Of a DNA stretch of 57,481 bases, positions 1-57,481 are shown in pieces (the stretch's first letter is position 1; the number at the start of each line of letters is the position of its first letter). A model generated the notes under the pieces. It saw only the letters and a program-made list of their open reading frames with translations. It had not been told where the DNA came from and did not search any database. Origin of the DNA: Gloeocapsopsis crepidinum LEGE 06123 (GTDB taxonomy: Bacteria; Cyanobacteriota; Cyanobacteriia; Cyanobacteriales; Chroococcidiopsidaceae); contig NZ_JADEWN010000036.1 in assembly GCF_015207655.1 (NCBI RefSeq), positions 1 to 57,481 on the forward strand. Reading direction: 5' to 3'. A program made the translations under genes and the position numbers.

Positions 1-51
1 CAGTAATTCCCATTGTTCATCTGTGAGATCGGTACGATATGATTGACCCAT
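1..51 (-). CDS. IS5-like transposase, N-terminal fragment (cut by window edge)
   Basis: Reading leftward from an ATG at 51-49 gives 17 codons (MGQSYRTDLTDEQWELL) that run off the window start. The pattern x-S-Y-x-x-D-L-T-D-E-Q-W-E-L-L is the usual beginning of IS5-type DDE transposases (the small ORF with the DUF4096 head). Only the first residues are present, so neither the DDE triad nor the length can be checked. The upstream end of the element would lie within the next 70-100 bases, but I cannot fix its terminal inverted repeat without the other end. The family call rests on this motif alone. Confidence 0.75.
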   Translation of the reverse strand, partial: MGQSYRTDLTDEQWELL

Positions 52-154
52 GACTCTCGTTCTCTGTCATTTTTTGCTATTGACAGGTTATTGTAACGAG
101 AGCTTTTTTACTTTTCAGACCTCCTCTAAGTCGGGAATGTTCTTAGAACGCCTG

Positions 155-269
155 GCGACTGAAGTCGCGGCTCAAAAACTAAGTCCACCTCCGTGGACTA
201 ATAAAAAAATCTATCTTTGTAGAAGCCTATGAAGATAGGTTTTGTCTGTGTAGCTGCGGTTTCAACCGA
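155..269. repeat. dispersed cyanobacterial palindromic repeat
   Basis: Short palindromes are strung together between the transposase fragment and selD: GCGACT-GAA-AGTCGC-like at 155-168, a perfect 7-bp stem AGTCCAC/GTGGACT at 182-199, an imperfect arm pair around AATCTATCTT/AAGATAGGTT at 211-240, and GTGTAGCTGCGG at 248-259. Related AGTCCAC...GTAGC units recur at 44181 and 49161. This is a non-coding dispersed repeat, not a gene. Confidence 0.6.
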
Positions 270-270
270 A

Positions 271-2565
271 TCAGCTCTTTTCTTTCACTTCACCAATAAT
301 CTGACAGTCAGAATAACCTAATTTCCGAAGTGTTGCTAGACAATCATTTGCTTTCTGCTGCGGAAGTGCTGCTAAAAGACCACCTGATGTCTGTGGATCA
401 AATAGTAAAGGATAATAGTGATGATTTTCTACCTTAGTCAGGTTAGAAATATAGCGCGAAACTCTCAAATTTTCTGAATGTAGCGAACTGACAATTCCTT
501 GCTGTGTTGTTTCAATTGCACCATCCAAAACTGGAATCGCTGACATTTGTAATTCAACAGCAACATGGGAGGCTTGTATCATTTCTATTAAATGCCCTAG
601 TAACCCAAAACCAGTAATATCAGTACAAGCAGTTGCTTCATGTTCTAAAAAACAAGTCGCAGCAGCAGCATTGGATAGTAGCATAGACTCCACCGCAGTA
701 TCGATCCATTTACCTTTTGCTTTCTGGCGCATCTGTGCGGCAAATAACGTTCCTGTTCCTAATGCTTTAGTAAGAATTAAGACTTGACTTGGTTGCATGC
801 CACTTTTACGTAATAATCTATCAGGATGAACTAAACCGTTACATGATAGACCAAATGCAAGTTCTGCACCCTCGGTTGTGTGTCCGCCTACTAGCGGTGT
901 ATTCACATCAGCTAAAACTTTGATCGCACCTGATAAAAGCTGAAACAGCGTCTCTGCGACTTTTGCTTCTAACGCATAGGGTAATGTAGCGATCGCCAAC
1001 GCACTTTGCGGTACCGCCCCCATTGCAAAAATATCACTCAAGCAGTGATTTGCACTAATTTGCCCAAACAGGTACGGATCGTTAATCAAAGCGCGAAAAT
1101 AATCAATTGTATGCACCATTGCCAAGTTTGCGGGGACTTGTATCACCGCAGCATCATCCGGCGCATCTAAACCAATCAAAATATCTTGGCGATTTACCCT
1201 AGGTTGTTCGTGTTGAATTCGCGCTAAAACACGCGCTAAAACTGTACTTCCTATTTTAGAACCACAACCAGCACAGCGCATTGTAGAGGGGCGAGGAGTT
1301 AGGGGGAGCCAGTTGCGTGCGGAGGTGTCCTCCGTTGAGCAAACTGGCGTTGAGGGGTGAGGGGAAGAAATAAGTAGTGAGTTGTTTTGATTCCTGTCTC
1401 CTTGTTTTATCTCTGGTAAATTACTGAATCTTTCCATAAAGCGGCGATCAATCCAGTCTTTCCAGTGCCATAGTAGTTGAGAAGGACCAAAGCCGAAAGA
1501 ACCTCTGGTGGCAATCGCTTTGCCATCACCTGTACCGATTAAACTCAAATATTGTTTTTGTGGCTTGTAAGGTTTTAGAGACTTCTGTTGTAAACTTCGC
1601 TGCAAGTTCTCAAAGAGTGGTTTCCCTTGACGAACAGCAAACACTCCCGCTTTCGGGCGGGGATGATGAATCATTGTGGCAATATCTCCAGCAGCGAAGA
1701 CATCAGGATGCGAAATTGACTGTAAGTAGTCATTCACTTGTATAAATCCATCTGCATCCGTTGCTAGTCCTGATGCACGTAACCATGGGGGGGCGGATGC
1801 TTGCGTTACCCAAAAGATGCGATCGCACTCTACTTTTAATCCTGACTCGCAGACGACTTTGTGGAGTTGAACTTCTGAGACAGTTTCTTGTAGATGTAAC
1901 TGAACTCCTCGCTGTTGCAAAATTTTGTGAAAATGACGCCTGACCCACGCGTTATAGGTGGACATGACTTCTGCATCGCGATGAAACAGATGAATTTCTA
2001 AATCCAAGCAATGCTGCTTGAGAATACTTTGTAAATGACTTTGAAGAGAAAGTGTTAATTCCACACCACCCGCGCCCCCACCAACAACACCGATGCGAAT
2101 GGGTTGCCGAGGATTTTGCTTGACATTTTCAACAAACTGATCCCAGTGTGCGAGTAATTGCGAAATTGGCTTAGCAGGAATTGCGTATTCAGTTGCACCA
2201 GGTACAGTAATCGTCGCTGGAGTACTACCAATATCAATTGAGACGACATCAAACGCTACAGGTGGACGATGCGCGCAGATCACCTGCTTGTTTTCTAAGT
2301 CTAAACCGATTGCTTGGTCAATATATAGCTGTGCTTGGGAAAATTGCGCTAAGCGACGCAAATCAATATGGCATTCTTCTCGCGAGTAGAAACCGGCAAC
2401 ATGACCAGGTAACATTCCAGAATAAGGCGTATCCGATGCTTCGGTAATGAGTGTGATGCGGACTCCAGGAAGCGGGTTCATCCCAAACATTCTTAGGGCG
2501 ATCGCATGGCTGTGTCCACCACCAATTAACACCAAGTCTTTGACAATCGGATGCGATGCTTGCAT
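271..2565 (-). CDS. selD: FAD-dependent oxidoreductase fused to selenide, water dikinase (SelD)
   Basis: This 764-residue fusion has an N-terminal NDH-2-like pyridine nucleotide-disulfide oxidoreductase (about residues 1-385: dinucleotide-binding GGGHSH at about 15-20, a second Rossmann motif VGGGAGGVEL at about 162, and an AAGDIA motif near 290). A C-terminal SelD domain follows from about residue 427. SelD makes selenophosphate from selenide and ATP. Its active-site region MRCAGCGSKI carries Cys, not selenocysteine, and DDAAV and GGHTTEGAE motifs are present. The fusion is the usual cyanobacterial form. The linker at about residues 387-427 is encoded by a dispersed repeat (see 1284-1405). 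It lies 21 bp downstream of the dehydrogenase gene on the same strand, so cotranscription is likely. Confidence 0.93.
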   Translation of the reverse strand: MQASHPIVKDLVLIGGGHSHAIALRMFGMNPLPGVRITLITEASDTPYSGMLPGHVAGFYSREECHIDLRRLAQFSQAQLYIDQAIGLDLENKQVICAHRPPVAFDVVSIDIGSTPATITVPGATEYAIPAKPISQLLAHWDQFVENVKQNPRQPIRIGVVGGGAGGVELTLSLQSHLQSILKQHCLDLEIHLFHRDAEVMSTYNAWVRRHFHKILQQRGVQLHLQETVSEVQLHKVVCESGLKVECDRIFWVTQASAPPWLRASGLATDADGFIQVNDYLQSISHPDVFAAGDIATMIHHPRPKAGVFAVRQGKPLFENLQRSLQQKSLKPYKPQKQYLSLIGTGDGKAIATRGSFGFGPSQLLWHWKDWIDRRFMERFSNLPEIKQGDRNQNNSLLISSPHPSTPVCSTEDTSARNWLPLTPRPSTMRCAGCGSKIGSTVLARVLARIQHEQPRVNRQDILIGLDAPDDAAVIQVPANLAMVHTIDYFRALINDPYLFGQISANHCLSDIFAMGAVPQSALAIATLPYALEAKVAETLFQLLSGAIKVLADVNTPLVGGHTTEGAELAFGLSCNGLVHPDRLLRKSGMQPSQVLILTKALGTGTLFAAQMRQKAKGKWIDTAVESMLLSNAAAATCFLEHEATACTDITGFGLLGHLIEMIQASHVAVELQMSAIPVLDGAIETTQQGIVSSLHSENLRVSRYISNLTKVENHHYYPLLFDPQTSGGLLAALPQQKANDCLATLRKLGYSDCQIIGEVKEKS
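1284..1405. repeat. dispersed repeat inside the selD reading frame
   Basis: The selD linker is encoded by purine/pyrimidine-skewed sequence of the kind usually found between cyanobacterial genes: GAGGGGCGAGGAGTTAGGGG at the left, then a large imperfect hairpin at 1308-1348 (GCCAGTTGC/GCAAACTGGC and CGGAGG/CCTCCG arms), then GAGGGGTGAGGGG. It stays open in frame and encodes a Ser/Thr/Pro-rich, unstructured-looking stretch between the two enzyme domains. Confidence 0.65.
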
Positions 2566-2586
2566 GAAAATCCTGATCTTATAAGA

Positions 2587-3564
2587 TTATTCCCTTACTT
2601 CCACGTTAAAACAATTTCTAGGTGGTTGACCTTGCGCTACTCGTAGAATATTTGCCGCGACAGCCTTAGCAATTCCTGTTGTTGCAGTATCCGTGTGTCC
2701 TCCTAAATGCGGAGTTAGCATAATATTTAAGTCGGCTTGCAGTAGGGGAGAATCAGGTTGTAAAGGTTCTTGTTGAAAGACATCAAGTCCTGCACCTGCA
2801 ATGACTTTATTTTGTAAGGCTTTTACTAATGCGATTTCATCTACCCATGTACCGCGAGTAACATTGATGAGATACGCTGTAGATTTCATCTGTTGAAAAT
2901 CTGCTAATCCAAAAGGTTGCGTGACATTATCAGCCGAAGCCGCAATAACAACAAAATCAGACTGTTGCAGTAAGTGCGATCGCTCAGTTGGAGTCCCCAG
3001 CCATTTTAAACCCAATGTTGCAGCAAGATGAGGATTGGGATGCTGTTTAATTCCTAATAGCTGCACTTCAAAACCGCGCAGTCTCCGCGCCAATGCTTGA
3101 CCAATCCCACCTAAACCATAAATTCCTACCGTTTTGCCCCACAAACTTTGTCCTGCGGGTTGATTCCAATTAAGTTCGCCACCTCGATATCGCGCTAAAG
3201 CTAACATATGTAATATCGCGAGTTCTGCCACTGATTCTGCATTACCCGTACCAGAGGAGGGAACATTAGCGACATAGATACCGCGTTGTGTTGCTGCTGG
3301 AATATCGACATTTTCTACCCCAACGCCTGAGCGTTGAATAAGTTTAAGTTGCGGTAAGCTATCCATGAGTGCCGCATCTACGAGTTGAATACCTGGAACT
3401 AAGGCAAACGTGTCAGGTGCATCGAGAACAATGCGATCGTGCGGTAAAGTGATGACAGTTTCTGGTGGAAATTGCTGCGCTACCTTTTGTGCTAAGTTGC
3501 CAGAAGCAGTAATGACGACTCGACCAGGAAGAGTAGGTATTTTAGACTGTTCCCGATTATTCAT
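2587..3564 (-). CDS. D-isomer specific 2-hydroxyacid dehydrogenase
   Basis: The 325-residue product matches the D-2-hydroxyacid dehydrogenase family (phosphoglycerate dehydrogenase, hydroxypyruvate reductase and relatives) in length and layout. The NAD-binding glycine motif GKTVGIYGLGGIGQALARR lies near residue 145-163. The catalytic Arg is in NVTRGTWVDE, the Glu in FQQEP and the His in LTPHLGGHT. It lacks the extra C-terminal domains of a long SerA. The substrate cannot be read from the sequence. It is divergent from the GST gene across about 30 bp that contain a HIP1 site, and sits just upstream of selD in the same direction. Confidence 0.85.
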   Translation of the reverse strand: MNNREQSKIPTLPGRVVITASGNLAQKVAQQFPPETVITLPHDRIVLDAPDTFALVPGIQLVDAALMDSLPQLKLIQRSGVGVENVDIPAATQRGIYVANVPSSGTGNAESVAELAILHMLALARYRGGELNWNQPAGQSLWGKTVGIYGLGGIGQALARRLRGFEVQLLGIKQHPNPHLAATLGLKWLGTPTERSHLLQQSDFVVIAASADNVTQPFGLADFQQMKSTAYLINVTRGTWVDEIALVKALQNKVIAGAGLDVFQQEPLQPDSPLLQADLNIMLTPHLGGHTDTATTGIAKAVAANILRVAQGQPPRNCFNVEVRE

Positions 3565-3594
3565 TGCTCACATTTGCGATCGCTAATTACTATC

Positions 3595-4197
3595 ATGATT
3601 GACCTATATACCTTTACGACACCAAACGGACGCAAAGCTTCGATTATGTTAGAGGAAGTCGATCTTCCCTACAATGTCCATGTTATTGATATTACAAAAA
3701 ACGATCAATTTACACCGGAATATGTAGCGATTAATCCCAATAGTAAAATTCCCGCAATTGTGGATCAAGACACAGGTACAACAGTTTTTGAATCAGGGGC
3801 AATCTTAATTTATTTAGCTGAAAAAACAGGGAAATTACTGCCCACAGATCAAAAACAACGCTTTCAAGTTTTAGAATGGCTCATGCTGCAAATGGGTAGT
3901 ATCGGACCAATGTTTGGTCAACTTAATCATTTCAAAAAGTTCGCCCCAGAAAAAATTCAATATGCAATTGAACGCTACGAAAAAGAAACATTACGACTCT
4001 ATGGCGTACTCGATAAACAGCTTGCCAATAATGAATTTATTTGTGGTGACTACTCGATTGCAGACATTGCAACATATCCCTGGGTAGCTATCTATGAATT
4101 TCAAGGCTTAACTTTAGACAATCATCCCAATCTCAAACGCTGGGTAGAAACAGTAGAACAGCGTCCAGCAGTAAAACATGGGATGTCCATACCCTAA
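3595..4197 (+). CDS. glutathione S-transferase family protein (YfcG/Ure2-like)
   Basis: The 200-residue product has an N-terminal thioredoxin-fold domain beginning IDLYTFTTPNGRKASIMLEE and a C-terminal helical GST domain from about residue 85. The TPNG motif and the NPNSKIPAIVD turn with the cis-Pro, followed by ESGAILIYLAEK, are typical of the YfcG (Nu-class) group of glutathione-dependent disulfide oxidoreductases. The frame is open upstream to a TTG at 3574, but the ATG at 3595 matches family starts and avoids a HIP1-derived leader. It is probably a cytosolic redox or detoxification enzyme with unknown substrate. Confidence 0.88.
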   Translation: MIDLYTFTTPNGRKASIMLEEVDLPYNVHVIDITKNDQFTPEYVAINPNSKIPAIVDQDTGTTVFESGAILIYLAEKTGKLLPTDQKQRFQVLEWLMLQMGSIGPMFGQLNHFKKFAPEKIQYAIERYEKETLRLYGVLDKQLANNEFICGDYSIADIATYPWVAIYEFQGLTLDNHPNLKRWVETVEQRPAVKHGMSIP

Positions 4198-4282
4198 TCA
4201 TGATGAATGAACCACAGTGAGATTTGAGAGTAGGTACTTCAGTACACTACCGAACACTGCTGTAAATTTACCTACCTTTGTG

Positions 4283-4331
4283 CCCTAGCATAGCCTTCGG
4301 CAACCCCTACGGGAAAGCTACGCCTATGTGG
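4283..4331. repeat. short REP-like intergenic repeat
   Basis: CATAGCCTTCGGCAACCCC and GGGAAAGCTACGCCTATG form a broken palindrome (CATAG/CTATG ends, CCCCTACGGG centre). The wording is that of common cyanobacterial REP-like repeats; a similar CTTCGGGGCTACGC occurs at about 44161. It lies between the convergent GST and M20 genes. Confidence 0.4.
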
Positions 4332-4339
4332 TTTATTCT

Positions 4340-5551
4340 CTAACCAAAATTTTCCACACAACGTACAAAAATTTCTACTCCCATTCCTAACGCGGTTTCA
4401 TCAAAATCAAAGCGGGGGTGATGGTGGGGATATGCTAAATTTCGACTTAAATTTGCCGAACCTAAAAAGAAGTAGCATCCAGGGACTTCCTGCAAAAAGA
4501 ATGACATATCTTCGCCACCCATTGTCTGACACTCTGGAACAATTCCTAGCGGTGTTTCAATCACTCTTACAGCCTGTGATCGCACAAATTCTGCCATCTC
4601 AGGATTGTTGATGACTGGAGGATAGAGGTGCGAGTAATTCAATTCATACGTCGCGCCATGACTTTGGCAAATTCCCGCAATAATTTGCTCGATGCGTTGA
4701 ACAAAATAACCCTCCAACTTCGGGTTAAAATACCTCACTGTACCACTCAGGCGTGCAGTATCTGCAATAACGTTCAATGCCGTTCCAGCATGAAGTTCGC
4801 CTACAGTTACGACTGCTGATTCAATCGGATCGACGTTTCTCGCTACGATTGTTTGCAACGCATTGACAATTTGGGCAGCTACTACTATCGAATCAACAGT
4901 TTGATGCGGCATTGCACCGTGTCCGCCTTTACCCAAAATTGTGCAGCGAAAAGTTTCTACAGCTGCCATCAACGCCCCACTGCGGACGCCTACCGTACCC
5001 AAAGGTAGATTGTTCCACAGATGTAAACCAATAATTGCATCAACATCAGGATTTTTGAGTACTCCCGCCTCAATCATTGGCTTAGCACCTCCTGGTCCTT
5101 CTTCTGCAGGCTGGAAGATAATTTTTACAGTACCGCTGAATGTACCAGGGTGTTGGGAAAGATAATAAGCCGTACCGAGGGCGATCGCAGTATGCCCATC
5201 GTGTCCGCAAGCGTGCATCACTCCATTGTGTTGCGAACGGTAGGGTACATCATTTTCTTCCTGAATTGGTAACGCATCTATATCCGCCCGAATTGCCAAC
5301 ACAGTTTTTTCTTCTCTGTGACCTCTAATAACAGCAACGATTCCCGTCTTCGCAATACCCTTATAATGCTCGATACCCCATTCTTGCAACTTTTGAGCAA
5401 CAAATTCAGCAGTTAAGTGTTCTTGAAAACCGAGTTCTGGGCGTTGATGTAACTTGCGCCGCCACTCAACTAATTGCGGCTGTAACGCTTGAATATCTGA
5501 CCGAATGCGAGATAGATCGACATTTAGAGGTTTTGAGGAAGTAGAAACCAT
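4340..5551 (-). CDS. M20 family amidohydrolase (N-acyl amino acid / hippurate hydrolase-like)
   Basis: The 403-residue product fits the M20D amidohydrolases, which are metal-dependent enzymes that cleave N-acyl or aryl groups from amino acids. Visible metal-site motifs are IRADIDALPIQEEN (Asp), MHACGHDGHTA (Cys/His/Asp), QPAEEGPGGAKPMIEAG (catalytic Glu pair) and the late MGGEDMSFF. The lid/dimerisation insert TILGKGGHGAMPHQTVD is present. No signal peptide is seen, so it is cytosolic. The true substrate (hippurate, N-acyl amino acids, or an auxin-conjugate-like compound) cannot be told. It stands alone, with the Uma2 pseudogene upstream on the same strand. Confidence 0.88.
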   Translation of the reverse strand: MVSTSSKPLNVDLSRIRSDIQALQPQLVEWRRKLHQRPELGFQEHLTAEFVAQKLQEWGIEHYKGIAKTGIVAVIRGHREEKTVLAIRADIDALPIQEENDVPYRSQHNGVMHACGHDGHTAIALGTAYYLSQHPGTFSGTVKIIFQPAEEGPGGAKPMIEAGVLKNPDVDAIIGLHLWNNLPLGTVGVRSGALMAAVETFRCTILGKGGHGAMPHQTVDSIVVAAQIVNALQTIVARNVDPIESAVVTVGELHAGTALNVIADTARLSGTVRYFNPKLEGYFVQRIEQIIAGICQSHGATYELNYSHLYPPVINNPEMAEFVRSQAVRVIETPLGIVPECQTMGGEDMSFFLQEVPGCYFFLGSANLSRNLAYPHHHPRFDFDETALGMGVEIFVRCVENFG

Positions 5552-5599
5552 TACTTAATTCACTGAATAACAATGTGCAAAGCATATAATCGATGCTGC

Positions 5600-6291
5600 T
5601 TACTCTATCTGTAGCCTAACCCATTCACGGAAGGCACGTCGCATTGCTTTTTTCCCTGCGGCTCGATGTTGCTGAATAAATGGAATAATTTGCTGTACTT
5701 GAATCAGAGGAAAAGCAAGACTTATGTCTGTTTCAGCATATGTCTCACCCTGAAGCTGATAGATCTTAATTTGTCCTTTGTCGTAACGCCAAATCTCAAG
5801 AACTCCCAATCGGGCATAAATAGGCATTCGATCAAGTGATTTACTTGTAATGTCAATTTCTAAGACTAAATCGGGTGGTGGATCTTGGGTAAGGTCAAAA
5901 TTTAATTACCGCGAATTTCTAACTCATGCTGAAAGTAAAAACAGTTATCAGGTTCTACTCCTGCTAGCAAATCTGGGCGTTTCCAAGTTGTCGAACCAAG
6001 TGTTTCGTAATCAACATCGAGGACATCTGCAAGATCTTTAACTAAATCTCCAACTGCTTGTTTGTAGTATTCATGTTCTGGTAAAGGAGCCATAATTTCT
6101 AGAGTTCCTCGGTCGTACGCAAGTCGAGCAGCACGACGATCGCCCAATTGAGTTAGTATTTTTTCAAATGTCTGCCAATCAACATTTTCTAATAAGACAC
6201 TTTTTCCTACAGGTATGCTTAGTAGAATGTCGGTGTCGGCAGTTACAGTTGCTGTATCTGAAGTGACTAAGTGTTTCAAGGCAAGCTGCAT
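5600..6291 (-). pseudogene. Uma2 family (DUF820) restriction-endonuclease-fold protein, frameshifted
   Basis: Two consecutive minus-strand frames make one Uma2-family protein of about 230 residues. The first (6291 down to 5902) starts MQLALKHLVTSD and ends HELEIRGN-stop. The second frame continues with FDLTQDPPPDLVLEIDITSK and MPIYARLGVLEIWRYDKG, a hallmark Uma2 order including the catalytic-like D...E-x-D segment. Near 5900 the minus strand reads GGTAATTAAATTTTGACC. Adding one T (GGT AAT TTA AAT TTT GAC) restores RGN-LNFDL. So a single-base deletion, or a sequencing error, breaks the gene. These genes are very numerous in cyanobacteria and their role is unknown. Confidence 0.85.
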
Positions 6292-6329
6292 AATAAGATC
6301 TCCTTTGAATAGAAGCTAATCGCTAATCG

Positions 6330-6995
6330 TCACAACTTGAGATTTAAGTCTAAAGCCGCAGCAGCTTGAGATAATTTATCTAAATCGGTAGGGTCAGTAA
6401 AATGAGGCAAGCAACCTAGAACAGGGACATTTGTAAGCGATTGAATTAATTCAGGAGGGGCGAAATCTGCAATTTCTTGTGGCGATCGCGCTTGAACGCA
6501 ATTGAGTATAATTCCTTTAAGTGAAACGCGAGCTTGTCGTGCTAAAGCTACATTTGCTACTGCTTGGGCGATCGCGCCTAAACGTACTGGAACAACTAGT
6601 ACAGTGGGTAAGCGCCATTCTGCAGCTAAATCAGCAACAGTAAACTCTGCTGTTACAGGCGAACCCAATCCTCCTAAAGCTTCTATTAGTACAAAATCTC
6701 GCGACGCCCTTAAATTTTGCAACGTTTGCCATACGAGTGCCAAATCGATATTACGATTTTCCTTAGCTGCAGCGATTGGTGGTGCTAGCGGGGCTTCAAA
6801 GTAAAGTGGTGTGATTTCTGTTATCGATTGATTCAGCGATAGCTGCGAGTATAATTCGCGATCGCCTGTTCCCGATTGAATCGGCTTCATAATACCCAAA
6901 TTGCGAAAATGATTTCGCCAGTAAGCAAGCAATGCTGTCGTTAAAACAGTTTTTCCCGCATCAGTATCAGTTCCCGCAATTAGTAACGCATTCAC
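6330..6995 (-). CDS. bioD: dethiobiotin synthetase
   Basis: BioD closes the ureido ring of dethiobiotin from 7,8-diaminopelargonate, CO2 and ATP. The 221-residue product has the expected length and the P-loop GTDTDAGKT at residues 8-16, which matches the GTDTxxGKT motif of BioD. It also has the KPIQSG motif near 38-43 and the EALGGLGSP motif near 104 (E-G-x-G-G region). No other biotin gene is adjacent. The next gene upstream on the same strand is a Ser/Thr kinase, with a 25-bp gap. Confidence 0.92.
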
Positions 6996-7020
6996 ATCAA
7001 TTCACTCAGGTATTACTACC

Positions 7021-8934
7021 CTATTGTAAATTTTCGATACCGATATTTACAGTAAACTCGATGTCCTCGTTTGCTGTCGGAATCATGTCAATTTGATAAT
7101 CACCGCTACGCGATACTTGCGATTGCCAGTTCAACAAATTGGTAGCGCCTTCAATTAATTGACCATCCGGATCGCGAATATCTAAAGTCACTGCACCTTG
7201 GGCTACTGCCACCGATAAAACTTGCCCTTCTTGTACGTTAACTAAGTAGCGTGTTATTTGCTGTGGTCCTGTGATCCCTGATGGTGTGACTACTTCTCCA
7301 GGATTGACACTGATTCGTTCGGGGACGACTGTGGGGATAACTGTTGATGGTGGCGTTTCTGTAGGCGTTGGTGTCGGTAAAACTGGATTTTCAAGTAAAA
7401 CGTCAAGCTGATAGTTGCTTTCCTCAATTCCTTGCACAGGGCTTAATTGAATCGTATATTCTCCAGTAAATGGCAATGTGCCTTGATAGCGCGTAACTCT
7501 TCGAGCTAATTCTTCAATGGGTGCTTGATTTGGTCCTAACACAGTCAACAGAACGCCTTCTTGTGCAAGAGCCGTACTAAGTTGTTGTCCTTGTTCGCCA
7601 TTAAAGGTGTAGTTAGCTGTTCCGTTAGCTTGTAGTGTACCGGAAACACTTGCTGTTGCACCAGGTACAAGATCCAATTGTTGACTAAAAGTTGTCGGTT
7701 CAGGAGAAGGTGTTTCAGTCACCGTTGGAGTTGGTGTCGGGCTTTCAGGAACTATAGGAGAGGGAAATGATTGTGGTTCTGGAGTACGGTTGCTCAAAAA
7801 GTAACTGACTAAAAACAATGACCCAAAGCCAGCCACTATAGCGACACAAAGCCCAATTCCAATCACAGCCCAAGGATTTTCCCAAATTTCGCGTTTTCGC
7901 GTTACAGGAATTACTGGATCGGACTGTCTGGATTGATGAGAACTTGAACCAATTAAATTAGGACGACGATTTACAGCAATTGTTTGAATTTGCGATACTT
8001 CTGGCGTAACAGGTTCGGAAGGACTTGATGATTCTTCAGTATTGGCGATCGCCTTGCGGTGCAGATTGGGGAGTTGCGGATTTGTCGCGTTGAGACGATC
8101 AACTGAAGATAAAGCTTTTGCAACTTCTACCACTGATTGGTAGCGATCGCCTGGTCGTACACTCAACATCCGATTCAAAACTGCTGCAAATTCGGGAGTG
8201 ATAGTCACCCATTGTTGCCAGTTCCACGTCAGTTCGGTATCGTCAAATAACTCTTGAGGCTCTTTTCCTGTCAGTAAGACAATAGCAGTTACAGCTAAAG
8301 CATAAAGATCGCTATTAGGGTAAGCTTTTCCTGTTTGCAGTTGTTCGCTTGGTGCATAACCTAATTTACCTACAGTTGTAGGTTGTGGTGAATTATTGGC
8401 TGATTGAAATTGCGTTGCTAATTCTTTGACAACACCAAAATCAATCAATACTGGTTTATTATCACTTTCGCGCAAAATAATATTGTCTGGTGAAATATCG
8501 CGGTGAATAATGCCACGAGTGTGTAAATGTGCTAGTACAGGCAATAATTGTCGAATTAACTGTAATACAGCCACCTCTGAAAAAGTTTGTCCCTGGGCTT
8601 TGCGTTCTTCCAACAACTCGTGGTAGGTTTTTCCTTCAACATAATCCTGCACCAGAAACAAACGTTGATCCTCTTCAAAATTGGCACGAAATTGTGGTAC
8701 TTGAGGATGCTGTATCTGGTACAAAGTCGCTGCTTCGCGTTGAAATAGCTCTTTTGATTTTTCAAGATGAAAATCGTCGTTTTGATTAGGTATTAATTCT
8801 TTTAATGCACATAGTTCATTGAAGCGTCCTTGATCTTGCGCTAAATAAGTACGACCAAATCCTCCCTGACCCAAAACTTGAATTATTCGGTAGCGGTTTT
8901 GTAGTACACTTTCCAGTGGAATAGGTGGTTGCAT
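7021..8934 (-). CDS. membrane-anchored serine/threonine protein kinase with C-terminal PPC-like domains
   Basis: This 637-residue protein has an N-terminal Hanks-type kinase at about residues 12-275. The glycine loop is GQGGFGRTY, the Lys is in CALKELIP, the catalytic loop is HRDISPDN, the DFG motif is IDFGVV, and GYAPSEQ and SDLYALAV follow. A low-complexity linker, then a single membrane helix (about 353-378, VIGIGLCVAIVAGF), separates it from a Pro/Thr-rich spacer and two beta-rich modules resembling bacterial pre-peptidase C-terminal domains. The kinase should face the cytosol and the tail the periplasm, so it may sense envelope or extracytoplasmic cues (inference). It is divergent from prs. 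Confidence 0.9.
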   Translation of the reverse strand: MQPPIPLESVLQNRYRIIQVLGQGGFGRTYLAQDQGRFNELCALKELIPNQNDDFHLEKSKELFQREAATLYQIQHPQVPQFRANFEEDQRLFLVQDYVEGKTYHELLEERKAQGQTFSEVAVLQLIRQLLPVLAHLHTRGIIHRDISPDNIILRESDNKPVLIDFGVVKELATQFQSANNSPQPTTVGKLGYAPSEQLQTGKAYPNSDLYALAVTAIVLLTGKEPQELFDDTELTWNWQQWVTITPEFAAVLNRMLSVRPGDRYQSVVEVAKALSSVDRLNATNPQLPNLHRKAIANTEESSSPSEPVTPEVSQIQTIAVNRRPNLIGSSSHQSRQSDPVIPVTRKREIWENPWAVIGIGLCVAIVAGFGSLFLVSYFLSNRTPEPQSFPSPIVPESPTPTPTVTETPSPEPTTFSQQLDLVPGATASVSGTLQANGTANYTFNGEQGQQLSTALAQEGVLLTVLGPNQAPIEELARRVTRYQGTLPFTGEYTIQLSPVQGIEESNYQLDVLLENPVLPTPTPTETPPSTVIPTVVPERISVNPGEVVTPSGITGPQQITRYLVNVQEGQVLSVAVAQGAVTLDIRDPDGQLIEGATNLLNWQSQVSRSGDYQIDMIPTANEDIEFTVNIGIENLQ

Positions 8935-9252
8935 CGTTTTTGCTAAATCTTAAGCTATTCTGTAAAAGTTCAACGGTTCACTAACAATTAAGACCAAGTA
9001 ATTTTACCTAAAAGTTTCTCGGTCAACTGACAACTTCGCGATTAGATTCTTTGTTACTCGCTGAATTCAAGGAGTGGCAATTATTCAACATAGTTCCTAC
9101 CACAGTTTGTGCTCCAAATCTGCCGACAAGTCAATCAAATAAAATCCAAAAAAATAGTTTAACTTGCTATTACTAAAAACTTTATACAAGCTTATAATTA
9201 AAATTCCCCGTTATTTCCAAGAAGTCACTAAAGCAGTGATGATAAGATTTTC
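8935..9252. promoter_or_regulatory. divergent intergenic region kinase / prs with a candidate -10 box
   Basis: These 318 bp hold no gene that I can support. It must contain the promoters of both divergent genes. A perfect TATAAT lies at 9193-9198, about 55 bp before the prs ATG; the -35 at 17-bp spacing (TTACTA, 9170-9175) is poor. The kinase side shows nothing distinctive. Confidence 0.35.
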
Positions 9253-10269
9253 ATGAAGGTGCTCCGAGGGTCTGCCGTGCTCAGTTCTGCAACTTTGACA
9301 CTTCAGTCAGCTCCTACTGCGGTTGCTGATAATAACCGTCTGCGTCTATTTTCTGGCTCTGCTAATGTACCGTTCTCCCAAGAAGTTGCTCGCTATTTGG
9401 GCATGGAACTGGGACCGATGATTAGAAAGCGCTTCGCAGATGGTGAACTTTACATTCAAATTCAAGAATCAATTCGCGGTTGCGATGTTTATCTTATTCA
9501 GCCGACTTGCCATCCCGTTAATGATAATCTGATGGAATTGCTGATTATGATCGATGCCTGTCGTCGGGCTTCGGCGCGGCAGATTACAGCAGTGATTCCC
9601 TACTATGGTTACGCGAGGGCTGATCGCAAAACGGCAGGGCGCGAGTCGATTACAGCTAAGTTGGTGGCTAACTTGATTACTCAAGCAGGCGCTAATCGCA
9701 TTGTAGCGATGGATTTGCACTCCGCGCAAATTCAAGGTTACTTTGATATTCCCTTTGACCATGTTTATGGTTCTCCAGTTCTGATTAATTACTTAGCTAG
9801 TAAGCAACTTGCTGACTTGGTGGTCGTTTCGCCTGATGTCGGAGGTGTTGCTAGAGCAAGAGCATTTGCGAAAAAGCTAGATGATGCACCACTCGCAATT
9901 ATCGATAAACGGCGTCAAGCACACAATGTTGCAGAAGTCCTCAATGTAATTGGTGACGTTGAAGGTAAAACTGCTGTGCTGGTAGACGATATGATTGATA
10001 CTGGCGGTACGATTACAGAAGGCGCCAAGTTATTACGCGAACAGGGAGCACGTCAGGTTTATGCTTGTGCGACGCATGCCGTGTTTTCACCACCAGCAGT
10101 GGAACGTTTATCGAGTGGGATATTTGAGGAAGTGATTGTCACTAATACAATTCCTGTCCCTGAAGATTATCGTTTTGCACAATTAACAGTACTCTCAGTG
10201 GCAAATCTCATCGGTGAAACCATCTGGCGCGTTCACGAAGATAGTTCAGTTAGTAGTATGTTTCGCTAA
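9253..10269 (+). CDS. prs: ribose-phosphate pyrophosphokinase (PRPP synthetase)
   Basis: It makes PRPP from ribose 5-phosphate and ATP for nucleotide, His, Trp and NAD synthesis. The 338-residue product carries the flexible catalytic loop YGYARADRKTAGRESITAK, the divalent-metal site DLHSAQIQGYFDIPFDH and the PRPP-binding loop VDDMIDTGGTI. The N-terminal extension of about 25 residues before NNRLRLFSGSAN is the usual cyanobacterial form. It is monocistronic, with a candidate -10 upstream and a strong hairpin just downstream. Confidence 0.97.
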   Translation: MKVLRGSAVLSSATLTLQSAPTAVADNNRLRLFSGSANVPFSQEVARYLGMELGPMIRKRFADGELYIQIQESIRGCDVYLIQPTCHPVNDNLMELLIMIDACRRASARQITAVIPYYGYARADRKTAGRESITAKLVANLITQAGANRIVAMDLHSAQIQGYFDIPFDHVYGSPVLINYLASKQLADLVVVSPDVGGVARARAFAKKLDDAPLAIIDKRRQAHNVAEVLNVIGDVEGKTAVLVDDMIDTGGTITEGAKLLREQGARQVYACATHAVFSPPAVERLSSGIFEEVIVTNTIPVPEDYRFAQLTVLSVANLIGETIWRVHEDSSVSSMFR

Positions 10270-10283
10270 TTAAAAAAGTATCT

Positions 10284-10304
10284 AAGGGGCAACAAATGCC
10301 CCTT
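10284..10304 (+). terminator. hairpin terminator after prs
   Basis: A perfect 8-bp stem AAGGGGCA / TGCCCCTT with loop ACAAA begins 15 bp after the prs stop. The following T run is weak (TTGCTTA), so termination is likely but not classic Rho-independent. Confidence 0.65.
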
Positions 10305-10335
10305 TGCTTACATTTGTGTCACAATTGAGGAACCA

Positions 10336-10526
10336 AAGATTTTTCCTACAAACGAACAGGCTCAAGTTTGTTTGCGAGCTTGTCAGATTCCAACTTTTAT
10401 TAAGACATTCGCTTATTCCAGTTCGATGATAAAACTGGAGATGTTTATCTTTTAGCAGGCGATGACTTGCAAATCATAGTTCCTCCTAACAAACCTTGGA
10501 GGTTTTTGGATGAAACAGAATTTTGA
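10336..10526 (+). pseudogene. decayed small cyanobacterial protein (DUF6888-like)
   Basis: An open stretch KIFPTNEQAQVCLRACQ (10336-10386) loses its frame. A second frame from 10413 gives LFQFDDKTGDVYLLAGDD, LQIIVPPNKPWRFLDETEF and a stop at 10524-10526. Together these follow the order of the short family I know as DUF6888 (PTxEQA...C...FDxxTGxxxxLAGDDxxIIVxPxGxWxF). At least one frameshift and the loss of the N-terminal start make it non-functional. The family number is from memory. It overlaps the next remnant by 17 bp, an operon-like arrangement. Confidence 0.6.
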
Positions 10527-10718
10527 AGAAATGAGTGTATTAGAGCATATGTTTTAAAGCATCGAGACGATCTTGAGGCTATTCTCACTCTTTTTCATCA
10601 TCCTCATCTGAAGGAAAATATTAAAGTAGCAGAAGCAACTCTGAAGCAAAGAATAGAGCATGAAAACTTATATAAAGAATTTACTCAACTATTGTCTACT
10701 GCTCTCATTTACAAATAA
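10510..10718 (+). pseudogene. decayed small cyanobacterial protein (DUF6887-like), frameshifted
   Basis: From the ATG at 10510 the frame reads MKQNFEEMSVLE and then stops. A frame change near 10545 restores RAYVLKHRDDLEAILTLFHH and a tail ending IKVAEATLKQRIEHENLYKE before the TAA at 10716-10718. The MKxNFExMxxxELRAYVLxHRDDxEA pattern is that of the small cyanobacterial DUF6887-type family, which normally follows the DUF6888-type gene. Its function is unknown. Its 3' end overlaps the convergent NUDIX gene by 10 bp. Confidence 0.65.
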
Positions 10719-11137
10719 TTTAAAAACTGCTCTGGTACTAGTTTGAGTTCTCCAGTTTTAAAACGATCGCACTCTACCCAAAGTGCAGTCTTTTTCCGTT
10801 TACCTTCTTTAAAATCAAGCGTATCTATTTGATAAAATTTGGGGTCTACAAAATCGCATTCATAGACAAAAAGAATTTCGTGACCTGGTTTATCGTTGTA
10901 AGTAAACAAACTTTCGTTACAGTCAAGGTAGCGAATATTGGTAATTTCCGCTTGAATTTCTTCGTAGAACTCCCGTTGTAAGGCTTCACGGCTAGTTTCT
11001 CCAAAATCAACACCGCCGCCCATGGCGCGATAAAAAGTTTGTTGCTTTCCAGGATCGTAGCCTTGAGAAAGAAAAACGCGTTCGCCATTTTTAACTATTC
11101 CCAAGGCTAATACCCGAATTTCACCAGGTTTGTGCAT
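10709..11137 (-). CDS. NUDIX hydrolase
   Basis: The 142-residue product has a good Nudix box, GGGVDFGETSREALQREFYEEI (residues about 41-62), in which the REFYEE glutamates bind the metal that catalyses diphosphate cleavage. The start MHKPGEIRVLALGIVKNGERVFL is normal for small ADP-ribose or nucleotide-type NUDIX proteins. The exact substrate cannot be inferred. Its ATG lies one base from the stop of the upstream DUF3531 gene, so the two are almost certainly translationally coupled. Confidence 0.9.
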   Translation of the reverse strand: MHKPGEIRVLALGIVKNGERVFLSQGYDPGKQQTFYRAMGGGVDFGETSREALQREFYEEIQAEITNIRYLDCNESLFTYNDKPGHEILFVYECDFVDPKFYQIDTLDFKEGKRKKTALWVECDRFKTGELKLVPEQFLNYL

Positions 11138-11138
11138 T

Positions 11139-11597
11139 TTAGTTGTTACTACCGTCGTAGATAAAACCAGAACGATCGCTATCTTCTACTGTCCAATCCT
11201 CGTTTTCACCACCAATAAATAACGTAGCAATACTGACATATTCCTTGCTCAGCTGCTTTAAGGCATTGATCAGAATATCAAGAGCGATCGCATCACTCGT
11301 CCCTATGTCAAACCAGCAACGTCCCCATGTTCCTTCATATTCAAATTCTCCCATGTTGTGCATGAGTGCCATCAAACTGTTATCAGCCGTCTGCTCGTCG
11401 TAATGCATATAGCTGAGATCGAGTCCTTGTTCTTGCACTTGCAGATTTTCTGCGTTGAATGCTCCAAGTTTACCTAAATAGAACCAAGAGTTAAACACTT
11501 CTTCGACATATCGTTTCTCCATTTCTGAAGGAACGGTAGCAAACTCTAACCAAATCCATACATCAAAAGGATCGAACTCACGGAACTGTACCTGCAT
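11139..11597 (-). CDS. DUF3531 family protein
   Basis: The 152-residue product begins MQVQFREFDPFDVWIWLEF and has the wording of DUF3531, a conserved family of cyanobacteria and plastids with no assigned function. It is acidic and soluble, with no membrane segment. It ends DRSGFIYDGSNN. It forms a two-gene unit with the NUDIX gene (1-bp gap). The family call is by recognition, not a search. Confidence 0.75.
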   Translation of the reverse strand: MQVQFREFDPFDVWIWLEFATVPSEMEKRYVEEVFNSWFYLGKLGAFNAENLQVQEQGLDLSYMHYDEQTADNSLMALMHNMGEFEYEGTWGRCWFDIGTSDAIALDILINALKQLSKEYVSIATLFIGGENEDWTVEDSDRSGFIYDGSNN

Positions 11598-11696
11598 TGT
11601 GTTTTGAGGTTAATGATTAACGGACATGGACAATACACCAATCTTAATTCAATTATCAGATGCAGTTGTTTTTAGTAATCGGCGATTAGCTTTTAA

Positions 11697-12617
11697 TTAA
11701 CTAGCACTACTGACACGCTGAAAAGTTCTACTTCGTTCGCGTTCAATTTGTTTGACCAAGCTAGATGGCAGTTGGTCTTTTTTGGCAAGCGATCGATCAA
11801 AATTCTCCACTGCGGCTTTTAATGCGGAGGGATTATTTTGCTTGTTGCCCTGTTCGGCAAGAATTTGAGCTTTGAGATAGTACAATTCAGGGTTATCAGG
11901 AGTTGCTTGTAAAGCCCGCTCTACATAAGTTAAAGCTTGCGCGTACTGATCCAAATCGCGATAGCCAATTGCCAAACCGCGATCTGCTAAATACCTTGGA
12001 CCAGCAAATTTTACTAATCGATCAATGGCGTCCTGTGGGCTAGAAAATGGCAGATTAACTGCTAGCATCAAATCCATATAGCCGCGCAGAAGATTCAGTT
12101 CTGGATCGTTAGGCGCAACGGCTTCTGCTTGATCTAAATAGGAGTAGACTTGTCTTAGCTCTGATAACGCTCGTGGCGTACCGCGAACAGTTCCCTCTCG
12201 AACTAAAGCGGCTGCACCTTGTAAAAAATGACCGACAGCAGCATATAAATTACCTCGCAGAGGATCTTGATTGATTAACTGTCTGCCAGTATCTAAGGTT
12301 CGCCTGCCATAGTTACTAAATGCGTTAATATCATCGTTCAATGTATATGCTAGTGAAGCTCTCATCGCATAAGCTAGAGGTTCATTGGGTTCGCTAGCCT
12401 CAGCTTGATTAAGATAATTTGCAGCTGCTTGATAATTACCCTGCTCGAATATGGCTCTAAATGCTGCTTCTGTGTTGTCGCCAATTTGACGTGGGTTAGT
12501 AGCACGGAACGGATCTTGAGCTAGAGTTGGATTAAACCCTAAGCTAAGTGTGACTAATGTTGTGCTAGCCAAAGCAGCAAACGTGTGTTGTACAGCAGAA
12601 AACCATTTTTTACGCAT
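11697..12617 (-). CDS. secreted TPR-repeat protein (Sll0314/Alr1548-like)
   Basis: About 306 residues. An N-terminal signal peptide (basic MRKKW, hydrophobic core to about residue 33, LAQ cleavage-like end) is followed by helical TPR-type pairs: AFRAIFEQGNYQAAANYLNQ, AYAMRASLAYTLNDD, QAEAVAPNDPELNLLRGYMD and ALTYVERALQATPDNPELYY. It resembles a conserved periplasmic TPR family of cyanobacteria whose function is not known. The ATG at 12617 is preceded by GAGAGG at good spacing and is preferred to the TTG at 12623. Confidence 0.8.
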   Translation of the reverse strand: MRKKWFSAVQHTFAALASTTLVTLSLGFNPTLAQDPFRATNPRQIGDNTEAAFRAIFEQGNYQAAANYLNQAEASEPNEPLAYAMRASLAYTLNDDINAFSNYGRRTLDTGRQLINQDPLRGNLYAAVGHFLQGAAALVREGTVRGTPRALSELRQVYSYLDQAEAVAPNDPELNLLRGYMDLMLAVNLPFSSPQDAIDRLVKFAGPRYLADRGLAIGYRDLDQYAQALTYVERALQATPDNPELYYLKAQILAEQGNKQNNPSALKAAVENFDRSLAKKDQLPSSLVKQIERERSRTFQRVSSAS

Positions 12618-12821
12618 AATCAACCTCTCGATTGTTCTCTGACTAATGCCTCAGCCTCAAATCGAGGACAGCAATGCCAAAATAAAAGCATCATGACAAA
12701 TTACGTTTGCCAAAATTACAGTACAAGAACTCATGAACTTTAAACCATTAGTAGTGTTCCCTATAAAAAGTTGAAAGCTCATATTTAGAAATTGGTCTGA
12801 ATTCTTTGGTACTCTTAACGG

Positions 12822-13541
12822 ATGCTCTACCTCAAAAATCTTATCTATCATCCTCCAGCAAGTCCAACTGCTATTCTCAAGTCAATTAATCTACAGTTAG
12901 CGCCCCAAACCTTAGGATTGATTATTGGGCGGAGTGGTTCGGGTAAAAGTACGCTATTAGAAATTTTATCTGGACTTGTTGAAGCAACGACAGGTCAAAT
13001 CTCTTGGCGAGATCAAGAACTTACTGCCGATTACCTACAACAACTAGCGGGCTTGGTTTTTCAATTTCCCGAACGTCATTTTTGTGGTGGTACGATTTTG
13101 GAGGAATTGCGCTTAGGACATCCTGAAATAGGCTCAGAACGAGTACGACAAGCTTTACAAGAAGTTGGATTAGAGCATTTATCTTTACACGCTGCACCTC
13201 ATGCTTTAAGTGGCGGACAGCAACGTCGTTTAGCATTGGCTGTACAACTGATTCGTCAACCACACTTACTTTTATTAGATGAGCCAACCGCTGGTTTAGA
13301 CTGGTCAATGCGGCGACAGCTAGTTAATTTGTTAGCAAAACTGAAACAACACTGGACGTTGTTAGTCGTGACTCACGATGCTAGCGATCTATTAAGCATC
13401 TCTGATAGTTGTTGGACGCTGAATCATGGAGTTTTGGAATCTATCCCCGATCCTGCTTTACTTAAAGCAAAAGCGCAAGGTGCGATCGCAATCAATAAAA
13501 TCTCAGTTGACAAAATTGAGGAAGCTTCAGAAGCAGGGTAG
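12822..13541 (+). CDS. energy-coupling-factor-type ABC transporter ATPase
   Basis: The 239-residue ATP-binding subunit has Walker A GRSGSGKST (about residues 37-45), a Q-loop VFQFPERHF typical of ECF (EcfA/CbiO) ATPases, signature LSGGQQRRLALA, Walker B LLLLDEPTAGLD and switch His in VVTHD. No membrane T or S component is encoded nearby, so its partner must be elsewhere and the cargo is unknown. It lies 31 bp upstream of rsmG on the same strand. Confidence 0.88.
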   Translation: MLYLKNLIYHPPASPTAILKSINLQLAPQTLGLIIGRSGSGKSTLLEILSGLVEATTGQISWRDQELTADYLQQLAGLVFQFPERHFCGGTILEELRLGHPEIGSERVRQALQEVGLEHLSLHAAPHALSGGQQRRLALAVQLIRQPHLLLLDEPTAGLDWSMRRQLVNLLAKLKQHWTLLVVTHDASDLLSISDSCWTLNHGVLESIPDPALLKAKAQGAIAINKISVDKIEEASEAG

Positions 13542-13572
13542 AGTTAGTAATGAATGACGAGCTAATTGAGGT

Positions 13573-14247
13573 ATGGTAACAACACCCCTGCTGCCGCAAA
13601 TGTTGGACGTATGGCAGCAAATGAATTGGCAACCGACAGCAGCACAACAAAAGAAGTTTCAACGCCTTTACGAATTGATTTTGGCAGGTAATCGTCAACT
13701 GAATTTAACGCGAATTACAGAACCAATCGAGTTTTGGGAAAAGCATTTGTGGGATTCACTGCGCGGAATTGTCCCCTTACTATCTACTCAAGACACTGAT
13801 ATTAAGGTCATTGATATTGGTACAGGTGCAGGTTTTCCAGGAATTCCTGTGGCGATCGCCCTTCCCAATCACGTTACCCTCCTCGACTCAACACGCAAGA
13901 AAATAACTTTTCTCGATAACCTCTTAGCAGAACTGAGCATTCAAAATGCGACTACTTTAGTGGGTAGAGCAGAAACTATTAATAAACTGCCTCAACATCA
14001 CCAAAGCTACGATGTTGCGCTCATTCGGGCTGTGGGTTCGCCATTGCTTTGCGCTGGGTATACCTTGCCATTCTTAAAACCAAATGGTTTAGCAATTCTC
14101 TATCGCGGACAGTGGACAGGTGATGAAACTGAAGCTTTGCAAACTAAGGTTAAGCAGTTGAGTGGTGTAGTTGAAAACATTGAAAAATTTACCACACCTC
14201 TAAGTCATAGTGTCCGCCATTGCGTATATCTACGTAAAATTTCATAG
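13573..14247 (+). CDS. rsmG: 16S rRNA (guanine527-N7)-methyltransferase
   Basis: RsmG (GidB) methylates G527 of 16S rRNA using SAM. The 224-residue product has the family's head NLTRITEPIEFWEKHLWDSL, the SAM-binding glycine motif VIDIGTGAGFPGIPVA (about residues 78-93), and LLDSTRKKITFLD. The motif VALIRAVGSPLLCAGY matches the conserved ARA-x-apl region. Length and start are normal. It probably shares a transcript with the ABC ATPase upstream. Confidence 0.95.
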   Translation: MVTTPLLPQMLDVWQQMNWQPTAAQQKKFQRLYELILAGNRQLNLTRITEPIEFWEKHLWDSLRGIVPLLSTQDTDIKVIDIGTGAGFPGIPVAIALPNHVTLLDSTRKKITFLDNLLAELSIQNATTLVGRAETINKLPQHHQSYDVALIRAVGSPLLCAGYTLPFLKPNGLAILYRGQWTGDETEALQTKVKQLSGVVENIEKFTTPLSHSVRHCVYLRKIS

Positions 14248-14280
14248 AGGTTTAGCAACGCCAAACCCCCAATAACATCC

Positions 14281-15030
14281 TTATGTTGTCTTTGTAACTT
14301 GTGCTAATCGCTGATTAATTTCATTCCAATTAACCACATTCCACCAAGCATTGAGATAATCTGCACGGCGATTTTGATACTTAAGGTAATAAGCGTGTTC
14401 CCACACATCATTACCCATAACCGGATAGTTGCCTTCCATAAAAGGACTATCTTGGTTTGCAGTACTGGTAATTTGGTAGTTGCCATCACGAGTACGGATT
14501 AACCAAGCCCAACCACTACCAAAACGCCCCTCACCAGCGGAATTGAATTGTTTTTTAAATTCTGCAAAGCTACCAAAATTTTGATTAATGACTGTAGCAA
14601 TTTGTCCTGTTGGTTCACCACCACCATCTGGACTCATAATTTGCCAAAACATTGTATGGTTGACGTGACCACCGCCATTATTGCGGATGGAAGTGCGAAT
14701 ATCTTCTGGAACGCGATCGAGATTGAATAAGAGTTGTTCTACAGTTCTACCTTTAAGTTCAGGATGCTTTTCTAGTGCGGCATTTAAGTTTTTGACATAA
14801 GTTGCATGGTGGCGATCGTGATGAAATCGCATTGTTGCAGCATCAATATGTGGTTCGAGTGCATTGTAGTCATAAGGTAAAGGTGGTAACTCGAAACTTC
14901 CACTGCTACTAGGAGGAGTTTCCGCAGCTAAAGCAGTCTTGAGTAAACTGTGCGGACGCAATGTATCAATTGCAACTGCACCAGCACTTGCTCCTAGTAT
15001 AAATAGGAAATTTCGCCGATTAAGAGTCAT
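14281..15030 (-). CDS. sodA: manganese superoxide dismutase with Tat signal peptide
   Basis: It converts superoxide to H2O2 and O2. The 249-residue product begins with a twin-arginine signal ([20 protein letters not shown]-x-A-like end near residue 36), so the mature enzyme is exported to periplasm, lumen or membrane. Metal ligands fall in [24 protein letters not shown] and [15 protein letters not shown]. The GGG-H-x-NH segment, GSGWAWL and EHAYYLKYQ context indicate the Mn rather than the Fe form (inference from known motif differences). It stands alone, convergent with rsmG. Confidence 0.93.
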
Positions 15031-15172
15031 AAGTTATAGATGCTACTCAACTAATCAGATATCTTCTCAGTTCATACGAATAATACATCTATCGTTTACA
15101 TGATTCTTTAAATTATGAAAGAGAGGTCGGAGGTTAGAGTGAGAGGAAAGACTAAACTCAAATAAAGATCAA

Positions 15173-16354
15173 CTACTCTTGTGACAGTCGCTTGATAGCA
15201 GCACCACTTAATAATTGGTGTGCTTCTTGCAGAATAGTAGGAATATCTGCTGCATGGGGACTATTATTGAGACAATTTTGTAAATTGAGTTGATTGATTT
15301 TGGCAGCATTCGCACCTGGAAACCAGCTACCACCATTGCCTAAGAGGTTGTAGCGCATTTTTGCATATTCAATCATATCGTAGGCGATCGCTAAATTTCG
15401 CAACCATAAAATCACAGGAATATTCACATCGCCTGGTGTTTCACTGTGTTTAGGTAAACCAACGTGCCAGGTTTTTGCCCAGCTTTCTCCTAATGATGCG
15501 ATCGCAGCTTGTTCTAATCGTGCCAAAATGGGTGGTAACGTTTCATCAGCACTACCTAGTAGAGCGAAAGTTTTCAAGTGTTCGTCAAAATCTTGCGGAC
15601 GTGCTGCACCCACACTCAGCGTATGTACTTGGGAATGACTCAGACAGAATAGATTATTAAAAACAATAGGACTTAAAGGGGCGCATAAATCTACGAGTTT
15701 TTGTGGTGGTTTATAAAGCATTCCGCCTTTATCTGACGGACTAATAATAAACACGCCCATGTCGTGACGATTCGCTGCTTCAATTGCCACCCAGTTGTTT
15801 TGATTAATGTAGTACCAGTGTAGGTTAACGTAGTCAAATAAATTAGTTGCGATCGCATCCACAATAATATCTGTAGGTCCATGTGTAGAAAAACCAAGAA
15901 ACCTTACTTTCCCTTGGGCTTGTAGCTTTTGTAAGACTTCCACACAACCACCAAAGCGGACACTTTGCTGCAATGATTCAGGATCGTTGATGCCGTGAAT
16001 TGCGAGTAAATCTACATAGTCTAACCGTAGATTTTTAAGTGACTGCTCAAATTTTTGCTGAAATTCTCTGGTGTTGTCAGTCGGATTAATCTTAGTTTGA
16101 ACAATGATTTGTTCGCGGGGAAGGGTCGGCAAAATTTTTCCTAGCTGATACTCTGAAGTACCATAACCACGAGCAGTTTCGATGTGATTAATGCCAACTT
16201 CTACTGCTTTACGAATCGTTGCTTCCAGATTCTTTTGATTATTCCTGGGAATTTGCCATGCTGGGACATCTTGCCATTTAAATTGATAGCGCATTCCACC
16301 ACAGGAAAACACCGGCATTTGGATATTTGTGCGCCCAAATCGTCTGTATTGCAT
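15173..16354 (-). CDS. aldo/keto reductase
   Basis: The product is about 393 residues, beginning MQYRRFGRTNIQMPVFSCGG. The catalytic Tyr lies in ETARGYGTSEYQLGKILP, the Lys in IVQTKINPT, and DYVDLLAIHGIND gives the conserved His. Helical C-terminal residues (about 300-393) exceed the standard 320-residue barrel, as in the larger bacterial AKR group. No cysteine cluster for an Fe-S centre is seen. Substrate is unknown. The ATG at 16354 is chosen over a TTG at 16360. Confidence 0.85.
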   Translation of the reverse strand: MQYRRFGRTNIQMPVFSCGGMRYQFKWQDVPAWQIPRNNQKNLEATIRKAVEVGINHIETARGYGTSEYQLGKILPTLPREQIIVQTKINPTDNTREFQQKFEQSLKNLRLDYVDLLAIHGINDPESLQQSVRFGGCVEVLQKLQAQGKVRFLGFSTHGPTDIIVDAIATNLFDYVNLHWYYINQNNWVAIEAANRHDMGVFIISPSDKGGMLYKPPQKLVDLCAPLSPIVFNNLFCLSHSQVHTLSVGAARPQDFDEHLKTFALLGSADETLPPILARLEQAAIASLGESWAKTWHVGLPKHSETPGDVNIPVILWLRNLAIAYDMIEYAKMRYNLLGNGGSWFPGANAAKINQLNLQNCLNNSPHAADIPTILQEAHQLLSGAAIKRLSQE

Positions 16355-16442
16355 TACCAAATTTTGGATTTTTAGATTGAACTCCTATCTAGAATCTAAA
16401 AGTTATAAATTCTGCTGACAACTAAACCGAATATTTTGGAAT

Positions 16443-16628
16443 TTACAAACATTTTAGAGTCTTAATCCTGACATTTGAGTGGCAACAGTTCGGAGTCAAT
16501 TTGTTTAGTTCCAAAGTACCAACTATGAGCCATGTTTCTGAGTTAAGATTGCTAGTTACTTCTCGGCATCTACCACACGGTGCAAATAAGCAATATTCGC
16601 TCCCATTTGGTTGAAGCTCAACGTTAGT
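16443..16628 (-). pseudogene. cytidine/nucleoside-deaminase-like remnant
   Basis: An open 61-codon stretch without a start codon, in frame directly after the hicB stop, reads VELQPNGSEYCLFAPCGRCR followed by EVTSNLNSETWLIVGTLELN. The motif PCGRCRE is the zinc-binding PCxxC signature of cytidine-deaminase-type enzymes, but the upstream H/C-A-E half is missing. This looks like the decayed 3' end of such a gene. The call rests on one motif, so confidence is limited. Confidence 0.4.
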
Positions 16629-16835
16629 TTAAGCTTCTTTTGTCATTAACTCGTTTGGCATTGGTGCAGGGATTGAGTTTTCTTCTTGCAGCATCTCTAA
16701 GTGAAACTGAATGGCTTCTTTGATCAGGAATTCAACTTCCTCTCTGGTTTCAGCAACTGCTACACAGCCTGGTAGATCTGGAACGTATGCTCCGTAGCTA
16801 GTTTCTCCTTTTTCGATAACAACTTTATAACTCAT
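16629..16835 (-). CDS. hicB: HicB-type antitoxin
   Basis: The 68-residue product begins MSYKVVIEKGETSYGAYVPD and continues LPGCVAVAETREEVEFLIKEA, the partial RNase-H-like fold of HicB antitoxins (Y-x-A-x-x-PDLPGCxAxGxTxEEA). The short form lacks an obvious C-terminal DNA-binding helix. It lies 26 bp downstream of the HicA gene, the usual toxin-first order, and should neutralise HicA. Confidence 0.85.
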   Translation of the reverse strand: MSYKVVIEKGETSYGAYVPDLPGCVAVAETREEVEFLIKEAIQFHLEMLQEENSIPAPMPNELMTKEA

Positions 16836-16861
16836 TGCTCCTCTTCAAGTTGAGCCTGTCG

Positions 16862-17026
16862 CTAGATAATTTTTAGTGTACCAATAGGTACGTCAATACT
16901 CGGCCTACCTGCAACAGTGACAATGCCAGGTTTGCTTGGATGTTTGAAATGGCGGTGGCTACCATTAATGCGAGCGAGATACCAGCCGTCTTGCTGTAGT
17001 CGCTTAATGACTTCACGCACTTTCAT
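16862..17026 (-). CDS. hicA: HicA-type mRNA interferase toxin
   Basis: A 54-residue ORF, beginning MKVREVIKRLQQDGWYLARI and continuing NGSHRHFKHPSKPGIVTVAG, has the complete HicA double-stranded-RNA-binding-like fold with the catalytic His in G-S-H. HicA cleaves mRNA and tmRNA when not bound by HicB. It starts at the ATG at 17026 and ends TAG at 16862-16864. With hicB it forms a complete type II toxin-antitoxin pair next to a deaminase remnant, which fits small mobile cargo (inference). Confidence 0.88.
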   Translation of the reverse strand: MKVREVIKRLQQDGWYLARINGSHRHFKHPSKPGIVTVAGRPSIDVPIGTLKII

Positions 17027-17130
17027 AGATAGATGCCCCTTGTGAAGTACCTGATGCTAAATCTCTTCAAGATTACAGGGTAAACTTCCTGTTTCATCTG
17101 CCACTGTGTTAGGTACTTTTAAGGTTTCTA

Positions 17131-17841
17131 CTACATTTCCTTCACGACTGGCTTACCATCTTGAACTTCACCGATAAGAACTAAGTCTGTCACGCCGACA
17201 AAAATTCCGTTTTCTAAAACACCAGGGATGTTGTTGAGCGATTTTTCGAGATTTGCTGGATCGTCAATACTATCGAATTTTACATCTACCACCATGTTGC
17301 CTTGATCGGTGATCACAGGTCCAGCTTTTTTGACACCCATACGCAATTCTGGTTTACCACCAAGTTTCTCAATCGCCCGCATGACTGGAGAAATTGCCAT
17401 CGGAATAACTTCGACGGGAACTGCAAAGCTCGAACCCAAGCGATCTACAATTTTGGAGCTATCGACAACAACGATAAACTGATCGGCGAGGTAATCAACA
17501 ATTTTTTCGCGAGTATGCGCCGCACCACCACCTTTAATCAAGTTCTTTTGCGGATCGACTTCATCAGCGCCATCGATTGCAATATCAATATGATCCACTG
17601 CGTCTAGAGTCGTTAAAGGAATGCCATACTGTTTAGCGAGTACTTCTGCTTGAAAAGAGGTAGGAATACCAACAATATCTTTGAGTTCGCCAGACTTGAG
17701 GCGATCGCCTAAAAATTGAATTGTGTACGCTGTGGTTGACCCCGTCCCTAGCCCAACGATCGTACCAGATTGTACGCGATCGGCAGCAGCTTTACCGACT
17801 TCTTGCTTCATCAATTTTACGGGATCTACGCCTGCGGTCAT
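17131..17841 (-). CDS. rpiA: ribose-5-phosphate isomerase A
   Basis: RpiA interconverts ribose 5-phosphate and ribulose 5-phosphate in the Calvin and pentose-phosphate cycles. The 236-residue product has [11 protein letters not shown] (phosphate loop), [20 protein letters not shown] (active site with Asp/Glu/Lys) and the LGS...PVEVIPMA motif. The ATG at 17841 has a GAGGAG Shine-Dalgarno at 8-bp spacing and is preferred to a TTG at 17847. Confidence 0.95.
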
Positions 17842-17958
17842 TCGCAAAACTCCTCAAGGTAAAAATTAGCTATAGTTCATCTTACCGTCGAGCGCGAACA
17901 GGCAATATACATAAACCACATTTAATATTGAGTGGAGCAACCTAATTGAAGAGATTAT

Positions 17959-18060
17959 TTAATTGTTCTGTGTGGCAAAGACACGCCACATGACAAAAAC
18001 TGTAAATCCTATATAAGACAGTACTGTTAGCCAGTCTTGCCAACTACTATAGTTATCCAT
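17959..18060 (-). CDS. possible 33-residue single-span membrane protein
   Basis: A short ORF (ATG at 18060, TAA at 17959) encodes MDNYSSWQDWLTVLSYIGFT followed by VFVMWRVFATQNN. One hydrophobic helix (about residues 11-27) is followed by a basic residue, like many small thylakoid or plasma-membrane proteins. No clear Shine-Dalgarno precedes it. I do not recognise the family. It could be real because the composition is protein-like, but there is no other support. Confidence 0.35.
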   Translation of the reverse strand: MDNYSSWQDWLTVLSYIGFTVFVMWRVFATQNN

Positions 18061-18163
18061 TTGTACTTTTTAAGTAGAAATACGCTAGTTTGCTGTCGAT
18101 AAAATTGCTGTTGATAAACAGAGTGTAAGTTGTATGGAACTTACACTAATTCGTGGCACAAAA

Positions 18164-18499
18164 TTATGCTGCCATCTCGCGACAAAGTTGAGCGCAGCGA
18201 CGACAAGACTCAGCACAGCGTTGACAGTGATCGTCATCATGCTTACCACATTCATTGGCACAGCGATCGCACGCTTCGGCGCACACACCACACATTTGCT
18301 TGTGCAGTTCCGATCTACGCGACATCAAACGGGCGCAAAGGGCACAAGTATCAGCACAATCACGACATCGTTTAATACATTCAGCCATCATCTGCACCAT
18401 ATCTTCACTTAAGCAAGCATTGGCACAGTATTCACAATCGCGTAGGCAGTCTAGACAAGCTTGAATACAAGCATCAAGTTTAGATTCTGCAGTAGTCAT
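18164..18499 (-). CDS. cysteine-rich four-helix-bundle copper-binding protein (Csp-like)
   Basis: The 111-residue product contains 21 cysteines in repeated CxxC/CxxxC spacing: positions 11, 15, 18, 22, 25, 29, 41, 45, 48, 52, 55, 70, 73, 77, 80, 84, 92, 95, 99, 102 and 106. This is the pattern of the Csp copper-storage proteins (four-helix bundle lined with Cys thiolates that hold many Cu(I) ions). There is no signal peptide, so it is the cytosolic type. It is likely to buffer or store copper. It is preceded by AGG-type sequence at the minus-strand start (GGAGGTTAAATT before the ATG), a good Shine-Dalgarno. Confidence 0.9.
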   Translation of the reverse strand: MTTAESKLDACIQACLDCLRDCEYCANACLSEDMVQMMAECIKRCRDCADTCALCARLMSRRSELHKQMCGVCAEACDRCANECGKHDDDHCQRCAESCRRCAQLCREMAA

Positions 18500-18559
18500 A
18501 ATTTAACCTCCGATATGTTGCACTACCCTTTTAACTCAGATTGACACAAACGAATGAAA

Positions 18560-18597
18560 TCAGGATGAAATCGTTCTATTTGATAACTTCACCCTGA
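18560..18597 (-). terminator. candidate hairpin terminator of icd
   Basis: TCAGGATGAA and TTCACCCTGA form a 10-bp stem with one mismatch and an 18-base loop, 23 bp beyond the icd stop. On the minus strand it is followed by only a short T tract (TTTCATT), so termination strength is doubtful. Confidence 0.4.
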
Positions 18598-18619
18598 GAA
18601 ACTACGCAGGTAGATGAGG

Positions 18620-20041
18620 TTACTGAAAATGCTTGATAATCGCCTCAGCAAACTCAGAACACTTCAGTGGTTCGACGGGGGGTTCCATTAACCGTGCTAA
18701 ATCATAAGTGACTTGACGGTTTGCGATCGCATCACTAATTCCCTGTTTGATCAAATCTGCAGCTTCTTGCCAACCCAGATATTCCAACATCATCACGCCC
18801 GAAAGAATCACTGAACCAGGATTGATACGGTCTAATCCGGCGTGTTTTGGTGCTGTACCGTGAGTCGCTTCAAAAATTGCACACTCATCGCCAATATTAG
18901 CTCCTGGTGCCATACCGAGTCCGCCAACTACAGCAGCCGCAGCATCAGAAACGTAGTCACCATTGAGGTTCATCGTTGCTAGCACTGAGTATTCATCTGG
19001 TCGTGTTTGAATTTGCTGAAAAACGCTATCGGCAATTCTATCGTTTACCATCACCTTGTCTTTCCATTGATCGCTACCGTGCGTAGACCAAATAGAATCA
19101 AGAACTTTTTCAATTTCTTGACAAATGACAGCTTGTTTCTCTGCCGTCAGAGCATTGAATCCTGGTTCAATCATCTGAGCATTTTCTGCAATGGAAATAT
19201 CAGGATTAACTTCTTTATTGCTCAAAATCCAAGACTCGCGTTCGGTAACGCATTCATTGCGAAACTCAGTTGTTGCCAGTTCGTAGCCCCAATCGCGGAA
19301 GGCACCTTCGGTATATTTCATAATATTTCCTTTATGTACCAAAGTGACCATTTGCTTATTTTTCGGTAATCGGAGCGCGTGTCGAATTGCTCGACGAATC
19401 AGGCGTTGAGAACCTGTTTTACTAATTGGTTTAATGCCAATACCAGAATCGAGACGAATCTGTTTCTTACCATGTTCAGGGCTAGCAGGAATCAATTCAT
19501 TATTGAGTAAACTAATAATCCGTTCTGCCATTTCCGTACCCTGACGCCACTCAATTCCTAGATAAATATCCTCGGTATTTTCGCGATAGATAATGACATC
19601 AAGTTTTTCAGGATATTTGTGTGGTGAAGGTGTCCCTTCGTAATAACGACAAGGACGCACACAGGCATACAAATCGTTAATTTGTCGCAATGCTACATTG
19701 AGCGAACGAATTCCACCGCCGACAGGCGTAGTCAACGGTCCTTTAATGGCAACGCCATATTCTTTGATTGCTTGTAACGTGTCTTCAGGTAGATATTGAT
19801 ACGTGCCATAGATATCACACGCTTCATCTCCAGCGTAGACTTTAAACCAGCTAATTTGCCGCTTTCCTTGATAGGCAGTTTGCACAGCTGTGTCAATCAC
19901 CATTTGACTTGCGGGCCAAATATCAACACCAGTACCATCGCCACGAATAAACGGAATAATTGGATTGTCTGGTACTACTGGTTCACCATTCTTGAACGTG
20001 ATGCGCGAACCGATATCTGGTGGGGTAATTTTCTCGTACAT
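18620..20041 (-). CDS. icd: NADP-dependent isocitrate dehydrogenase
   Basis: It oxidises isocitrate to 2-oxoglutarate, the main carbon skeleton for ammonium assimilation in cyanobacteria. The 473-residue product has the cyanobacterial length. Motifs include the substrate site [22 protein letters not shown], the metal-binding Asp regions [16 protein letters not shown], and [14 protein letters not shown]. The NADP-type tail is present. I looked for an NtcA box (GTA-N8-TAC) upstream and saw none. It is divergent from gun4 across 280 bp. Confidence 0.96.
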
Positions 20042-20321
20042 GACTCAAACTCCTAGAGGGTGGCTGCTGTGATAGGTGCTGGATAATTAACACCGTTACA
20101 AAAAAATCCTTCTTTGGAAGGCTACCAGATTTCATCTTTGATGTAGTAACTTTTTTCACAAAGTTCTGACAAGCTGCGTCAGGCTTGTAAAGTCAAAATT
20201 TAGAATAAATAATTGATCTGGTAAGCGTTTAGAGCGATCGCATTCAGCTAATACTACGCTTTGATACGCGCTGTCAGGTTAAATTAATGATCGAGCTGTA
20301 ACCGCAATCCTCAAATAAGGC

Positions 20322-21041
20322 ATGACTGATCCCACTACCGTTGACACTAATTTTGACTCTGCTTTAGCTTTGCAGTTAACCACAGGGTCAGAAAAAGTAC
20401 AAGCGCAAACCATTGAAAAACTCGCTACGCTTGGTACTGCGGGCGAAGAGCTACTCATGAAGTTTTTACTGCAACGCCAGTCTAACCCACCTACCTGGAT
20501 TGATGGCAAAGCTTACCAAGTTCTCTACAGTGCTGATTCGCTGGAGACTAAGAATTTTCTCCAAACTAATTTCCCGACTGGCATTGTCCAACTCAACTCA
20601 CAGCAAGGTATTGACTACACTTCATTGCAAACACTACTTGCAAAGCAAGATTTTCAAGCTGCTGATCGTCTTACTCTTCAAAAACTTTGTGAATTAGCAG
20701 GATCTGCTGCAATGCAAAGAAAATGGTTATATTTTACCGAAGTAGAAAATTTTACCAACACTGACCTACAAACAGTCAATCAACTATGGTTAATTCACTC
20801 AGAGGGGAAATTTGGTTTTTCAGTTCAACGAGAAATCTGGCTTGCTGTCGGTAAAAACTGGGAAAAACTATGGTCAAAAATTGGTTGGAAATCAGGCAAC
20901 AATTGGACTCGCTATCCTGACGAGTTTACGTGGAATCTCAACGCTCCTAGAGGTCACTTACCATTATCCAATCAGCTACGCGGCGTGCGAGTGATAGCAT
21001 CTTTGCTGTCGCATCCTGCATGGGAACGCCGAGGTTGTTAG
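20322..21041 (+). CDS. gun4: Gun4, regulator of Mg-chelatase
   Basis: GUN4 binds protoporphyrin IX and Mg-protoporphyrin and stimulates the Mg-chelatase H subunit in chlorophyll synthesis. The 239-residue product has the full cyanobacterial layout. An N-terminal helical bundle (about residues 1-80) is followed by the GUN4 core from about 90: QGIDYTSLQTLLAKQDFQAAD, KLCELAGSA, WLYFTEVENF, GFSVQREIWL and the FTWNLNAPRGHLPLSNQLRG region. It ends RVIASLLSHPAWERRGC. The length is close to that of known Gun4, so it is the regulator itself and not a GUN4-domain fusion. Confidence 0.94.
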   Translation: MTDPTTVDTNFDSALALQLTTGSEKVQAQTIEKLATLGTAGEELLMKFLLQRQSNPPTWIDGKAYQVLYSADSLETKNFLQTNFPTGIVQLNSQQGIDYTSLQTLLAKQDFQAADRLTLQKLCELAGSAAMQRKWLYFTEVENFTNTDLQTVNQLWLIHSEGKFGFSVQREIWLAVGKNWEKLWSKIGWKSGNNWTRYPDEFTWNLNAPRGHLPLSNQLRGVRVIASLLSHPAWERRGC

Positions 21042-21209
21042 TAAAACGCCTTGAAAATGCCACTTTTTAGACTCCAAACCCTTGTCCGAACGTTCTCTCA
21101 AAGATTGTTCATCTCGATTGTAGATGGGGAATCTTAAAGGAAGTAGAAACCCTAATACCAGGGTTAGATCAAACACATTTCGTTCAACATTGAGCCAGGG
21201 GTAGTAACA

Positions 21210-22781
21210 GTGGAGCCTGAGAGAAAAACAGCACAAGAACTAGAGCAGCAGCTAAAAGTCTTCTCAGATATAGGGATCTTAGAAGCTCAAACAATTCCTG
21301 TTTTTGACGCAGCTACGCAAACATCTGCCGATTTTTTAGAAGTACCAATTTGTATCTTCGGCTTTTTGAATCAAAATAGTTTTTGGTTTAAATCAGCTGT
21401 AGGTTTAGCGCGACTCGGATTGAGAAGTAAAATCGCCCAAGAACGGCAATTATCAAGGCAAGAAGCTTTTATAGCGCATGTGGTAGAAAATCATAAGATT
21501 TTAGCAATTGATGACACTCTTAAAGATCCGATATTTGTTAACAGTGACTTAGTGCAGCAGTATGGTATCCGCGCTTTTATGGGAGCACCACTGATGAATA
21601 CATCAGGGCAATGCTTAGGAGCGATCGCCGTCATGGAACTGAAACCACGTAATTTTACACTCAGAGACATGAAGTTTATAGAACTCATGGCTTGCTGGAG
21701 TATGAGTGAACTTGAGCGCCATCAACTGCTCACAGGTATCAATCCTAATAGTACTTATTTGACTTCTCCTCTAGTACAAACAGATTCTGTTTTAAGCGGA
21801 CATTCTGGCATCGTACCAAACAATAGTCATCCAAATCCTGTTACTGCTGTTACCGATAACAATGACAAAATCACACATACAATTGCTACAGCAAGCGAAT
21901 ATCTTTCTACCAACCAAGTCAAAGTCGAACTTCTCTCTCAGCTCACTCAAGAATTACGAACGCCTTTAACTTCGGTTTTGGGTATGGCGAGTGTTGTCAG
22001 CCGCGAAATTTATGGTCCTCTCACAAATAAGCAAAAAGAATACCTAGAAATTATTGAAAATAGCGGACGTCACTTGTTAACACTCGTCAACGAAATTTCT
22101 GAGCTAGGAACATTAGATAGTAGCTTTGCAGCACTTAATCTCACTGCTGTGGAAATTGAAATGTTGTGTCAGCAAGTGATTAGTGCTCTATCCGAGACAA
22201 CTAAACGGCGAGATCAACAAATTAATTTGTCTTTAGAACCAGGATTTAACCGACTTTGGGTTTTAGACAAAGATAAAGTTAAACAGTTACTCTATCAGCT
22301 CATTTTTTACATTACTCAAATTGCTGCAAATGGAAGCGTGATTCATATTCATGTTTCACATAAAAGTGATGGGCTACACTTTGCCATCTGGGCTTCTCAC
22401 CCTTGGCTAGAACAAGGCTTAACCCTAGCAGAACCATTACTGTGCCAGCTATTACCTTTTGCTGCTGATAGTGGAACTCCACTCGATGGTCTTTGTGCTG
22501 AATTATCAAATTCAACTGCTTTACCTGTCTTAGCCACTCAAGTGTTAGATGTTGCTAATACCAATCCAGAAGTGACACAGCAAGATGCCAACCATCCACT
22601 ACACAAGCACAATCCTTTAGAAGGTATCTACCACTCTAGCAATAGTCTACGTTTGCTATTAAGCTGCGATCTGGCAAAATTACATGGAGGAAGAATAAAT
22701 CTGCAAGGATCGCCAGAATCAGGCTATCGTTATGTAGTTGTTTTACCTGAACTTGCGGCTCCTGCGGAGGAAACTGTCTAG
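21210..22781 (+). CDS. GAF domain histidine-kinase-like protein lacking the phospho-acceptor His
   Basis: This 523-residue protein starts at a GTG (21210) with AGGGG upstream. It has a GAF domain (about residues 20-165, with DDTLKDP and FMGAPLMNTSGQCLGAIAVM) and a HisKA-like dimerisation segment (about 240-300). The H-box reads SQLTQELRTPLTSVLG, with Gln247 in place of the usual His in SHELRTPL. The ATPase region is poorly conserved (no clear N-box; YQLIFYITQIAA, and a weak G2-like tail LLLSCDLAKLHGGRINLQGS). It is therefore probably not a normal autophosphorylating kinase. It may be a pseudokinase that binds a partner through GAF and dimerisation domains. Confidence 0.85.
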   Translation: MEPERKTAQELEQQLKVFSDIGILEAQTIPVFDAATQTSADFLEVPICIFGFLNQNSFWFKSAVGLARLGLRSKIAQERQLSRQEAFIAHVVENHKILAIDDTLKDPIFVNSDLVQQYGIRAFMGAPLMNTSGQCLGAIAVMELKPRNFTLRDMKFIELMACWSMSELERHQLLTGINPNSTYLTSPLVQTDSVLSGHSGIVPNNSHPNPVTAVTDNNDKITHTIATASEYLSTNQVKVELLSQLTQELRTPLTSVLGMASVVSREIYGPLTNKQKEYLEIIENSGRHLLTLVNEISELGTLDSSFAALNLTAVEIEMLCQQVISALSETTKRRDQQINLSLEPGFNRLWVLDKDKVKQLLYQLIFYITQIAANGSVIHIHVSHKSDGLHFAIWASHPWLEQGLTLAEPLLCQLLPFAADSGTPLDGLCAELSNSTALPVLATQVLDVANTNPEVTQQDANHPLHKHNPLEGIYHSSNSLRLLLSCDLAKLHGGRINLQGSPESGYRYVVVLPELAAPAEETV

Positions 22782-23004
22782 CATTTGGTTGGGGGTGTTG
22801 TGTGTAAATAATAAACTAGCTATAACAAGAAGATTTGTTCGTAAGCAAGACATTTACTATTGGTAATTTGGAATATCTTATTCAGCGGGCACGACTACAC
22901 TGTAAGCTGTTGCTCAACTGCAACAAGCTACTAACAAATAACATACGGGTCAACTTGCTGGAGCATAAGTACACAGGAACCCTAACACCCTAAATGATTT
23001 CATC

Positions 23005-24408
23005 ATGAATGCATGGCAACAATTTACGCTCACTCATGTGGCGTTGCAAGATTGGCGCAGTGGAAGTTACTTACACCGTTCAATAGTAGGCATACTACGT
23101 TCTTGGCGACAAAGTAGCTTGCTGATTCAGTGGGCAGATCAAATCGCAGCAGTGCTTCTCAGTTTGATATTTGTTTTAGCACCTTTTGTCTCAAGTATAC
23201 TCGTAGGCTTACTTTTAGTGGCTTGTGGTGGATTTTGGCTATTGGTCACTCTAACAGATATCCGCGATCAAGCGAAACTGACTTCTGTTCATCTACTCGT
23301 GTTGCTCTATTGGGGAATTGCTACTGTAGCGACAGCAGCGTCACCTGTAAAATCAGCAGCTTTTGTGGGATGGACAAAATTAACGTTGTATTTGTTGATG
23401 TTCGCCCTCGCTGCTAGAGTTTTACGCTCTCCTCGAATTCGTGCATGGATGATTGCCATCTATTTGCACGTAGCACTCCTTGTTAGTGTCTATGGGCTAC
23501 GACAATGGTTTTTTGGAGCAACTGCGCTAGCAACTTGGGTAGATCCCGAATCGCCTCTATCGAAAACAACTCGTGTTTATAGTTACTTGGGTAATCCTAA
23601 TTTACTTGCAGGATATCTTCTGCCAGCAATCGCATTCAGTGCAATGGCAATTTTTGCGTGGCGTGGCTGGATTCCCAAAGCTTTAGCACTAACGATGCTT
23701 TTAGTCAATATGGCGTGCTTAATCTTAACTTTTAGTCGTGGTGGCTGGATTGGTTTACTGGCGTTGGTTGTCACGCTGTTGGTATTACTAGTTTATTGGT
23801 TGAGTATACAACTACCACCGTTTTGGCGGATGTGGTCGTTGCCAATTTTGCTGGTAGGCATGTTGAGTGTTTTAATTTTGGCAATATTATTTGTTGAACC
23901 AGTACGCGATCGCGTGTTAAGTATTTTTGCAGGACGAGGTGACAGCAGTAATAACTTCCGCATCAATGTTTGGCTAGCTGTCATTGACATGATTCGCGAT
24001 CGCCCAATTTTAGGTATTGGTCCTGGTAATACTGCCTTTAACAGAATTTATCCACTCTATCAGCAACCTAAGTATACTGCTTTGAGCGCTTACTCGGTTC
24101 TCTTAGAAATTGCTGTAGAAACAGGCTTAATTGGTTTGTTCTGTTTCGTTTGGTTGGTAATCGTGATGCTAAGCCAAGGATTGACACAATTACAGAGGTT
24201 ACGCCAGCACAATCACCGAGAAGGATTTTGGTTAATGGCAGCGATCGCAATAGTAGTAGGTATGCTAGCTCACGGCACAGTAGATACTGTTTGGTATCGA
24301 CCTGAAGTTAGTACGTTATGGTGGCTGACTGTTGCGTTAATTGCCGGTTATCTCAACGCTTCTGTCTCAGAACCAAATCCAGGTAATTCCACAGTAGCGA
24401 CGCAATAA
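23005..24408 (+). CDS. ictB: IctB-like inorganic carbon / O-antigen-ligase-family membrane protein
   Basis: The 467-residue polytopic protein has about ten hydrophobic segments from residue 46 on. The conserved Wzy/O-antigen-ligase-like loop includes SYLGNPNLLAGYLLPA and FSRGGWIGLLALVV, then DRPILGIGPGNTAFNRIYP and the C-terminal LEIAVETGLIGL. This is the cyanobacterial IctB group, first described as affecting bicarbonate uptake; its biochemical function is still open, since the fold is that of polymerases and ligases. The N-terminus (QQFTLTHVALQDWRSGSYLH) also fits IctB. Confidence 0.88.
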   Translation: MNAWQQFTLTHVALQDWRSGSYLHRSIVGILRSWRQSSLLIQWADQIAAVLLSLIFVLAPFVSSILVGLLLVACGGFWLLVTLTDIRDQAKLTSVHLLVLLYWGIATVATAASPVKSAAFVGWTKLTLYLLMFALAARVLRSPRIRAWMIAIYLHVALLVSVYGLRQWFFGATALATWVDPESPLSKTTRVYSYLGNPNLLAGYLLPAIAFSAMAIFAWRGWIPKALALTMLLVNMACLILTFSRGGWIGLLALVVTLLVLLVYWLSIQLPPFWRMWSLPILLVGMLSVLILAILFVEPVRDRVLSIFAGRGDSSNNFRINVWLAVIDMIRDRPILGIGPGNTAFNRIYPLYQQPKYTALSAYSVLLEIAVETGLIGLFCFVWLVIVMLSQGLTQLQRLRQHNHREGFWLMAAIAIVVGMLAHGTVDTVWYRPEVSTLWWLTVALIAGYLNASVSEPNPGNSTVATQ

Positions 24409-24443
24409 GTATTAAGTCATTTTGTTCTCAGTAGGTATAAAAC

Positions 24444-24480
24444 AAAGCCTTAAGCTAAAACACTTAAGGCTTTTAATTTT
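24444..24480. terminator. bidirectional Rho-independent terminator between ictB and a minus-strand gene
   Basis: An 11-bp perfect stem AAAGCCTTAAG / CTTAAGGCTTT with an 8-base loop is followed by TTAATTTT on the plus strand, and by TGTTTTA on the minus strand. It serves the convergent ictB and the WGxxGxxG gene. Confidence 0.85.
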
Positions 24481-24573
24481 GCGATAATTTGGTAGACACC
24501 AATGCTTATTACCAACGCTTCTATGCAAGTAGATTTTATTTAAATGCACCCAGATGAAAGGAGAGTAAACAAT

Positions 24574-24873
24574 CTACGGTTCTCGATATGTAGAGGAGGA
24601 AGTTGTTCCTGTTGTTCCTACAGTATCAGGTTCGCGGTAACGGGTAGGTTCCGATTTACGACCAGCTAAACCAGCTAGACCAATTAAACCAAGTAATCCT
24701 AACCAACCCCAGTCAAAACCATCGTCTGTTTGAGTTGTCGTGATTGTTGGTGCAGTAGTCGCTGTTCCAGGTGCTGTAGTAGTTGCTGACGCAGGAAGCA
24801 CAGAAGGTAATGCTGCTAGGCTTAAACTTAATACACTAGTGCTAAACACTTTGGATAATTGAGAATGTTTCAT
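24574..24873 (-). CDS. WGxxGxxG-motif small exported protein
   Basis: About 99 residues. An N-terminal signal peptide (core FSTSVLSLSLAALPSVLPAS, A-x-A near residue 30) is followed by a Thr-rich linker and the membrane motif WGWLGLLGLIGLAGLAGRK, which matches the WGxxGxxG family found in cyanobacteria. The tail is Thr/Ser-rich (GTTGTTSSSTYREP). It is probably anchored in a membrane. The function of the family is not known. ATG at 24873 is preferred over the in-frame GTG at 24879 on Shine-Dalgarno spacing. Confidence 0.8.
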   Translation of the reverse strand: MKHSQLSKVFSTSVLSLSLAALPSVLPASATTTAPGTATTAPTITTTQTDDGFDWGWLGLLGLIGLAGLAGRKSEPTRYREPDTVGTTGTTSSSTYREP

Positions 24874-25035
24874 AGCCACAAGCTCCTTGTCTCATCTCTT
24901 CATCCTTACCTTAACGATTGAGTACTTGAGTAAAATCACCCTTGAGCTAGAAACCTCCACTCTCCCAAAGTCCTACTGAAGAAATACTTGCATAATATTA
25001 AGCTACATTAATTTCTATCTCAAGAAGAGATGTCC

Positions 25036-25500
25036 TTAATAGTTTTTCATAGCTCTTTGCATATCTCGCTGATCTTGACGGCGCTTTAAACTTTCTCGCT
25101 TATCGTGCAGCTTCTTCCCTTTACCAAGCGCAATACTAACTTTAACTAAGCCTCTTTTTAGATACATTTTCAAAGGTACTAAAGTCAATCCCTGCTGTTC
25201 TACTTTTCCTATCAGCTTGCGAATTTCTTCTTTGTGCAACAACAGCTTGCGTGTCCGGCGAGGTTCGTGATTAAAATACTGTCCGCTACCCGTGTAAGGA
25301 GATATATTTACATTTATTAACCACGCTTCGCCATTACGAATCAAAGCGTAGCCATCTTGCAAGTTGACTTTGCCTTCTCGAATAGACTTTACTTCTGTTC
25401 CGGTTAGTTGAATACCCGCCTCGTACGTTTCTAGAATTTCGTAGAGAAAACGTGCCTGTCGATTCTCGCTAATAACTTTATAACCGTCGTTGTCACTCAT
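25036..25500 (-). CDS. smpB: SsrA-binding protein SmpB
   Basis: SmpB carries tmRNA to stalled ribosomes for trans-translation. The 154-residue product has the full family sequence: NRQARFLYEILETYEAGIQL, TGTEVKSIREGKVNLQDGYA, INVNISPYTGSGQYFNHEPR and the basic tail KGKKLHDKRESLKRRQDQRD that folds in the decoding centre. The tmRNA gene itself is not in this window as far as I can see. Confidence 0.97.
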   Translation of the reverse strand: MSDNDGYKVISENRQARFLYEILETYEAGIQLTGTEVKSIREGKVNLQDGYALIRNGEAWLINVNISPYTGSGQYFNHEPRRTRKLLLHKEEIRKLIGKVEQQGLTLVPLKMYLKRGLVKVSIALGKGKKLHDKRESLKRRQDQRDMQRAMKNY

Positions 25501-26098
25501 TGAACACTTATCTCACTGCCAATGGTAGATAATCCTACCTTTAACTGAAGTTAACATTTTTCTGCCCGTATTGGGCGTATTGCAGTAGGTTAAAGCCACA
25601 AAGTGCATTGCTAGTGCCACTCTTTATACTGTAAGCCAATACAACTTAATAATTAAAAACTTCTCAACTTTACTTATAAAAGTTTGAATAACATATTAAT
25701 TCGTAAGAGTATGAAAGTTTTTTTACATACAAAAATAAATTTTTATTACAAGTCAAAACAGTAGTATTTCTTGCCTCTATATTTGGTGATGTAAAAGCTC
25801 TTTTACCAAGTTTCAATTTCTTTAGTTTGAGAGTAATATCATTCAACAATCAACTAAAATTTAGTTTCACTTTTAAGTTTATCTTAAATGAATTTTTAAT
25901 TTGCATATTTGCAAGTTTAATAGATTACTATTCAGACGGTTTTAGAGGAAAACTCTGTCTCTTGTATTGCTATCACTTTATTTCTTTCTTACCTAGAAAA
26001 TTTAACGTCGAATCGCTGCTTTATTTTCAGTTGAATAAATCAAAGAAATTAATGTCTGTAACTTAATTCCTATTATTTAAATTCTTCGAGAAATAACT
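25501..26098. other. AT-rich intergenic region without a supported gene
   Basis: These 598 bp between smpB and the epimerase-like gene are AT-rich, with poly-A/T tracts around 25640-25760. A 79-codon frame at 25827-26066 (Phe/Leu/Ile-rich, no recognisable motif) is most likely chance. No clear hairpin, tRNA or repeat is seen. The region should contain promoters for smpB (minus) and the epimerase gene (plus). Confidence 0.5.
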
Positions 26099-27617
26099 AT
26101 GCTACGTAATTTATTACTAAAATCTTCAACTTTTAGCCTTTGCTGCTTATTTACTGTGTCAAACAGCGTTAGCGCTACACATATTATCTCTAATCCAGCA
26201 GCACAAACTACTAAGAATACAGTAAAAAATCTGGAAGTATTCAATCCAGGAATTACCAATAACTTACCATCTGGTCAGAGATGGCTACGACATATAAACC
26301 AAGAGATTATGCCATTTTGGACAATGCAATCAGTTCTTGGTAATCCTGTTGGTAATTTTCCTACTTTCCGCTGTAATAATGGTTTGCGTTGGAATCCTAG
26401 TAATCCTTGTCCGGAAATTTTAAATGCATCATCGTGGGTAAAAAACGATCTCAATAAAGAATATGTAGTAGCTAAGTCTCGGCAAACATACGTATATGGT
26501 GTTGCTTATCATCTGACTGGTAATGAAAGAATGCTTCAACTAGCTAGAAATGGAGTAAATTACATCAGAAAAAATGCTTTTGAAAGTAATGGTAGTGTAG
26601 TGACTTATTGGGAAAACGGTATTTCTGAAGCTGCGCAAGCTCAAAGAAATACCCAGCACCTAGCATATGCTGGTTTAGGTTTGTCAATGTACTATTATTT
26701 AACAAGAGATGAAGCAGTTTTACAAGATATTATTAAGTTAAAAAATCACATTTTTAATAACTATTATGATGCTGAGCTTGGAATGCTTAAATGGAGCAAA
26801 ACATCTAATATCAAAAATCTAACAGCACAACTTGATCAGTTAAATACTTACATGGTTTTGACAATTCCTTTATTGCCAGAACCCCTACAGTCACAATGGA
26901 AAGCAGATGCCCTACGCATTGTGCAAATTATGAATGATAAGTTTTATAGTTCACAATATAACTTGTACTGGCGAGAAGGCAATGTAGGAGAAAGTTTTCA
27001 ACAAGTTGATTTGGGGCACACTTGTAAAGCTTTTTGGTTTATCTACTTAGTAGGAAAACTAACTAACAATACAGGGGTTAATGTCTTTTGCTGAAATTCA
27101 AGGTCCAAAAGTTTTAGAAAAAGCTTATGTGAGCAATACAGGTTCCTGGGCAACACTGCTAAATTCAAATGGTTCTGTAAGTACGAATGGTAATAAAATC
27201 TCGTGGATGTACAACGAGATGAATCAAATGACAGCGACATTCAGTTTAAGAAATCCAGCTTTAGCTCAGTATTTAGTCAAAACATATCCATATTGGCTAA
27301 AGCATATGGTGGATTATCAATATTATGAAACTTATCCTGAAGTTAATGCTGCTGGTGTTAGAGTTCAGTGGCGTCCTAAAATAGATGCATGGAATCACGG
27401 ATATCATGCAACAGAACAAGCCTTAGTTGCTTATATTACAACCCAAGCACTGCAAAACAAGCCAGTGGTGCTTCATTATGCATATAAAGGACAGCCATCT
27501 ACGGCAACTATTCGCCCTTACTTTTATTCAGGAAGAATTCAAAGTCGGCAAATCAGTAATTTGAATACTTTTCCAAATCATAAAAAGCATAAAATTACTT
27601 TTGCTAATGTTCAGTAA
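26099..27617 (+). pseudogene. secreted AGE-family (N-acylglucosamine 2-epimerase-like) protein, frameshifted
   Basis: Two frames make one protein of about 505 residues. Frame one (26099-27094) begins with a signal peptide (LLLKSSTFSLCCLFTVSNSVSA) and has AGE-type alpha/alpha-barrel motifs: RQTYVYGVAYHLTGN, RNTQHLAYAGLGLSMYYYLT, LDQLNTYMVL and DLGHTCKAFWF. The second frame (27081-27617) supplies MSFAEIQGPKVLEKAYV, WMYNEMNQMTATF and DAWNHGYHATEQALVAY. The break is in a GGGG run at about 27074-27077: removing one G gives TG-LMSFAE in one frame. This is either a real +1 mutation or a homopolymer sequencing error. An intact protein would be periplasmic and act on sugars; the substrate is unknown. 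Confidence 0.85.
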
Positions 27618-27896
27618 TTTTTTCGGAGTAACTTAAGGGCTGTTGTTGATCAATAGTCAACGATCAGTGGAGTAACAATTAATTATTGGGTAACATAAAG
27701 CGTGCGAACAATAATTACGCTCACATACTTAAGGATCTTATTTGTAACATTCATTTTTATTCAAGATGAATACTAAACTTGATGGCAATAAAGAATAGGC
27801 TCATGAAGCCGCTTATTAAAAGAAATGCTAATTGTTCAGGGAAAGTGCAAAAATAATTATGTTTGAGCCAATTTAAGCTAAGACAAGAGGGACATT

Positions 27897-28592
27897 GTGC
27901 ATTTATTGATTCCAGCTGCTGGAATAGGACGTCGGATGGGTAGCGATCGCAATAAACTGCTGTTATCCTTGCAATCGCAATCTTTGATTAGCTGGACGCT
28001 ACTTGCTGCAGAAGCAAGTCACCAAATTAGCTGGGTAGGTATTATTGCACAGCCTTCAGATTGGTTAGATATTAAAGAAGATTTAGCAAGTTTATCACTC
28101 ACGAAACCGATACAACTGATTGTCGGGGGAACTACCCGTCAAGAATCTGTTTACAATGGCTTGCAGGCTCTTCCAAACGCCGCAAAACAAGTTCTGATTC
28201 ATGATGGTGCGCGCTGTCTTGCTACGCCAAAATTGCTAGATCGTTGTGCAGAGGAAATTCGTCATTGTTCGGGTTTAATTGCGGCTGTACCTGTGAAGGA
28301 CACAATCAAGGTTGTTGATACTGCTGGAATGATTCAAAGTACACCTGACAGGCGTAACCTTTGGGCGGCACAAACTCCCCAAGCCTTTGATGTTGAACAA
28401 CTCAAACAATGTCATGAAGTCGCACGTCGCCAAGGATGGGAAGTTACTGATGACGCTGCTTTGTTTGAAAGATGCGGTCTTACAGTCAAAATTGTCGAAG
28501 GAGAAGAAACAAATTTAAAGCTGACAACTCCGGTAGATTTAGCGATCGCAGAATTTATTCTGCAACAAAGGCTACAGAATGTCACAACCTGA
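27897..28592 (+). CDS. ispD: 2-C-methyl-D-erythritol 4-phosphate cytidylyltransferase
   Basis: IspD is the third step of the MEP isoprenoid pathway (CTP + MEP to CDP-ME). The 231-residue product starts at a GTG (HLLIPAAGIGRRMGSDRNKL), with the nucleotide-binding AAGxGxRMG loop. It has VGGTTRQESVYNGLQ, IHDGARCLA, VPVKDTIKVVD and the QTPQAFD and TDDAALFE motifs. It overlaps the next gene (thiL) by 14 bp, so the two are translationally linked. Confidence 0.96.
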   Translation: MHLLIPAAGIGRRMGSDRNKLLLSLQSQSLISWTLLAAEASHQISWVGIIAQPSDWLDIKEDLASLSLTKPIQLIVGGTTRQESVYNGLQALPNAAKQVLIHDGARCLATPKLLDRCAEEIRHCSGLIAAVPVKDTIKVVDTAGMIQSTPDRRNLWAAQTPQAFDVEQLKQCHEVARRQGWEVTDDAALFERCGLTVKIVEGEETNLKLTTPVDLAIAEFILQQRLQNVTT

Positions 28593-29616
28593 ATCGACAA
28601 CCTTAGTCAAAGATATCGGAGAAAAAGGGCTATTAGAGCGCTTACAGCAATTTTGTCCGCCAGAAATCGTCGGCGATGATGCAGCGGTAGTTACAACTCA
28701 ACCAGGGAAGTCTTTAGTTGTAACAACAGATATGTTAGTTGATGAAGTTCATTTTGGCGATCGCACGACTACTCCTGAAGCTGCTGGCTGGCGTGCTGCT
28801 GCGGCGAATTTATCTGACTTAGCCGCTATGGGTGCTTCTCCTTTAGGTATCACCATTGCCCTAGGGGTTCCTAACGATACTCCAGTTAACTGGATTGAGC
28901 AACTGTATCAAGGAATAACACAATGCCTGCAAAAGTTTGATACTTTCGTCATTGGAGGCGATGTCTGCCGTTCTTCGGTGAAAACTATAGCAATTACTGC
29001 ATTTGGAGAAGTTCATCCTGAACGAATTATCCGTCGTTCTACTGCTCAAGTAGGAGATGCCATAGTTGCAACTGGAGTTCACGGTGCTTCTCGCGCTGGA
29101 TTAGAGTTGTTACTACAGCTAGAAACAAGACAAAGCTTCAGCAACAGTACTCAGCAAAAGTTGATCCAAGCTCATCAACATCCGCAACCGCGATTGGACG
29201 TGCTACCAATTTTGTGGGAAATAATATCTCAATTTCAACATCAAACTGAAAATGCTAACACTTGCATTCATGTTGCAGGAATGGATAGTAGTGATGGTTT
29301 AGCAGATGCTGTGTTGCAAATATGTCAGATGAGTCAAGTAGGTGCAAGAGTTGAACGCAGTTTGATCCCCCTTCCTGATGAGCTTAAAAACTGGTCATCC
29401 CAGCAAGCATTAGAATGGGCACTGTACGGTGGTGAAGATTTCGAGTTAGTCTTATGTTTGCCTCCCGATCCAGCGCAAGCGTTAGTACAGCGCTTAGGTA
29501 AAGGTGCTGCTATTGTTGGTGAGATTACAAATGATTCTGAAGTTTATCTCGTTGACCAAACAGGAAAAACCCCCGATGAAGTTCTTAGCCTCAAACGGGG
29601 ATTTCAACATTTTTAG
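28579..29616 (+). CDS. thiL: thiamine-monophosphate kinase
   Basis: ThiL phosphorylates thiamine monophosphate to the active cofactor. The 345-residue product has GDDAAVVTTQ, TTDMLVDEVHF, RAAAANLSDLAAMGASPLGI, the GGDVCRS metal-binding turn and GMDSSDGLADA, all in family order, and YGGEDFELV near the end. Start at 28579 lies within the ispD 3' end. Confidence 0.95.
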   Translation: MSQPESTTLVKDIGEKGLLERLQQFCPPEIVGDDAAVVTTQPGKSLVVTTDMLVDEVHFGDRTTTPEAAGWRAAAANLSDLAAMGASPLGITIALGVPNDTPVNWIEQLYQGITQCLQKFDTFVIGGDVCRSSVKTIAITAFGEVHPERIIRRSTAQVGDAIVATGVHGASRAGLELLLQLETRQSFSNSTQQKLIQAHQHPQPRLDVLPILWEIISQFQHQTENANTCIHVAGMDSSDGLADAVLQICQMSQVGARVERSLIPLPDELKNWSSQQALEWALYGGEDFELVLCLPPDPAQALVQRLGKGAAIVGEITNDSEVYLVDQTGKTPDEVLSLKRGFQHF

Positions 29617-29687
29617 GTTTCTCAGCCAAGATCGACACGGTTCTTTCTGACCTTTGACCCCCGACCACTGACCTCTCTAAAATTCAC

Positions 29688-30701
29688 CTATTTCCACTTT
29701 TCAGCGACAAGTTCAGCTAAATCTAATACACGCTGGCTATAACCCCATTCGTTGTCATACCAAGCCATGACTTTCACCATGTCACCACCCATAACCAAAG
29801 TCAAACTTGCATCAACGATAGAGGAAGCGTCGTGTCCTTGATAGTCAGAGGAAACGAGTGGCAAATCGCTGTATGCCAAGATACCTTTGAGTGAATTTTC
29901 TGAAGCATCTAGGAGTGCTTGGTTAACTTCTTCAGCAAAGGTTGCTTTGTCTACCTGAATGACAAAATCTACCATTGATACGTTGGGAGTAGGAACGCGT
30001 AACGCTACTCCATTGAGCTTACCTTTAAGATCTGGCAAGACAAGCGCAACTGCTTTAGCTGCCCCAGTTGAAGTGGGGACAATATTCATTGCTGCGGCTC
30101 TAGCACGCCGCACATCACGGTGACTCGCATCAAGTAAACGCTGGTCTCCAGTGTAGCTGTGCGTAGTGGTCATTGTTCCCTTAATAATGCCGAATCTCTC
30201 ATTGAGAACTTTAGCAATGGGAGCAAGACAGTTGGTAGTACAACTCGCGTTACTGATAATAGTGTGTTTATTGTGGTCGTAGTCGTGATGATTGACACCA
30301 AACACAAATGTCCCGTCATCGTTTTTGCCAGGAGCAGTAATCAAGACTTTTTTAGCGCCAGCATTTAGATGCTTCGTTGCCCCTTCTCTGCTGGTAAAAA
30401 CACCTGTTGATTCAATAACCAGGTCAATTTCCCATTCTTTCCAGGGCAAGTTTTCTGGATTGCGATCTGATGTACATTTAACGGTCTTACCATTAACGAT
30501 GATCGAATTATCATCAGCACTGATATCAGCATTTTTCAACGTCCCCAGCATGGTGTCATACTTGAGTAGGTGAGCGTTGGTTCGTGGGTCGGAAGTATCG
30601 TTGATAGCGACCAGATCGATGTTGCTATTTTCTCGACCTACCCAGCAGCGCATAAAATTGCGCCCGATGCGTCCAAAACCGTTGATCGCGACTCTAATCA
30701 C
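29688..30701 (-). CDS. gap2: glyceraldehyde-3-phosphate dehydrogenase, photosynthetic type (Gap2)
   Basis: The 337-residue product begins [19 protein letters not shown], has the [20 protein letters not shown] signature of the NADP(H)-accepting Calvin-cycle form (Gap2/GapB) and the catalytic Cys in [32 protein letters not shown] and [12 protein letters not shown] are also present. Gap2 normally acts in the reductive direction. It lies downstream of nadD on the same strand with a 127-bp gap, so it probably has its own promoter. Confidence 0.96.
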
Positions 30702-30828
30702 AGCGTCTTGCCCTCTAGTATGTACTAAACAATGATTACCTATTCTTGAAGCAGATCATATCGCAAAGGGCGTTACATTATAACCTGCCTACGACAAGAC
30801 TATGAAAAACCTCAGATTTTATCAAAAA

Positions 30829-31479
30829 TCAGTGTGAATAGAGCCGATGTTTCTCAATGTACAGCCGCACGGCGTCTGGCACTAAATATCGAATCGATAG
30901 GCGATCGCGGCACAAAGCACGAATTAAACTTGATGAAATTCCCATATAAGGTAGATGCAAAATTTGCCAGTTGATAGATAAGCCTTGCGATGCTAATTTT
31001 TGGACAATTTGTTCGCAACGTAACTGACTATGAGTTGCGATCGCTGTAGACTGCTCTATCTTGAGCGTTGCCGGAAGTCGGGGTGCAACTAACCATTGGC
31101 ACTCAGTCGCTAGTTCCTGGCGGCGATACCATTGAGGCAAAGTCTCGAAGGCATCTAAACCCACAATCCAACACCATTGAGTATTGGGATAAAGTGTTTT
31201 GAGGTCAGTCAGCGTCTGAACTGCATAAGATTTTTCTGTACAGTTCACCGTTGCTGGAGCAATTTTGAAGGCCGGATTATCGGCGATCGCCATTTGCGCC
31301 ATTTGCCAACGATGCTCAAATGCGGTGGCATTTTTGTAATGCGGGTGGCGCGTGGGTACCCAAATCACTTGTTTAAGATTAGCTTGACTGATGGCTGCTT
31401 CAGCAATCAGCAGATGTCCCCAATGTACAGGGTCAAAAGTACCTCCCAAAATTCCTACTTTATGCCTTGAGTACTGCAT
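30829..31479 (-). CDS. nadD: nicotinate-nucleotide adenylyltransferase
   Basis: NadD joins ATP and nicotinate mononucleotide in NAD synthesis. The 216-residue product has GILGGTFDPVHWGHLLIAEA with the (H/T)xGH nucleotidyltransferase motif, WVPTRHPHYKN and the C-terminal GISSSLIRALCRD (ISSTxIR-type motif). It is divergent from murC across about 300 bp. Confidence 0.93.
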   Translation of the reverse strand: MQYSRHKVGILGGTFDPVHWGHLLIAEAAISQANLKQVIWVPTRHPHYKNATAFEHRWQMAQMAIADNPAFKIAPATVNCTEKSYAVQTLTDLKTLYPNTQWCWIVGLDAFETLPQWYRRQELATECQWLVAPRLPATLKIEQSTAIATHSQLRCEQIVQKLASQGLSINWQILHLPYMGISSSLIRALCRDRLSIRYLVPDAVRLYIEKHRLYSH

Positions 31480-31787
31480 TTCATCGCGGCTAGGGTCAAA
31501 GTTTAACGGTCAATATCGCTGATTTTCCCTATTTTAATTTTTACCTTTAGTGATTTTAGTAAATTGCCAATAATTTAATCAGAGTTCAATCACAGTTATT
31601 TACATACAAGAAAAACATTTCCCTGTTTTCTATGAATTGTACTGAAGTGGACAAAGTAGCAATAAAGATATTCCTTACGTAAAGCAAGAAATCTCAAGAA
31701 AGAGAGTTCCCGAAAAAAAGAAATTCTTGATATGATATCGCCTAACATTTGTGCAGTATGCTGTGGTGTGGTGTGGAAGGAGCAAAA
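31480..31787. promoter_or_regulatory. divergent nadD / murC intergenic region
   Basis: The region has no gene that I can support. Close to murC a Shine-Dalgarno GGAAGGAG at 31776-31783 precedes the ATG at 31788 and decides the start. The frame is open upstream to a TTG at 31749, but nothing supports translation of that leader (MCSMLWCGVEGAK). Confidence 0.45.
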
Positions 31788-33305
31788 ATGCTACTGAATT
31801 CTGTTGATTTTAGCGGTAAGCCTTTTCATTTTATTGGTATTGGTGGTATTGGAATGTCTGCCCTTGCCTACATTCTTGCCAAGCGTAAACTCCCTGTGTC
31901 AGGTTCAGATATTCGTTCTAGTCATATTACTCAACGCTTGCAAGCATTAGGAGTTAATATATTTGACAAGCAAGAAGCAACAAACTTGACATTTTTTCAG
32001 CCACAAAATACATCTGATTCTCAAGAACTGCTAACTCCAAAAAAACGGCTTAATAGTACATCAGTACTATTAACTGAACCTTATAACCCTGTAGAAAGTT
32101 TAATTACGAATACACCAGTTTTACCTCAAGTTATTTGTTCAACTGCCATCAATACAGGTAACTTAGAGTATCGTGCTGCCCTAGATTTAGGCTGTCCGAT
32201 TTTTCATCGTTCGGATCTGTTAGCAGCATTAATTCAAGATTATCAAAGTATTGCTGTTGCAGGAACTCACGGCAAAACAACGACAAGTAGCATGATTGGC
32301 TATATGCTACTGCAAGCAAAGCTCGATCCCACAATTGTTGTTGGTGGTGAAGTCAACGCTTGGGAAGGTAATGCCAGGTTAGGACAAAGTCCGTATCTTG
32401 TTGCTGAAGCAGATGAATCTGATGGATCGCTCGTCAAACTATCTGCCGCAATTGGTGTAGTTACTAATATTGAACTGGATCATCCCGATCATTACGGAAC
32501 GTTAGAAGAAGTTGTGCAAACGTTCCAAATTTTTGCCGATCGCTGTCAAACTTTAGTCGGGTGTATTGATTGTGAAACAGTCCGCGATCGCCTCCACCCC
32601 TCGATCAGCTACAGCCTTCGTTCCGATGCTAATGCAGATTACACAGTTACTGATGTCGATTACAGTGCAGATGGTACAATTGCCCGTGTTTGGGAAAAAG
32701 GCGAAGTACTTGGTGTCCTCAACTTACGTCTTTTAGGTCAGCATAATCTCAGCAATGCTCTTGCTGCTGTCGCTGTGGGTAGATTACTGGGTTTAGACTT
32801 TACAACGATTGCTGAAGCAATTGCGTCCTTTACGGGTGCCCGCCGCCGATTTGAACTGCGCGGAGAAACAAACGGTATCTTGTTTATTGATGATTACGCA
32901 CATCACCCAAGTGAAATTCGTGCTACCCTCGCTGCAGCTCGTCTACAAGCAAAAGACCTCAGAATTGTTGCGGTGTTTCAACCACATCGCTACAGTCGTA
33001 CCCTAGCCTTTCTACCAGAGTTTGCGCAATCTTTCACTCATGCTGATATCGCCGTTATTAGTGAGATATACAGTGCTGGTGAACCTAACCTAGGACAAAT
33101 TAGTGGCAAAAAACTTGCTGAGATGATTGGCGAACATCACCCACAAGTCACTTTTCAGCCTACCTTAACTGCCATATGTGAATATCTAACCCAAACGTTA
33201 CGCCCAGGGGATCTTGCCTTATTTCTTGGCGCTGGAAACTTAAATCAAGTGATTCCAGAAGTGATGAACTCGATTCGCCAATCTAGGGGAGCCGAGGAGA
33301 AGTAA
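31788..33305 (+). CDS. murC: UDP-N-acetylmuramate--L-alanine ligase
   Basis: MurC adds L-Ala to UDP-MurNAc. The 505-residue product has FHFIGIGGIGMSALAYILAK at its N-terminus, the ATP loop AGTHGKTTTSSMIGYM, LVAEADESDGSL, and FIDDYAHHPSEIRATLAAAR. Residues about 72-111 are a low-complexity stretch between the N-terminal Rossmann domain and PQVICSTAIN, longer than in enterobacterial MurC. The ATG at 31788 with GGAAGGAG upstream is the likely start. It is followed by murB 88 bp downstream. Confidence 0.95.
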   Translation: MLLNSVDFSGKPFHFIGIGGIGMSALAYILAKRKLPVSGSDIRSSHITQRLQALGVNIFDKQEATNLTFFQPQNTSDSQELLTPKKRLNSTSVLLTEPYNPVESLITNTPVLPQVICSTAINTGNLEYRAALDLGCPIFHRSDLLAALIQDYQSIAVAGTHGKTTTSSMIGYMLLQAKLDPTIVVGGEVNAWEGNARLGQSPYLVAEADESDGSLVKLSAAIGVVTNIELDHPDHYGTLEEVVQTFQIFADRCQTLVGCIDCETVRDRLHPSISYSLRSDANADYTVTDVDYSADGTIARVWEKGEVLGVLNLRLLGQHNLSNALAAVAVGRLLGLDFTTIAEAIASFTGARRRFELRGETNGILFIDDYAHHPSEIRATLAAARLQAKDLRIVAVFQPHRYSRTLAFLPEFAQSFTHADIAVISEIYSAGEPNLGQISGKKLAEMIGEHHPQVTFQPTLTAICEYLTQTLRPGDLALFLGAGNLNQVIPEVMNSIRQSRGAEEK

Positions 33306-33393
33306 TGAGCAGGGAACCTTAACTTGTTATTGTCTGCTGTTCGCAGCTTGAATTCATTCTCCTCATACCTCCACCTTTATTTATTGTGCTGTT

Positions 33394-34407
33394 ATGAATA
33401 TTTCGCAAGCAAATCTGAGTATTGATAGTCAGGCTTCTCCCTTACTGGTGACTAAAGCGCTGAACAATAGCGTTAGTGGAGCTAAAACAATATTACCTAA
33501 TACTAATTGTGTCATTAAGTCTCAAATTCCCTTGGCAACGCTTACTTCATTTCGGGTAGGTGGTCCAGCAGAATGGTATGTAGCACCGCGCAATTTAGCA
33601 GAACTACAAGCAAGTTTATTATGGGCAAACACTGAGGGTTTAGCAGTAACGCTGTTGGGGGCGGGTTCCAACTTACTCGTGAGCGATCGCGGCATTCCAG
33701 GACTAGTAATTAGCACGCGTCACTTGCGCCATACTGAATTCAACTTTATAACAGGTGAAGTGACAGTCGCCGCCGGAGAGCCTTTACCGCGTCTAGCATG
33801 GCAAGCAGCTGAACGTGGTTGGCAAGGTTTAGAATGGGCTGTGGGTATTCCTGGTAGCGTTGGTGGTGCTGTTGTGATGAATGCTGGCGCGCATAGAAGC
33901 TGTATAGCTGATATTTTGGTGAGTGCGCAAGTTTTGTCTGTTGACGGTGAAGTAGAAACTCTCACACCTGAACAATTAGATTATCGTTATCGCACCTCTG
34001 TGCTGCAAGGACATATTGCTGCTAGCTTGGGTAAACCACTGCGCTTTGTGACTCAAGCAACCTTTCGATTGCAACCTGGTGCTGATCCTGAACAAGTACT
34101 AGCAACAACTAGCCAACACTTGGAACAACGTCGTGCTACTCAGCCATATCATCTACCAAGTTGCGGTAGTGTATTTCGCAATCCTAGACCGTACACTGCC
34201 GGATGGCTAATTGAGCAAACAGGTCTCAAAGGCTACAAAGTTGGCGGGGCACAAATTGCCGAACGGCACGCAAATTTTATCCTTAACTGTGGCGGTGCTA
34301 AAGCTAGTGATATCCTACAAATTATTAATTACGTGCAAGATCAAGTACAGCAGCACTGGTCAATTCTATTAGAGCCAGAAGTCAAAATTTTGGGTGAATT
34401 TGAATAA
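33394..34407 (+). CDS. murB: UDP-N-acetylenolpyruvoylglucosamine reductase
   Basis: MurB is the FAD enzyme that reduces enolpyruvyl-UDP-GlcNAc to UDP-MurNAc. The 337-residue product has [17 protein letters not shown], the FAD motif [39 protein letters not shown] (catalytic Tyr region), SCGSVFRNP (catalytic Ser) and the C-terminal Glu in [12 protein letters not shown]. It has an N-terminal extension of about 40 residues, common in cyanobacteria. Confidence 0.96.
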
Positions 34408-34447
34408 AAAACAAGAATCAGAGTTATTTTCTGACTTTGCTATCACC

Positions 34448-34479
34448 CTGACCTCAGACCTCTAACCTCTGACCTCCTC
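34448..34479. repeat. CTGACCTCT-type intergenic repeat
   Basis: The stretch is built from repeated ACCTC(A/T)(A/G)AC units (CTGACCTCAGACC, TCTAACCTCTGACCTCC). Related stretches lie at 29648-29678, 35076-35109 and, on the other strand, at 15121-15147. They are non-coding and sit between genes. Confidence 0.5.
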
Positions 34480-34559
34480 ATAAATCCTCTCAACTCGATG
34501 CAGGGCATCTATAATTTAATGGAACTTCGTATCCAATTTGCAACGCGATCAATTTTTAT

Positions 34560-34916
34560 ATGACACAAGGACAAGGAAAAGGTTTTGGCTTCGGTATAGG
34601 CAAAATGAAAGAACTAGCCGATGCTTTCAAAAAGGCACAGCAAGTCCAAGAAGGTGCCAAAAGGCTCCAAGAAGAACTAGAGCAAATGCAGATTGCTGGA
34701 GAAGCAGGTGGTGGTCTAGTTAAAGTTGTCCTAAGTGGCAACCAAGAGCCTCAAAGTGTTGAAATTGCGCCAGAAGCTCTAAGTGAAGGGGCAGAAGTCC
34801 TTTCGGATCTAGTGACAATAGCAATGAAGGACGCATATAACAAATCTACAGCAACGATGCGCGAACGCATGGAAGAATTAACAAGTGGTTTAGAACTACC
34901 AGGAATGGGAATGTAA
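34560..34916 (+). CDS. ebfC: YbaB/EbfC family nucleoid-associated protein
   Basis: The 118-residue product has the DNA-binding EbfC/YbaB layout. A Gly/Lys-rich start ([20 protein letters not shown]) is followed by a long helix with [20 protein letters not shown], then the beta-rich core [20 protein letters not shown] and [20 protein letters not shown]. EbfC dimers bind and bridge DNA. Downstream DNA is a repeat-rich gap before the phosphatase. Confidence 0.93.
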
Positions 34917-35110
34917 ACCAGGGGCTAGGGGTGAGGGATTAGTTTTGAATTTTGAATGCGTGAGTTTTGAATTCAAAGAATTGTCTCAACTTTCCTAAAT
35001 TCATAACTTAACACTCAACACTGAGAACTCATAACTTCCTTAAACTCAACATTCATTACTCATAATTCTCCGTCTCCCCTAACCTCTAAACTCTAACCCC
35101 TGACCTCTCA
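34917..35110. repeat. low-complexity intergenic repeat tract
   Basis: Repeated short words fill this gap: TTTTGAAT/TTGAATTC at 34944-34980, ACTCATAACTT and ACTCAACA units at 34995-35065, and CTAACCTCTAAACTCTAACC at 35078-35100. This is the usual cyanobacterial intergenic repeat; no gene is seen. Confidence 0.5.
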
Positions 35111-35114
35111 AAAT

Positions 35115-35585
35115 ATGCCTTACAAATTGCTATTTGTTTGTCTTGGAAACATCTGTCGTTCCCCAGCGGCAGAGAATATCATGAATTATCTACTAGACAA
35201 AGAGAACCTAAAAGGACAAATTATTTGCGACTCAGCAGGTACAGGAGGCTATCACGTTGGTAGTCCACCAGATCAGCGTATGGCGATCGCCGCAGCTAGT
35301 AAATTAGGCATCAAATTGCGTGGTAGTGCGCGTCAATTACAAAAAACTGATTTGGCAGAATTTGATCTTATTCTGGCAATGGATCGCGAAAATTACCAAG
35401 ATATTTTAGCGCTCGATGGTCATGGTAAGTATCACGAGAAAGTACAACTGATGTGTGACTATTGCTCGCAGCATACTGTGGAAGAAGTTCCAGATCCATA
35501 CTATGGAGGAACACAAGGTTTTAATTATGTCATTGATATTCTCCTTGATGCTTGCACTGGCTTACTACAAGAAGTCAAAAACTAA
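35115..35585 (+). CDS. low-molecular-weight protein-tyrosine phosphatase
   Basis: The 156-residue product has the catalytic loop VCLGNICRSPAAE (C-x5-R with the following Ser) at residues about 8-20. The general-acid Asp is in VPDPYYGG near the C-terminus. Length matches the LMW-PTP family. Cyanobacterial homologues are linked to exopolysaccharide-type BY-kinase control or arsenate reduction, but no such partner is adjacent. It is convergent with the response regulator, with a 20-bp gap. Confidence 0.92.
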   Translation: MPYKLLFVCLGNICRSPAAENIMNYLLDKENLKGQIICDSAGTGGYHVGSPPDQRMAIAAASKLGIKLRGSARQLQKTDLAEFDLILAMDRENYQDILALDGHGKYHEKVQLMCDYCSQHTVEEVPDPYYGGTQGFNYVIDILLDACTGLLQEVKN

Positions 35586-35605
35586 AGATTTCCTAGGCAA
35601 CTTTT

Positions 35606-36262
35606 TTATTGCAACAATCGATATTTCATCACAAAACCAACTAATTCTGCACGATTACTGGTTGAAGTTTTCCGAAATAAGCTGCTAACATACTTCTCGA
35701 CCGTCCGAGGACTCAGATGTAACCGGCTTCCTATTTCTGCGTTGGATAGACCGTGAGTTAATAAAACTGCGACTTGTTGCTCTCTTTGAGTTAACTTAAT
35801 GTGGACTTCTGTATCTCCTTCGTACCCAAGAGTATGAGAATTAGCCCGCAAACCTTCTTCGTAAGATAAACGAGTTTCTGATTGAATGATTTGCGATCGC
35901 TCTAGTAAATTGCGAATAGCGGCGCCCAGTTCATTCAACTCAAATGGCTTAGGTAAATATAAGTCAGCACCTGATTGATATCCAGCAATCCTTTCTTCTG
36001 TTTTGTTTCTTGCCGTTAAAAATATCACTGGTAGTAAGCGAAACTTGGGATGTTGACGAACATGACGCACTAATTCATAACCATTCATTCGTGGCATAAC
36101 AATGTCTGTCACCATCAAATGAGGATGATATGTTTGTACCATAGCTAATGCTTCTTGACCATCAGCTGCCGTTAGCACTGAATAGCCAGACATTTCCAAA
36201 TAATCGCTGATTGACAAACGAGTTCCGAGATCGTCATCAACGACGAGAAGTGTCAAAGGCAT
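35606..36262 (-). CDS. NarL/LuxR-type response regulator
   Basis: About 218 residues. The N-terminal receiver domain runs MPLTLLVVDDDLGTRLSISD, with the acidic pair, the phospho-accepting Asp in HLMVTDIVMPRMNGYELV and the conserved Lys in LYLPKPF. The C-terminal LuxR-type helix-turn-helix is LTQREQQVAVLLTHGLSNAE, then IGSRLHLSPRTVEKYVSSLF. It resembles the group that includes plastid Ycf29. No sensor kinase is adjacent. The internal ATG at 36262 fits the receiver start; the open frame reaches a TTG at 36292. Confidence 0.9.
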   Translation of the reverse strand: MPLTLLVVDDDLGTRLSISDYLEMSGYSVLTAADGQEALAMVQTYHPHLMVTDIVMPRMNGYELVRHVRQHPKFRLLPVIFLTARNKTEERIAGYQSGADLYLPKPFELNELGAAIRNLLERSQIIQSETRLSYEEGLRANSHTLGYEGDTEVHIKLTQREQQVAVLLTHGLSNAEIGSRLHLSPRTVEKYVSSLFRKTSTSNRAELVGFVMKYRLLQ

Positions 36263-36474
36263 GGATAATAAGTCGTTAACATCTCTAAGCAAGGAATATA
36301 TAGTCGCTGCATTCTACTACCGTAAGTAGATATAAAGTGTGTTCATACATTGTATTAACAATCCTAAACTAAAGCTAATGATTTATCTTCTAGCAAAAGT
36401 TAGGTATAACAACTACATAAAAACCATTCCTGACACTAATTGTCTCCACTCATGGTAATGAGGGATACTCTAAT

Positions 36475-36517
36475 AAAAAACTACCACTCGATAAAAATCA
36501 ATAGAAAAATCGAGTGG
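36475..36517 (-). terminator. Rho-independent terminator after ureB
   Basis: On the minus strand a perfect 9-bp stem CCACTCGAT / ATCGAGTGG (arms at 36509-36517 and 36484-36492) is followed by TAGTTTTTTATTA. It lies 44 bp beyond the ureB stop, so transcription of the ureDAB unit most likely ends here. Confidence 0.85.
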
Positions 36518-36560
36518 AAAACTGATTGATGCTATTGTGCCAAATTATAGAATACGCAGC

Positions 36561-36872
36561 TTAGCTATCTAATTGCCCGTTGACTCTACCATTGAAACCG
36601 TAGATTTGACGACTGCCAACAACTGGTACTAAAACAACTTCTTTTTCATCTCCAGGCTCAAAACGTACTGCTGTACCAGCAGGAATATCGAGACGCATCC
36701 CTCGCGAGCGATCGCGTTCAAAGTCCAATGCTGAGTTGACTTCATAAAAATGAAAGTGCGAACCTACTTGAATAGGGCGATCTCCACTATTAGCAACCTT
36801 AATGCGTATAGTTGGACGCCCTGTATTGAGTTCTATATCACCTTGTTGTACTAATAACTCTCCTGGAATCAT
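36561..36872 (-). CDS. ureB: urease beta subunit
   Basis: The 103-residue product is a complete beta subunit: [19 protein letters not shown], the [14 protein letters not shown] motif, [20 protein letters not shown] and [19 protein letters not shown]. It forms the structural trimer with UreA and UreC. The ureA stop is 284 bp upstream, unusually far for this operon, and ureC does not follow; a terminator does. Confidence 0.96.
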
Positions 36873-37156
36873 TTTTTTGAATTGATAGTTAATTCTTTGA
36901 ATTCTACTATTGTGTCAATGTTGGCGCAAATCTCTATATATCAATAAACTCATAGTATTTTTATCAACATACGTGATTCAAAAACACACTATATCAGTTT
37001 AATATTGTGCGTTGCTATAATGATTTTGATATTGGTAATCACTAGTTTACTTTGTCGCTTCAATTAGTAAAACAAATATCATGAAATACAAAAAAAATCC
37101 TCTGTCTTCTCATCAATGACAATATTTTAAATCTTTACTATCTGACAAAATCTCAA
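36873..37156. other. unusually long AT-rich gap between ureA and ureB
   Basis: These 284 bp contain no supported gene. The DNA is AT-rich with no clear hairpin. Urease structural genes are usually a few to some tens of bases apart, so this may be a site of insertion and decay, or hold a separate promoter for ureB (inference). Confidence 0.5.
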
Positions 37157-37459
37157 TCAGTGAATCGGATTATGAACTGTAACTAGTTTCGTTCCATCAG
37201 GAAAAGTTGCTTCAACTTGAACTTCAGGTATCATCTCAGCTACGCCATCCATTACATCTGCGCGCGTCAATAAATTTGTGCCATAACTCATTAATTCTGC
37301 AACTGTACGCCCGTCTCGTGCGCCTTCTAAAATTGCCGCAGAAATGTAAGCAATAGCTTCGGGATAGTTTAATTTCAATCCTCTTTGTTTGCGTCGTTCG
37401 GCGAGTAAAGCAGCAGTAAAAACGAGTAATTTATCTTTTTCCTGTGGTGTCAGTTGCAT
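37157..37459 (-). CDS. ureA: urease gamma subunit
   Basis: The 100-residue product is a complete gamma subunit: [55 protein letters not shown], and [21 protein letters not shown]. It starts 14 bp after the ureD stop. Confidence 0.97.
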
Positions 37460-37473
37460 AGCAGTTCAGTCCT

Positions 37474-38331
37474 TTAGATTTGCCAAACACGCGATCGATA
37501 GGCTGGTTTTCCCAGAGAGGAAGATCGTAGCAGATGCCAGACCTCAGTGAACCAGTTTCGCACCTCAGTTGTAGAATTACCACGATAGCGACATAGTAAA
37601 CCTGCATTTAAGCGCGTAACGCCGATTTCGCCTTGTTCTACGGTAGAGTTGAGGGTTCTTATTTTTTCTACCACGTCAGTTGAAATAGATTGCCCAATCC
37701 AGACAAAACTACCCACAATAGAGTTTCCGGCTAAACCGTGGGGGCTATTAATAATTTGCTCGTCTCCATGTAACCATTGGCGATCTATCCATAAAGGGTG
37801 TTGTTGTTGCCAAACCTCAGTATGCGATCGCCAGTTACCTTGTAAAAACTTTTCTCCTCTAGCACTGCGACCAAAGCGGGTAATTTCCCAGCCTAACCAG
37901 GTAGCCCCAGGTGCCAATTCTACTCGTAAATCCTGTCGATAAATTGCGCCATTAAACACAATTGTTTCTTGAGGAAACCATTCTAAACAAGCATCAGTAT
38001 CGACTTGTAGCAAAATATTCTGTCTAGCTTCTAAACCATTACTACGATAAATCTTACTTGCGGCGGCAGTTGTAATGAGTGTATGGGCTTTCGGTTGCAG
38101 ATGAAAATTGAGTGATAGTTTGTCACCGCCAACAATACCTCCAGCAGTGTGTAAAATCACACTATGACAAACTGCTCCTTCTGGATAAAAAGGTCTTTGA
38201 ACTTTTAGCGGTGCTTGCATTTGCTGGTGTGTCACTGCAGTTGCACCATCTACTAACGCATAGACAATATTTAAACTACCGTGCCAAGAATTAAGCTTTT
38301 GAGAATTGTTGAGTTCTAGCAAGCGCAACAT
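37474..38331 (-). CDS. ureD: urease accessory protein UreD
   Basis: UreD (UreH) is the scaffold that, with UreF and UreG, loads nickel into apo-urease. The 285-residue product has TAVTHQQMQAPLKVQRPFYP, LHTAGGIVGGDKLSLNFHLQ, ITTAAASKIYRS and the LEWFPQETIVFNGA motif, all in family order. No ureE, ureF or ureG is in the window, so they must be elsewhere. It is divergent from the outer-membrane-like protein across 226 bp; I saw no NtcA box (GTA-N8-TAC) there. Confidence 0.94.
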   Translation of the reverse strand: MLRLLELNNSQKLNSWHGSLNIVYALVDGATAVTHQQMQAPLKVQRPFYPEGAVCHSVILHTAGGIVGGDKLSLNFHLQPKAHTLITTAAASKIYRSNGLEARQNILLQVDTDACLEWFPQETIVFNGAIYRQDLRVELAPGATWLGWEITRFGRSARGEKFLQGNWRSHTEVWQQQHPLWIDRQWLHGDEQIINSPHGLAGNSIVGSFVWIGQSISTDVVEKIRTLNSTVEQGEIGVTRLNAGLLCRYRGNSTTEVRNWFTEVWHLLRSSSLGKPAYRSRVWQI

Positions 38332-38557
38332 TTTGGATGAGATTAATTTTGTTATTGTGACACGTTATGCATAAATGTTTTGAATCTTATAGAGTAAATT
38401 TGCTTAATTATAATCATTAACATAGTAGGCTTTCTCAGTAATATTGCGGTTGGACGCCTCGTCAAATTAGCGTTAATTTGCTTGTCATAGTGAATGATCT
38501 ATAAATTTGCACTCGTGCGATCAGTAAATATGAAACACATTAATCCATTAACAGACT

Positions 38558-39709
38558 ATGTGTGTTAGTCTCCAACAATGGAGCATAATTGGCAGCTTGA
38601 GTATATGGGTATTAACGACAACCCCAGCAAATGCTGTAACAGGGAAGTTTGCACAACAAAATGAATCGAATTTCCAATCAACGTTAATTGAACAAAATCC
38701 AATATTAATTGCTGCACCTGAAAACTTCAATCCTAGTTTGCGATCGCCACCACCGCCACCGCCAAAACCTCCACAAGATTTAATTTCACCACCTACAACT
38801 ACAGAATCGACTACATCACCTGTATTAGAAAATATTCAATTTGATTTTCGCGATCGCACAGATAATTTTGGCGGACGTAATTTATTTGTTGAGCCTACAG
38901 TTCAGTTTCGTTTATCTGATGATGAAATACTGACATTCAAGACAGGTTTTAATTATTTTGATCAGCCAAATATTGATGCAATTACAACTATTCCAATTCA
39001 AGTAGGGTGGACAGGAAAGATTGGTGAAGCCACACTACAAGGCACAGTAGGAGTTGATATGTTTGATCGTCTATCCCCTACTCTCAATTTTAGTGCAAAA
39101 CTTGATGCCCCAATCACTATAAACATTTTACCTTCAGGTCAACTACTATCAGGCTTAGTCCTTTCAGGTGCTTTAGAATATGGATTGTATAAATTTAATG
39201 CGCAAACATTAGAAAATCAAATTACAGCTTGGCGACTAGGATCCAGTGTATATTGGCAGATTGAGCGTAAGACTAGCTTTTTCTCGACATTACGCTGGGG
39301 TAGTTATAACGATGGTAATTCTGAGTGGCAATCGTTTAGTAGATTAGAACGTCAATTTGGTCAATTTAGAGTTGCAGCTAATTTATTTACTTGGAATTAT
39401 ACCAGTGACTTTGAGCGCACCAGTGGCTATTTTTCTCCACAAGATTTTTTAGTTTATAACGCTGAGTTAGCCTGGGAAGGAGACGTTTTTGATTTTCTAC
39501 GTTGCCGATTTGCAGCTAATCTAGGACAGCAACGCTTGCAAGGAGAAATGGATAACGCAAATGGTTATCAAGCGCAATGCACAGCAAAGATTTCTAGTGA
39601 TATTGAAGCAGATTTGAGCTATAGCTTTAGTAATGTCCGCAATCAAGATACTGGGAGAAGTGCTTATGGTGGTAGTTCGCTAACAGGTCAGGTGCGGGTG
39701 AGCTTTTAG
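38558..39709 (+). CDS. predicted outer-membrane beta-barrel protein at the start of an exopolysaccharide-like locus
   Basis: The 383-residue product has a signal peptide (SIIGSLSIWVLTTTPANA), an acidic and Pro-rich linker (AAPENFNPSL at residues 52-61, then PPPPPPKPP) and a region of alternating hydrophobic and polar residues with regular aromatic ends (NLFVEPTVQFRLSDDEILTF, TAWRLGSSVYWQIERKTSFF) that fits transmembrane beta strands. The last residues GQVRVSF end in Phe, as many outer-membrane barrels do. I do not recognise a named family; it is similar in concept to polysaccharide export porins. The linker motif also occurs in the DUF3131 protein at 53100, which suggests a common system. Confidence 0.7.
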   Translation: MCVSLQQWSIIGSLSIWVLTTTPANAVTGKFAQQNESNFQSTLIEQNPILIAAPENFNPSLRSPPPPPPKPPQDLISPPTTTESTTSPVLENIQFDFRDRTDNFGGRNLFVEPTVQFRLSDDEILTFKTGFNYFDQPNIDAITTIPIQVGWTGKIGEATLQGTVGVDMFDRLSPTLNFSAKLDAPITINILPSGQLLSGLVLSGALEYGLYKFNAQTLENQITAWRLGSSVYWQIERKTSFFSTLRWGSYNDGNSEWQSFSRLERQFGQFRVAANLFTWNYTSDFERTSGYFSPQDFLVYNAELAWEGDVFDFLRCRFAANLGQQRLQGEMDNANGYQAQCTAKISSDIEADLSYSFSNVRNQDTGRSAYGGSSLTGQVRVSF

Positions 39710-39804
39710 TATCAGTGTTAATTCTATTTAATAACTGGGAAAAATGAAGTCGTAAGGCGGTCAAGGTGTTCAAAACTTGACAAAATTAACAAGGCTTCAC
39801 TTTC

Positions 39805-41232
39805 ATGAATTCTGATTTTGAACCACCACCTAAAACGCTGTCAATTCTTGCTTCCGTGGGAGGAGTTATCACAGCTATTATTGCGATCGCAGGGCTGAAT
39901 TCTTGGTCGAGACATCTTTATCAAACTGCTAAACTACCACAATCCGATCGCGCAGCTACGGCAAGTGTCAATACACTTGATATTGCAGTATTGGATGCCA
40001 AATCAGTTGTTTTACCAGGGAAACCAATTAACCTAAGCCAGCTAGAGAAAGCAACACCATACATTGCACCACACGTAGGCAGATTAACTGCTGATGAACT
40101 CACGATCACACGTCAAGCTTGGTCGTATTTTCAGCGTAACTGGAATCCAAAAACAGGTTTAGTCAATTCCGTTGATGGCTTTACATCAGTAACGATGTGG
40201 GATCAAGCCGCAGCGATCGCCGCTTTGGTGAGTGCAAAAGAGTTAAATATCGTCTCTGCAACAGAATTTGATACTAAGATGCGCCAGATGTTAACAACAC
40301 TAGCATCAATGCCGTTGTATCAAAAAGAATTGCCTAATAAAGTTTATAACGCAACAACGTTACTTCCGGTTAACTACGGTCAATTGGATAAACGCGAAGA
40401 AATTGGCTGGTCAGCGATTGATCTGGGGCGCATGGCAATATGGCTTAAAATTGTGGGGTCAAAGTATCCTGCATTGCGATCGCACGCTGAAAAAGTTTGG
40501 CAACACTGGCAAGTAGATCGCTTAACCAAAAATGGGCAAATGTACGGTACTGCGGTAGTTAATGGTAAAGAGCAATACAACCAAGAAGGACGCTTGGGTT
40601 ACGAAAATTATGCGGCTTTTGGTTTAAAACTGTGGGGCTTAGATGTTGAACGTGCTTTAGATCATCAATCGCAAACTGCGTTTGTGAATCTTTACGGACA
40701 AGGAGTTCCCTACGATCGCCGCGATTATGCATCTTCAGGGGCAAATAACTATGTCCTCAGCGAGCCTTTTATTTTAGATGGCATTGAGACAGGATTTCAA
40801 GCGCTACCCAAAGCTTATGCAGATCGCATCTTAGCCGCACAAGAAGCCCGCTACCGCGCGACAAAACAGTTAACTGCTGTAACCGAAGATAATCTCGATC
40901 GCCCGCCATACTTTGTTTACAGTGGCTTATTTGTCAACGGACAACCTTGGGCAACAATTACCGACACGCGACAACAATACAACAATTTGCGGTTTTTGAG
41001 TGCTAAGGCAGCGATTGGTTGGCATATGTTGTATAACACTCCATATACGCGCCAATTATACGATTTTGTGCAAGCAAATCTGAAATCCGATCGTGGCTGG
41101 TACAACGGCTTTTATGAATCACTGCATCAGCCTAATCGCGCACTCACAGCAAATAATAACGGCGTGATTCTAGAAAGTTTACTCTACAAGCAAGTTGGTA
41201 AGCCACTAGTTGTTTGGGCAAATGTTAAGTAA
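39805..41232 (+). CDS. DUF3131 protein, membrane-anchored
   Basis: The 475-residue product has one N-terminal membrane helix (about 12-30, LSILASVGGVITAIIAIAGL) and one DUF3131 domain (about 95-470). Conserved blocks seen in all copies here include TMWDQAAAIAALV, LPNKVYNA, GWSAIDLGRMAIW, QEGRLGYENYAAFGLKLWG, NYVLSEPFILDGIE, LTAVTEDNLDRPPYFVY, WATITDTR, NLRFLSAKAAIGW, and NNNGVILESLLYK. The repeating helical blocks suggest an alpha/alpha-barrel of the glycosidase-like kind (inference). Function is unknown. It faces the periplasm and probably handles a polysaccharide. Confidence 0.85.
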   Translation: MNSDFEPPPKTLSILASVGGVITAIIAIAGLNSWSRHLYQTAKLPQSDRAATASVNTLDIAVLDAKSVVLPGKPINLSQLEKATPYIAPHVGRLTADELTITRQAWSYFQRNWNPKTGLVNSVDGFTSVTMWDQAAAIAALVSAKELNIVSATEFDTKMRQMLTTLASMPLYQKELPNKVYNATTLLPVNYGQLDKREEIGWSAIDLGRMAIWLKIVGSKYPALRSHAEKVWQHWQVDRLTKNGQMYGTAVVNGKEQYNQEGRLGYENYAAFGLKLWGLDVERALDHQSQTAFVNLYGQGVPYDRRDYASSGANNYVLSEPFILDGIETGFQALPKAYADRILAAQEARYRATKQLTAVTEDNLDRPPYFVYSGLFVNGQPWATITDTRQQYNNLRFLSAKAAIGWHMLYNTPYTRQLYDFVQANLKSDRGWYNGFYESLHQPNRALTANNNGVILESLLYKQVGKPLVVWANVK

Positions 41233-41244
41233 GTTGACTTACTT

Positions 41245-41320
41245 AAATGTGGAATAGCCGTCTCGGCTGTCCATCTTTTGCTGTCGGGCATAAGCAGGCA
41301 AGATGCCTACCTCACATTAA
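41245..41320. repeat. short element with imperfect terminal inverted repeats
   Basis: The gap between the two DUF3131 genes holds AATGTGG at the left and CTCACATT at the right as near-inverted ends, enclosing TGTGGAATAGCCGTCTCGGCTG and GGCATAAGCAGGCAAGATGCC. A related copy of the left half is at 56689-56712. It looks like a small dispersed repeat (MITE-like); a transposase is not present. Confidence 0.45.
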
Positions 41321-41356
41321 CTATTAATTTAATTTTTGAAAACCCAACTTTTAATT

Positions 41357-44122
41357 ATGATCTGGAAGCGCCATCAACGCAAGTGGTTGCGATTAATCGC
41401 ATTTTTTCTCATTGGAATCGTCGCCCAGTTTTCGTTTTATATTCCAACACAATCTTTAGCACAAAGTCCGAACAATGCTGATAGTTGTAGCAGTATTACA
41501 GCACCTTTAACAAAGGAAGAGCAAACTTATGCGCGTAGTGCTTGGCAGTATTTTGTCAAAAACTATCAACCCGCAACCGGATTTACAAATTCAACTGGTG
41601 GTTATCCCTCTGGTACGCTTTGGGATATGGGCAATTATCTTACAGCGTTGAATACAGCGCGATCGCTTAATTTAATTGACCAAGCTGATTTCGATTCCCG
41701 TCTCAATAAGTTTTTAGCAACACTCAGCGAATTAAGACTGTTTGAAGATGGCTTACCAAGTAAAGTTTACAATACAGCTAACGGACAAATGGTGGATTAT
41801 GGCAATAATCCGGTAGAGCGAGGTATTGGTTGGTCAGCATTAGATATTGGGCGGATACTTGCAGCTTTTCATATTATCCGCACCTGTCATCCGCAGTATA
41901 ATGATTGGCTCACAGGAATTGTCTCAAAATGGCAACTAGGGCGATCGCTTCAAGATGGACAGATGTTTGGTGCTACTGTGCTTCCTGATGGTGAAACATT
42001 ATTAGTTCAAGAAGGACGCTTGGGTTATGAGGAATATGCTGCTAGAGGTTATGAACTCTGGGGTTTTTCTGTACCTAAAGCCGTTTCCTTTGAACCATTT
42101 AAGTTTGTAGAAATCAATGGCGTACAAATTCCTGTTGATACTCGCGATTATCAAACGACGAACGCCAATAATTATGTTGTCAGTGAGTCTTACATCTTGG
42201 ATGGTATTGAATTTGGTTTACAAGGTGACTTAGCAGATTATGCAGCAAGAGTTTTAGAAGTGCAAAAGCGACGCTACGAAGCTACTGGACAACTCACCGC
42301 AGTTACCGAAGACAATATCGATCGAGAGCCTTATTTTCTTTACAATACGGTTTATGCTAATGGCAACGCTTGGGCAACAATTACAGACACCAATCAGCCT
42401 TATCCACAGTTACGCAGTTTGAGTACAAAAGCAGCTTTTGGCTGGCGCTACCTTTATCCAGAAAATGACTATACGCAAAAACTGTTTGAGGCAGTCAAAG
42501 ATCTCCGCAGTCCTGATGAAGGTTTCTACGCTGGAATTTACGAAGAAACTAAGCAAACAAACAATGCTTTAACAGGAAATACAAATGGCTTAATTTTAGA
42601 GATTCTCCATTACAAAGCTAGAGGGAATCGCCCCTTAATCACAACATCGGTGAGTGCTTCGACAGGAAAACCAAGCAATGATGTAGAAACAGCTAATTCA
42701 ACTCCTCTACCTGCGACGACAACGCCTGCACAAACACCTAGCGTTGAATCGACAACACCTGAAGTTACAGAAATTGTAGTTGAACCAATTCCACCAGTGA
42801 GTCAACCATTTTCTGCTCATCCTAATAAGCTAAATAGACCTCTGACAGTTAGCGAACGTCGTTACGCGCAAGCCGCATGGCGGTACTTTCAAGCAAATTA
42901 TCATCGCAGTGGGCTAGTTGACGATCGCAGTGATTTTAAAGGTGCAACACTTTGGGGTTTAGGCGATTATCTCGCTGCACTTCAAGCGGCGCGATCGCTT
43001 GATATCATCTCAGCAAAAGAGTTTGACTTGCGCACGCGACATCTTTTAGGAGCCTTGACAAAATTACCATTATTTGCTGGAGAGTTGCCCAATCGTGGTT
43101 ATGATACGCGATCGCTGCAATCGGTTGATTATGGTGGAAATTCAGTTCCCGAAGGCACGGGTTGGTCAGCGTTAGATATCGGCAGAATTCTAGCGTCACT
43201 TTACAATTTAAAAACTTCTTATCCGCAATACACTCAAGCTGTAGAGCAAATCGTACTTGATTGGTCGTATTTGCGTGTCGTGCAGGATGGGATGCTCTCT
43301 AGTGCTACAGTTACAAAAGATGCTGGACGATCGCTCACAAGGGTAAACCCTGAAACTCGCTTAGGTTACGAAGAATATGCCGCCCGTGCTTTTCAGTTGT
43401 GGGGATTTGATGTGGCAAATTCAGCAGTTGGTGGTAAGTATCAAACTGCTACGGTAGAAGGAGTTGCAGTGCCGATTCAGCGCCTTCGTCGCGAGACAAA
43501 CACCAAGGTGAATCAATATACAGTCAGCAATCCGTTTTTACTGTACGGACTCGAATTTGGTTTTGATCCGCAAATGCGATCGCTAGTACAACCTATATTA
43601 ACCGCGCAAGCACAACGCTACCGTCGTACAGGCAAGCACACCGCCTCAGCCACAACTTTAATTGATCGCAAACCTTACACTGTCCACAGTTCTATTATCG
43701 GTCAAGGAGAGCCTTGGGTAGCTTTAGCCGATGACGGTCAAGCTGTAGTAGATGGACGTTTGGTAAGTACCGCAGTAGCCTTTGCTTATCACGCCTTGCT
43801 ACCAGAAGATCGCTACGCGCAAGAGTTAGTTAATGCAACCACTGACTTATACAATCCTTTACTCGGCTTTTACGAGGGCTTTTACGAAAAAACTGGTAAA
43901 ACTGCCATTGGCTTTACCAGCAGTACCAACAGCATGATTCTCCAATCTTTGCTGTATATGGCAACAAAGCAACCACTAATTCAACCAAACAACACAACGA
44001 ATTCAAGATGGTGGGAGGAGATTAAAGCGGGTAATTCTGGTCGTGGTTTACCAACAACGGCAACACAAAAAGTCCAGCTAGTGACTGACTCTTCTGGCAC
44101 TTACTGGGTGTCTGCGAAGTAA
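41357..44122 (+). CDS. secreted protein with two tandem DUF3131 domains
   Basis: About 921 residues. An N-terminal signal or anchor (basic KRHQRKW then LRLIAFFLIGIVAQFSF) precedes domain one (about 45-430) and domain two (about 490-880), joined by a Thr/Pro-rich linker (ATTTPAQTPSVESTTPEV). Domain one has the full set of motifs, including EGRLGYEEYAARGYELWG, LTAVTEDNIDREPYFLY and AWATITDT. Domain two keeps GWSALDIGRILASL and RLGYEEYAARAFQLWG but has TASATTLIDRKPYTVH where the others have T/N-E-D, so it may be inactive or have a different role. The ATG at 41357 is preferred to a TTG at 41336. Confidence 0.85.
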   Translation: MIWKRHQRKWLRLIAFFLIGIVAQFSFYIPTQSLAQSPNNADSCSSITAPLTKEEQTYARSAWQYFVKNYQPATGFTNSTGGYPSGTLWDMGNYLTALNTARSLNLIDQADFDSRLNKFLATLSELRLFEDGLPSKVYNTANGQMVDYGNNPVERGIGWSALDIGRILAAFHIIRTCHPQYNDWLTGIVSKWQLGRSLQDGQMFGATVLPDGETLLVQEGRLGYEEYAARGYELWGFSVPKAVSFEPFKFVEINGVQIPVDTRDYQTTNANNYVVSESYILDGIEFGLQGDLADYAARVLEVQKRRYEATGQLTAVTEDNIDREPYFLYNTVYANGNAWATITDTNQPYPQLRSLSTKAAFGWRYLYPENDYTQKLFEAVKDLRSPDEGFYAGIYEETKQTNNALTGNTNGLILEILHYKARGNRPLITTSVSASTGKPSNDVETANSTPLPATTTPAQTPSVESTTPEVTEIVVEPIPPVSQPFSAHPNKLNRPLTVSERRYAQAAWRYFQANYHRSGLVDDRSDFKGATLWGLGDYLAALQAARSLDIISAKEFDLRTRHLLGALTKLPLFAGELPNRGYDTRSLQSVDYGGNSVPEGTGWSALDIGRILASLYNLKTSYPQYTQAVEQIVLDWSYLRVVQDGMLSSATVTKDAGRSLTRVNPETRLGYEEYAARAFQLWGFDVANSAVGGKYQTATVEGVAVPIQRLRRETNTKVNQYTVSNPFLLYGLEFGFDPQMRSLVQPILTAQAQRYRRTGKHTASATTLIDRKPYTVHSSIIGQGEPWVALADDGQAVVDGRLVSTAVAFAYHALLPEDRYAQELVNATTDLYNPLLGFYEGFYEKTGKTAIGFTSSTNSMILQSLLYMATKQPLIQPNNTTNSRWWEEIKAGNSGRGLPTTATQKVQLVTDSSGTYWVSAK

Positions 44123-44180
44123 AGGGGTCAAAGCAAGAATCTCAAATGCCCTGCAACTCCCTTCGGGGCTACGCAGAGTA

Positions 44181-44226
44181 AGTCCACGCAGGTGAACTTT
44201 GTTTATTTAGCTGCGAATTCATTCGC
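44181..44226. repeat. direct repeat, left flank of the dynamin cassette
   Basis: AGTCCACGCAGGTGAACTTT followed by GTTTATTTAGCTGCGAATTC and ATTCGC. The right copy at 49161-49206 has the same order with 6 mismatches over 46 bases (about 87% identity). The two lie just outside the three-gene cassette. A related but diverged unit is at 182. Confidence 0.75.
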
Positions 44227-44376
44227 ACTCGCATTCTTCCATCCACAGGAAATAACAATTCAAATACCGAAAGTGCGGACGACATCATCAAACATTATTT
44301 CAGTATTCACACTGGTGGTAGTTGCAAGTATTTCAGGCTTTATTAGAGTTGACCAAAAAATATATTCTAGAGAAAA

Positions 44377-46839
44377 ATGTCGCTCAGTATAGAGTCTAAG
44401 TTAAACACCACTCGTAATCTTTTAAAACAATTAGGTAACTCAGTCTCTAGCTTAGTCAATTTATCTCCTGAGATTTTTGGCGATCCAAGTATTGAATCTT
44501 GCCTAAAAGAATTTGTCAACGTTTATCAAGAAGCAGTCCAAAGACTTGAACATCCTAGTTTTCGGATCGCCACTATTGGGACAACTTCTTCTGGAAAATC
44601 TACTATTGTTAATGCACTGATTGGTCGAAGAATTGCACCTATTGAAGCCGGAGAAATGAGTGGAGGTGTGTTAACTCTTAAGCATTCTTCAGAACATCGA
44701 TTAGCGATCGCACCAACAGAAGATGCAGTTTGGGATACAGGTGAATGGACAAAATTAAATGATGAGGATTTATACCACCGAATTCGCACGGTGATGCACT
44801 CCTATCACGATGCACGTAAAAAACGGGAGTATGTAGCGCCACAAGTAACGGCTTATATTCCTCTATTACCTGCTTGCGATCCTTCCTTGCTAGGTTTACC
44901 TGAAGGAATAGGAGTGGAATTAATCGATCTACCAGGCTTGAAGTCAGTTCAAGATCGAACTAACTTAGCAACGATTCAAAAGCAAGTTAATAAAGCTTTT
45001 AGTCTAGTATCTTTAGACTATATGCAAGTAGATGACGATCATAGAAAACGCTTGCTGGAAGAATTAAAAAAAGTTGTCGAATACCTACAAGGACGTACAG
45101 ATTCGATGATTTTTATCTTAAATCGAGTCGATCAGCGAGGTGTTGATGATTTACCCATATCTTTGCGTATTAATAAGTTAAAAGCAGAAATTAAAGAAGT
45201 ACTATTACTTCAAGAACTTCCTGATATTCTTCCTTTTAATGCTCGTTTTCTATATTATGCCCAGTGTGCCTGGGGTGTAGAAGCTTTGCACAAACCATCT
45301 ACAGTTAATCAACAAACTCGCTTAAACTTTCTTAAAGCAATGTTTCAAGATTGTGCAGGAGTAATTCGTTTAAATACTAGAGAAAACCGATATTTAAAAA
45401 ACTGGTTTCGTGATATCGAAGATCGAGTAGAAGACAATGAATTTATTGATGACGAAACTATGAGTAAAATTCTCTACTATTCTTTAGAATGGAGTGGTGG
45501 GAGAGAACTGTGGCAACGCTTCCGCCTGCGGGTTCAAGAGTCTTTTACAGAATTAGTGATACTCCCAGCATTGGTAGAAGTTTTTGATCACTACTCTGTT
45601 TTATCAGAACGGCTTGACATCTTGGTTCAAACACGAAAACTTAATAATCAAGAACAAGTCGAACAAGAAAGAGAGAAAATCGCTAATATTCGGCAAAACT
45701 TACATAAAAGTATCAATAAAATAGGTAGAGAATTTAAAGCTGAAATTGAACATTTAATAGCAGGACTCAAAACTGATAAGCCTGAAGATAGACTTAAAAT
45801 TAAACAAGATGCTGAAAAAAAAGGCAGAAAAGGATTTTCTCTAATCTTTGATGCTATTAGTGAAGTAGAAGGTGACTTAACTAAAGTTTTAATAGTTCCT
45901 GCACGTGATGCTTTAAAAAATAACTTGGGTACATTTGAATTACAAGACAAGTTACGAGAAGTAGTATCGCCTTTTTTAGCTGAAGATATTGCTAGAACAT
46001 ACGATAACGCTAGCCGAAGATTAAGCCAATTTTCCTGTGAATCAGAATATCTTATCAAGCGCGTACGTAGTGATGATGACAGTAAAAAAGAACTTGAACA
46101 TGACGAACGTTATGTACGTCTTTTGTATCACACTATGAAAAAAGGCATAACAGCAAGAGCAGAATTCATTCTTCAAGGAAAAGCAAAACTATTTGAGCAA
46201 GCTTTAGAATCATTAGTTGACGAACAAATCAAGAGATTAAAGATTTGTTTATCTGAAGAAAACCTCAAATCTTCAGTTGAACTACAAAAAGCAGCATTTG
46301 TTAAGCTGCACAAACAATTAGCTCAAAATTTACCAACGTTACCAAATAACTTTTTTGAAATCTCAGACACAATCAAGCAAGGAAATTCTCGAAAAACAGA
46401 AATTGTCGATACAAAAACAGAACACGAACAATATACAGAATTTTACGAAGAAGGTTCGTGTTTTAAAAGTACAAAAACAAGAGTTCAAACCAGACCTGTA
46501 AATCACAACATTACCGCAGAAGTTGAATATGTAGAACTTTTTCTTCCGTCCCCAGATTTAATGGCAAAACAATGGTTGGGTGGAATTGAGAAAGGCAAAG
46601 AAAGATTATGGGATGTTTTACTTGAGTGGATTTTCAAACGCTTAGATGATGTTAGCAATATTTTTGAAGAATCAGTTAATGACATTACTGGTTTAGCCGA
46701 ACGTGCTTTGCAACAGCAGTTAAATGTCATTGAGGATGGTTTTGAACAAGAGAAACAACTTTGGCAACGTTTTGAATTTCAAAAAGTTGAAATCACAACA
46801 ATTTATCAAAATTTAAAGAAAGAACTGAATCAAAATTGA
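44377..46839 (+). CDS. dynamin-family GTPase
   Basis: The 820-residue protein begins with a short helical segment and then a dynamin-type G domain: G1 loop GTTSSGKST (residues 68-76), G2-like GEMSGGVLT, G3 DLPG (184-187) and G4 NRVD (249-252). Long helical regions follow (coiled-coil-rich, about 400-680: KLNNQEQVEQEREKIANIRQ, EFKAEIEHLIAGL), and a helical tail with a WLGGIEKGKERLW amphipathic patch that could touch membrane. Bacterial dynamin-like proteins remodel membranes in envelope stress and phage defence (established for DynA and Leo/Eleos-type systems). This one has no close named relative that I recognise. It is the first gene of a three-gene unit. Confidence 0.85.
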   Translation: MSLSIESKLNTTRNLLKQLGNSVSSLVNLSPEIFGDPSIESCLKEFVNVYQEAVQRLEHPSFRIATIGTTSSGKSTIVNALIGRRIAPIEAGEMSGGVLTLKHSSEHRLAIAPTEDAVWDTGEWTKLNDEDLYHRIRTVMHSYHDARKKREYVAPQVTAYIPLLPACDPSLLGLPEGIGVELIDLPGLKSVQDRTNLATIQKQVNKAFSLVSLDYMQVDDDHRKRLLEELKKVVEYLQGRTDSMIFILNRVDQRGVDDLPISLRINKLKAEIKEVLLLQELPDILPFNARFLYYAQCAWGVEALHKPSTVNQQTRLNFLKAMFQDCAGVIRLNTRENRYLKNWFRDIEDRVEDNEFIDDETMSKILYYSLEWSGGRELWQRFRLRVQESFTELVILPALVEVFDHYSVLSERLDILVQTRKLNNQEQVEQEREKIANIRQNLHKSINKIGREFKAEIEHLIAGLKTDKPEDRLKIKQDAEKKGRKGFSLIFDAISEVEGDLTKVLIVPARDALKNNLGTFELQDKLREVVSPFLAEDIARTYDNASRRLSQFSCESEYLIKRVRSDDDSKKELEHDERYVRLLYHTMKKGITARAEFILQGKAKLFEQALESLVDEQIKRLKICLSEENLKSSVELQKAAFVKLHKQLAQNLPTLPNNFFEISDTIKQGNSRKTEIVDTKTEHEQYTEFYEEGSCFKSTKTRVQTRPVNHNITAEVEYVELFLPSPDLMAKQWLGGIEKGKERLWDVLLEWIFKRLDDVSNIFEESVNDITGLAERALQQQLNVIEDGFEQEKQLWQRFEFQKVEITTIYQNLKKELNQN

Positions 46840-46904
46840 ACTGTATTGTGATTTACAATATACTGCTTACAAATCTTTTTTTATATAGCAGTTTTTAATT
46901 TACT

Positions 46905-47762
46905 ATGTTTATCCAAAATCTAATTCAAGTAACTAACCAACTACGTAGGGCACAATTAAATAATTGTATTCAAGAATATATATTATGCGGAATTGAAATT
47001 TGGTGCAAGCAACTTTTTATAGATCAGAACGTAGCTGATTATATTGTAAAAAACTATAAGGAATGGGGTGAGATACAAGACATAACAGCTTTCTCTTGGA
47101 GTGAATGGCAACCCAAAAAAAGAGAAGTCAAAAATATATTTGGACAGATAACAGAAGAAATGCCAATAACAAGTAGACTCAATTATTTAATTACAAGAGT
47201 TTTAAAACGAATAAACATAAATAGTGGAAATATGGTATTCATCGCTCTTATTACTTTTGCAGTTACAGCAGTTGGATATCTACTTTATAAAAGTAACCAA
47301 CCAGAGCAAAAAAACAATTTTACAGAAACAACAAAAAACGATAATAATAATTATTCAAATCCTCCAATTCAAAAAATAGATCAACATTTTTTAGTTTTAG
47401 CAGTTGATGCTAAAAAAGCAAGCTTGATTCAATCACTAAAGAATAAAGAATATATATCTCTAAGAGATGGAGAAGAAATTTATGATGCAACTCAATATTT
47501 ATGGTTGGGTTCTGAAAGTACCTTTAATCAAAAAAAATCTAATATGAAAAAATACCGAGTACTGTCAGGTGAAGAGTCAGAATATGATATCTACTTACTT
47601 TATCTTAAATTAAGTCAAAGTGATGAAGGTTTTGAGCCAAATCTAAATCAGCTAGCTAGATATGATGCTTTTCGTAAATTGGCTGATTTAACGATTGATT
47701 TTGAGATATCACCTAGATTACAAATGGAAGCTTGCACAAACTTTGAATTATATAGTCGCTAA
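46905..47762 (+). CDS. unknown single-span membrane protein in the dynamin cassette
   Basis: The 285-residue product has an N-terminal helical part (MFIQNLIQVTNQLRRAQLNN), one clear membrane helix (about 109-127, MVFIALITFAVTAVGYLLY) and, after an Asn/Lys-rich linker, a soluble C-terminal domain (about 160-285: QHFLVLAVDAKKASLIQSLK, YDIYLLYLKLSQSDEG). I do not recognise the family. It lies 65 bp after the GTPase and 15 bp before the next gene, in the same direction, so it is likely cotranscribed. Its DNA is more AT-rich than its neighbours and holds no complete HIP1 site. Confidence 0.7.
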   Translation: MFIQNLIQVTNQLRRAQLNNCIQEYILCGIEIWCKQLFIDQNVADYIVKNYKEWGEIQDITAFSWSEWQPKKREVKNIFGQITEEMPITSRLNYLITRVLKRININSGNMVFIALITFAVTAVGYLLYKSNQPEQKNNFTETTKNDNNNYSNPPIQKIDQHFLVLAVDAKKASLIQSLKNKEYISLRDGEEIYDATQYLWLGSESTFNQKKSNMKKYRVLSGEESEYDIYLLYLKLSQSDEGFEPNLNQLARYDAFRKLADLTIDFEISPRLQMEACTNFELYSR

Positions 47763-47777
47763 ACAGTAAAAATTAAA

Positions 47778-49034
47778 ATGCTGGTTGATACTACTCTTTT
47801 ATTTAAAGATAGAGAAATTATTAAAGGTTTAGCTGATGGCTCAATGCAACGCTATGGTAGCGTTATTCGATGCGCTGCTGGTAGACCAAATGGCGGTCAA
47901 ATTATACGTCACTTAGTGGAAGCCCCTGGACTTACAAATAAATTAGTGGGTATTCCTTTTTCACCTATTTTAGGTAGTATTGATGTTATTGATCATGGCT
48001 TTACTTACCACAAACTACTTGGAGTCGAGCAACAATTATTTGGTATTGAAAGAACTTTAGCATCTGTAATGGGTTTAACTCAAATTGCTGCGGGTGCAAG
48101 TGTATTGAATCTTGGTGTTAGTATTGCTGGCTTTGCATATATGGGATACAAGTTACACCAGATCCAAAACTCTTTAAGCAATCTTCAACAGTTTGTACAG
48201 GAAGGTTTTAATCGCGTTGAGGATCGCTTAGATGCTATTTCTGGACAACTAGCATATTTATACTTATTAGTAGAAAATAGTCGAGAACAACAACAAAAAC
48301 TTGCGAAGGCTATTTCTTATATACACCAAGCAATGCTCATTAAAGAGATTGCTGCTTTAAATGCTGAACTTGACGATCGCAAACGTTTTCCAAATGAATC
48401 GCCTAGAGAAGCGCTAAAAGTTGCCTCCAGAGTACGCTTGTTTTTGGCTAACCAGGCTTTGCAAGCAAATCCAGAATTAAATGCTGAATTAATGCTTAAT
48501 GCTGATGTTTCTATTCAAGGTTGGGCAGTCGCTACAGCAACCGAAGCAAATCTGCTTTTAGAAATAGGTCAACATCAAGCAGCTAAAGAATTACTTACCG
48601 AAGAAGTCCCTAAATTTAAACAAGTAGCAGAAAAATGGGGCGGTGAATTAATTAGCGATCGCAATTCTTACTTGTCTACAGCTTATCGCTTTACTAATGC
48701 TCGGTTTGAAAACCACATTACTCCAGAACGAATAGAACGTATTGTTCAAATCTCTCCAAGCGATCGCACGTTATCTCCTGAGCAAATTCGGTGTCAGAAG
48801 ACTAATATTGACGTAGAGTTTTCCATGTCTCATAGCGCACAACTCGATCAATCATGGACGCATCGTCAGATTGCTGTTGCTGAATACCTAGATACTTTGA
48901 GCGAACTGTCAGCAAGATTAGATAGTTTACAATCTTTTGCAGCATTATGCGATCAAAATGCAAAGAGTAGTAGAGATCTGCTACCCGATGCTGAGGCTGA
49001 ACCTGGTTTGTATCTTTTATCACCAGTTGAGTAG
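47778..49034 (+). CDS. unknown protein with hydrophobic segment and coiled coil in the dynamin cassette
   Basis: The 418-residue product has an N-terminal globular part. A long hydrophobic segment follows at about residues 94-123 (LASVMGLTQIAAGASVLNLG, VSIAGFAYMGYKL), then a heptad-like coiled coil (about 124-180: HQIQNSLSNLQQFVQEGFNR, VEDRLDAISGQLAYLYLLVE). A helical C-terminal region (ANLLLEIGQHQAAKELL, TPR-like in feel) completes it. The order hydrophobic hairpin, coiled coil, helical body suggests a membrane-inserting partner or effector (inference). I do not recognise the family. It starts 15 bp after the previous stop. Confidence 0.7.
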   Translation: MLVDTTLLFKDREIIKGLADGSMQRYGSVIRCAAGRPNGGQIIRHLVEAPGLTNKLVGIPFSPILGSIDVIDHGFTYHKLLGVEQQLFGIERTLASVMGLTQIAAGASVLNLGVSIAGFAYMGYKLHQIQNSLSNLQQFVQEGFNRVEDRLDAISGQLAYLYLLVENSREQQQKLAKAISYIHQAMLIKEIAALNAELDDRKRFPNESPREALKVASRVRLFLANQALQANPELNAELMLNADVSIQGWAVATATEANLLLEIGQHQAAKELLTEEVPKFKQVAEKWGGELISDRNSYLSTAYRFTNARFENHITPERIERIVQISPSDRTLSPEQIRCQKTNIDVEFSMSHSAQLDQSWTHRQIAVAEYLDTLSELSARLDSLQSFAALCDQNAKSSRDLLPDAEAEPGLYLLSPVE

Positions 49035-49160
49035 AAATATTCTCTTTTGGTTGCTATAGGAATCTACAACGTCTTGTTGAACTTTGAATATTAGAAAATT
49101 TACAGAGGATATGGGTTTTGAAGCACAAATCTGTTACTAGAATGCGCGAAAATTGGTATA

Positions 49161-49206
49161 AGTCCACGCAGGTGGACTTTATTTACGTAGCAGCAAATTC
49201 ATTCGC
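49161..49206. repeat. direct repeat, right flank of the dynamin cassette
   Basis: AGTCCACGCAGGTGGACTTT followed by ATTTACGTAGCAGCAAATTC and ATTCGC. It matches the left copy (44181-44226) over 46 bases with 6 mismatches. The first 18 bases form an AGTCCAC/GTGGACT palindrome. It ends 8 bp beyond the stop of the converging GH26 gene. Confidence 0.75.
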
Positions 49207-49214
49207 TAAAATTC

Positions 49215-50303
49215 CTATTGCCCAGTAAATTGGGCATCTGTTAGTAAACGCGGATTACTGTGATTCGATGGGATAAATTGACTGTCTGCAACTGATGAAC
49301 TGTAGGCAGAGTTGGTGATATAAGTTTGAGAACCATACATAAATGTGCCATCACCTCGACTTCCACCGAATACTGCCCAGTCAGTTTCTTTGTCTTCATT
49401 AAACCAAAGCAGCATCTTGATGTTTTGTGCTGTGGCATAGTTGAAAACGTCAGTAATCCACTGTTCTTTTGCTGTGACGCTGTTACCAGCACTTGTTGAT
49501 GTACTAGTAGCAAACTCGGTAATTGTCAGCGGTCGATTTGAAATAGCGCGTAAACGATTAATCATCGGTCCGAAAACTTGCTGTGGTGTTTGCCAATTTG
49601 ACCATGATTGACTTGTACCCCAGTTGTAGCCATCGATCGCTATCCAATCAACATAAGCATCACCAGGGTAATATGACTCGGCGCTATAACCACCAACATC
49701 ATCGTTATTGACTGTCCAAACCCACTGTACATGGTTCACACCCAGTCCTTTGCTATCTAAAATTCCCTTGACGCGCTTCCACATATTCACGTAGTCGCTG
49801 GGTGAATTATTTCCCATTGCTGCACCCCAAGGATACCAAGAACCATTCATTTCATGACCCAAGCGGATATAAACGCGGCGATCGTCACTGGTATTGTAAA
49901 CGCCATCAGGACCACTGAGGAAGGTTCTCAATCGGGTAGCCCAGTTGTTGATGTAGTTATCGTATTTACCTTGTGCTATTTGGACTTCAATATTGTTGGG
50001 AGTTGATGAAGCTGAACACAGATAAGGTTCCCAAGTAATCATTGGTACATTTTGATTGTTCCAAATGTAGGGAAGTTGGTAGTTAAACAAGTTATCTTGA
50101 GTTGAGGTTTGGTTACACCAATTTGTGAAGAGGTTAGTTATCGCATTTTTCTTGACTTGCCAGGTTTCTAATGCCTGGACATTACTCATTTCCCAACCTT
50201 GATTACCGTAGTAAGCACCGAGAAGCGTATCAGCAGATGCAGGTTGAGTAAAAGGAAGTGCACAAGCAAACAAACTGCTAATAATCTTGCACAAGCGTTT
50301 CAT
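49215..50303 (-). CDS. secreted GH26 family glycoside hydrolase (beta-mannanase type)
   Basis: The 362-residue product has a signal peptide (LCKIISSLFACALPFTQPASA) and the GH26 TIM-barrel motifs. The catalytic acid is in RLGHEMNGSWYPWG (Glu151 with the preceding His) and the nucleophile is in TITEFATSTS (Glu263). NHVQWVWTVNND and DWIAIDGYNWG are also in place. GH26 enzymes cut beta-1,4-mannan or beta-1,3/1,4-glucan; the exact substrate is not clear. It is exported. It lies 26 bp downstream of the HAF-repeat gene on the minus strand and converges on the dynamin cassette. Confidence 0.88.
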   Translation of the reverse strand: MKRLCKIISSLFACALPFTQPASADTLLGAYYGNQGWEMSNVQALETWQVKKNAITNLFTNWCNQTSTQDNLFNYQLPYIWNNQNVPMITWEPYLCSASSTPNNIEVQIAQGKYDNYINNWATRLRTFLSGPDGVYNTSDDRRVYIRLGHEMNGSWYPWGAAMGNNSPSDYVNMWKRVKGILDSKGLGVNHVQWVWTVNNDDVGGYSAESYYPGDAYVDWIAIDGYNWGTSQSWSNWQTPQQVFGPMINRLRAISNRPLTITEFATSTSTSAGNSVTAKEQWITDVFNYATAQNIKMLLWFNEDKETDWAVFGGSRGDGTFMYGSQTYITNSAYSSSVADSQFIPSNHSNPRLLTDAQFTGQ

Positions 50304-50329
50304 ATTGTTGCTCCGAGGCAGTTGTAAAT

Positions 50330-51349
50330 TTAAGGATGGGATGTAGTAGGATTCATTAAAAAGGCACGATTTTGACCGTTGATGATGCCAACACCTGCGA
50401 TCTGCCCGCGATTGTTAATATCACGCGCCTCAGTCAGCAACCAGCCAGAGTTTTTTGGTAGCAAGCTATTTAAGTCGATCATCTTCCCGTTGTTGTAAAG
50501 AAAGGCGACGCTTGGTCCTCGACTGTTTCCTGAACTGCCGACAACTTGACCTGAATCATTAATTCCATAGGCAACACTGTTGACGTTGTTATCAAGAGTG
50601 CCAAGATCGATCATCCGACCTTCTTTATAAAGAAAGGCGCGATTTCCCTCTGCTGTACTGGAATAACCTACAATGTGACCAGAGTTATTAATGCCGTTTG
50701 CTTCACTGCGATCGCCACCTGCAAGCGTACCTATGTCAACCATCTGACCATCGCGATAAACAAAGGCATGATAGTTACCACTTGCCGTTTCGGCATAGCC
50801 TACAATGTCACCAAAGTCATTAATTGCTTGTGCATAACTATCTACGCCACCTGGCAATGTACCCAAATTGCTCATCTGACCATTGCTGTAGACAAACGCA
50901 AGTTTTCCGTTAGTAGTTGTTACATAGCCTGCGATCGCACCAGTATTATTAATGCTTTGGGCGTATGTGTCTTTGCCCAGATTGGTGATTTTTTGATTGC
51001 TGTAAAGGAAAGCACGCGAGTTCTCGCTGGGAGTCGTCCAATAGCCAACAATGTCACCTGAATCGTTAATACTTTGCGCGTAGCTATAGATACTTTTTCC
51101 AGGGATACCAAGGTCAGTAATTTGTCCGTCATCGTAAATAAAGGCACGATTATTGTAATAACGTTGCGTAGAAGTTGCAGTACCTACAATTTGACCTAGA
51201 TTGTTGATATCACTAGCTCGACCGTAGCCACTTTGAGTTAGACTACCAACGTCAACTATCGAGTAGCTTTGGCTACCAGCACGGGTAGGCTGAGTAGCAA
51301 TCAGGATGGCAAGGCTTGCTAAAGCAAGGCTAACCTTGGAAAATTTCAT
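50330..51349 (-). CDS. secreted HAF-repeat beta-propeller-like protein
   Basis: About 339 residues. A signal peptide (MKFSKVSLALASLAILIATQ) is followed by seven or so repeats of about 42 residues in the pattern (H/R)AF(L/V)Y-x-(D/N)-G-x-(M/I)-x-(D/N)-LG-T-L...INDSGxIVGY, for example NNRAFIYDDGQITDLGIPG, NYHAFVYRDGQMVDIGTLAG and GNRAFLYKEGRMIDLGTLDN. These are HAF repeats, common in exported bacterial proteins and probably forming a beta propeller. Function is unknown. ATG at 51349 is chosen over an upstream start at 51388 because it opens a clean signal peptide. Pairs with the GH26 gene. Confidence 0.85.
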   Translation of the reverse strand: MKFSKVSLALASLAILIATQPTRAGSQSYSIVDVGSLTQSGYGRASDINNLGQIVGTATSTQRYYNNRAFIYDDGQITDLGIPGKSIYSYAQSINDSGDIVGYWTTPSENSRAFLYSNQKITNLGKDTYAQSINNTGAIAGYVTTTNGKLAFVYSNGQMSNLGTLPGGVDSYAQAINDFGDIVGYAETASGNYHAFVYRDGQMVDIGTLAGGDRSEANGINNSGHIVGYSSTAEGNRAFLYKEGRMIDLGTLDNNVNSVAYGINDSGQVVGSSGNSRGPSVAFLYNNGKMIDLNSLLPKNSGWLLTEARDINNRGQIAGVGIINGQNRAFLMNPTTSHP

Positions 51350-51388
51350 AATAACTAAAATTGAATAGGGAAGTGTATTAAAAAGCAA

Positions 51389-51951
51389 TTCAGCTACTAT
51401 TTACACTTTGCTTACTTGCTATTTGTCAATAGATTTTGGCACTATTAACTAACAACTGAAAAGGTTTTTCTAGAGATTTCATAAAAAACATAAGAACTAG
51501 ATAAATCATCCAAGAATTTACTGACAATATGTCAATCTCAGTTTTTATACGGAGTTCAACCAGTTACAACATTAACAAATATAAGATTAAGTAAGTATTT
51601 CAATTAATTTTGAAAGTTGATAAATAATATTAAATCCAGTTGATTAGTGATAACAAAAATGGTCAGTAAAGGTGGTTAGTTACTAGTGACTAGTCACTAA
51701 CCACTAATAACAGCGTAACGATACCGATATTCTGGTTATTTAACCGGAGATGATATAAAAACAACTATTTTGATAAAACTCAACCAACTTTCTAGCTAAA
51801 AACGCGTGTTAATTGTATATGAATTAGTTTGCCTCAAATACACACTTCTATCGCCAGATACATGACAACGAACTGAGATAGATACGCAACTTGTTAGTTC
51901 TGCATTTAATTTGGGCATCCTGAATGATGAGAAAGCCGATAACAATGCCAG
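51389..51951. other. divergent intergenic region of about 560 bp
   Basis: The region separates the minus-strand HAF gene from the plus-strand GH26-like gene. It is AT-rich and must hold both promoters. The one clear structure is the inverted repeat at 51672-51704. I saw no gene or RNA. Confidence 0.5.
51672..51704. repeat. inverted repeat in the promoter region
   Basis: GTGGTTAGT and ACTAACCAC are perfect 9-bp arms around a 15-base centre that itself contains ACTAGT-GACTAGT and the palindrome GACTAGTC. Either a dispersed cyanobacterial intergenic palindrome or a transcription-factor site. Confidence 0.6.
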
Positions 51952-53100
51952 GTGATGTTGCGACTAATGAATTTGAGAGTAAGGAATATGAATGACCCTG
52001 CTGGCGATCGCTTCAGACGCTGCACCACGCGCGATTCCATCTTTAGTCAGTGGCAATGGCAACTAGTACTTATACTGATGCTAGGAAGTTTGTTTGGTGT
52101 TAAACATTTACCCTCTTTTGCCAAGACTTACCAAAACCAAACCTCTGATCAAGCAACACAAAAAAATTCCCATACCCCAGTATTATTAGGGCTTTACACT
52201 CCAAACTATCTAGGTTCGCAACGTACTATCGATCGAGAGTTGCGTCAGTTGGACGATTGGGCAGGTAAGCGTCATTCGCTGGCTGGGTTTTTTATGGATA
52301 TTGAAGACTCGAATCCTGCATACAATATCACGAACCGCTTAGAACTGTTGCGTAGCAATGGTTACACTGCTTTTATTAATTTAGATTCGACGCGCTCAGC
52401 AGCACAAATTGCTAGAGGAGATGTCGATCGCTCACTCCGAAAACTAGCCCAAGCTTACGCTGTCTGGGCAAAGCAAGGATCGGAACGGATGGCATTTATT
52501 GCGCCATTCCAAGAGATGAATATTCCTGGAGAGACTTACAGTAAAGATCCTCAAAACTTTAAGCTGGCGTACCAACGTATCCAAGAAATCTTTGCAGAAG
52601 CTGGCGTTTCTCCTAACACAGTGCGATGGGTGTTTGCGCCGAATGGTTGGAGCGAGAATGCACAACACCGATTTGAAAATTACTATCCAGGTTCAGATCG
52701 AGTCGATGTTGTTGCGTTTAGTGCTTACAACTGGGGACATTGTAGCAACGCAAGTTGGAAACAGTGGAATGAACCACAGGAAGTCTTTGAGTCTTATATT
52801 CAGCGGATGCGAGTGATGGCTCCTGGTAAGCCAATTTTTATCGCGCAAACTGGTACTACAAGTCATACGCAAAGTGGTGCCAAAAGTAGTGCAAAAGATC
52901 AATGGTTGCGCAACTCTTACACACAGCTAGTTGCAATGGGAGTGCGAGGTATTCTTTATTTCAATATTGATAAAGAATGTGATTGGGCATTTTACAACGA
53001 TCGCAATCATAATTCGGCTGGCTATCGCGATGCTATTGCCAATTATGCATTTGGTTACGTAGCACCTGCAGATTTAGCACGCATGGAGCTTGCGCGGTAA
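51952..53100 (+). CDS. GH26-like protein with altered catalytic residues
   Basis: The product is up to 382 residues, with an N-terminal membrane helix or signal (about 35-55, QLVLILMLGSLFGVKHLPSF) followed by a GH26-like barrel. VLLGLYTPNYLGSQ, AFIAPFQEMNIPGETY (acid Glu188), NTVRWVFAPNGWS and DVVAFSAYNWGHC match, but the position of the GH26 nucleophile (xxxE in the first family member) reads PIFIAQTGTTSH, so Gln299 replaces Glu. The His before the acid Glu is also Gln. It could be catalytically dead or act in binding. The start is uncertain; an ATG at 51988 is an alternative to the GTG at 51952. The stop overlaps the next ATG (TAATG). Confidence 0.8.
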   Translation: MMLRLMNLRVRNMNDPAGDRFRRCTTRDSIFSQWQWQLVLILMLGSLFGVKHLPSFAKTYQNQTSDQATQKNSHTPVLLGLYTPNYLGSQRTIDRELRQLDDWAGKRHSLAGFFMDIEDSNPAYNITNRLELLRSNGYTAFINLDSTRSAAQIARGDVDRSLRKLAQAYAVWAKQGSERMAFIAPFQEMNIPGETYSKDPQNFKLAYQRIQEIFAEAGVSPNTVRWVFAPNGWSENAQHRFENYYPGSDRVDVVAFSAYNWGHCSNASWKQWNEPQEVFESYIQRMRVMAPGKPIFIAQTGTTSHTQSGAKSSAKDQWLRNSYTQLVAMGVRGILYFNIDKECDWAFYNDRNHNSAGYRDAIANYAFGYVAPADLARMELAR

Positions 53101-54593
53101 TGGTTGGGAGATGGGTAGCAATAACTGGAGTAAGCGTTATTTTATCGTCGCTCACAACACAGCATTTAGTTTGTTCTCGCACCAGTACAGAATGCTTGCA
53201 TAGCATTTCTCATTCTTTGCGATCGCGCTTTTCTCAGCACCAGGGGCGATCGCCATCATTTTTGCTTGCTGCTCCTGATAATTTTAATCCTGATTTGCAA
53301 CCACAACCTTCCGCACCAGCACCAACAGAAACTCCTGTTGAGAAGCCACAAATTCCTAGCGTTCCTCCACCAGCGCCTAGTCCTAAGCCAACGGTTTCAG
53401 TACCTGTACCAAAACCAACTCCTACAACCAATACTCCACCTCGATTAACACAGGAAGCAGATCGTATTGCTGCTCAACGTGCTTGGAAGTATTTTGAGCG
53501 CAACTGGAATACAAAAACAGGTTTAGTGAATGCTGTAGACAACTTACCGTGGACAACATTATGGGATCAAGGTAGTGCAATACTCGGAATTCATGCAGCA
53601 CGACAGTTGGGGTTATTGCCTGCAGGTGTCTTTCAAAAGCGGATCGATACTTTGTTACAAACATTAGAAACATTACCGCTACCAGCAACAGGCTTACCTA
53701 ATAAAGCCTATAGTACGCACACTGCTCAGATGCGGCAACTTGATAATACTCCCGATCCTCAGGGTAAGAGTGGTTGGTCAGCACTAGATATGGCGCGTTT
53801 TTTGGTAGGGCTACACGTTTTACGCGAACACTATCCCGAATATAGCGATCGCATTCATCGCATTACCACACGCTGGAAGTTAGCGAATCTTGTCAAAAAT
53901 GGTTGGTTGAATGGTGGTATTTCAAGTGCTAACGGAAAAATTCTCCAAGTCCAAGAAGGACGCTTAGGTTATGAGCAATACGCCGCACACAGCTTGAAAC
54001 TTTGGAATCTTGAAGCAGATAAGGCGCTATCTCAACCACCTGTTAAAACAGTCTCAGTCGATGGAATTGTGTTGGAAGTCGATCAACGTAACTTCAAAAA
54101 CTCTGGGGCTACTAACTATCTCACCAACGATCCTTATCTGCTGTGGGGCTTGGAATTGGGATGGTCAGATGCTGTCAAACCACAAGTTAACAAACTTTTG
54201 CAACTGCAAGCTCAACGCTTTCAACGTACTGGTAATTTAACTGCGGTGAATGAAGATTCACTCGATCGCCCACCTTATTTTCTCTATTACAGTGTTTATG
54301 CGGACGATCAACCTTGGCACGTTACGGATACTAGAGGACGTGCTTATCCCCAATTACGGTTTCTTAGCACTAAAGCAGCGTTCGCTTGGTTTGCACTAGT
54401 GCCGAATGATCCTTATGCCAAGAAGTTACGTAACTTTGTCCAAAACCTTGCCGATCAAAATCGCGGTTATCTTTCAGGGCGATACGAACAACGCCAACTT
54501 GGTGTAAATCGCTCAATTGATATTAATACCAATGCAATTGTTTTAGAAAGTTTGCTTTACCAAGCTAGAGGTCAACGTCCACTTGTGTTGTAA
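53100..54593 (+). CDS. secreted DUF3131 protein
   Basis: The 497-residue product has an N-terminal export segment (about 7-22), a HIP1-bearing stretch, the motif AAPDNFNPDL (residues 57-66), a Pro-rich linker (about 67-112) and one DUF3131 domain (about 115-495). The conserved blocks are all present: TLWDQGSAILGIH, LPNKAYS, GWSALDMARFLVGL, QEGRLGYEQYAAHSLKLW, NYLTNDPYLLWGLE, LTAVNEDSLDRPPYFLY, TDTRGRAYPQLRFLSTKAAF and NTNAIVLESLLYQARG. The ATG overlaps the stop of the GH26-like gene, so the two are translationally coupled. The GT2 follows 17 bp later. Confidence 0.85.
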   Translation: MVGRWVAITGVSVILSSLTTQHLVCSRTSTECLHSISHSLRSRFSQHQGRSPSFLLAAPDNFNPDLQPQPSAPAPTETPVEKPQIPSVPPPAPSPKPTVSVPVPKPTPTTNTPPRLTQEADRIAAQRAWKYFERNWNTKTGLVNAVDNLPWTTLWDQGSAILGIHAARQLGLLPAGVFQKRIDTLLQTLETLPLPATGLPNKAYSTHTAQMRQLDNTPDPQGKSGWSALDMARFLVGLHVLREHYPEYSDRIHRITTRWKLANLVKNGWLNGGISSANGKILQVQEGRLGYEQYAAHSLKLWNLEADKALSQPPVKTVSVDGIVLEVDQRNFKNSGATNYLTNDPYLLWGLELGWSDAVKPQVNKLLQLQAQRFQRTGNLTAVNEDSLDRPPYFLYYSVYADDQPWHVTDTRGRAYPQLRFLSTKAAFAWFALVPNDPYAKKLRNFVQNLADQNRGYLSGRYEQRQLGVNRSIDINTNAIVLESLLYQARGQRPLVL

Positions 54594-54610
54594 TTATCAT
54601 CGGTATCATT

Positions 54611-56593
54611 ATGAATTCAGTGACTCAGACAAAAAATCTATCAAATGCCGGTGGTAATACTCGTTCTCGCCTCAGAGAGGGCACTTTACTTTTTCGCTAC
54701 CTCGCAGAAATCAATCTGATTTTTGGTGCTTGGTACTTATCTTGGCGAATAACGCATTCAATTAACTTTGATGCACTGTGGCTTGCGATTCCTTTACTGT
54801 TAGCAGAGATTTACAGCTATTTCGGTGGCGTGATGTTTGTTGTGGGGTTATGGCGTCCAATTGTGCGACAAGTTAAATCGTTGGACAAGTTGACACCACC
54901 AATGTCGCGTGCCGATTTGCCTACAGTTGATGTTTTTATCACATGTTACAACGAACCACCCGAAATGGTTGAACAAACAGCCAAGGCTGCCTTGGCGATT
55001 GACTATCCACCAACGAAGTTGCGGGTTTATGTGCTAGATGATGGAAACTCACCAGCTATACGCGCTATGTCGGAGAAATTGAGTATCGCAGATTTACAGA
55101 AACCTTTACTTCAGCAGGAAGCGGCGCAAATTGATGCTGAACGTTCTTCGTTGGTAAAACGCCTTCAAGAACTGGAAGAATTAGCACCGGATACACAAGA
55201 GGCTGAGGAATGGCTACAAGCGATCTCTCCTACGCAAGATACTCGCCTTGAAACTAAATTTTTGCAGCGTTTGCAGCAATTAATTCTGTTGTTGCATCCA
55301 ACACACCCTAGTATCAGCGATCGCCTTTCAACTGAACGTCAATTTTTAGAAGACGCAATTTATCAAAAAGAAATTGAACTTGTCGAACTCAACCGATTGC
55401 GCTACATTGCGCGCCCCAAACCTCCTGGTATTCCGCATCATGCCAAAGCTGGAAATATTAATTATGCACTGTTTTATGGAGATACTGCGGGTGATTTTAT
55501 TTTGACACTCGATGCAGATCATATCCCTAAACCACAATTTCTCAAGCGCGTTCTACCATATTTCTTTACCTACAATGTTTTCATAGGAAAATACGAACGT
55601 AATCGAGTTGCGTTTGTGCAAACTCCTCAAGATTTCTATAACTTACCTGCTGACGATCCGTTTGGACATCAAGCACATTTATTTTATGGACCACTCCAGC
55701 AAGGTAAAGATGGCATGAATGCTGCTTTCTACACTGGAACAAATGCAGTGATTCGACGCGATGCATTGATTGGTGTCGGACTTCAGTATTTTTCGGATGA
55801 ATTTGCCAAAAATGAAAAACGACTTGATGAGTTTGAGTTAGTTGGTGGTGTTTCAAGTAACAGCATTACTGAAGATATGAATACCGCAATGCGGTTACAC
55901 GCTGCTGGCTGGAAATCGGTCTATCATAACGAACTTTTGGCAGAAGGTTTAGCACCTGACGATCTCAGTTCTACACTCAAGCAAAGACTACGTTGGGCGC
56001 AAGGCACTATTCAAGTTTTCATCCGCGAAAATCCTTTAACAAAACCAGGATTGACTTTTTGGCAACGACTGCATTATTTCAAGACGATGTATAGCTATTT
56101 CTCTGGGTTTGCCACAGTTGTTTTTATTGCGTGTCCTATTATCTATTTCTTTACTGGTGTTATTCCTGTAAAAACTTATGGTCCTGATTTTGCCTTGCAC
56201 TTTTTTCCGGCGTTTATTCTGAACCGCCTCACTCTCATGGCAGCTACGTGGGGTATTCCTGCAAGAGAAATTTGGCGTTCTGAACAATATGCGATCGCTT
56301 TATTTCCTTTATTAATTCAAGCTGTATGGAGTGTATTTACAGGACAACCAATCAAATTCCAAGTGACACCCAAACAAAGACAATCAGGAGTTTATCTACG
56401 TTTAATTATGCCACAAATAGTTATTTTTACACTTACTATTCTTGGTATTCTTTGGAGTCTTTATCGCTTTGCTACTGGCACTCTTAATTATCCTTTAGTT
56501 CATTTACTCAATAGTGCATGGGCAGTTTATAACTTATCGCTACTTTGGATCGTTATCCGCGCAGCTACCTGGCAACCACGTTTAAGCAAATAA
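54611..56593 (+). CDS. cellulose-synthase-like glycosyltransferase 2 (BcsA-like) with coiled-coil insertion
   Basis: The 660-residue product is a processive membrane GT2. Two N-terminal membrane helices (about 30-80) are followed by the GT-A domain with VDVFITCYNEPPEM, DDG (143-145), DADHIPKP (DxD at 301-303), TED (420-422) and QRLRW (458-462), then several C-terminal membrane helices (about 480-650). The domain is unusual: about 105 residues (155-262) rich in Glu, Gln and Leu (LVKRLQELEELAPDTQEAEE, ERQFLEDAIYQKEIELVELN) are inserted between DDG and HAKAGN and look like a coiled coil. No PilZ domain is present at the C-terminus, so direct c-di-GMP control is not indicated. Product: probably a beta-glucan or beta-mannan exopolysaccharide. 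Confidence 0.9.
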   Translation: MNSVTQTKNLSNAGGNTRSRLREGTLLFRYLAEINLIFGAWYLSWRITHSINFDALWLAIPLLLAEIYSYFGGVMFVVGLWRPIVRQVKSLDKLTPPMSRADLPTVDVFITCYNEPPEMVEQTAKAALAIDYPPTKLRVYVLDDGNSPAIRAMSEKLSIADLQKPLLQQEAAQIDAERSSLVKRLQELEELAPDTQEAEEWLQAISPTQDTRLETKFLQRLQQLILLLHPTHPSISDRLSTERQFLEDAIYQKEIELVELNRLRYIARPKPPGIPHHAKAGNINYALFYGDTAGDFILTLDADHIPKPQFLKRVLPYFFTYNVFIGKYERNRVAFVQTPQDFYNLPADDPFGHQAHLFYGPLQQGKDGMNAAFYTGTNAVIRRDALIGVGLQYFSDEFAKNEKRLDEFELVGGVSSNSITEDMNTAMRLHAAGWKSVYHNELLAEGLAPDDLSSTLKQRLRWAQGTIQVFIRENPLTKPGLTFWQRLHYFKTMYSYFSGFATVVFIACPIIYFFTGVIPVKTYGPDFALHFFPAFILNRLTLMAATWGIPAREIWRSEQYAIALFPLLIQAVWSVFTGQPIKFQVTPKQRQSGVYLRLIMPQIVIFTLTILGILWSLYRFATGTLNYPLVHLLNSAWAVYNLSLLWIVIRAATWQPRLSK

Positions 56594-56688
56594 ACAATAT
56601 CAATCTAAATTTGGCTCGCAGTTTAAAAATTAATTACTACTATATTCGTATTTAAAATTAGAGGTGCTGAGCTAAATTAAATATGAGA

Positions 56689-56712
56689 TGTGGAATAGAC
56701 ATCTTGCCTGTC
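56689..56712. repeat. TGTGGAATAG-type repeat
   Basis: TGTGGAATAG-ACATCTTGCCTGTC matches the left half of the element at 41249-41272 (about 4 mismatches over 24 bases). Non-coding, in the gap between the GT2 and STAS genes. Confidence 0.45.
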
Positions 56713-56867
56713 AATATTAAACTATTTTTAAGTATTATTTTGGTGTATTGATGTCTTATTTTTGTCAAAAAAGTTAAGTGAAAACATTTACTTGTATATC
56801 TTGTCAATAGTTAAAATCAATGCCAGAATAGCAGAGTAAAAACAATAATTGAAACAAAAAATAAATT

Positions 56868-57191
56868 ATGAATTCTGTTAAATTTGTACAACCTTCAGGA
56901 ATGTTAGACGGTATTAAAGGTAATCAATTCCGACGCGAAGTTAGTGATATTGTTGCTGCTGGTGCTGATATTGTATTAATTGATCTTCAAAATGTCAGTT
57001 TTATTGATAGCTCTGGTTTAGGAGCCTTAGTCTCAGCAATGAAGACAGTACGTAGTGCGGGCGGAAAGTTATTTATTTGTTCAGTCAACGATCAAGTTAA
57101 AATGCTATTTGAACTAACTAAGATGGATCGCGTTTTTGAAATCTTTGCCAATCAGGACGAATTTAGTCAAAAAGTTTTAGCTGCGAAATAG
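56868..57191 (+). CDS. STAS-domain anti-sigma-factor antagonist
   Basis: The 107-residue product is a stand-alone STAS protein of the SpoIIAA/RsbV type. It runs MNSVKFVQPSGMLDGIKGNQ to IVLIDLQNVSFIDSSGLGAL, where the Ser in D-S-S-G-L-G is the usual phosphorylation site, then VSAMKTVRSAGGKLFICSVN and MLFELTKMDRVFEIF. It is likely to control an anti-sigma factor or a PP2C phosphatase network by phosphorylation (inference from family). It follows the GT2 gene by 274 bp and precedes a near-duplicate. Confidence 0.92.
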   Translation: MNSVKFVQPSGMLDGIKGNQFRREVSDIVAAGADIVLIDLQNVSFIDSSGLGALVSAMKTVRSAGGKLFICSVNDQVKMLFELTKMDRVFEIFANQDEFSQKVLAAK

Positions 57192-57250
57192 CTAGAGAAA
57201 CATCTACAACTTTTATTTTATTCAACATAATCAAAACGACACAATTAAAA

Positions 57251-57356
57251 ATGAGTTTTGTCAAAATTATTCAACCATCAGACTTTCTCAATGGAGTTCA
57301 AGTTAAGCAACTCCGGCATCAAATCAGCGACCTTGTAGCATCTGGAGTTGATATTA
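57251..57356 (+). pseudogene. second STAS gene, 5' part, interrupted by an IS630-type element
   Basis: The frame opens MSFVKIIQPSDFLNGVQVKQ and runs through LRHQISDLVASGVDI, closely like the first STAS protein (MNSVKFVQPSGMLDGIKGNQ ... VAAGADI). The next codons (TAYCKF...) do not match and the frame soon ends. The change of sequence comes at a TA (57355-57356), the target dinucleotide of IS630/Tc1-type elements. So this copy is split by the element that continues off the window. Confidence 0.85.
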
Positions 57357-57481
57357 CAGCCTATTGCAAGTTTATGAGGTACAGTAAGAGGAGTACACAA
57401 ATGAAGTCTAATGAAACCGTACTCGCTCGACTTGCGAGAAAAAATAGTTAAGGCATACACACAAGGTGACACCTCAATCAG
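57357..57481 (+). mobile_element. left end of an IS630-type insertion sequence (cut by window edge)
   Basis: The element begins at the TA-adjacent CAGCCTATTGCAAG and includes a transposase start at 57411. Insertion next to TA fits the IS630 family. The terminal inverted repeat cannot be confirmed without the other end. Confidence 0.7.
57411..57481 (+). CDS. IS630-type transposase, N-terminal fragment (cut by window edge)
   Basis: The ATG at 57411 opens MKPYSLDLREKIVKAYTQGD followed by TSI and the window end. MKPYSxDLRxKIVxAY is the standard start of IS630-family transposases, which have a winged-helix/HTH head. The DDE triad lies beyond the window. An upstream ATG at 57401 is in another frame. 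Confidence 0.85.
   Translation, partial: MKPYSLDLREKIVKAYTQGDTSI

Follow-up and report, generated by a model that had tools for sequence, protein, structure and literature searches.

What would bring a gene for a dynamin-like GTPase and two companion genes together inside a cyanobacterial polysaccharide locus? The window, which is the whole stretch of DNA analysed here (57,481 nt from Gloeocapsopsis crepidinum LEGE 06123), contains three open reading frames (ORFs) that run head to tail on the same strand with gaps of 65 and 15 bp (Table 1). This arrangement was given in a preliminary description and is seen again in our ORF list, and the polysaccharide surroundings are borne out by the DUF3131 proteins, GH26-like hydrolase and cellulose-synthase-like glycosyltransferase in the flanks. 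The GC content of the cassette is low (35%, versus 41% for the window). The three ORFs are real and form a conserved operon, in which the dynamin is followed by a membrane-anchored middle protein and then by gene 3. Since the JukB-like protein encoded by gene 3 carries an added lipase in some relatives, the unit is probably a membrane-attacking immune system that has gone undescribed.

Table 1 Features of the cassette and its flanks (positions in the window)
Feature	Position	Strand	Description
DUF3131 protein (flank)	39805-44122		polysaccharide-like surroundings
Dispersed repeat copy, left	44179..44226	+	48 nt; no cassette boundary
Gene 1	44377..46839	+	820-aa dynamin-like GTPase with a single Dynamin_N domain; the long part after it matches no family
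Gene 1 P-loop GTTSSGKST, aa 68-76	44578..44604	+	invariant columns in 11-sequence alignment
Gene 1 G3 motif DLPG, aa 184-187	44926..44937	+	invariant in 11-sequence alignment
Gene 1 G4-like motif NRVD, aa 249-252	45121..45132	+	N249 and D252 invariant; family alignments
Gene 2 (middle)	46905..47762	+	285 aa; helical in its N-terminal part, with a single membrane segment and a conserved C-terminal domain of alpha/beta type
Gene 2 membrane segment, aa 110-128	47232..47288	+	hydropathy 2.18 over 19 residues
Gene 3	47778..49034	+	418-aa candidate effector with a JukB-type domain at the N terminus and a helical one at the C terminus
Gene 3 JukB signature, aa 11-53	47808..47936	+	consensus GxxxRYGGVIRxAAGTxxxGQIVRHL; alignments with Stenotrophomonas L063 JukB and 9JHT (HMMER)
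Gene 3 glycine-rich hydrophobic segment, aa 99-126 (about)	48072..48155	+	highly conserved; candidate pore segment
Gene 3 helical C-terminal domain, aa 165-414	48270..49019	+	alignment; common to pore-type and lipase-type members
Dispersed repeat copy, right	49159..49206	+	48 nt; no cassette boundary
GH26-like hydrolase (flank)	49215-50303		polysaccharide-like surroundings
DUF3131 protein (flank)	53100-54593		polysaccharide-like surroundings
Cellulose-synthase-like glycosyltransferase (flank)	54611-56593		polysaccharide-like surroundings

The operon holds together across genomes. Of 20 loci sampled because they match gene 3 over almost its full length, 19 have the middle gene upstream, and all 17 whose contig extends far enough have a dynamin upstream. 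Gene 3 or a fragment of it stands beside the dynamin in each of the 13 dynamin-bearing cyanobacterial genomes (of 291, the window's own included), and distance matrices of the genes from 24 chosen loci correlate at 0.83, 0.89 and 0.69, values reached in none of 2000 permutations. The preliminary description had named scattered partner genes, unlinked to the GTPase, as the finding that would count against a unit; the linkage counts contradict such scattering.

Its distribution is sparse, with the gene-3 C terminus in 17 of 386 cyanobacterial genomes. No intact cassette occurs in 18 other genomes of the same genus or family, where the remnants are partial copies in G001 and G002 and a 28-residue fragment in G018; just downstream of decayed copies in sister genomes lie an ORF for a TacA antitoxin (L014) and one for a GNAT acetyltransferase (L013). 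The cassette is also carried by a conjugative Nostoc plasmid, where it adjoins DUF499, DUF1156 and SNF2 genes, by a relaxase-bearing contig and by a Deltaproteobacteria metagenome-assembled genome (MAG). The dynamin had no match in 50,697 phage records, nor the gene-3 C terminus in viral_contigs. The flanks of 19 loci hold 113 ORFs with matches to 145 PADLOC families; of the 25 families listed, 23 are matched by one ORF each and many are related PtuA models, and these counts do not by themselves show defence-island enrichment. By eye, most flanking genes look ordinary.

The genes had also been described as lying between two direct repeats, which would suit a composite mobile element with the repeats as its ends. 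The repeats exist, as two 48-nt copies, 88% identical and in the same orientation, on either side of the genes; their role as boundaries does not hold. A 24-nt repeat core has 62 genomic copies at up to 3 mismatches (reversed control, 0), and a single same-strand neighbour pair lies within 5.1 kb, against 1.67 expected from 62 random positions. Three further pairs within 5 kb are all inverted. Sister genome G001 keeps both repeats with the dynamin, the middle gene and the gene-3 N terminus gone, and in G002 the left repeat is not reported beside the decayed cassette. The repeats are thus dispersed copies found also with no cassette between them, an outcome that the preliminary description had listed against itself; they form a chance-level pair, do not delimit the cassette and are not specific to the ends of a mobile element. 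Copy count, spacing and the sister-genome comparisons refute them as the boundary of an element, and we regard such an element as vanishingly improbable.

The assignment of the first gene as a dynamin-like GTPase is confirmed by its Dynamin_N domain (PF00350, Pfam 4.6e-14), the dynamin GTPase domain that characterizes Leo/Eleos. By the usual names of GTPase motifs, its NRVD motif is G4-like. Matches to the LeoA model (PADLOC, 2.3e-7, 28.3 bits, best stretch aa 15-94 of 820) and to the LeoBC model (20.2 bits, best stretch aa 14-83 of 820) are weak and confined to the GTPase start rather than full length. The NCBIfam DynA model also matches weakly (34.4 bits against a cut-off of 1600), as does a gene-1 profile to PDB entries 2J68 (E 0.031) and SynDLP 9EM9 (E 0.42), in both cases at the GTPase start only. 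The second gene encodes a single-span membrane protein, as described, with one strongly hydrophobic segment. Its predicted structure (model m564d20b888a2) has a mean pLDDT of 88. Searches of PADLOC and NCBIfam gave this protein no family, Pfam gave none above the curated cut-off, and the PDB offered no clear match. Within these databases, the earlier statement that genes 2 and 3 belong to no recognised family stands for gene 2; it fails for gene 3, which has a JukB-type domain.

The JukB match of gene 3 (PADLOC PDLC04114, 2.8e-11, best stretch aa 11-129) spans 15-123 of 323 model positions and leaves the C-terminal domain outside, so that the likeness to JukB is at the domain level only. The same domain is found in the Nostoc plasmid copy (1.1e-13) and the Deltaproteobacteria copy (1.6e-9), and its signature is common to a Stenotrophomonas JukB (L063) that is encoded after a JukA. 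A 26-member gene-3 profile, seven members of which are JukB-only relatives, retrieves JukB 9JHT (6.1e-5) as the sole PDB sequence under 0.1; with an 8-member profile, 9JHT is the sole one under 1 (0.68). The PDB match rests on profiles, because P. luteola JukB itself as query finds zero PDB entries at 0.01. The hydrophobic stretch noted previously in gene 3 is present, glycine-rich and moderately hydrophobic: in a 19-residue scan, the window copy falls under the 1.6 cut-off and the Nostoc copy reaches 1.63. The predicted structure is poor in this putative pore region (pLDDT <50 at 47-164), and 10-residue pLDDT means in the C-terminal domain are mostly 70-97.

Four relatives have the gene-3 protein fused to a class-3 lipase (Pfam 1.2e-31 to 1e-25). 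These lipases carry GHSLGG, NDP and then a His, and their Ser, Asp and His are present; by Pfam, the window copy has no Lipase_3 domain. The JukB match is weak in two of the four (PADLOC, 1.4e-4 and 9.1e-4) and absent in the other two, and the glycine-rich segment is absent from variant L082. The effector gene either gains a lipase or swaps its membrane segment for one. A JukB domain and a lipase fusion on the same protein point to a modular membrane-attack effector, which a dynamin would operate in place of JukA.

The operon resembles several known systems in part. In Leo/Eleos, small operons encode bacterial dynamins and are suspected of acting in defence. The window operon has the same build and the LeoA match of gene 1; unlike Leo/Eleos, which has two or more dynamin subunits, it has a single dynamin, accompanied by a membrane protein that is no dynamin and by an effector of JukB/lipase type. 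LeoABC is the subject of PMC4159319, and Eleos is named in PMC11811056. In the jumbo phage killer system Juk (Cell 2025, doi 10.1016/j.cell.2025.02.016, according to the reference list of PMC13282480), tetrameric pores of JukB form on the phage vesicle, and the other effectors with which JukA works include phospholipases (PMC13282480). Gene 3 shares the N-terminal domain of JukB, and its pore and lipase forms parallel the pore and phospholipase effectors of Juk, whereas a dynamin and a membrane-anchored protein take the place of JukA. Bacillus subtilis DynA, which acts in membrane surveillance and reportedly postpones lysis and helps to keep the membrane intact, is likewise a dynamin-like protein affecting phage infection at the membrane, but the abstract of that paper names no effector partner (PMC8844932). 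SynDLP and BDLP share the dynamin superfamily and the cyanobacterial setting (PMC10104851; PMC5827413). Cyanobacterial dynamins are widespread, some of them in conserved gene clusters; their clades are, however, marked by KGK, HSR1, DnaK or tandem-dynamin neighbours, or unclassified, and the clade section of that paper does not mention the middle gene or gene 3 as partners (PMC5827413).

The genes travel together, copies lie on a plasmid and in a MAG from another phylum, and gene 3 carries an anti-phage effector domain; the preliminary wording of a membrane-acting and perhaps defensive module is therefore the best reading. Specifically, we favour, with moderate confidence, a dynamin-gated membrane-attack immune operon, and infer phage as the trigger, gene 1 as sensor, gene 2 as link and gene 3 as pore maker. 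The GTPase would serve as sensor and assembly engine, polymerising where a membrane is disturbed or strongly curved, for instance where a phage enters or on a vesicle that the phage induces. Anchored in the membrane, the gene-2 protein would act as an adaptor and couple genes 1 and 3 through its conserved C-terminal domain. The JukB-type domain of gene 3 would insert into the membrane and open it, and the class-3 lipase of some relatives would degrade it; the membrane attacked could be that of the host, in an abortive response, or a phage vesicle, as in Juk.

The strongest competitor, which we think rather unlikely, is a housekeeping or stress operon in which the dynamin acts with its partners to repair, tether or reshape either the plasma or the thylakoid membrane, gene 3 being a membrane-inserting scaffold and the lipase variant a remodelling enzyme. 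The wide occurrence and occasional clustering of cyanobacterial dynamins (PMC5827413), the surveillance role of DynA (PMC8844932) and flanks that are mostly ordinary by eye and whose counts do not show defence enrichment agree with such a function; the sparse distribution (13/291 and 17/386 genomes), the lack of an intact cassette in the 18 related genomes and the conjugative plasmid copy do not, and JukB homology with a lipase fusion would be unusual for housekeeping.

Gene 3 might instead be an ordinary JukB effector, recruited by a JukA-like protein encoded elsewhere with the dynamin as helper. No JukA is encoded with the cassette, where the genes upstream of gene 3 are those of the dynamin and the middle protein, and we searched genomes with two of the three JukA models, PDLC04111 and PDLC04112. 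Besides the JukB domain, this idea draws on a PDLC04111 match in 10 of the 13 cassette-bearing genomes, including the window's own; against it, these matches are weak (E 4e-8 to 8e-6), one per genome and never beside the cassette, they are missing from operon carriers G050, G182 and G421, PDLC04112 matches in 0/13, and both models match in one of 14 control genomes, E. coli. We consider recruitment in trans improbable, and slightly more so a maintenance or toxin-antitoxin-like unit, in which a gene-3 membrane toxin checked by genes 1 and 2 stabilises plasmids or islands. The copies on a plasmid and a relaxase-bearing contig and the TacA and GNAT ORFs beside decayed copies fit that role, but an 820-aa GTPase would be an unusual antidote, and gene-3 C-terminal fragments persist without the other genes in L013, L022-L024, L131 and L143, although these may be harmless because they all lack the N-terminal domain.

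A dynamin-gated immune operon would join bacterial dynamins to the JukB pore effector, two elements of membrane immunity that are each known on their own. If true, it gives such dynamins a definite task that comes with its own readout, either membrane opening or lipid hydrolysis, makes it testable whether dynamins can sense phage-made membrane structures, and extends Juk-type immunity to JukA-less systems in cyanobacteria. More tentatively, the dynamin could read or build phage-made curvature and deliver a modular killer through the membrane-anchored adaptor, as a new class of innate immunity; the killer may be a JukB-type pore, a lipase or both in one chain. Animal GTPases of the dynamin superfamily coat and break the vacuole of a pathogen, and such a class would be their bacterial counterpart. 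Two loci vary in gene content: a Crenothrix locus (L111) lacks gene 3 and has two dynamins, and L016 carries an additional ORF upstream that is similar to the C-terminal portion of gene 1.

The three genes that the preliminary description had placed head to tail are intact at their reported positions. Gene 1 contains a Pfam Dynamin_N domain with P-loop, DLPG and NRVD motifs; an 11-sequence alignment of its family shows no variation in the P-loop, in DLPG or at the N and D of NRVD. Gene 2 has a single membrane segment by hydropathy, and gene 3 a glycine-rich, moderately hydrophobic stretch at about residues 99-126. The cassette has a GC content of 35% (29% in the middle gene) versus 41% for the window. 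In some gene 2 members (loci L018, L035 and L044), a glycine-rich stretch replaces the single span, so the membrane anchor is itself variable.

Coordinates of the cassette and of other features discussed (sequence, position, strand, feature)
Window	44377-46839	+	gene 1, dynamin
Window	46905-47762	+	gene 2, middle gene
Window	47778-49034	+	gene 3, candidate effector
Window	44179-44226		left repeat
Window	49159-49206		right repeat
Window	34412-38503		side of urease-accessory gene UreD
Window	39805-44122, 53100-54593		DUF3131 proteins
L018	6928-7626		gene 2 member, glycine-rich
L035	6294-6986		gene 2 member, glycine-rich
L044	2613-3251		gene 2 member, glycine-rich
L085 (G282)	5178-7910		divergent member (dynamin with insert)
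L014 (G002)	7450-8252		TacA-type antitoxin ORF
L013 (G001)	9573-10091		GNAT acetyltransferase ORF
L033 (NZ_CP128401.1)	2841-16718		JukB-domain protein and helicase/methylase locus
L061	522-8104		large ORF and JukB-like protein
L061	3895-7026		large ORF with HEAT repeats
L062	3036-8104		large ORF and JukB-like protein
L111	3673-9469		two-dynamin locus
L114 (MT835507.1)	3288-4936		JukB-like ORF

The trio is linked across genomes. An alignment scan for gene 3 in a collection of, by its own description, 84,980 species genomes returned 30 loci: 20 with near-full gene 3 (including L044 and L054, broken inside the gene), one partial (L055) and nine matching mainly in the JukB-like region. Of the 20 near-full loci, 19 have the middle gene upstream (L043 does not) and 17 have the dynamin there; L038, L049 and L054, the other three, begin at a contig end. 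A dynamin profile (E <= 1e-60) identified 13 of 291 cyanobacterial genomes, G. crepidinum included; in each of them gene 3, whole or as a fragment, lies near the dynamin, and 11 have the middle gene, counted for G229 from the Nostoc plasmid record with the same coordinates, assumed to be the same replicon. These counts contradict a scattering of the partner genes away from the GTPase. The middle gene was undetected in L084, where neither the dynamin nor gene 3 is intact, and in L085, a divergent member in which gene 3 is a 70-aa fragment and the dynamin, itself long, includes a long hydrophobic insert rich in glycine. A search with the gene 3 C terminus matched 17 of 386 cyanobacterial genomes, 15 of them with the dynamin or its pieces alongside; G058 and G215 hold gene 3 fragments only, within the stretch examined. 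Within one family, 17 of 217 genomes matched: 13 with all three genes (the dynamin split in L079), two cut by a contig end and two with a gene 3 fragment only. All these sets overlap and are not additive. Comparing the matrices of pairwise distances for the three proteins across 24 chosen loci gave correlations of 0.83, 0.89 and 0.69, values reached by none of 2000 permutations and to which shared species history may contribute.

In four of the 17 family-level genomes (L082, L130, L132 and L133), gene 3 encodes 585-689 aa with an N-terminal Lipase_3 domain (E-values 1.2e-31, 4e-29, 3.6e-28 and 1e-25). These lipases contain GHSLGG, an NDP aspartate and then a histidine, which we take to be the catalytic residues. 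The hydrophobic segment is missing in L082 and kept in the other three. On the opposing side, JukB matches are weak in L130 (1.4e-4) and L132 (9.1e-4) and absent in L082 and L133 at 0.01, although the family's own gene 3 profile spans the JukB region in L130, L132 and L133. In the dynamin tree the lipase loci form two non-sister pairs, L082 with L133 (support 0.996) and L130 with L132 (1.0), the node joining the latter to L047 having support of 0.201. The lipase may have been gained or lost once or more often, a single change fitting the gene 3 C-terminal tree. A modular membrane-attack effector would look like this protein, which can carry a JukB-type domain, a lipase or both and keeps the same position behind a dynamin.

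On balance, the cassette is probably an immune operon for dynamin-gated membrane attack. The data establish the homologies, motifs, linkage, lipase fusions and distribution, and the phage trigger and the roles of the three proteins are predicted. Gene 1 would assemble on, and thereby sense, a perturbed or phage-made membrane, phage being the presumptive trigger; gene 2 would act as a membrane anchor and adaptor coupling genes 1 and 3; and gene 3 would open the membrane, possibly as a pore, or degrade it. DynA (PMC8844932) is a precedent for an anti-phage role of a bacterial dynamin, but its reported effect, delayed lysis, differs from that proposed here. The cassette falls outside the definition of a Juk system: JukA is missing from the operon, model PDLC04112 matches none of the 13 cassette-bearing genomes, and PDLC04111 gives only weak, unlinked matches in 10 of them, the genome scan covering these two of the three JukA models. 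Nor is it Leo/Eleos, since it has a single dynamin and the Leo model match is confined to the GTPase start. At its effector end its action would resemble that of Juk, and at the opposite end that of a dynamin. No description of the trio turned up in the titles and abstract openings searched, although the primary Juk paper may already mention dynamin partners; a survey of cyanobacterial dynamins from 2018 lists different neighbours in its section 7 (PMC5827413).

The two direct repeats, 88% identical over 48 nt, had been proposed to bound the cassette. Their 24-nt core has 62 genomic copies (<=3 mismatches; reversed control, 0), the three other pairs less than 5 kb apart are all inverted, and one same-strand pair within 5.1 kb is observed against 1.67 expected for random positions. 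The same-genus genome G001 retains both repeats, with neighbouring genes at 90-93% DNA identity to the window, and lacks the dynamin, the middle gene and the gene 3 N terminus; a gene 3 remnant persists at 94%. In its congener G002, all three genes are present in decayed form next to the homologue of the UreD side, and the left repeat was not reported in the short stretch between them. The dispersed copies, chance-level pairing and genome comparison rule out the repeats as boundaries: they are bystanders, and the genus has long had the cassette at this position, although it is broken in the two further species searched. Close behind the decayed cassettes of G002 and G001 are ORFs for a TacA-type antitoxin (Pfam 1.9e-25, tested in L014) and for a GNAT acetyltransferase (tested in L013); the window has neither at about 49073/49074.

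Elsewhere, a conjugative plasmid of Nostoc (MOBF, MPF_T) carries the cassette, which there adjoins DUF499, DUF1156 and SNF2 genes, and all three genes occur in a Deltaproteobacteria MAG. L132 shares its contig with a relaxase gene (Pfam 6.3e-22) and with a weakly ParA-like sequence that narrowly misses Pfam's cut-off. Chromosomal copies have varied surroundings, ordinary-looking by eye. When 113 ORFs flanking 19 of the loci were compared with PADLOC models, the matches were scattered and there was no control set, so we make no defence-island argument. The matches include HmaB, HmaC and DUF1156_MTase, for which the table names no member and which probably belong to the Nostoc plasmid copy. In the window itself, three DUF3131 proteins, one with two such domains, lie near a GH26-like hydrolase and a cellulose-synthase-like glycosyltransferase in a polysaccharide locus of unassigned product.

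Other arrangements were also observed. On a Candidatus Chlorohelix plasmid (L033), a JukB-domain protein (PADLOC 7.6e-23) sits within a helicase, helicase-related and N-6 methylase locus that we take to be DISARM-like; it is a further JukB-type protein with no JukA annotated beside it. JukB-like proteins in Herpetosiphon (L061, L062) follow large ORFs (about 1040-1080 aa) with similar N-terminal starts, possibly a further JukB-effector arrangement. Crenothrix sp. D3 (L111) has the cassette's dynamin family (4.8e-183). Behind it lie a sequence that weakly matches the middle gene (4e-6) and another dynamin of a different kind, with gene 3 absent; this may be a two-dynamin cousin of the operon. 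In a phage record from human faeces (L114), a JukB-like ORF lies near one contig end, and the ORF directly 5′ of it occupies the JukA position.
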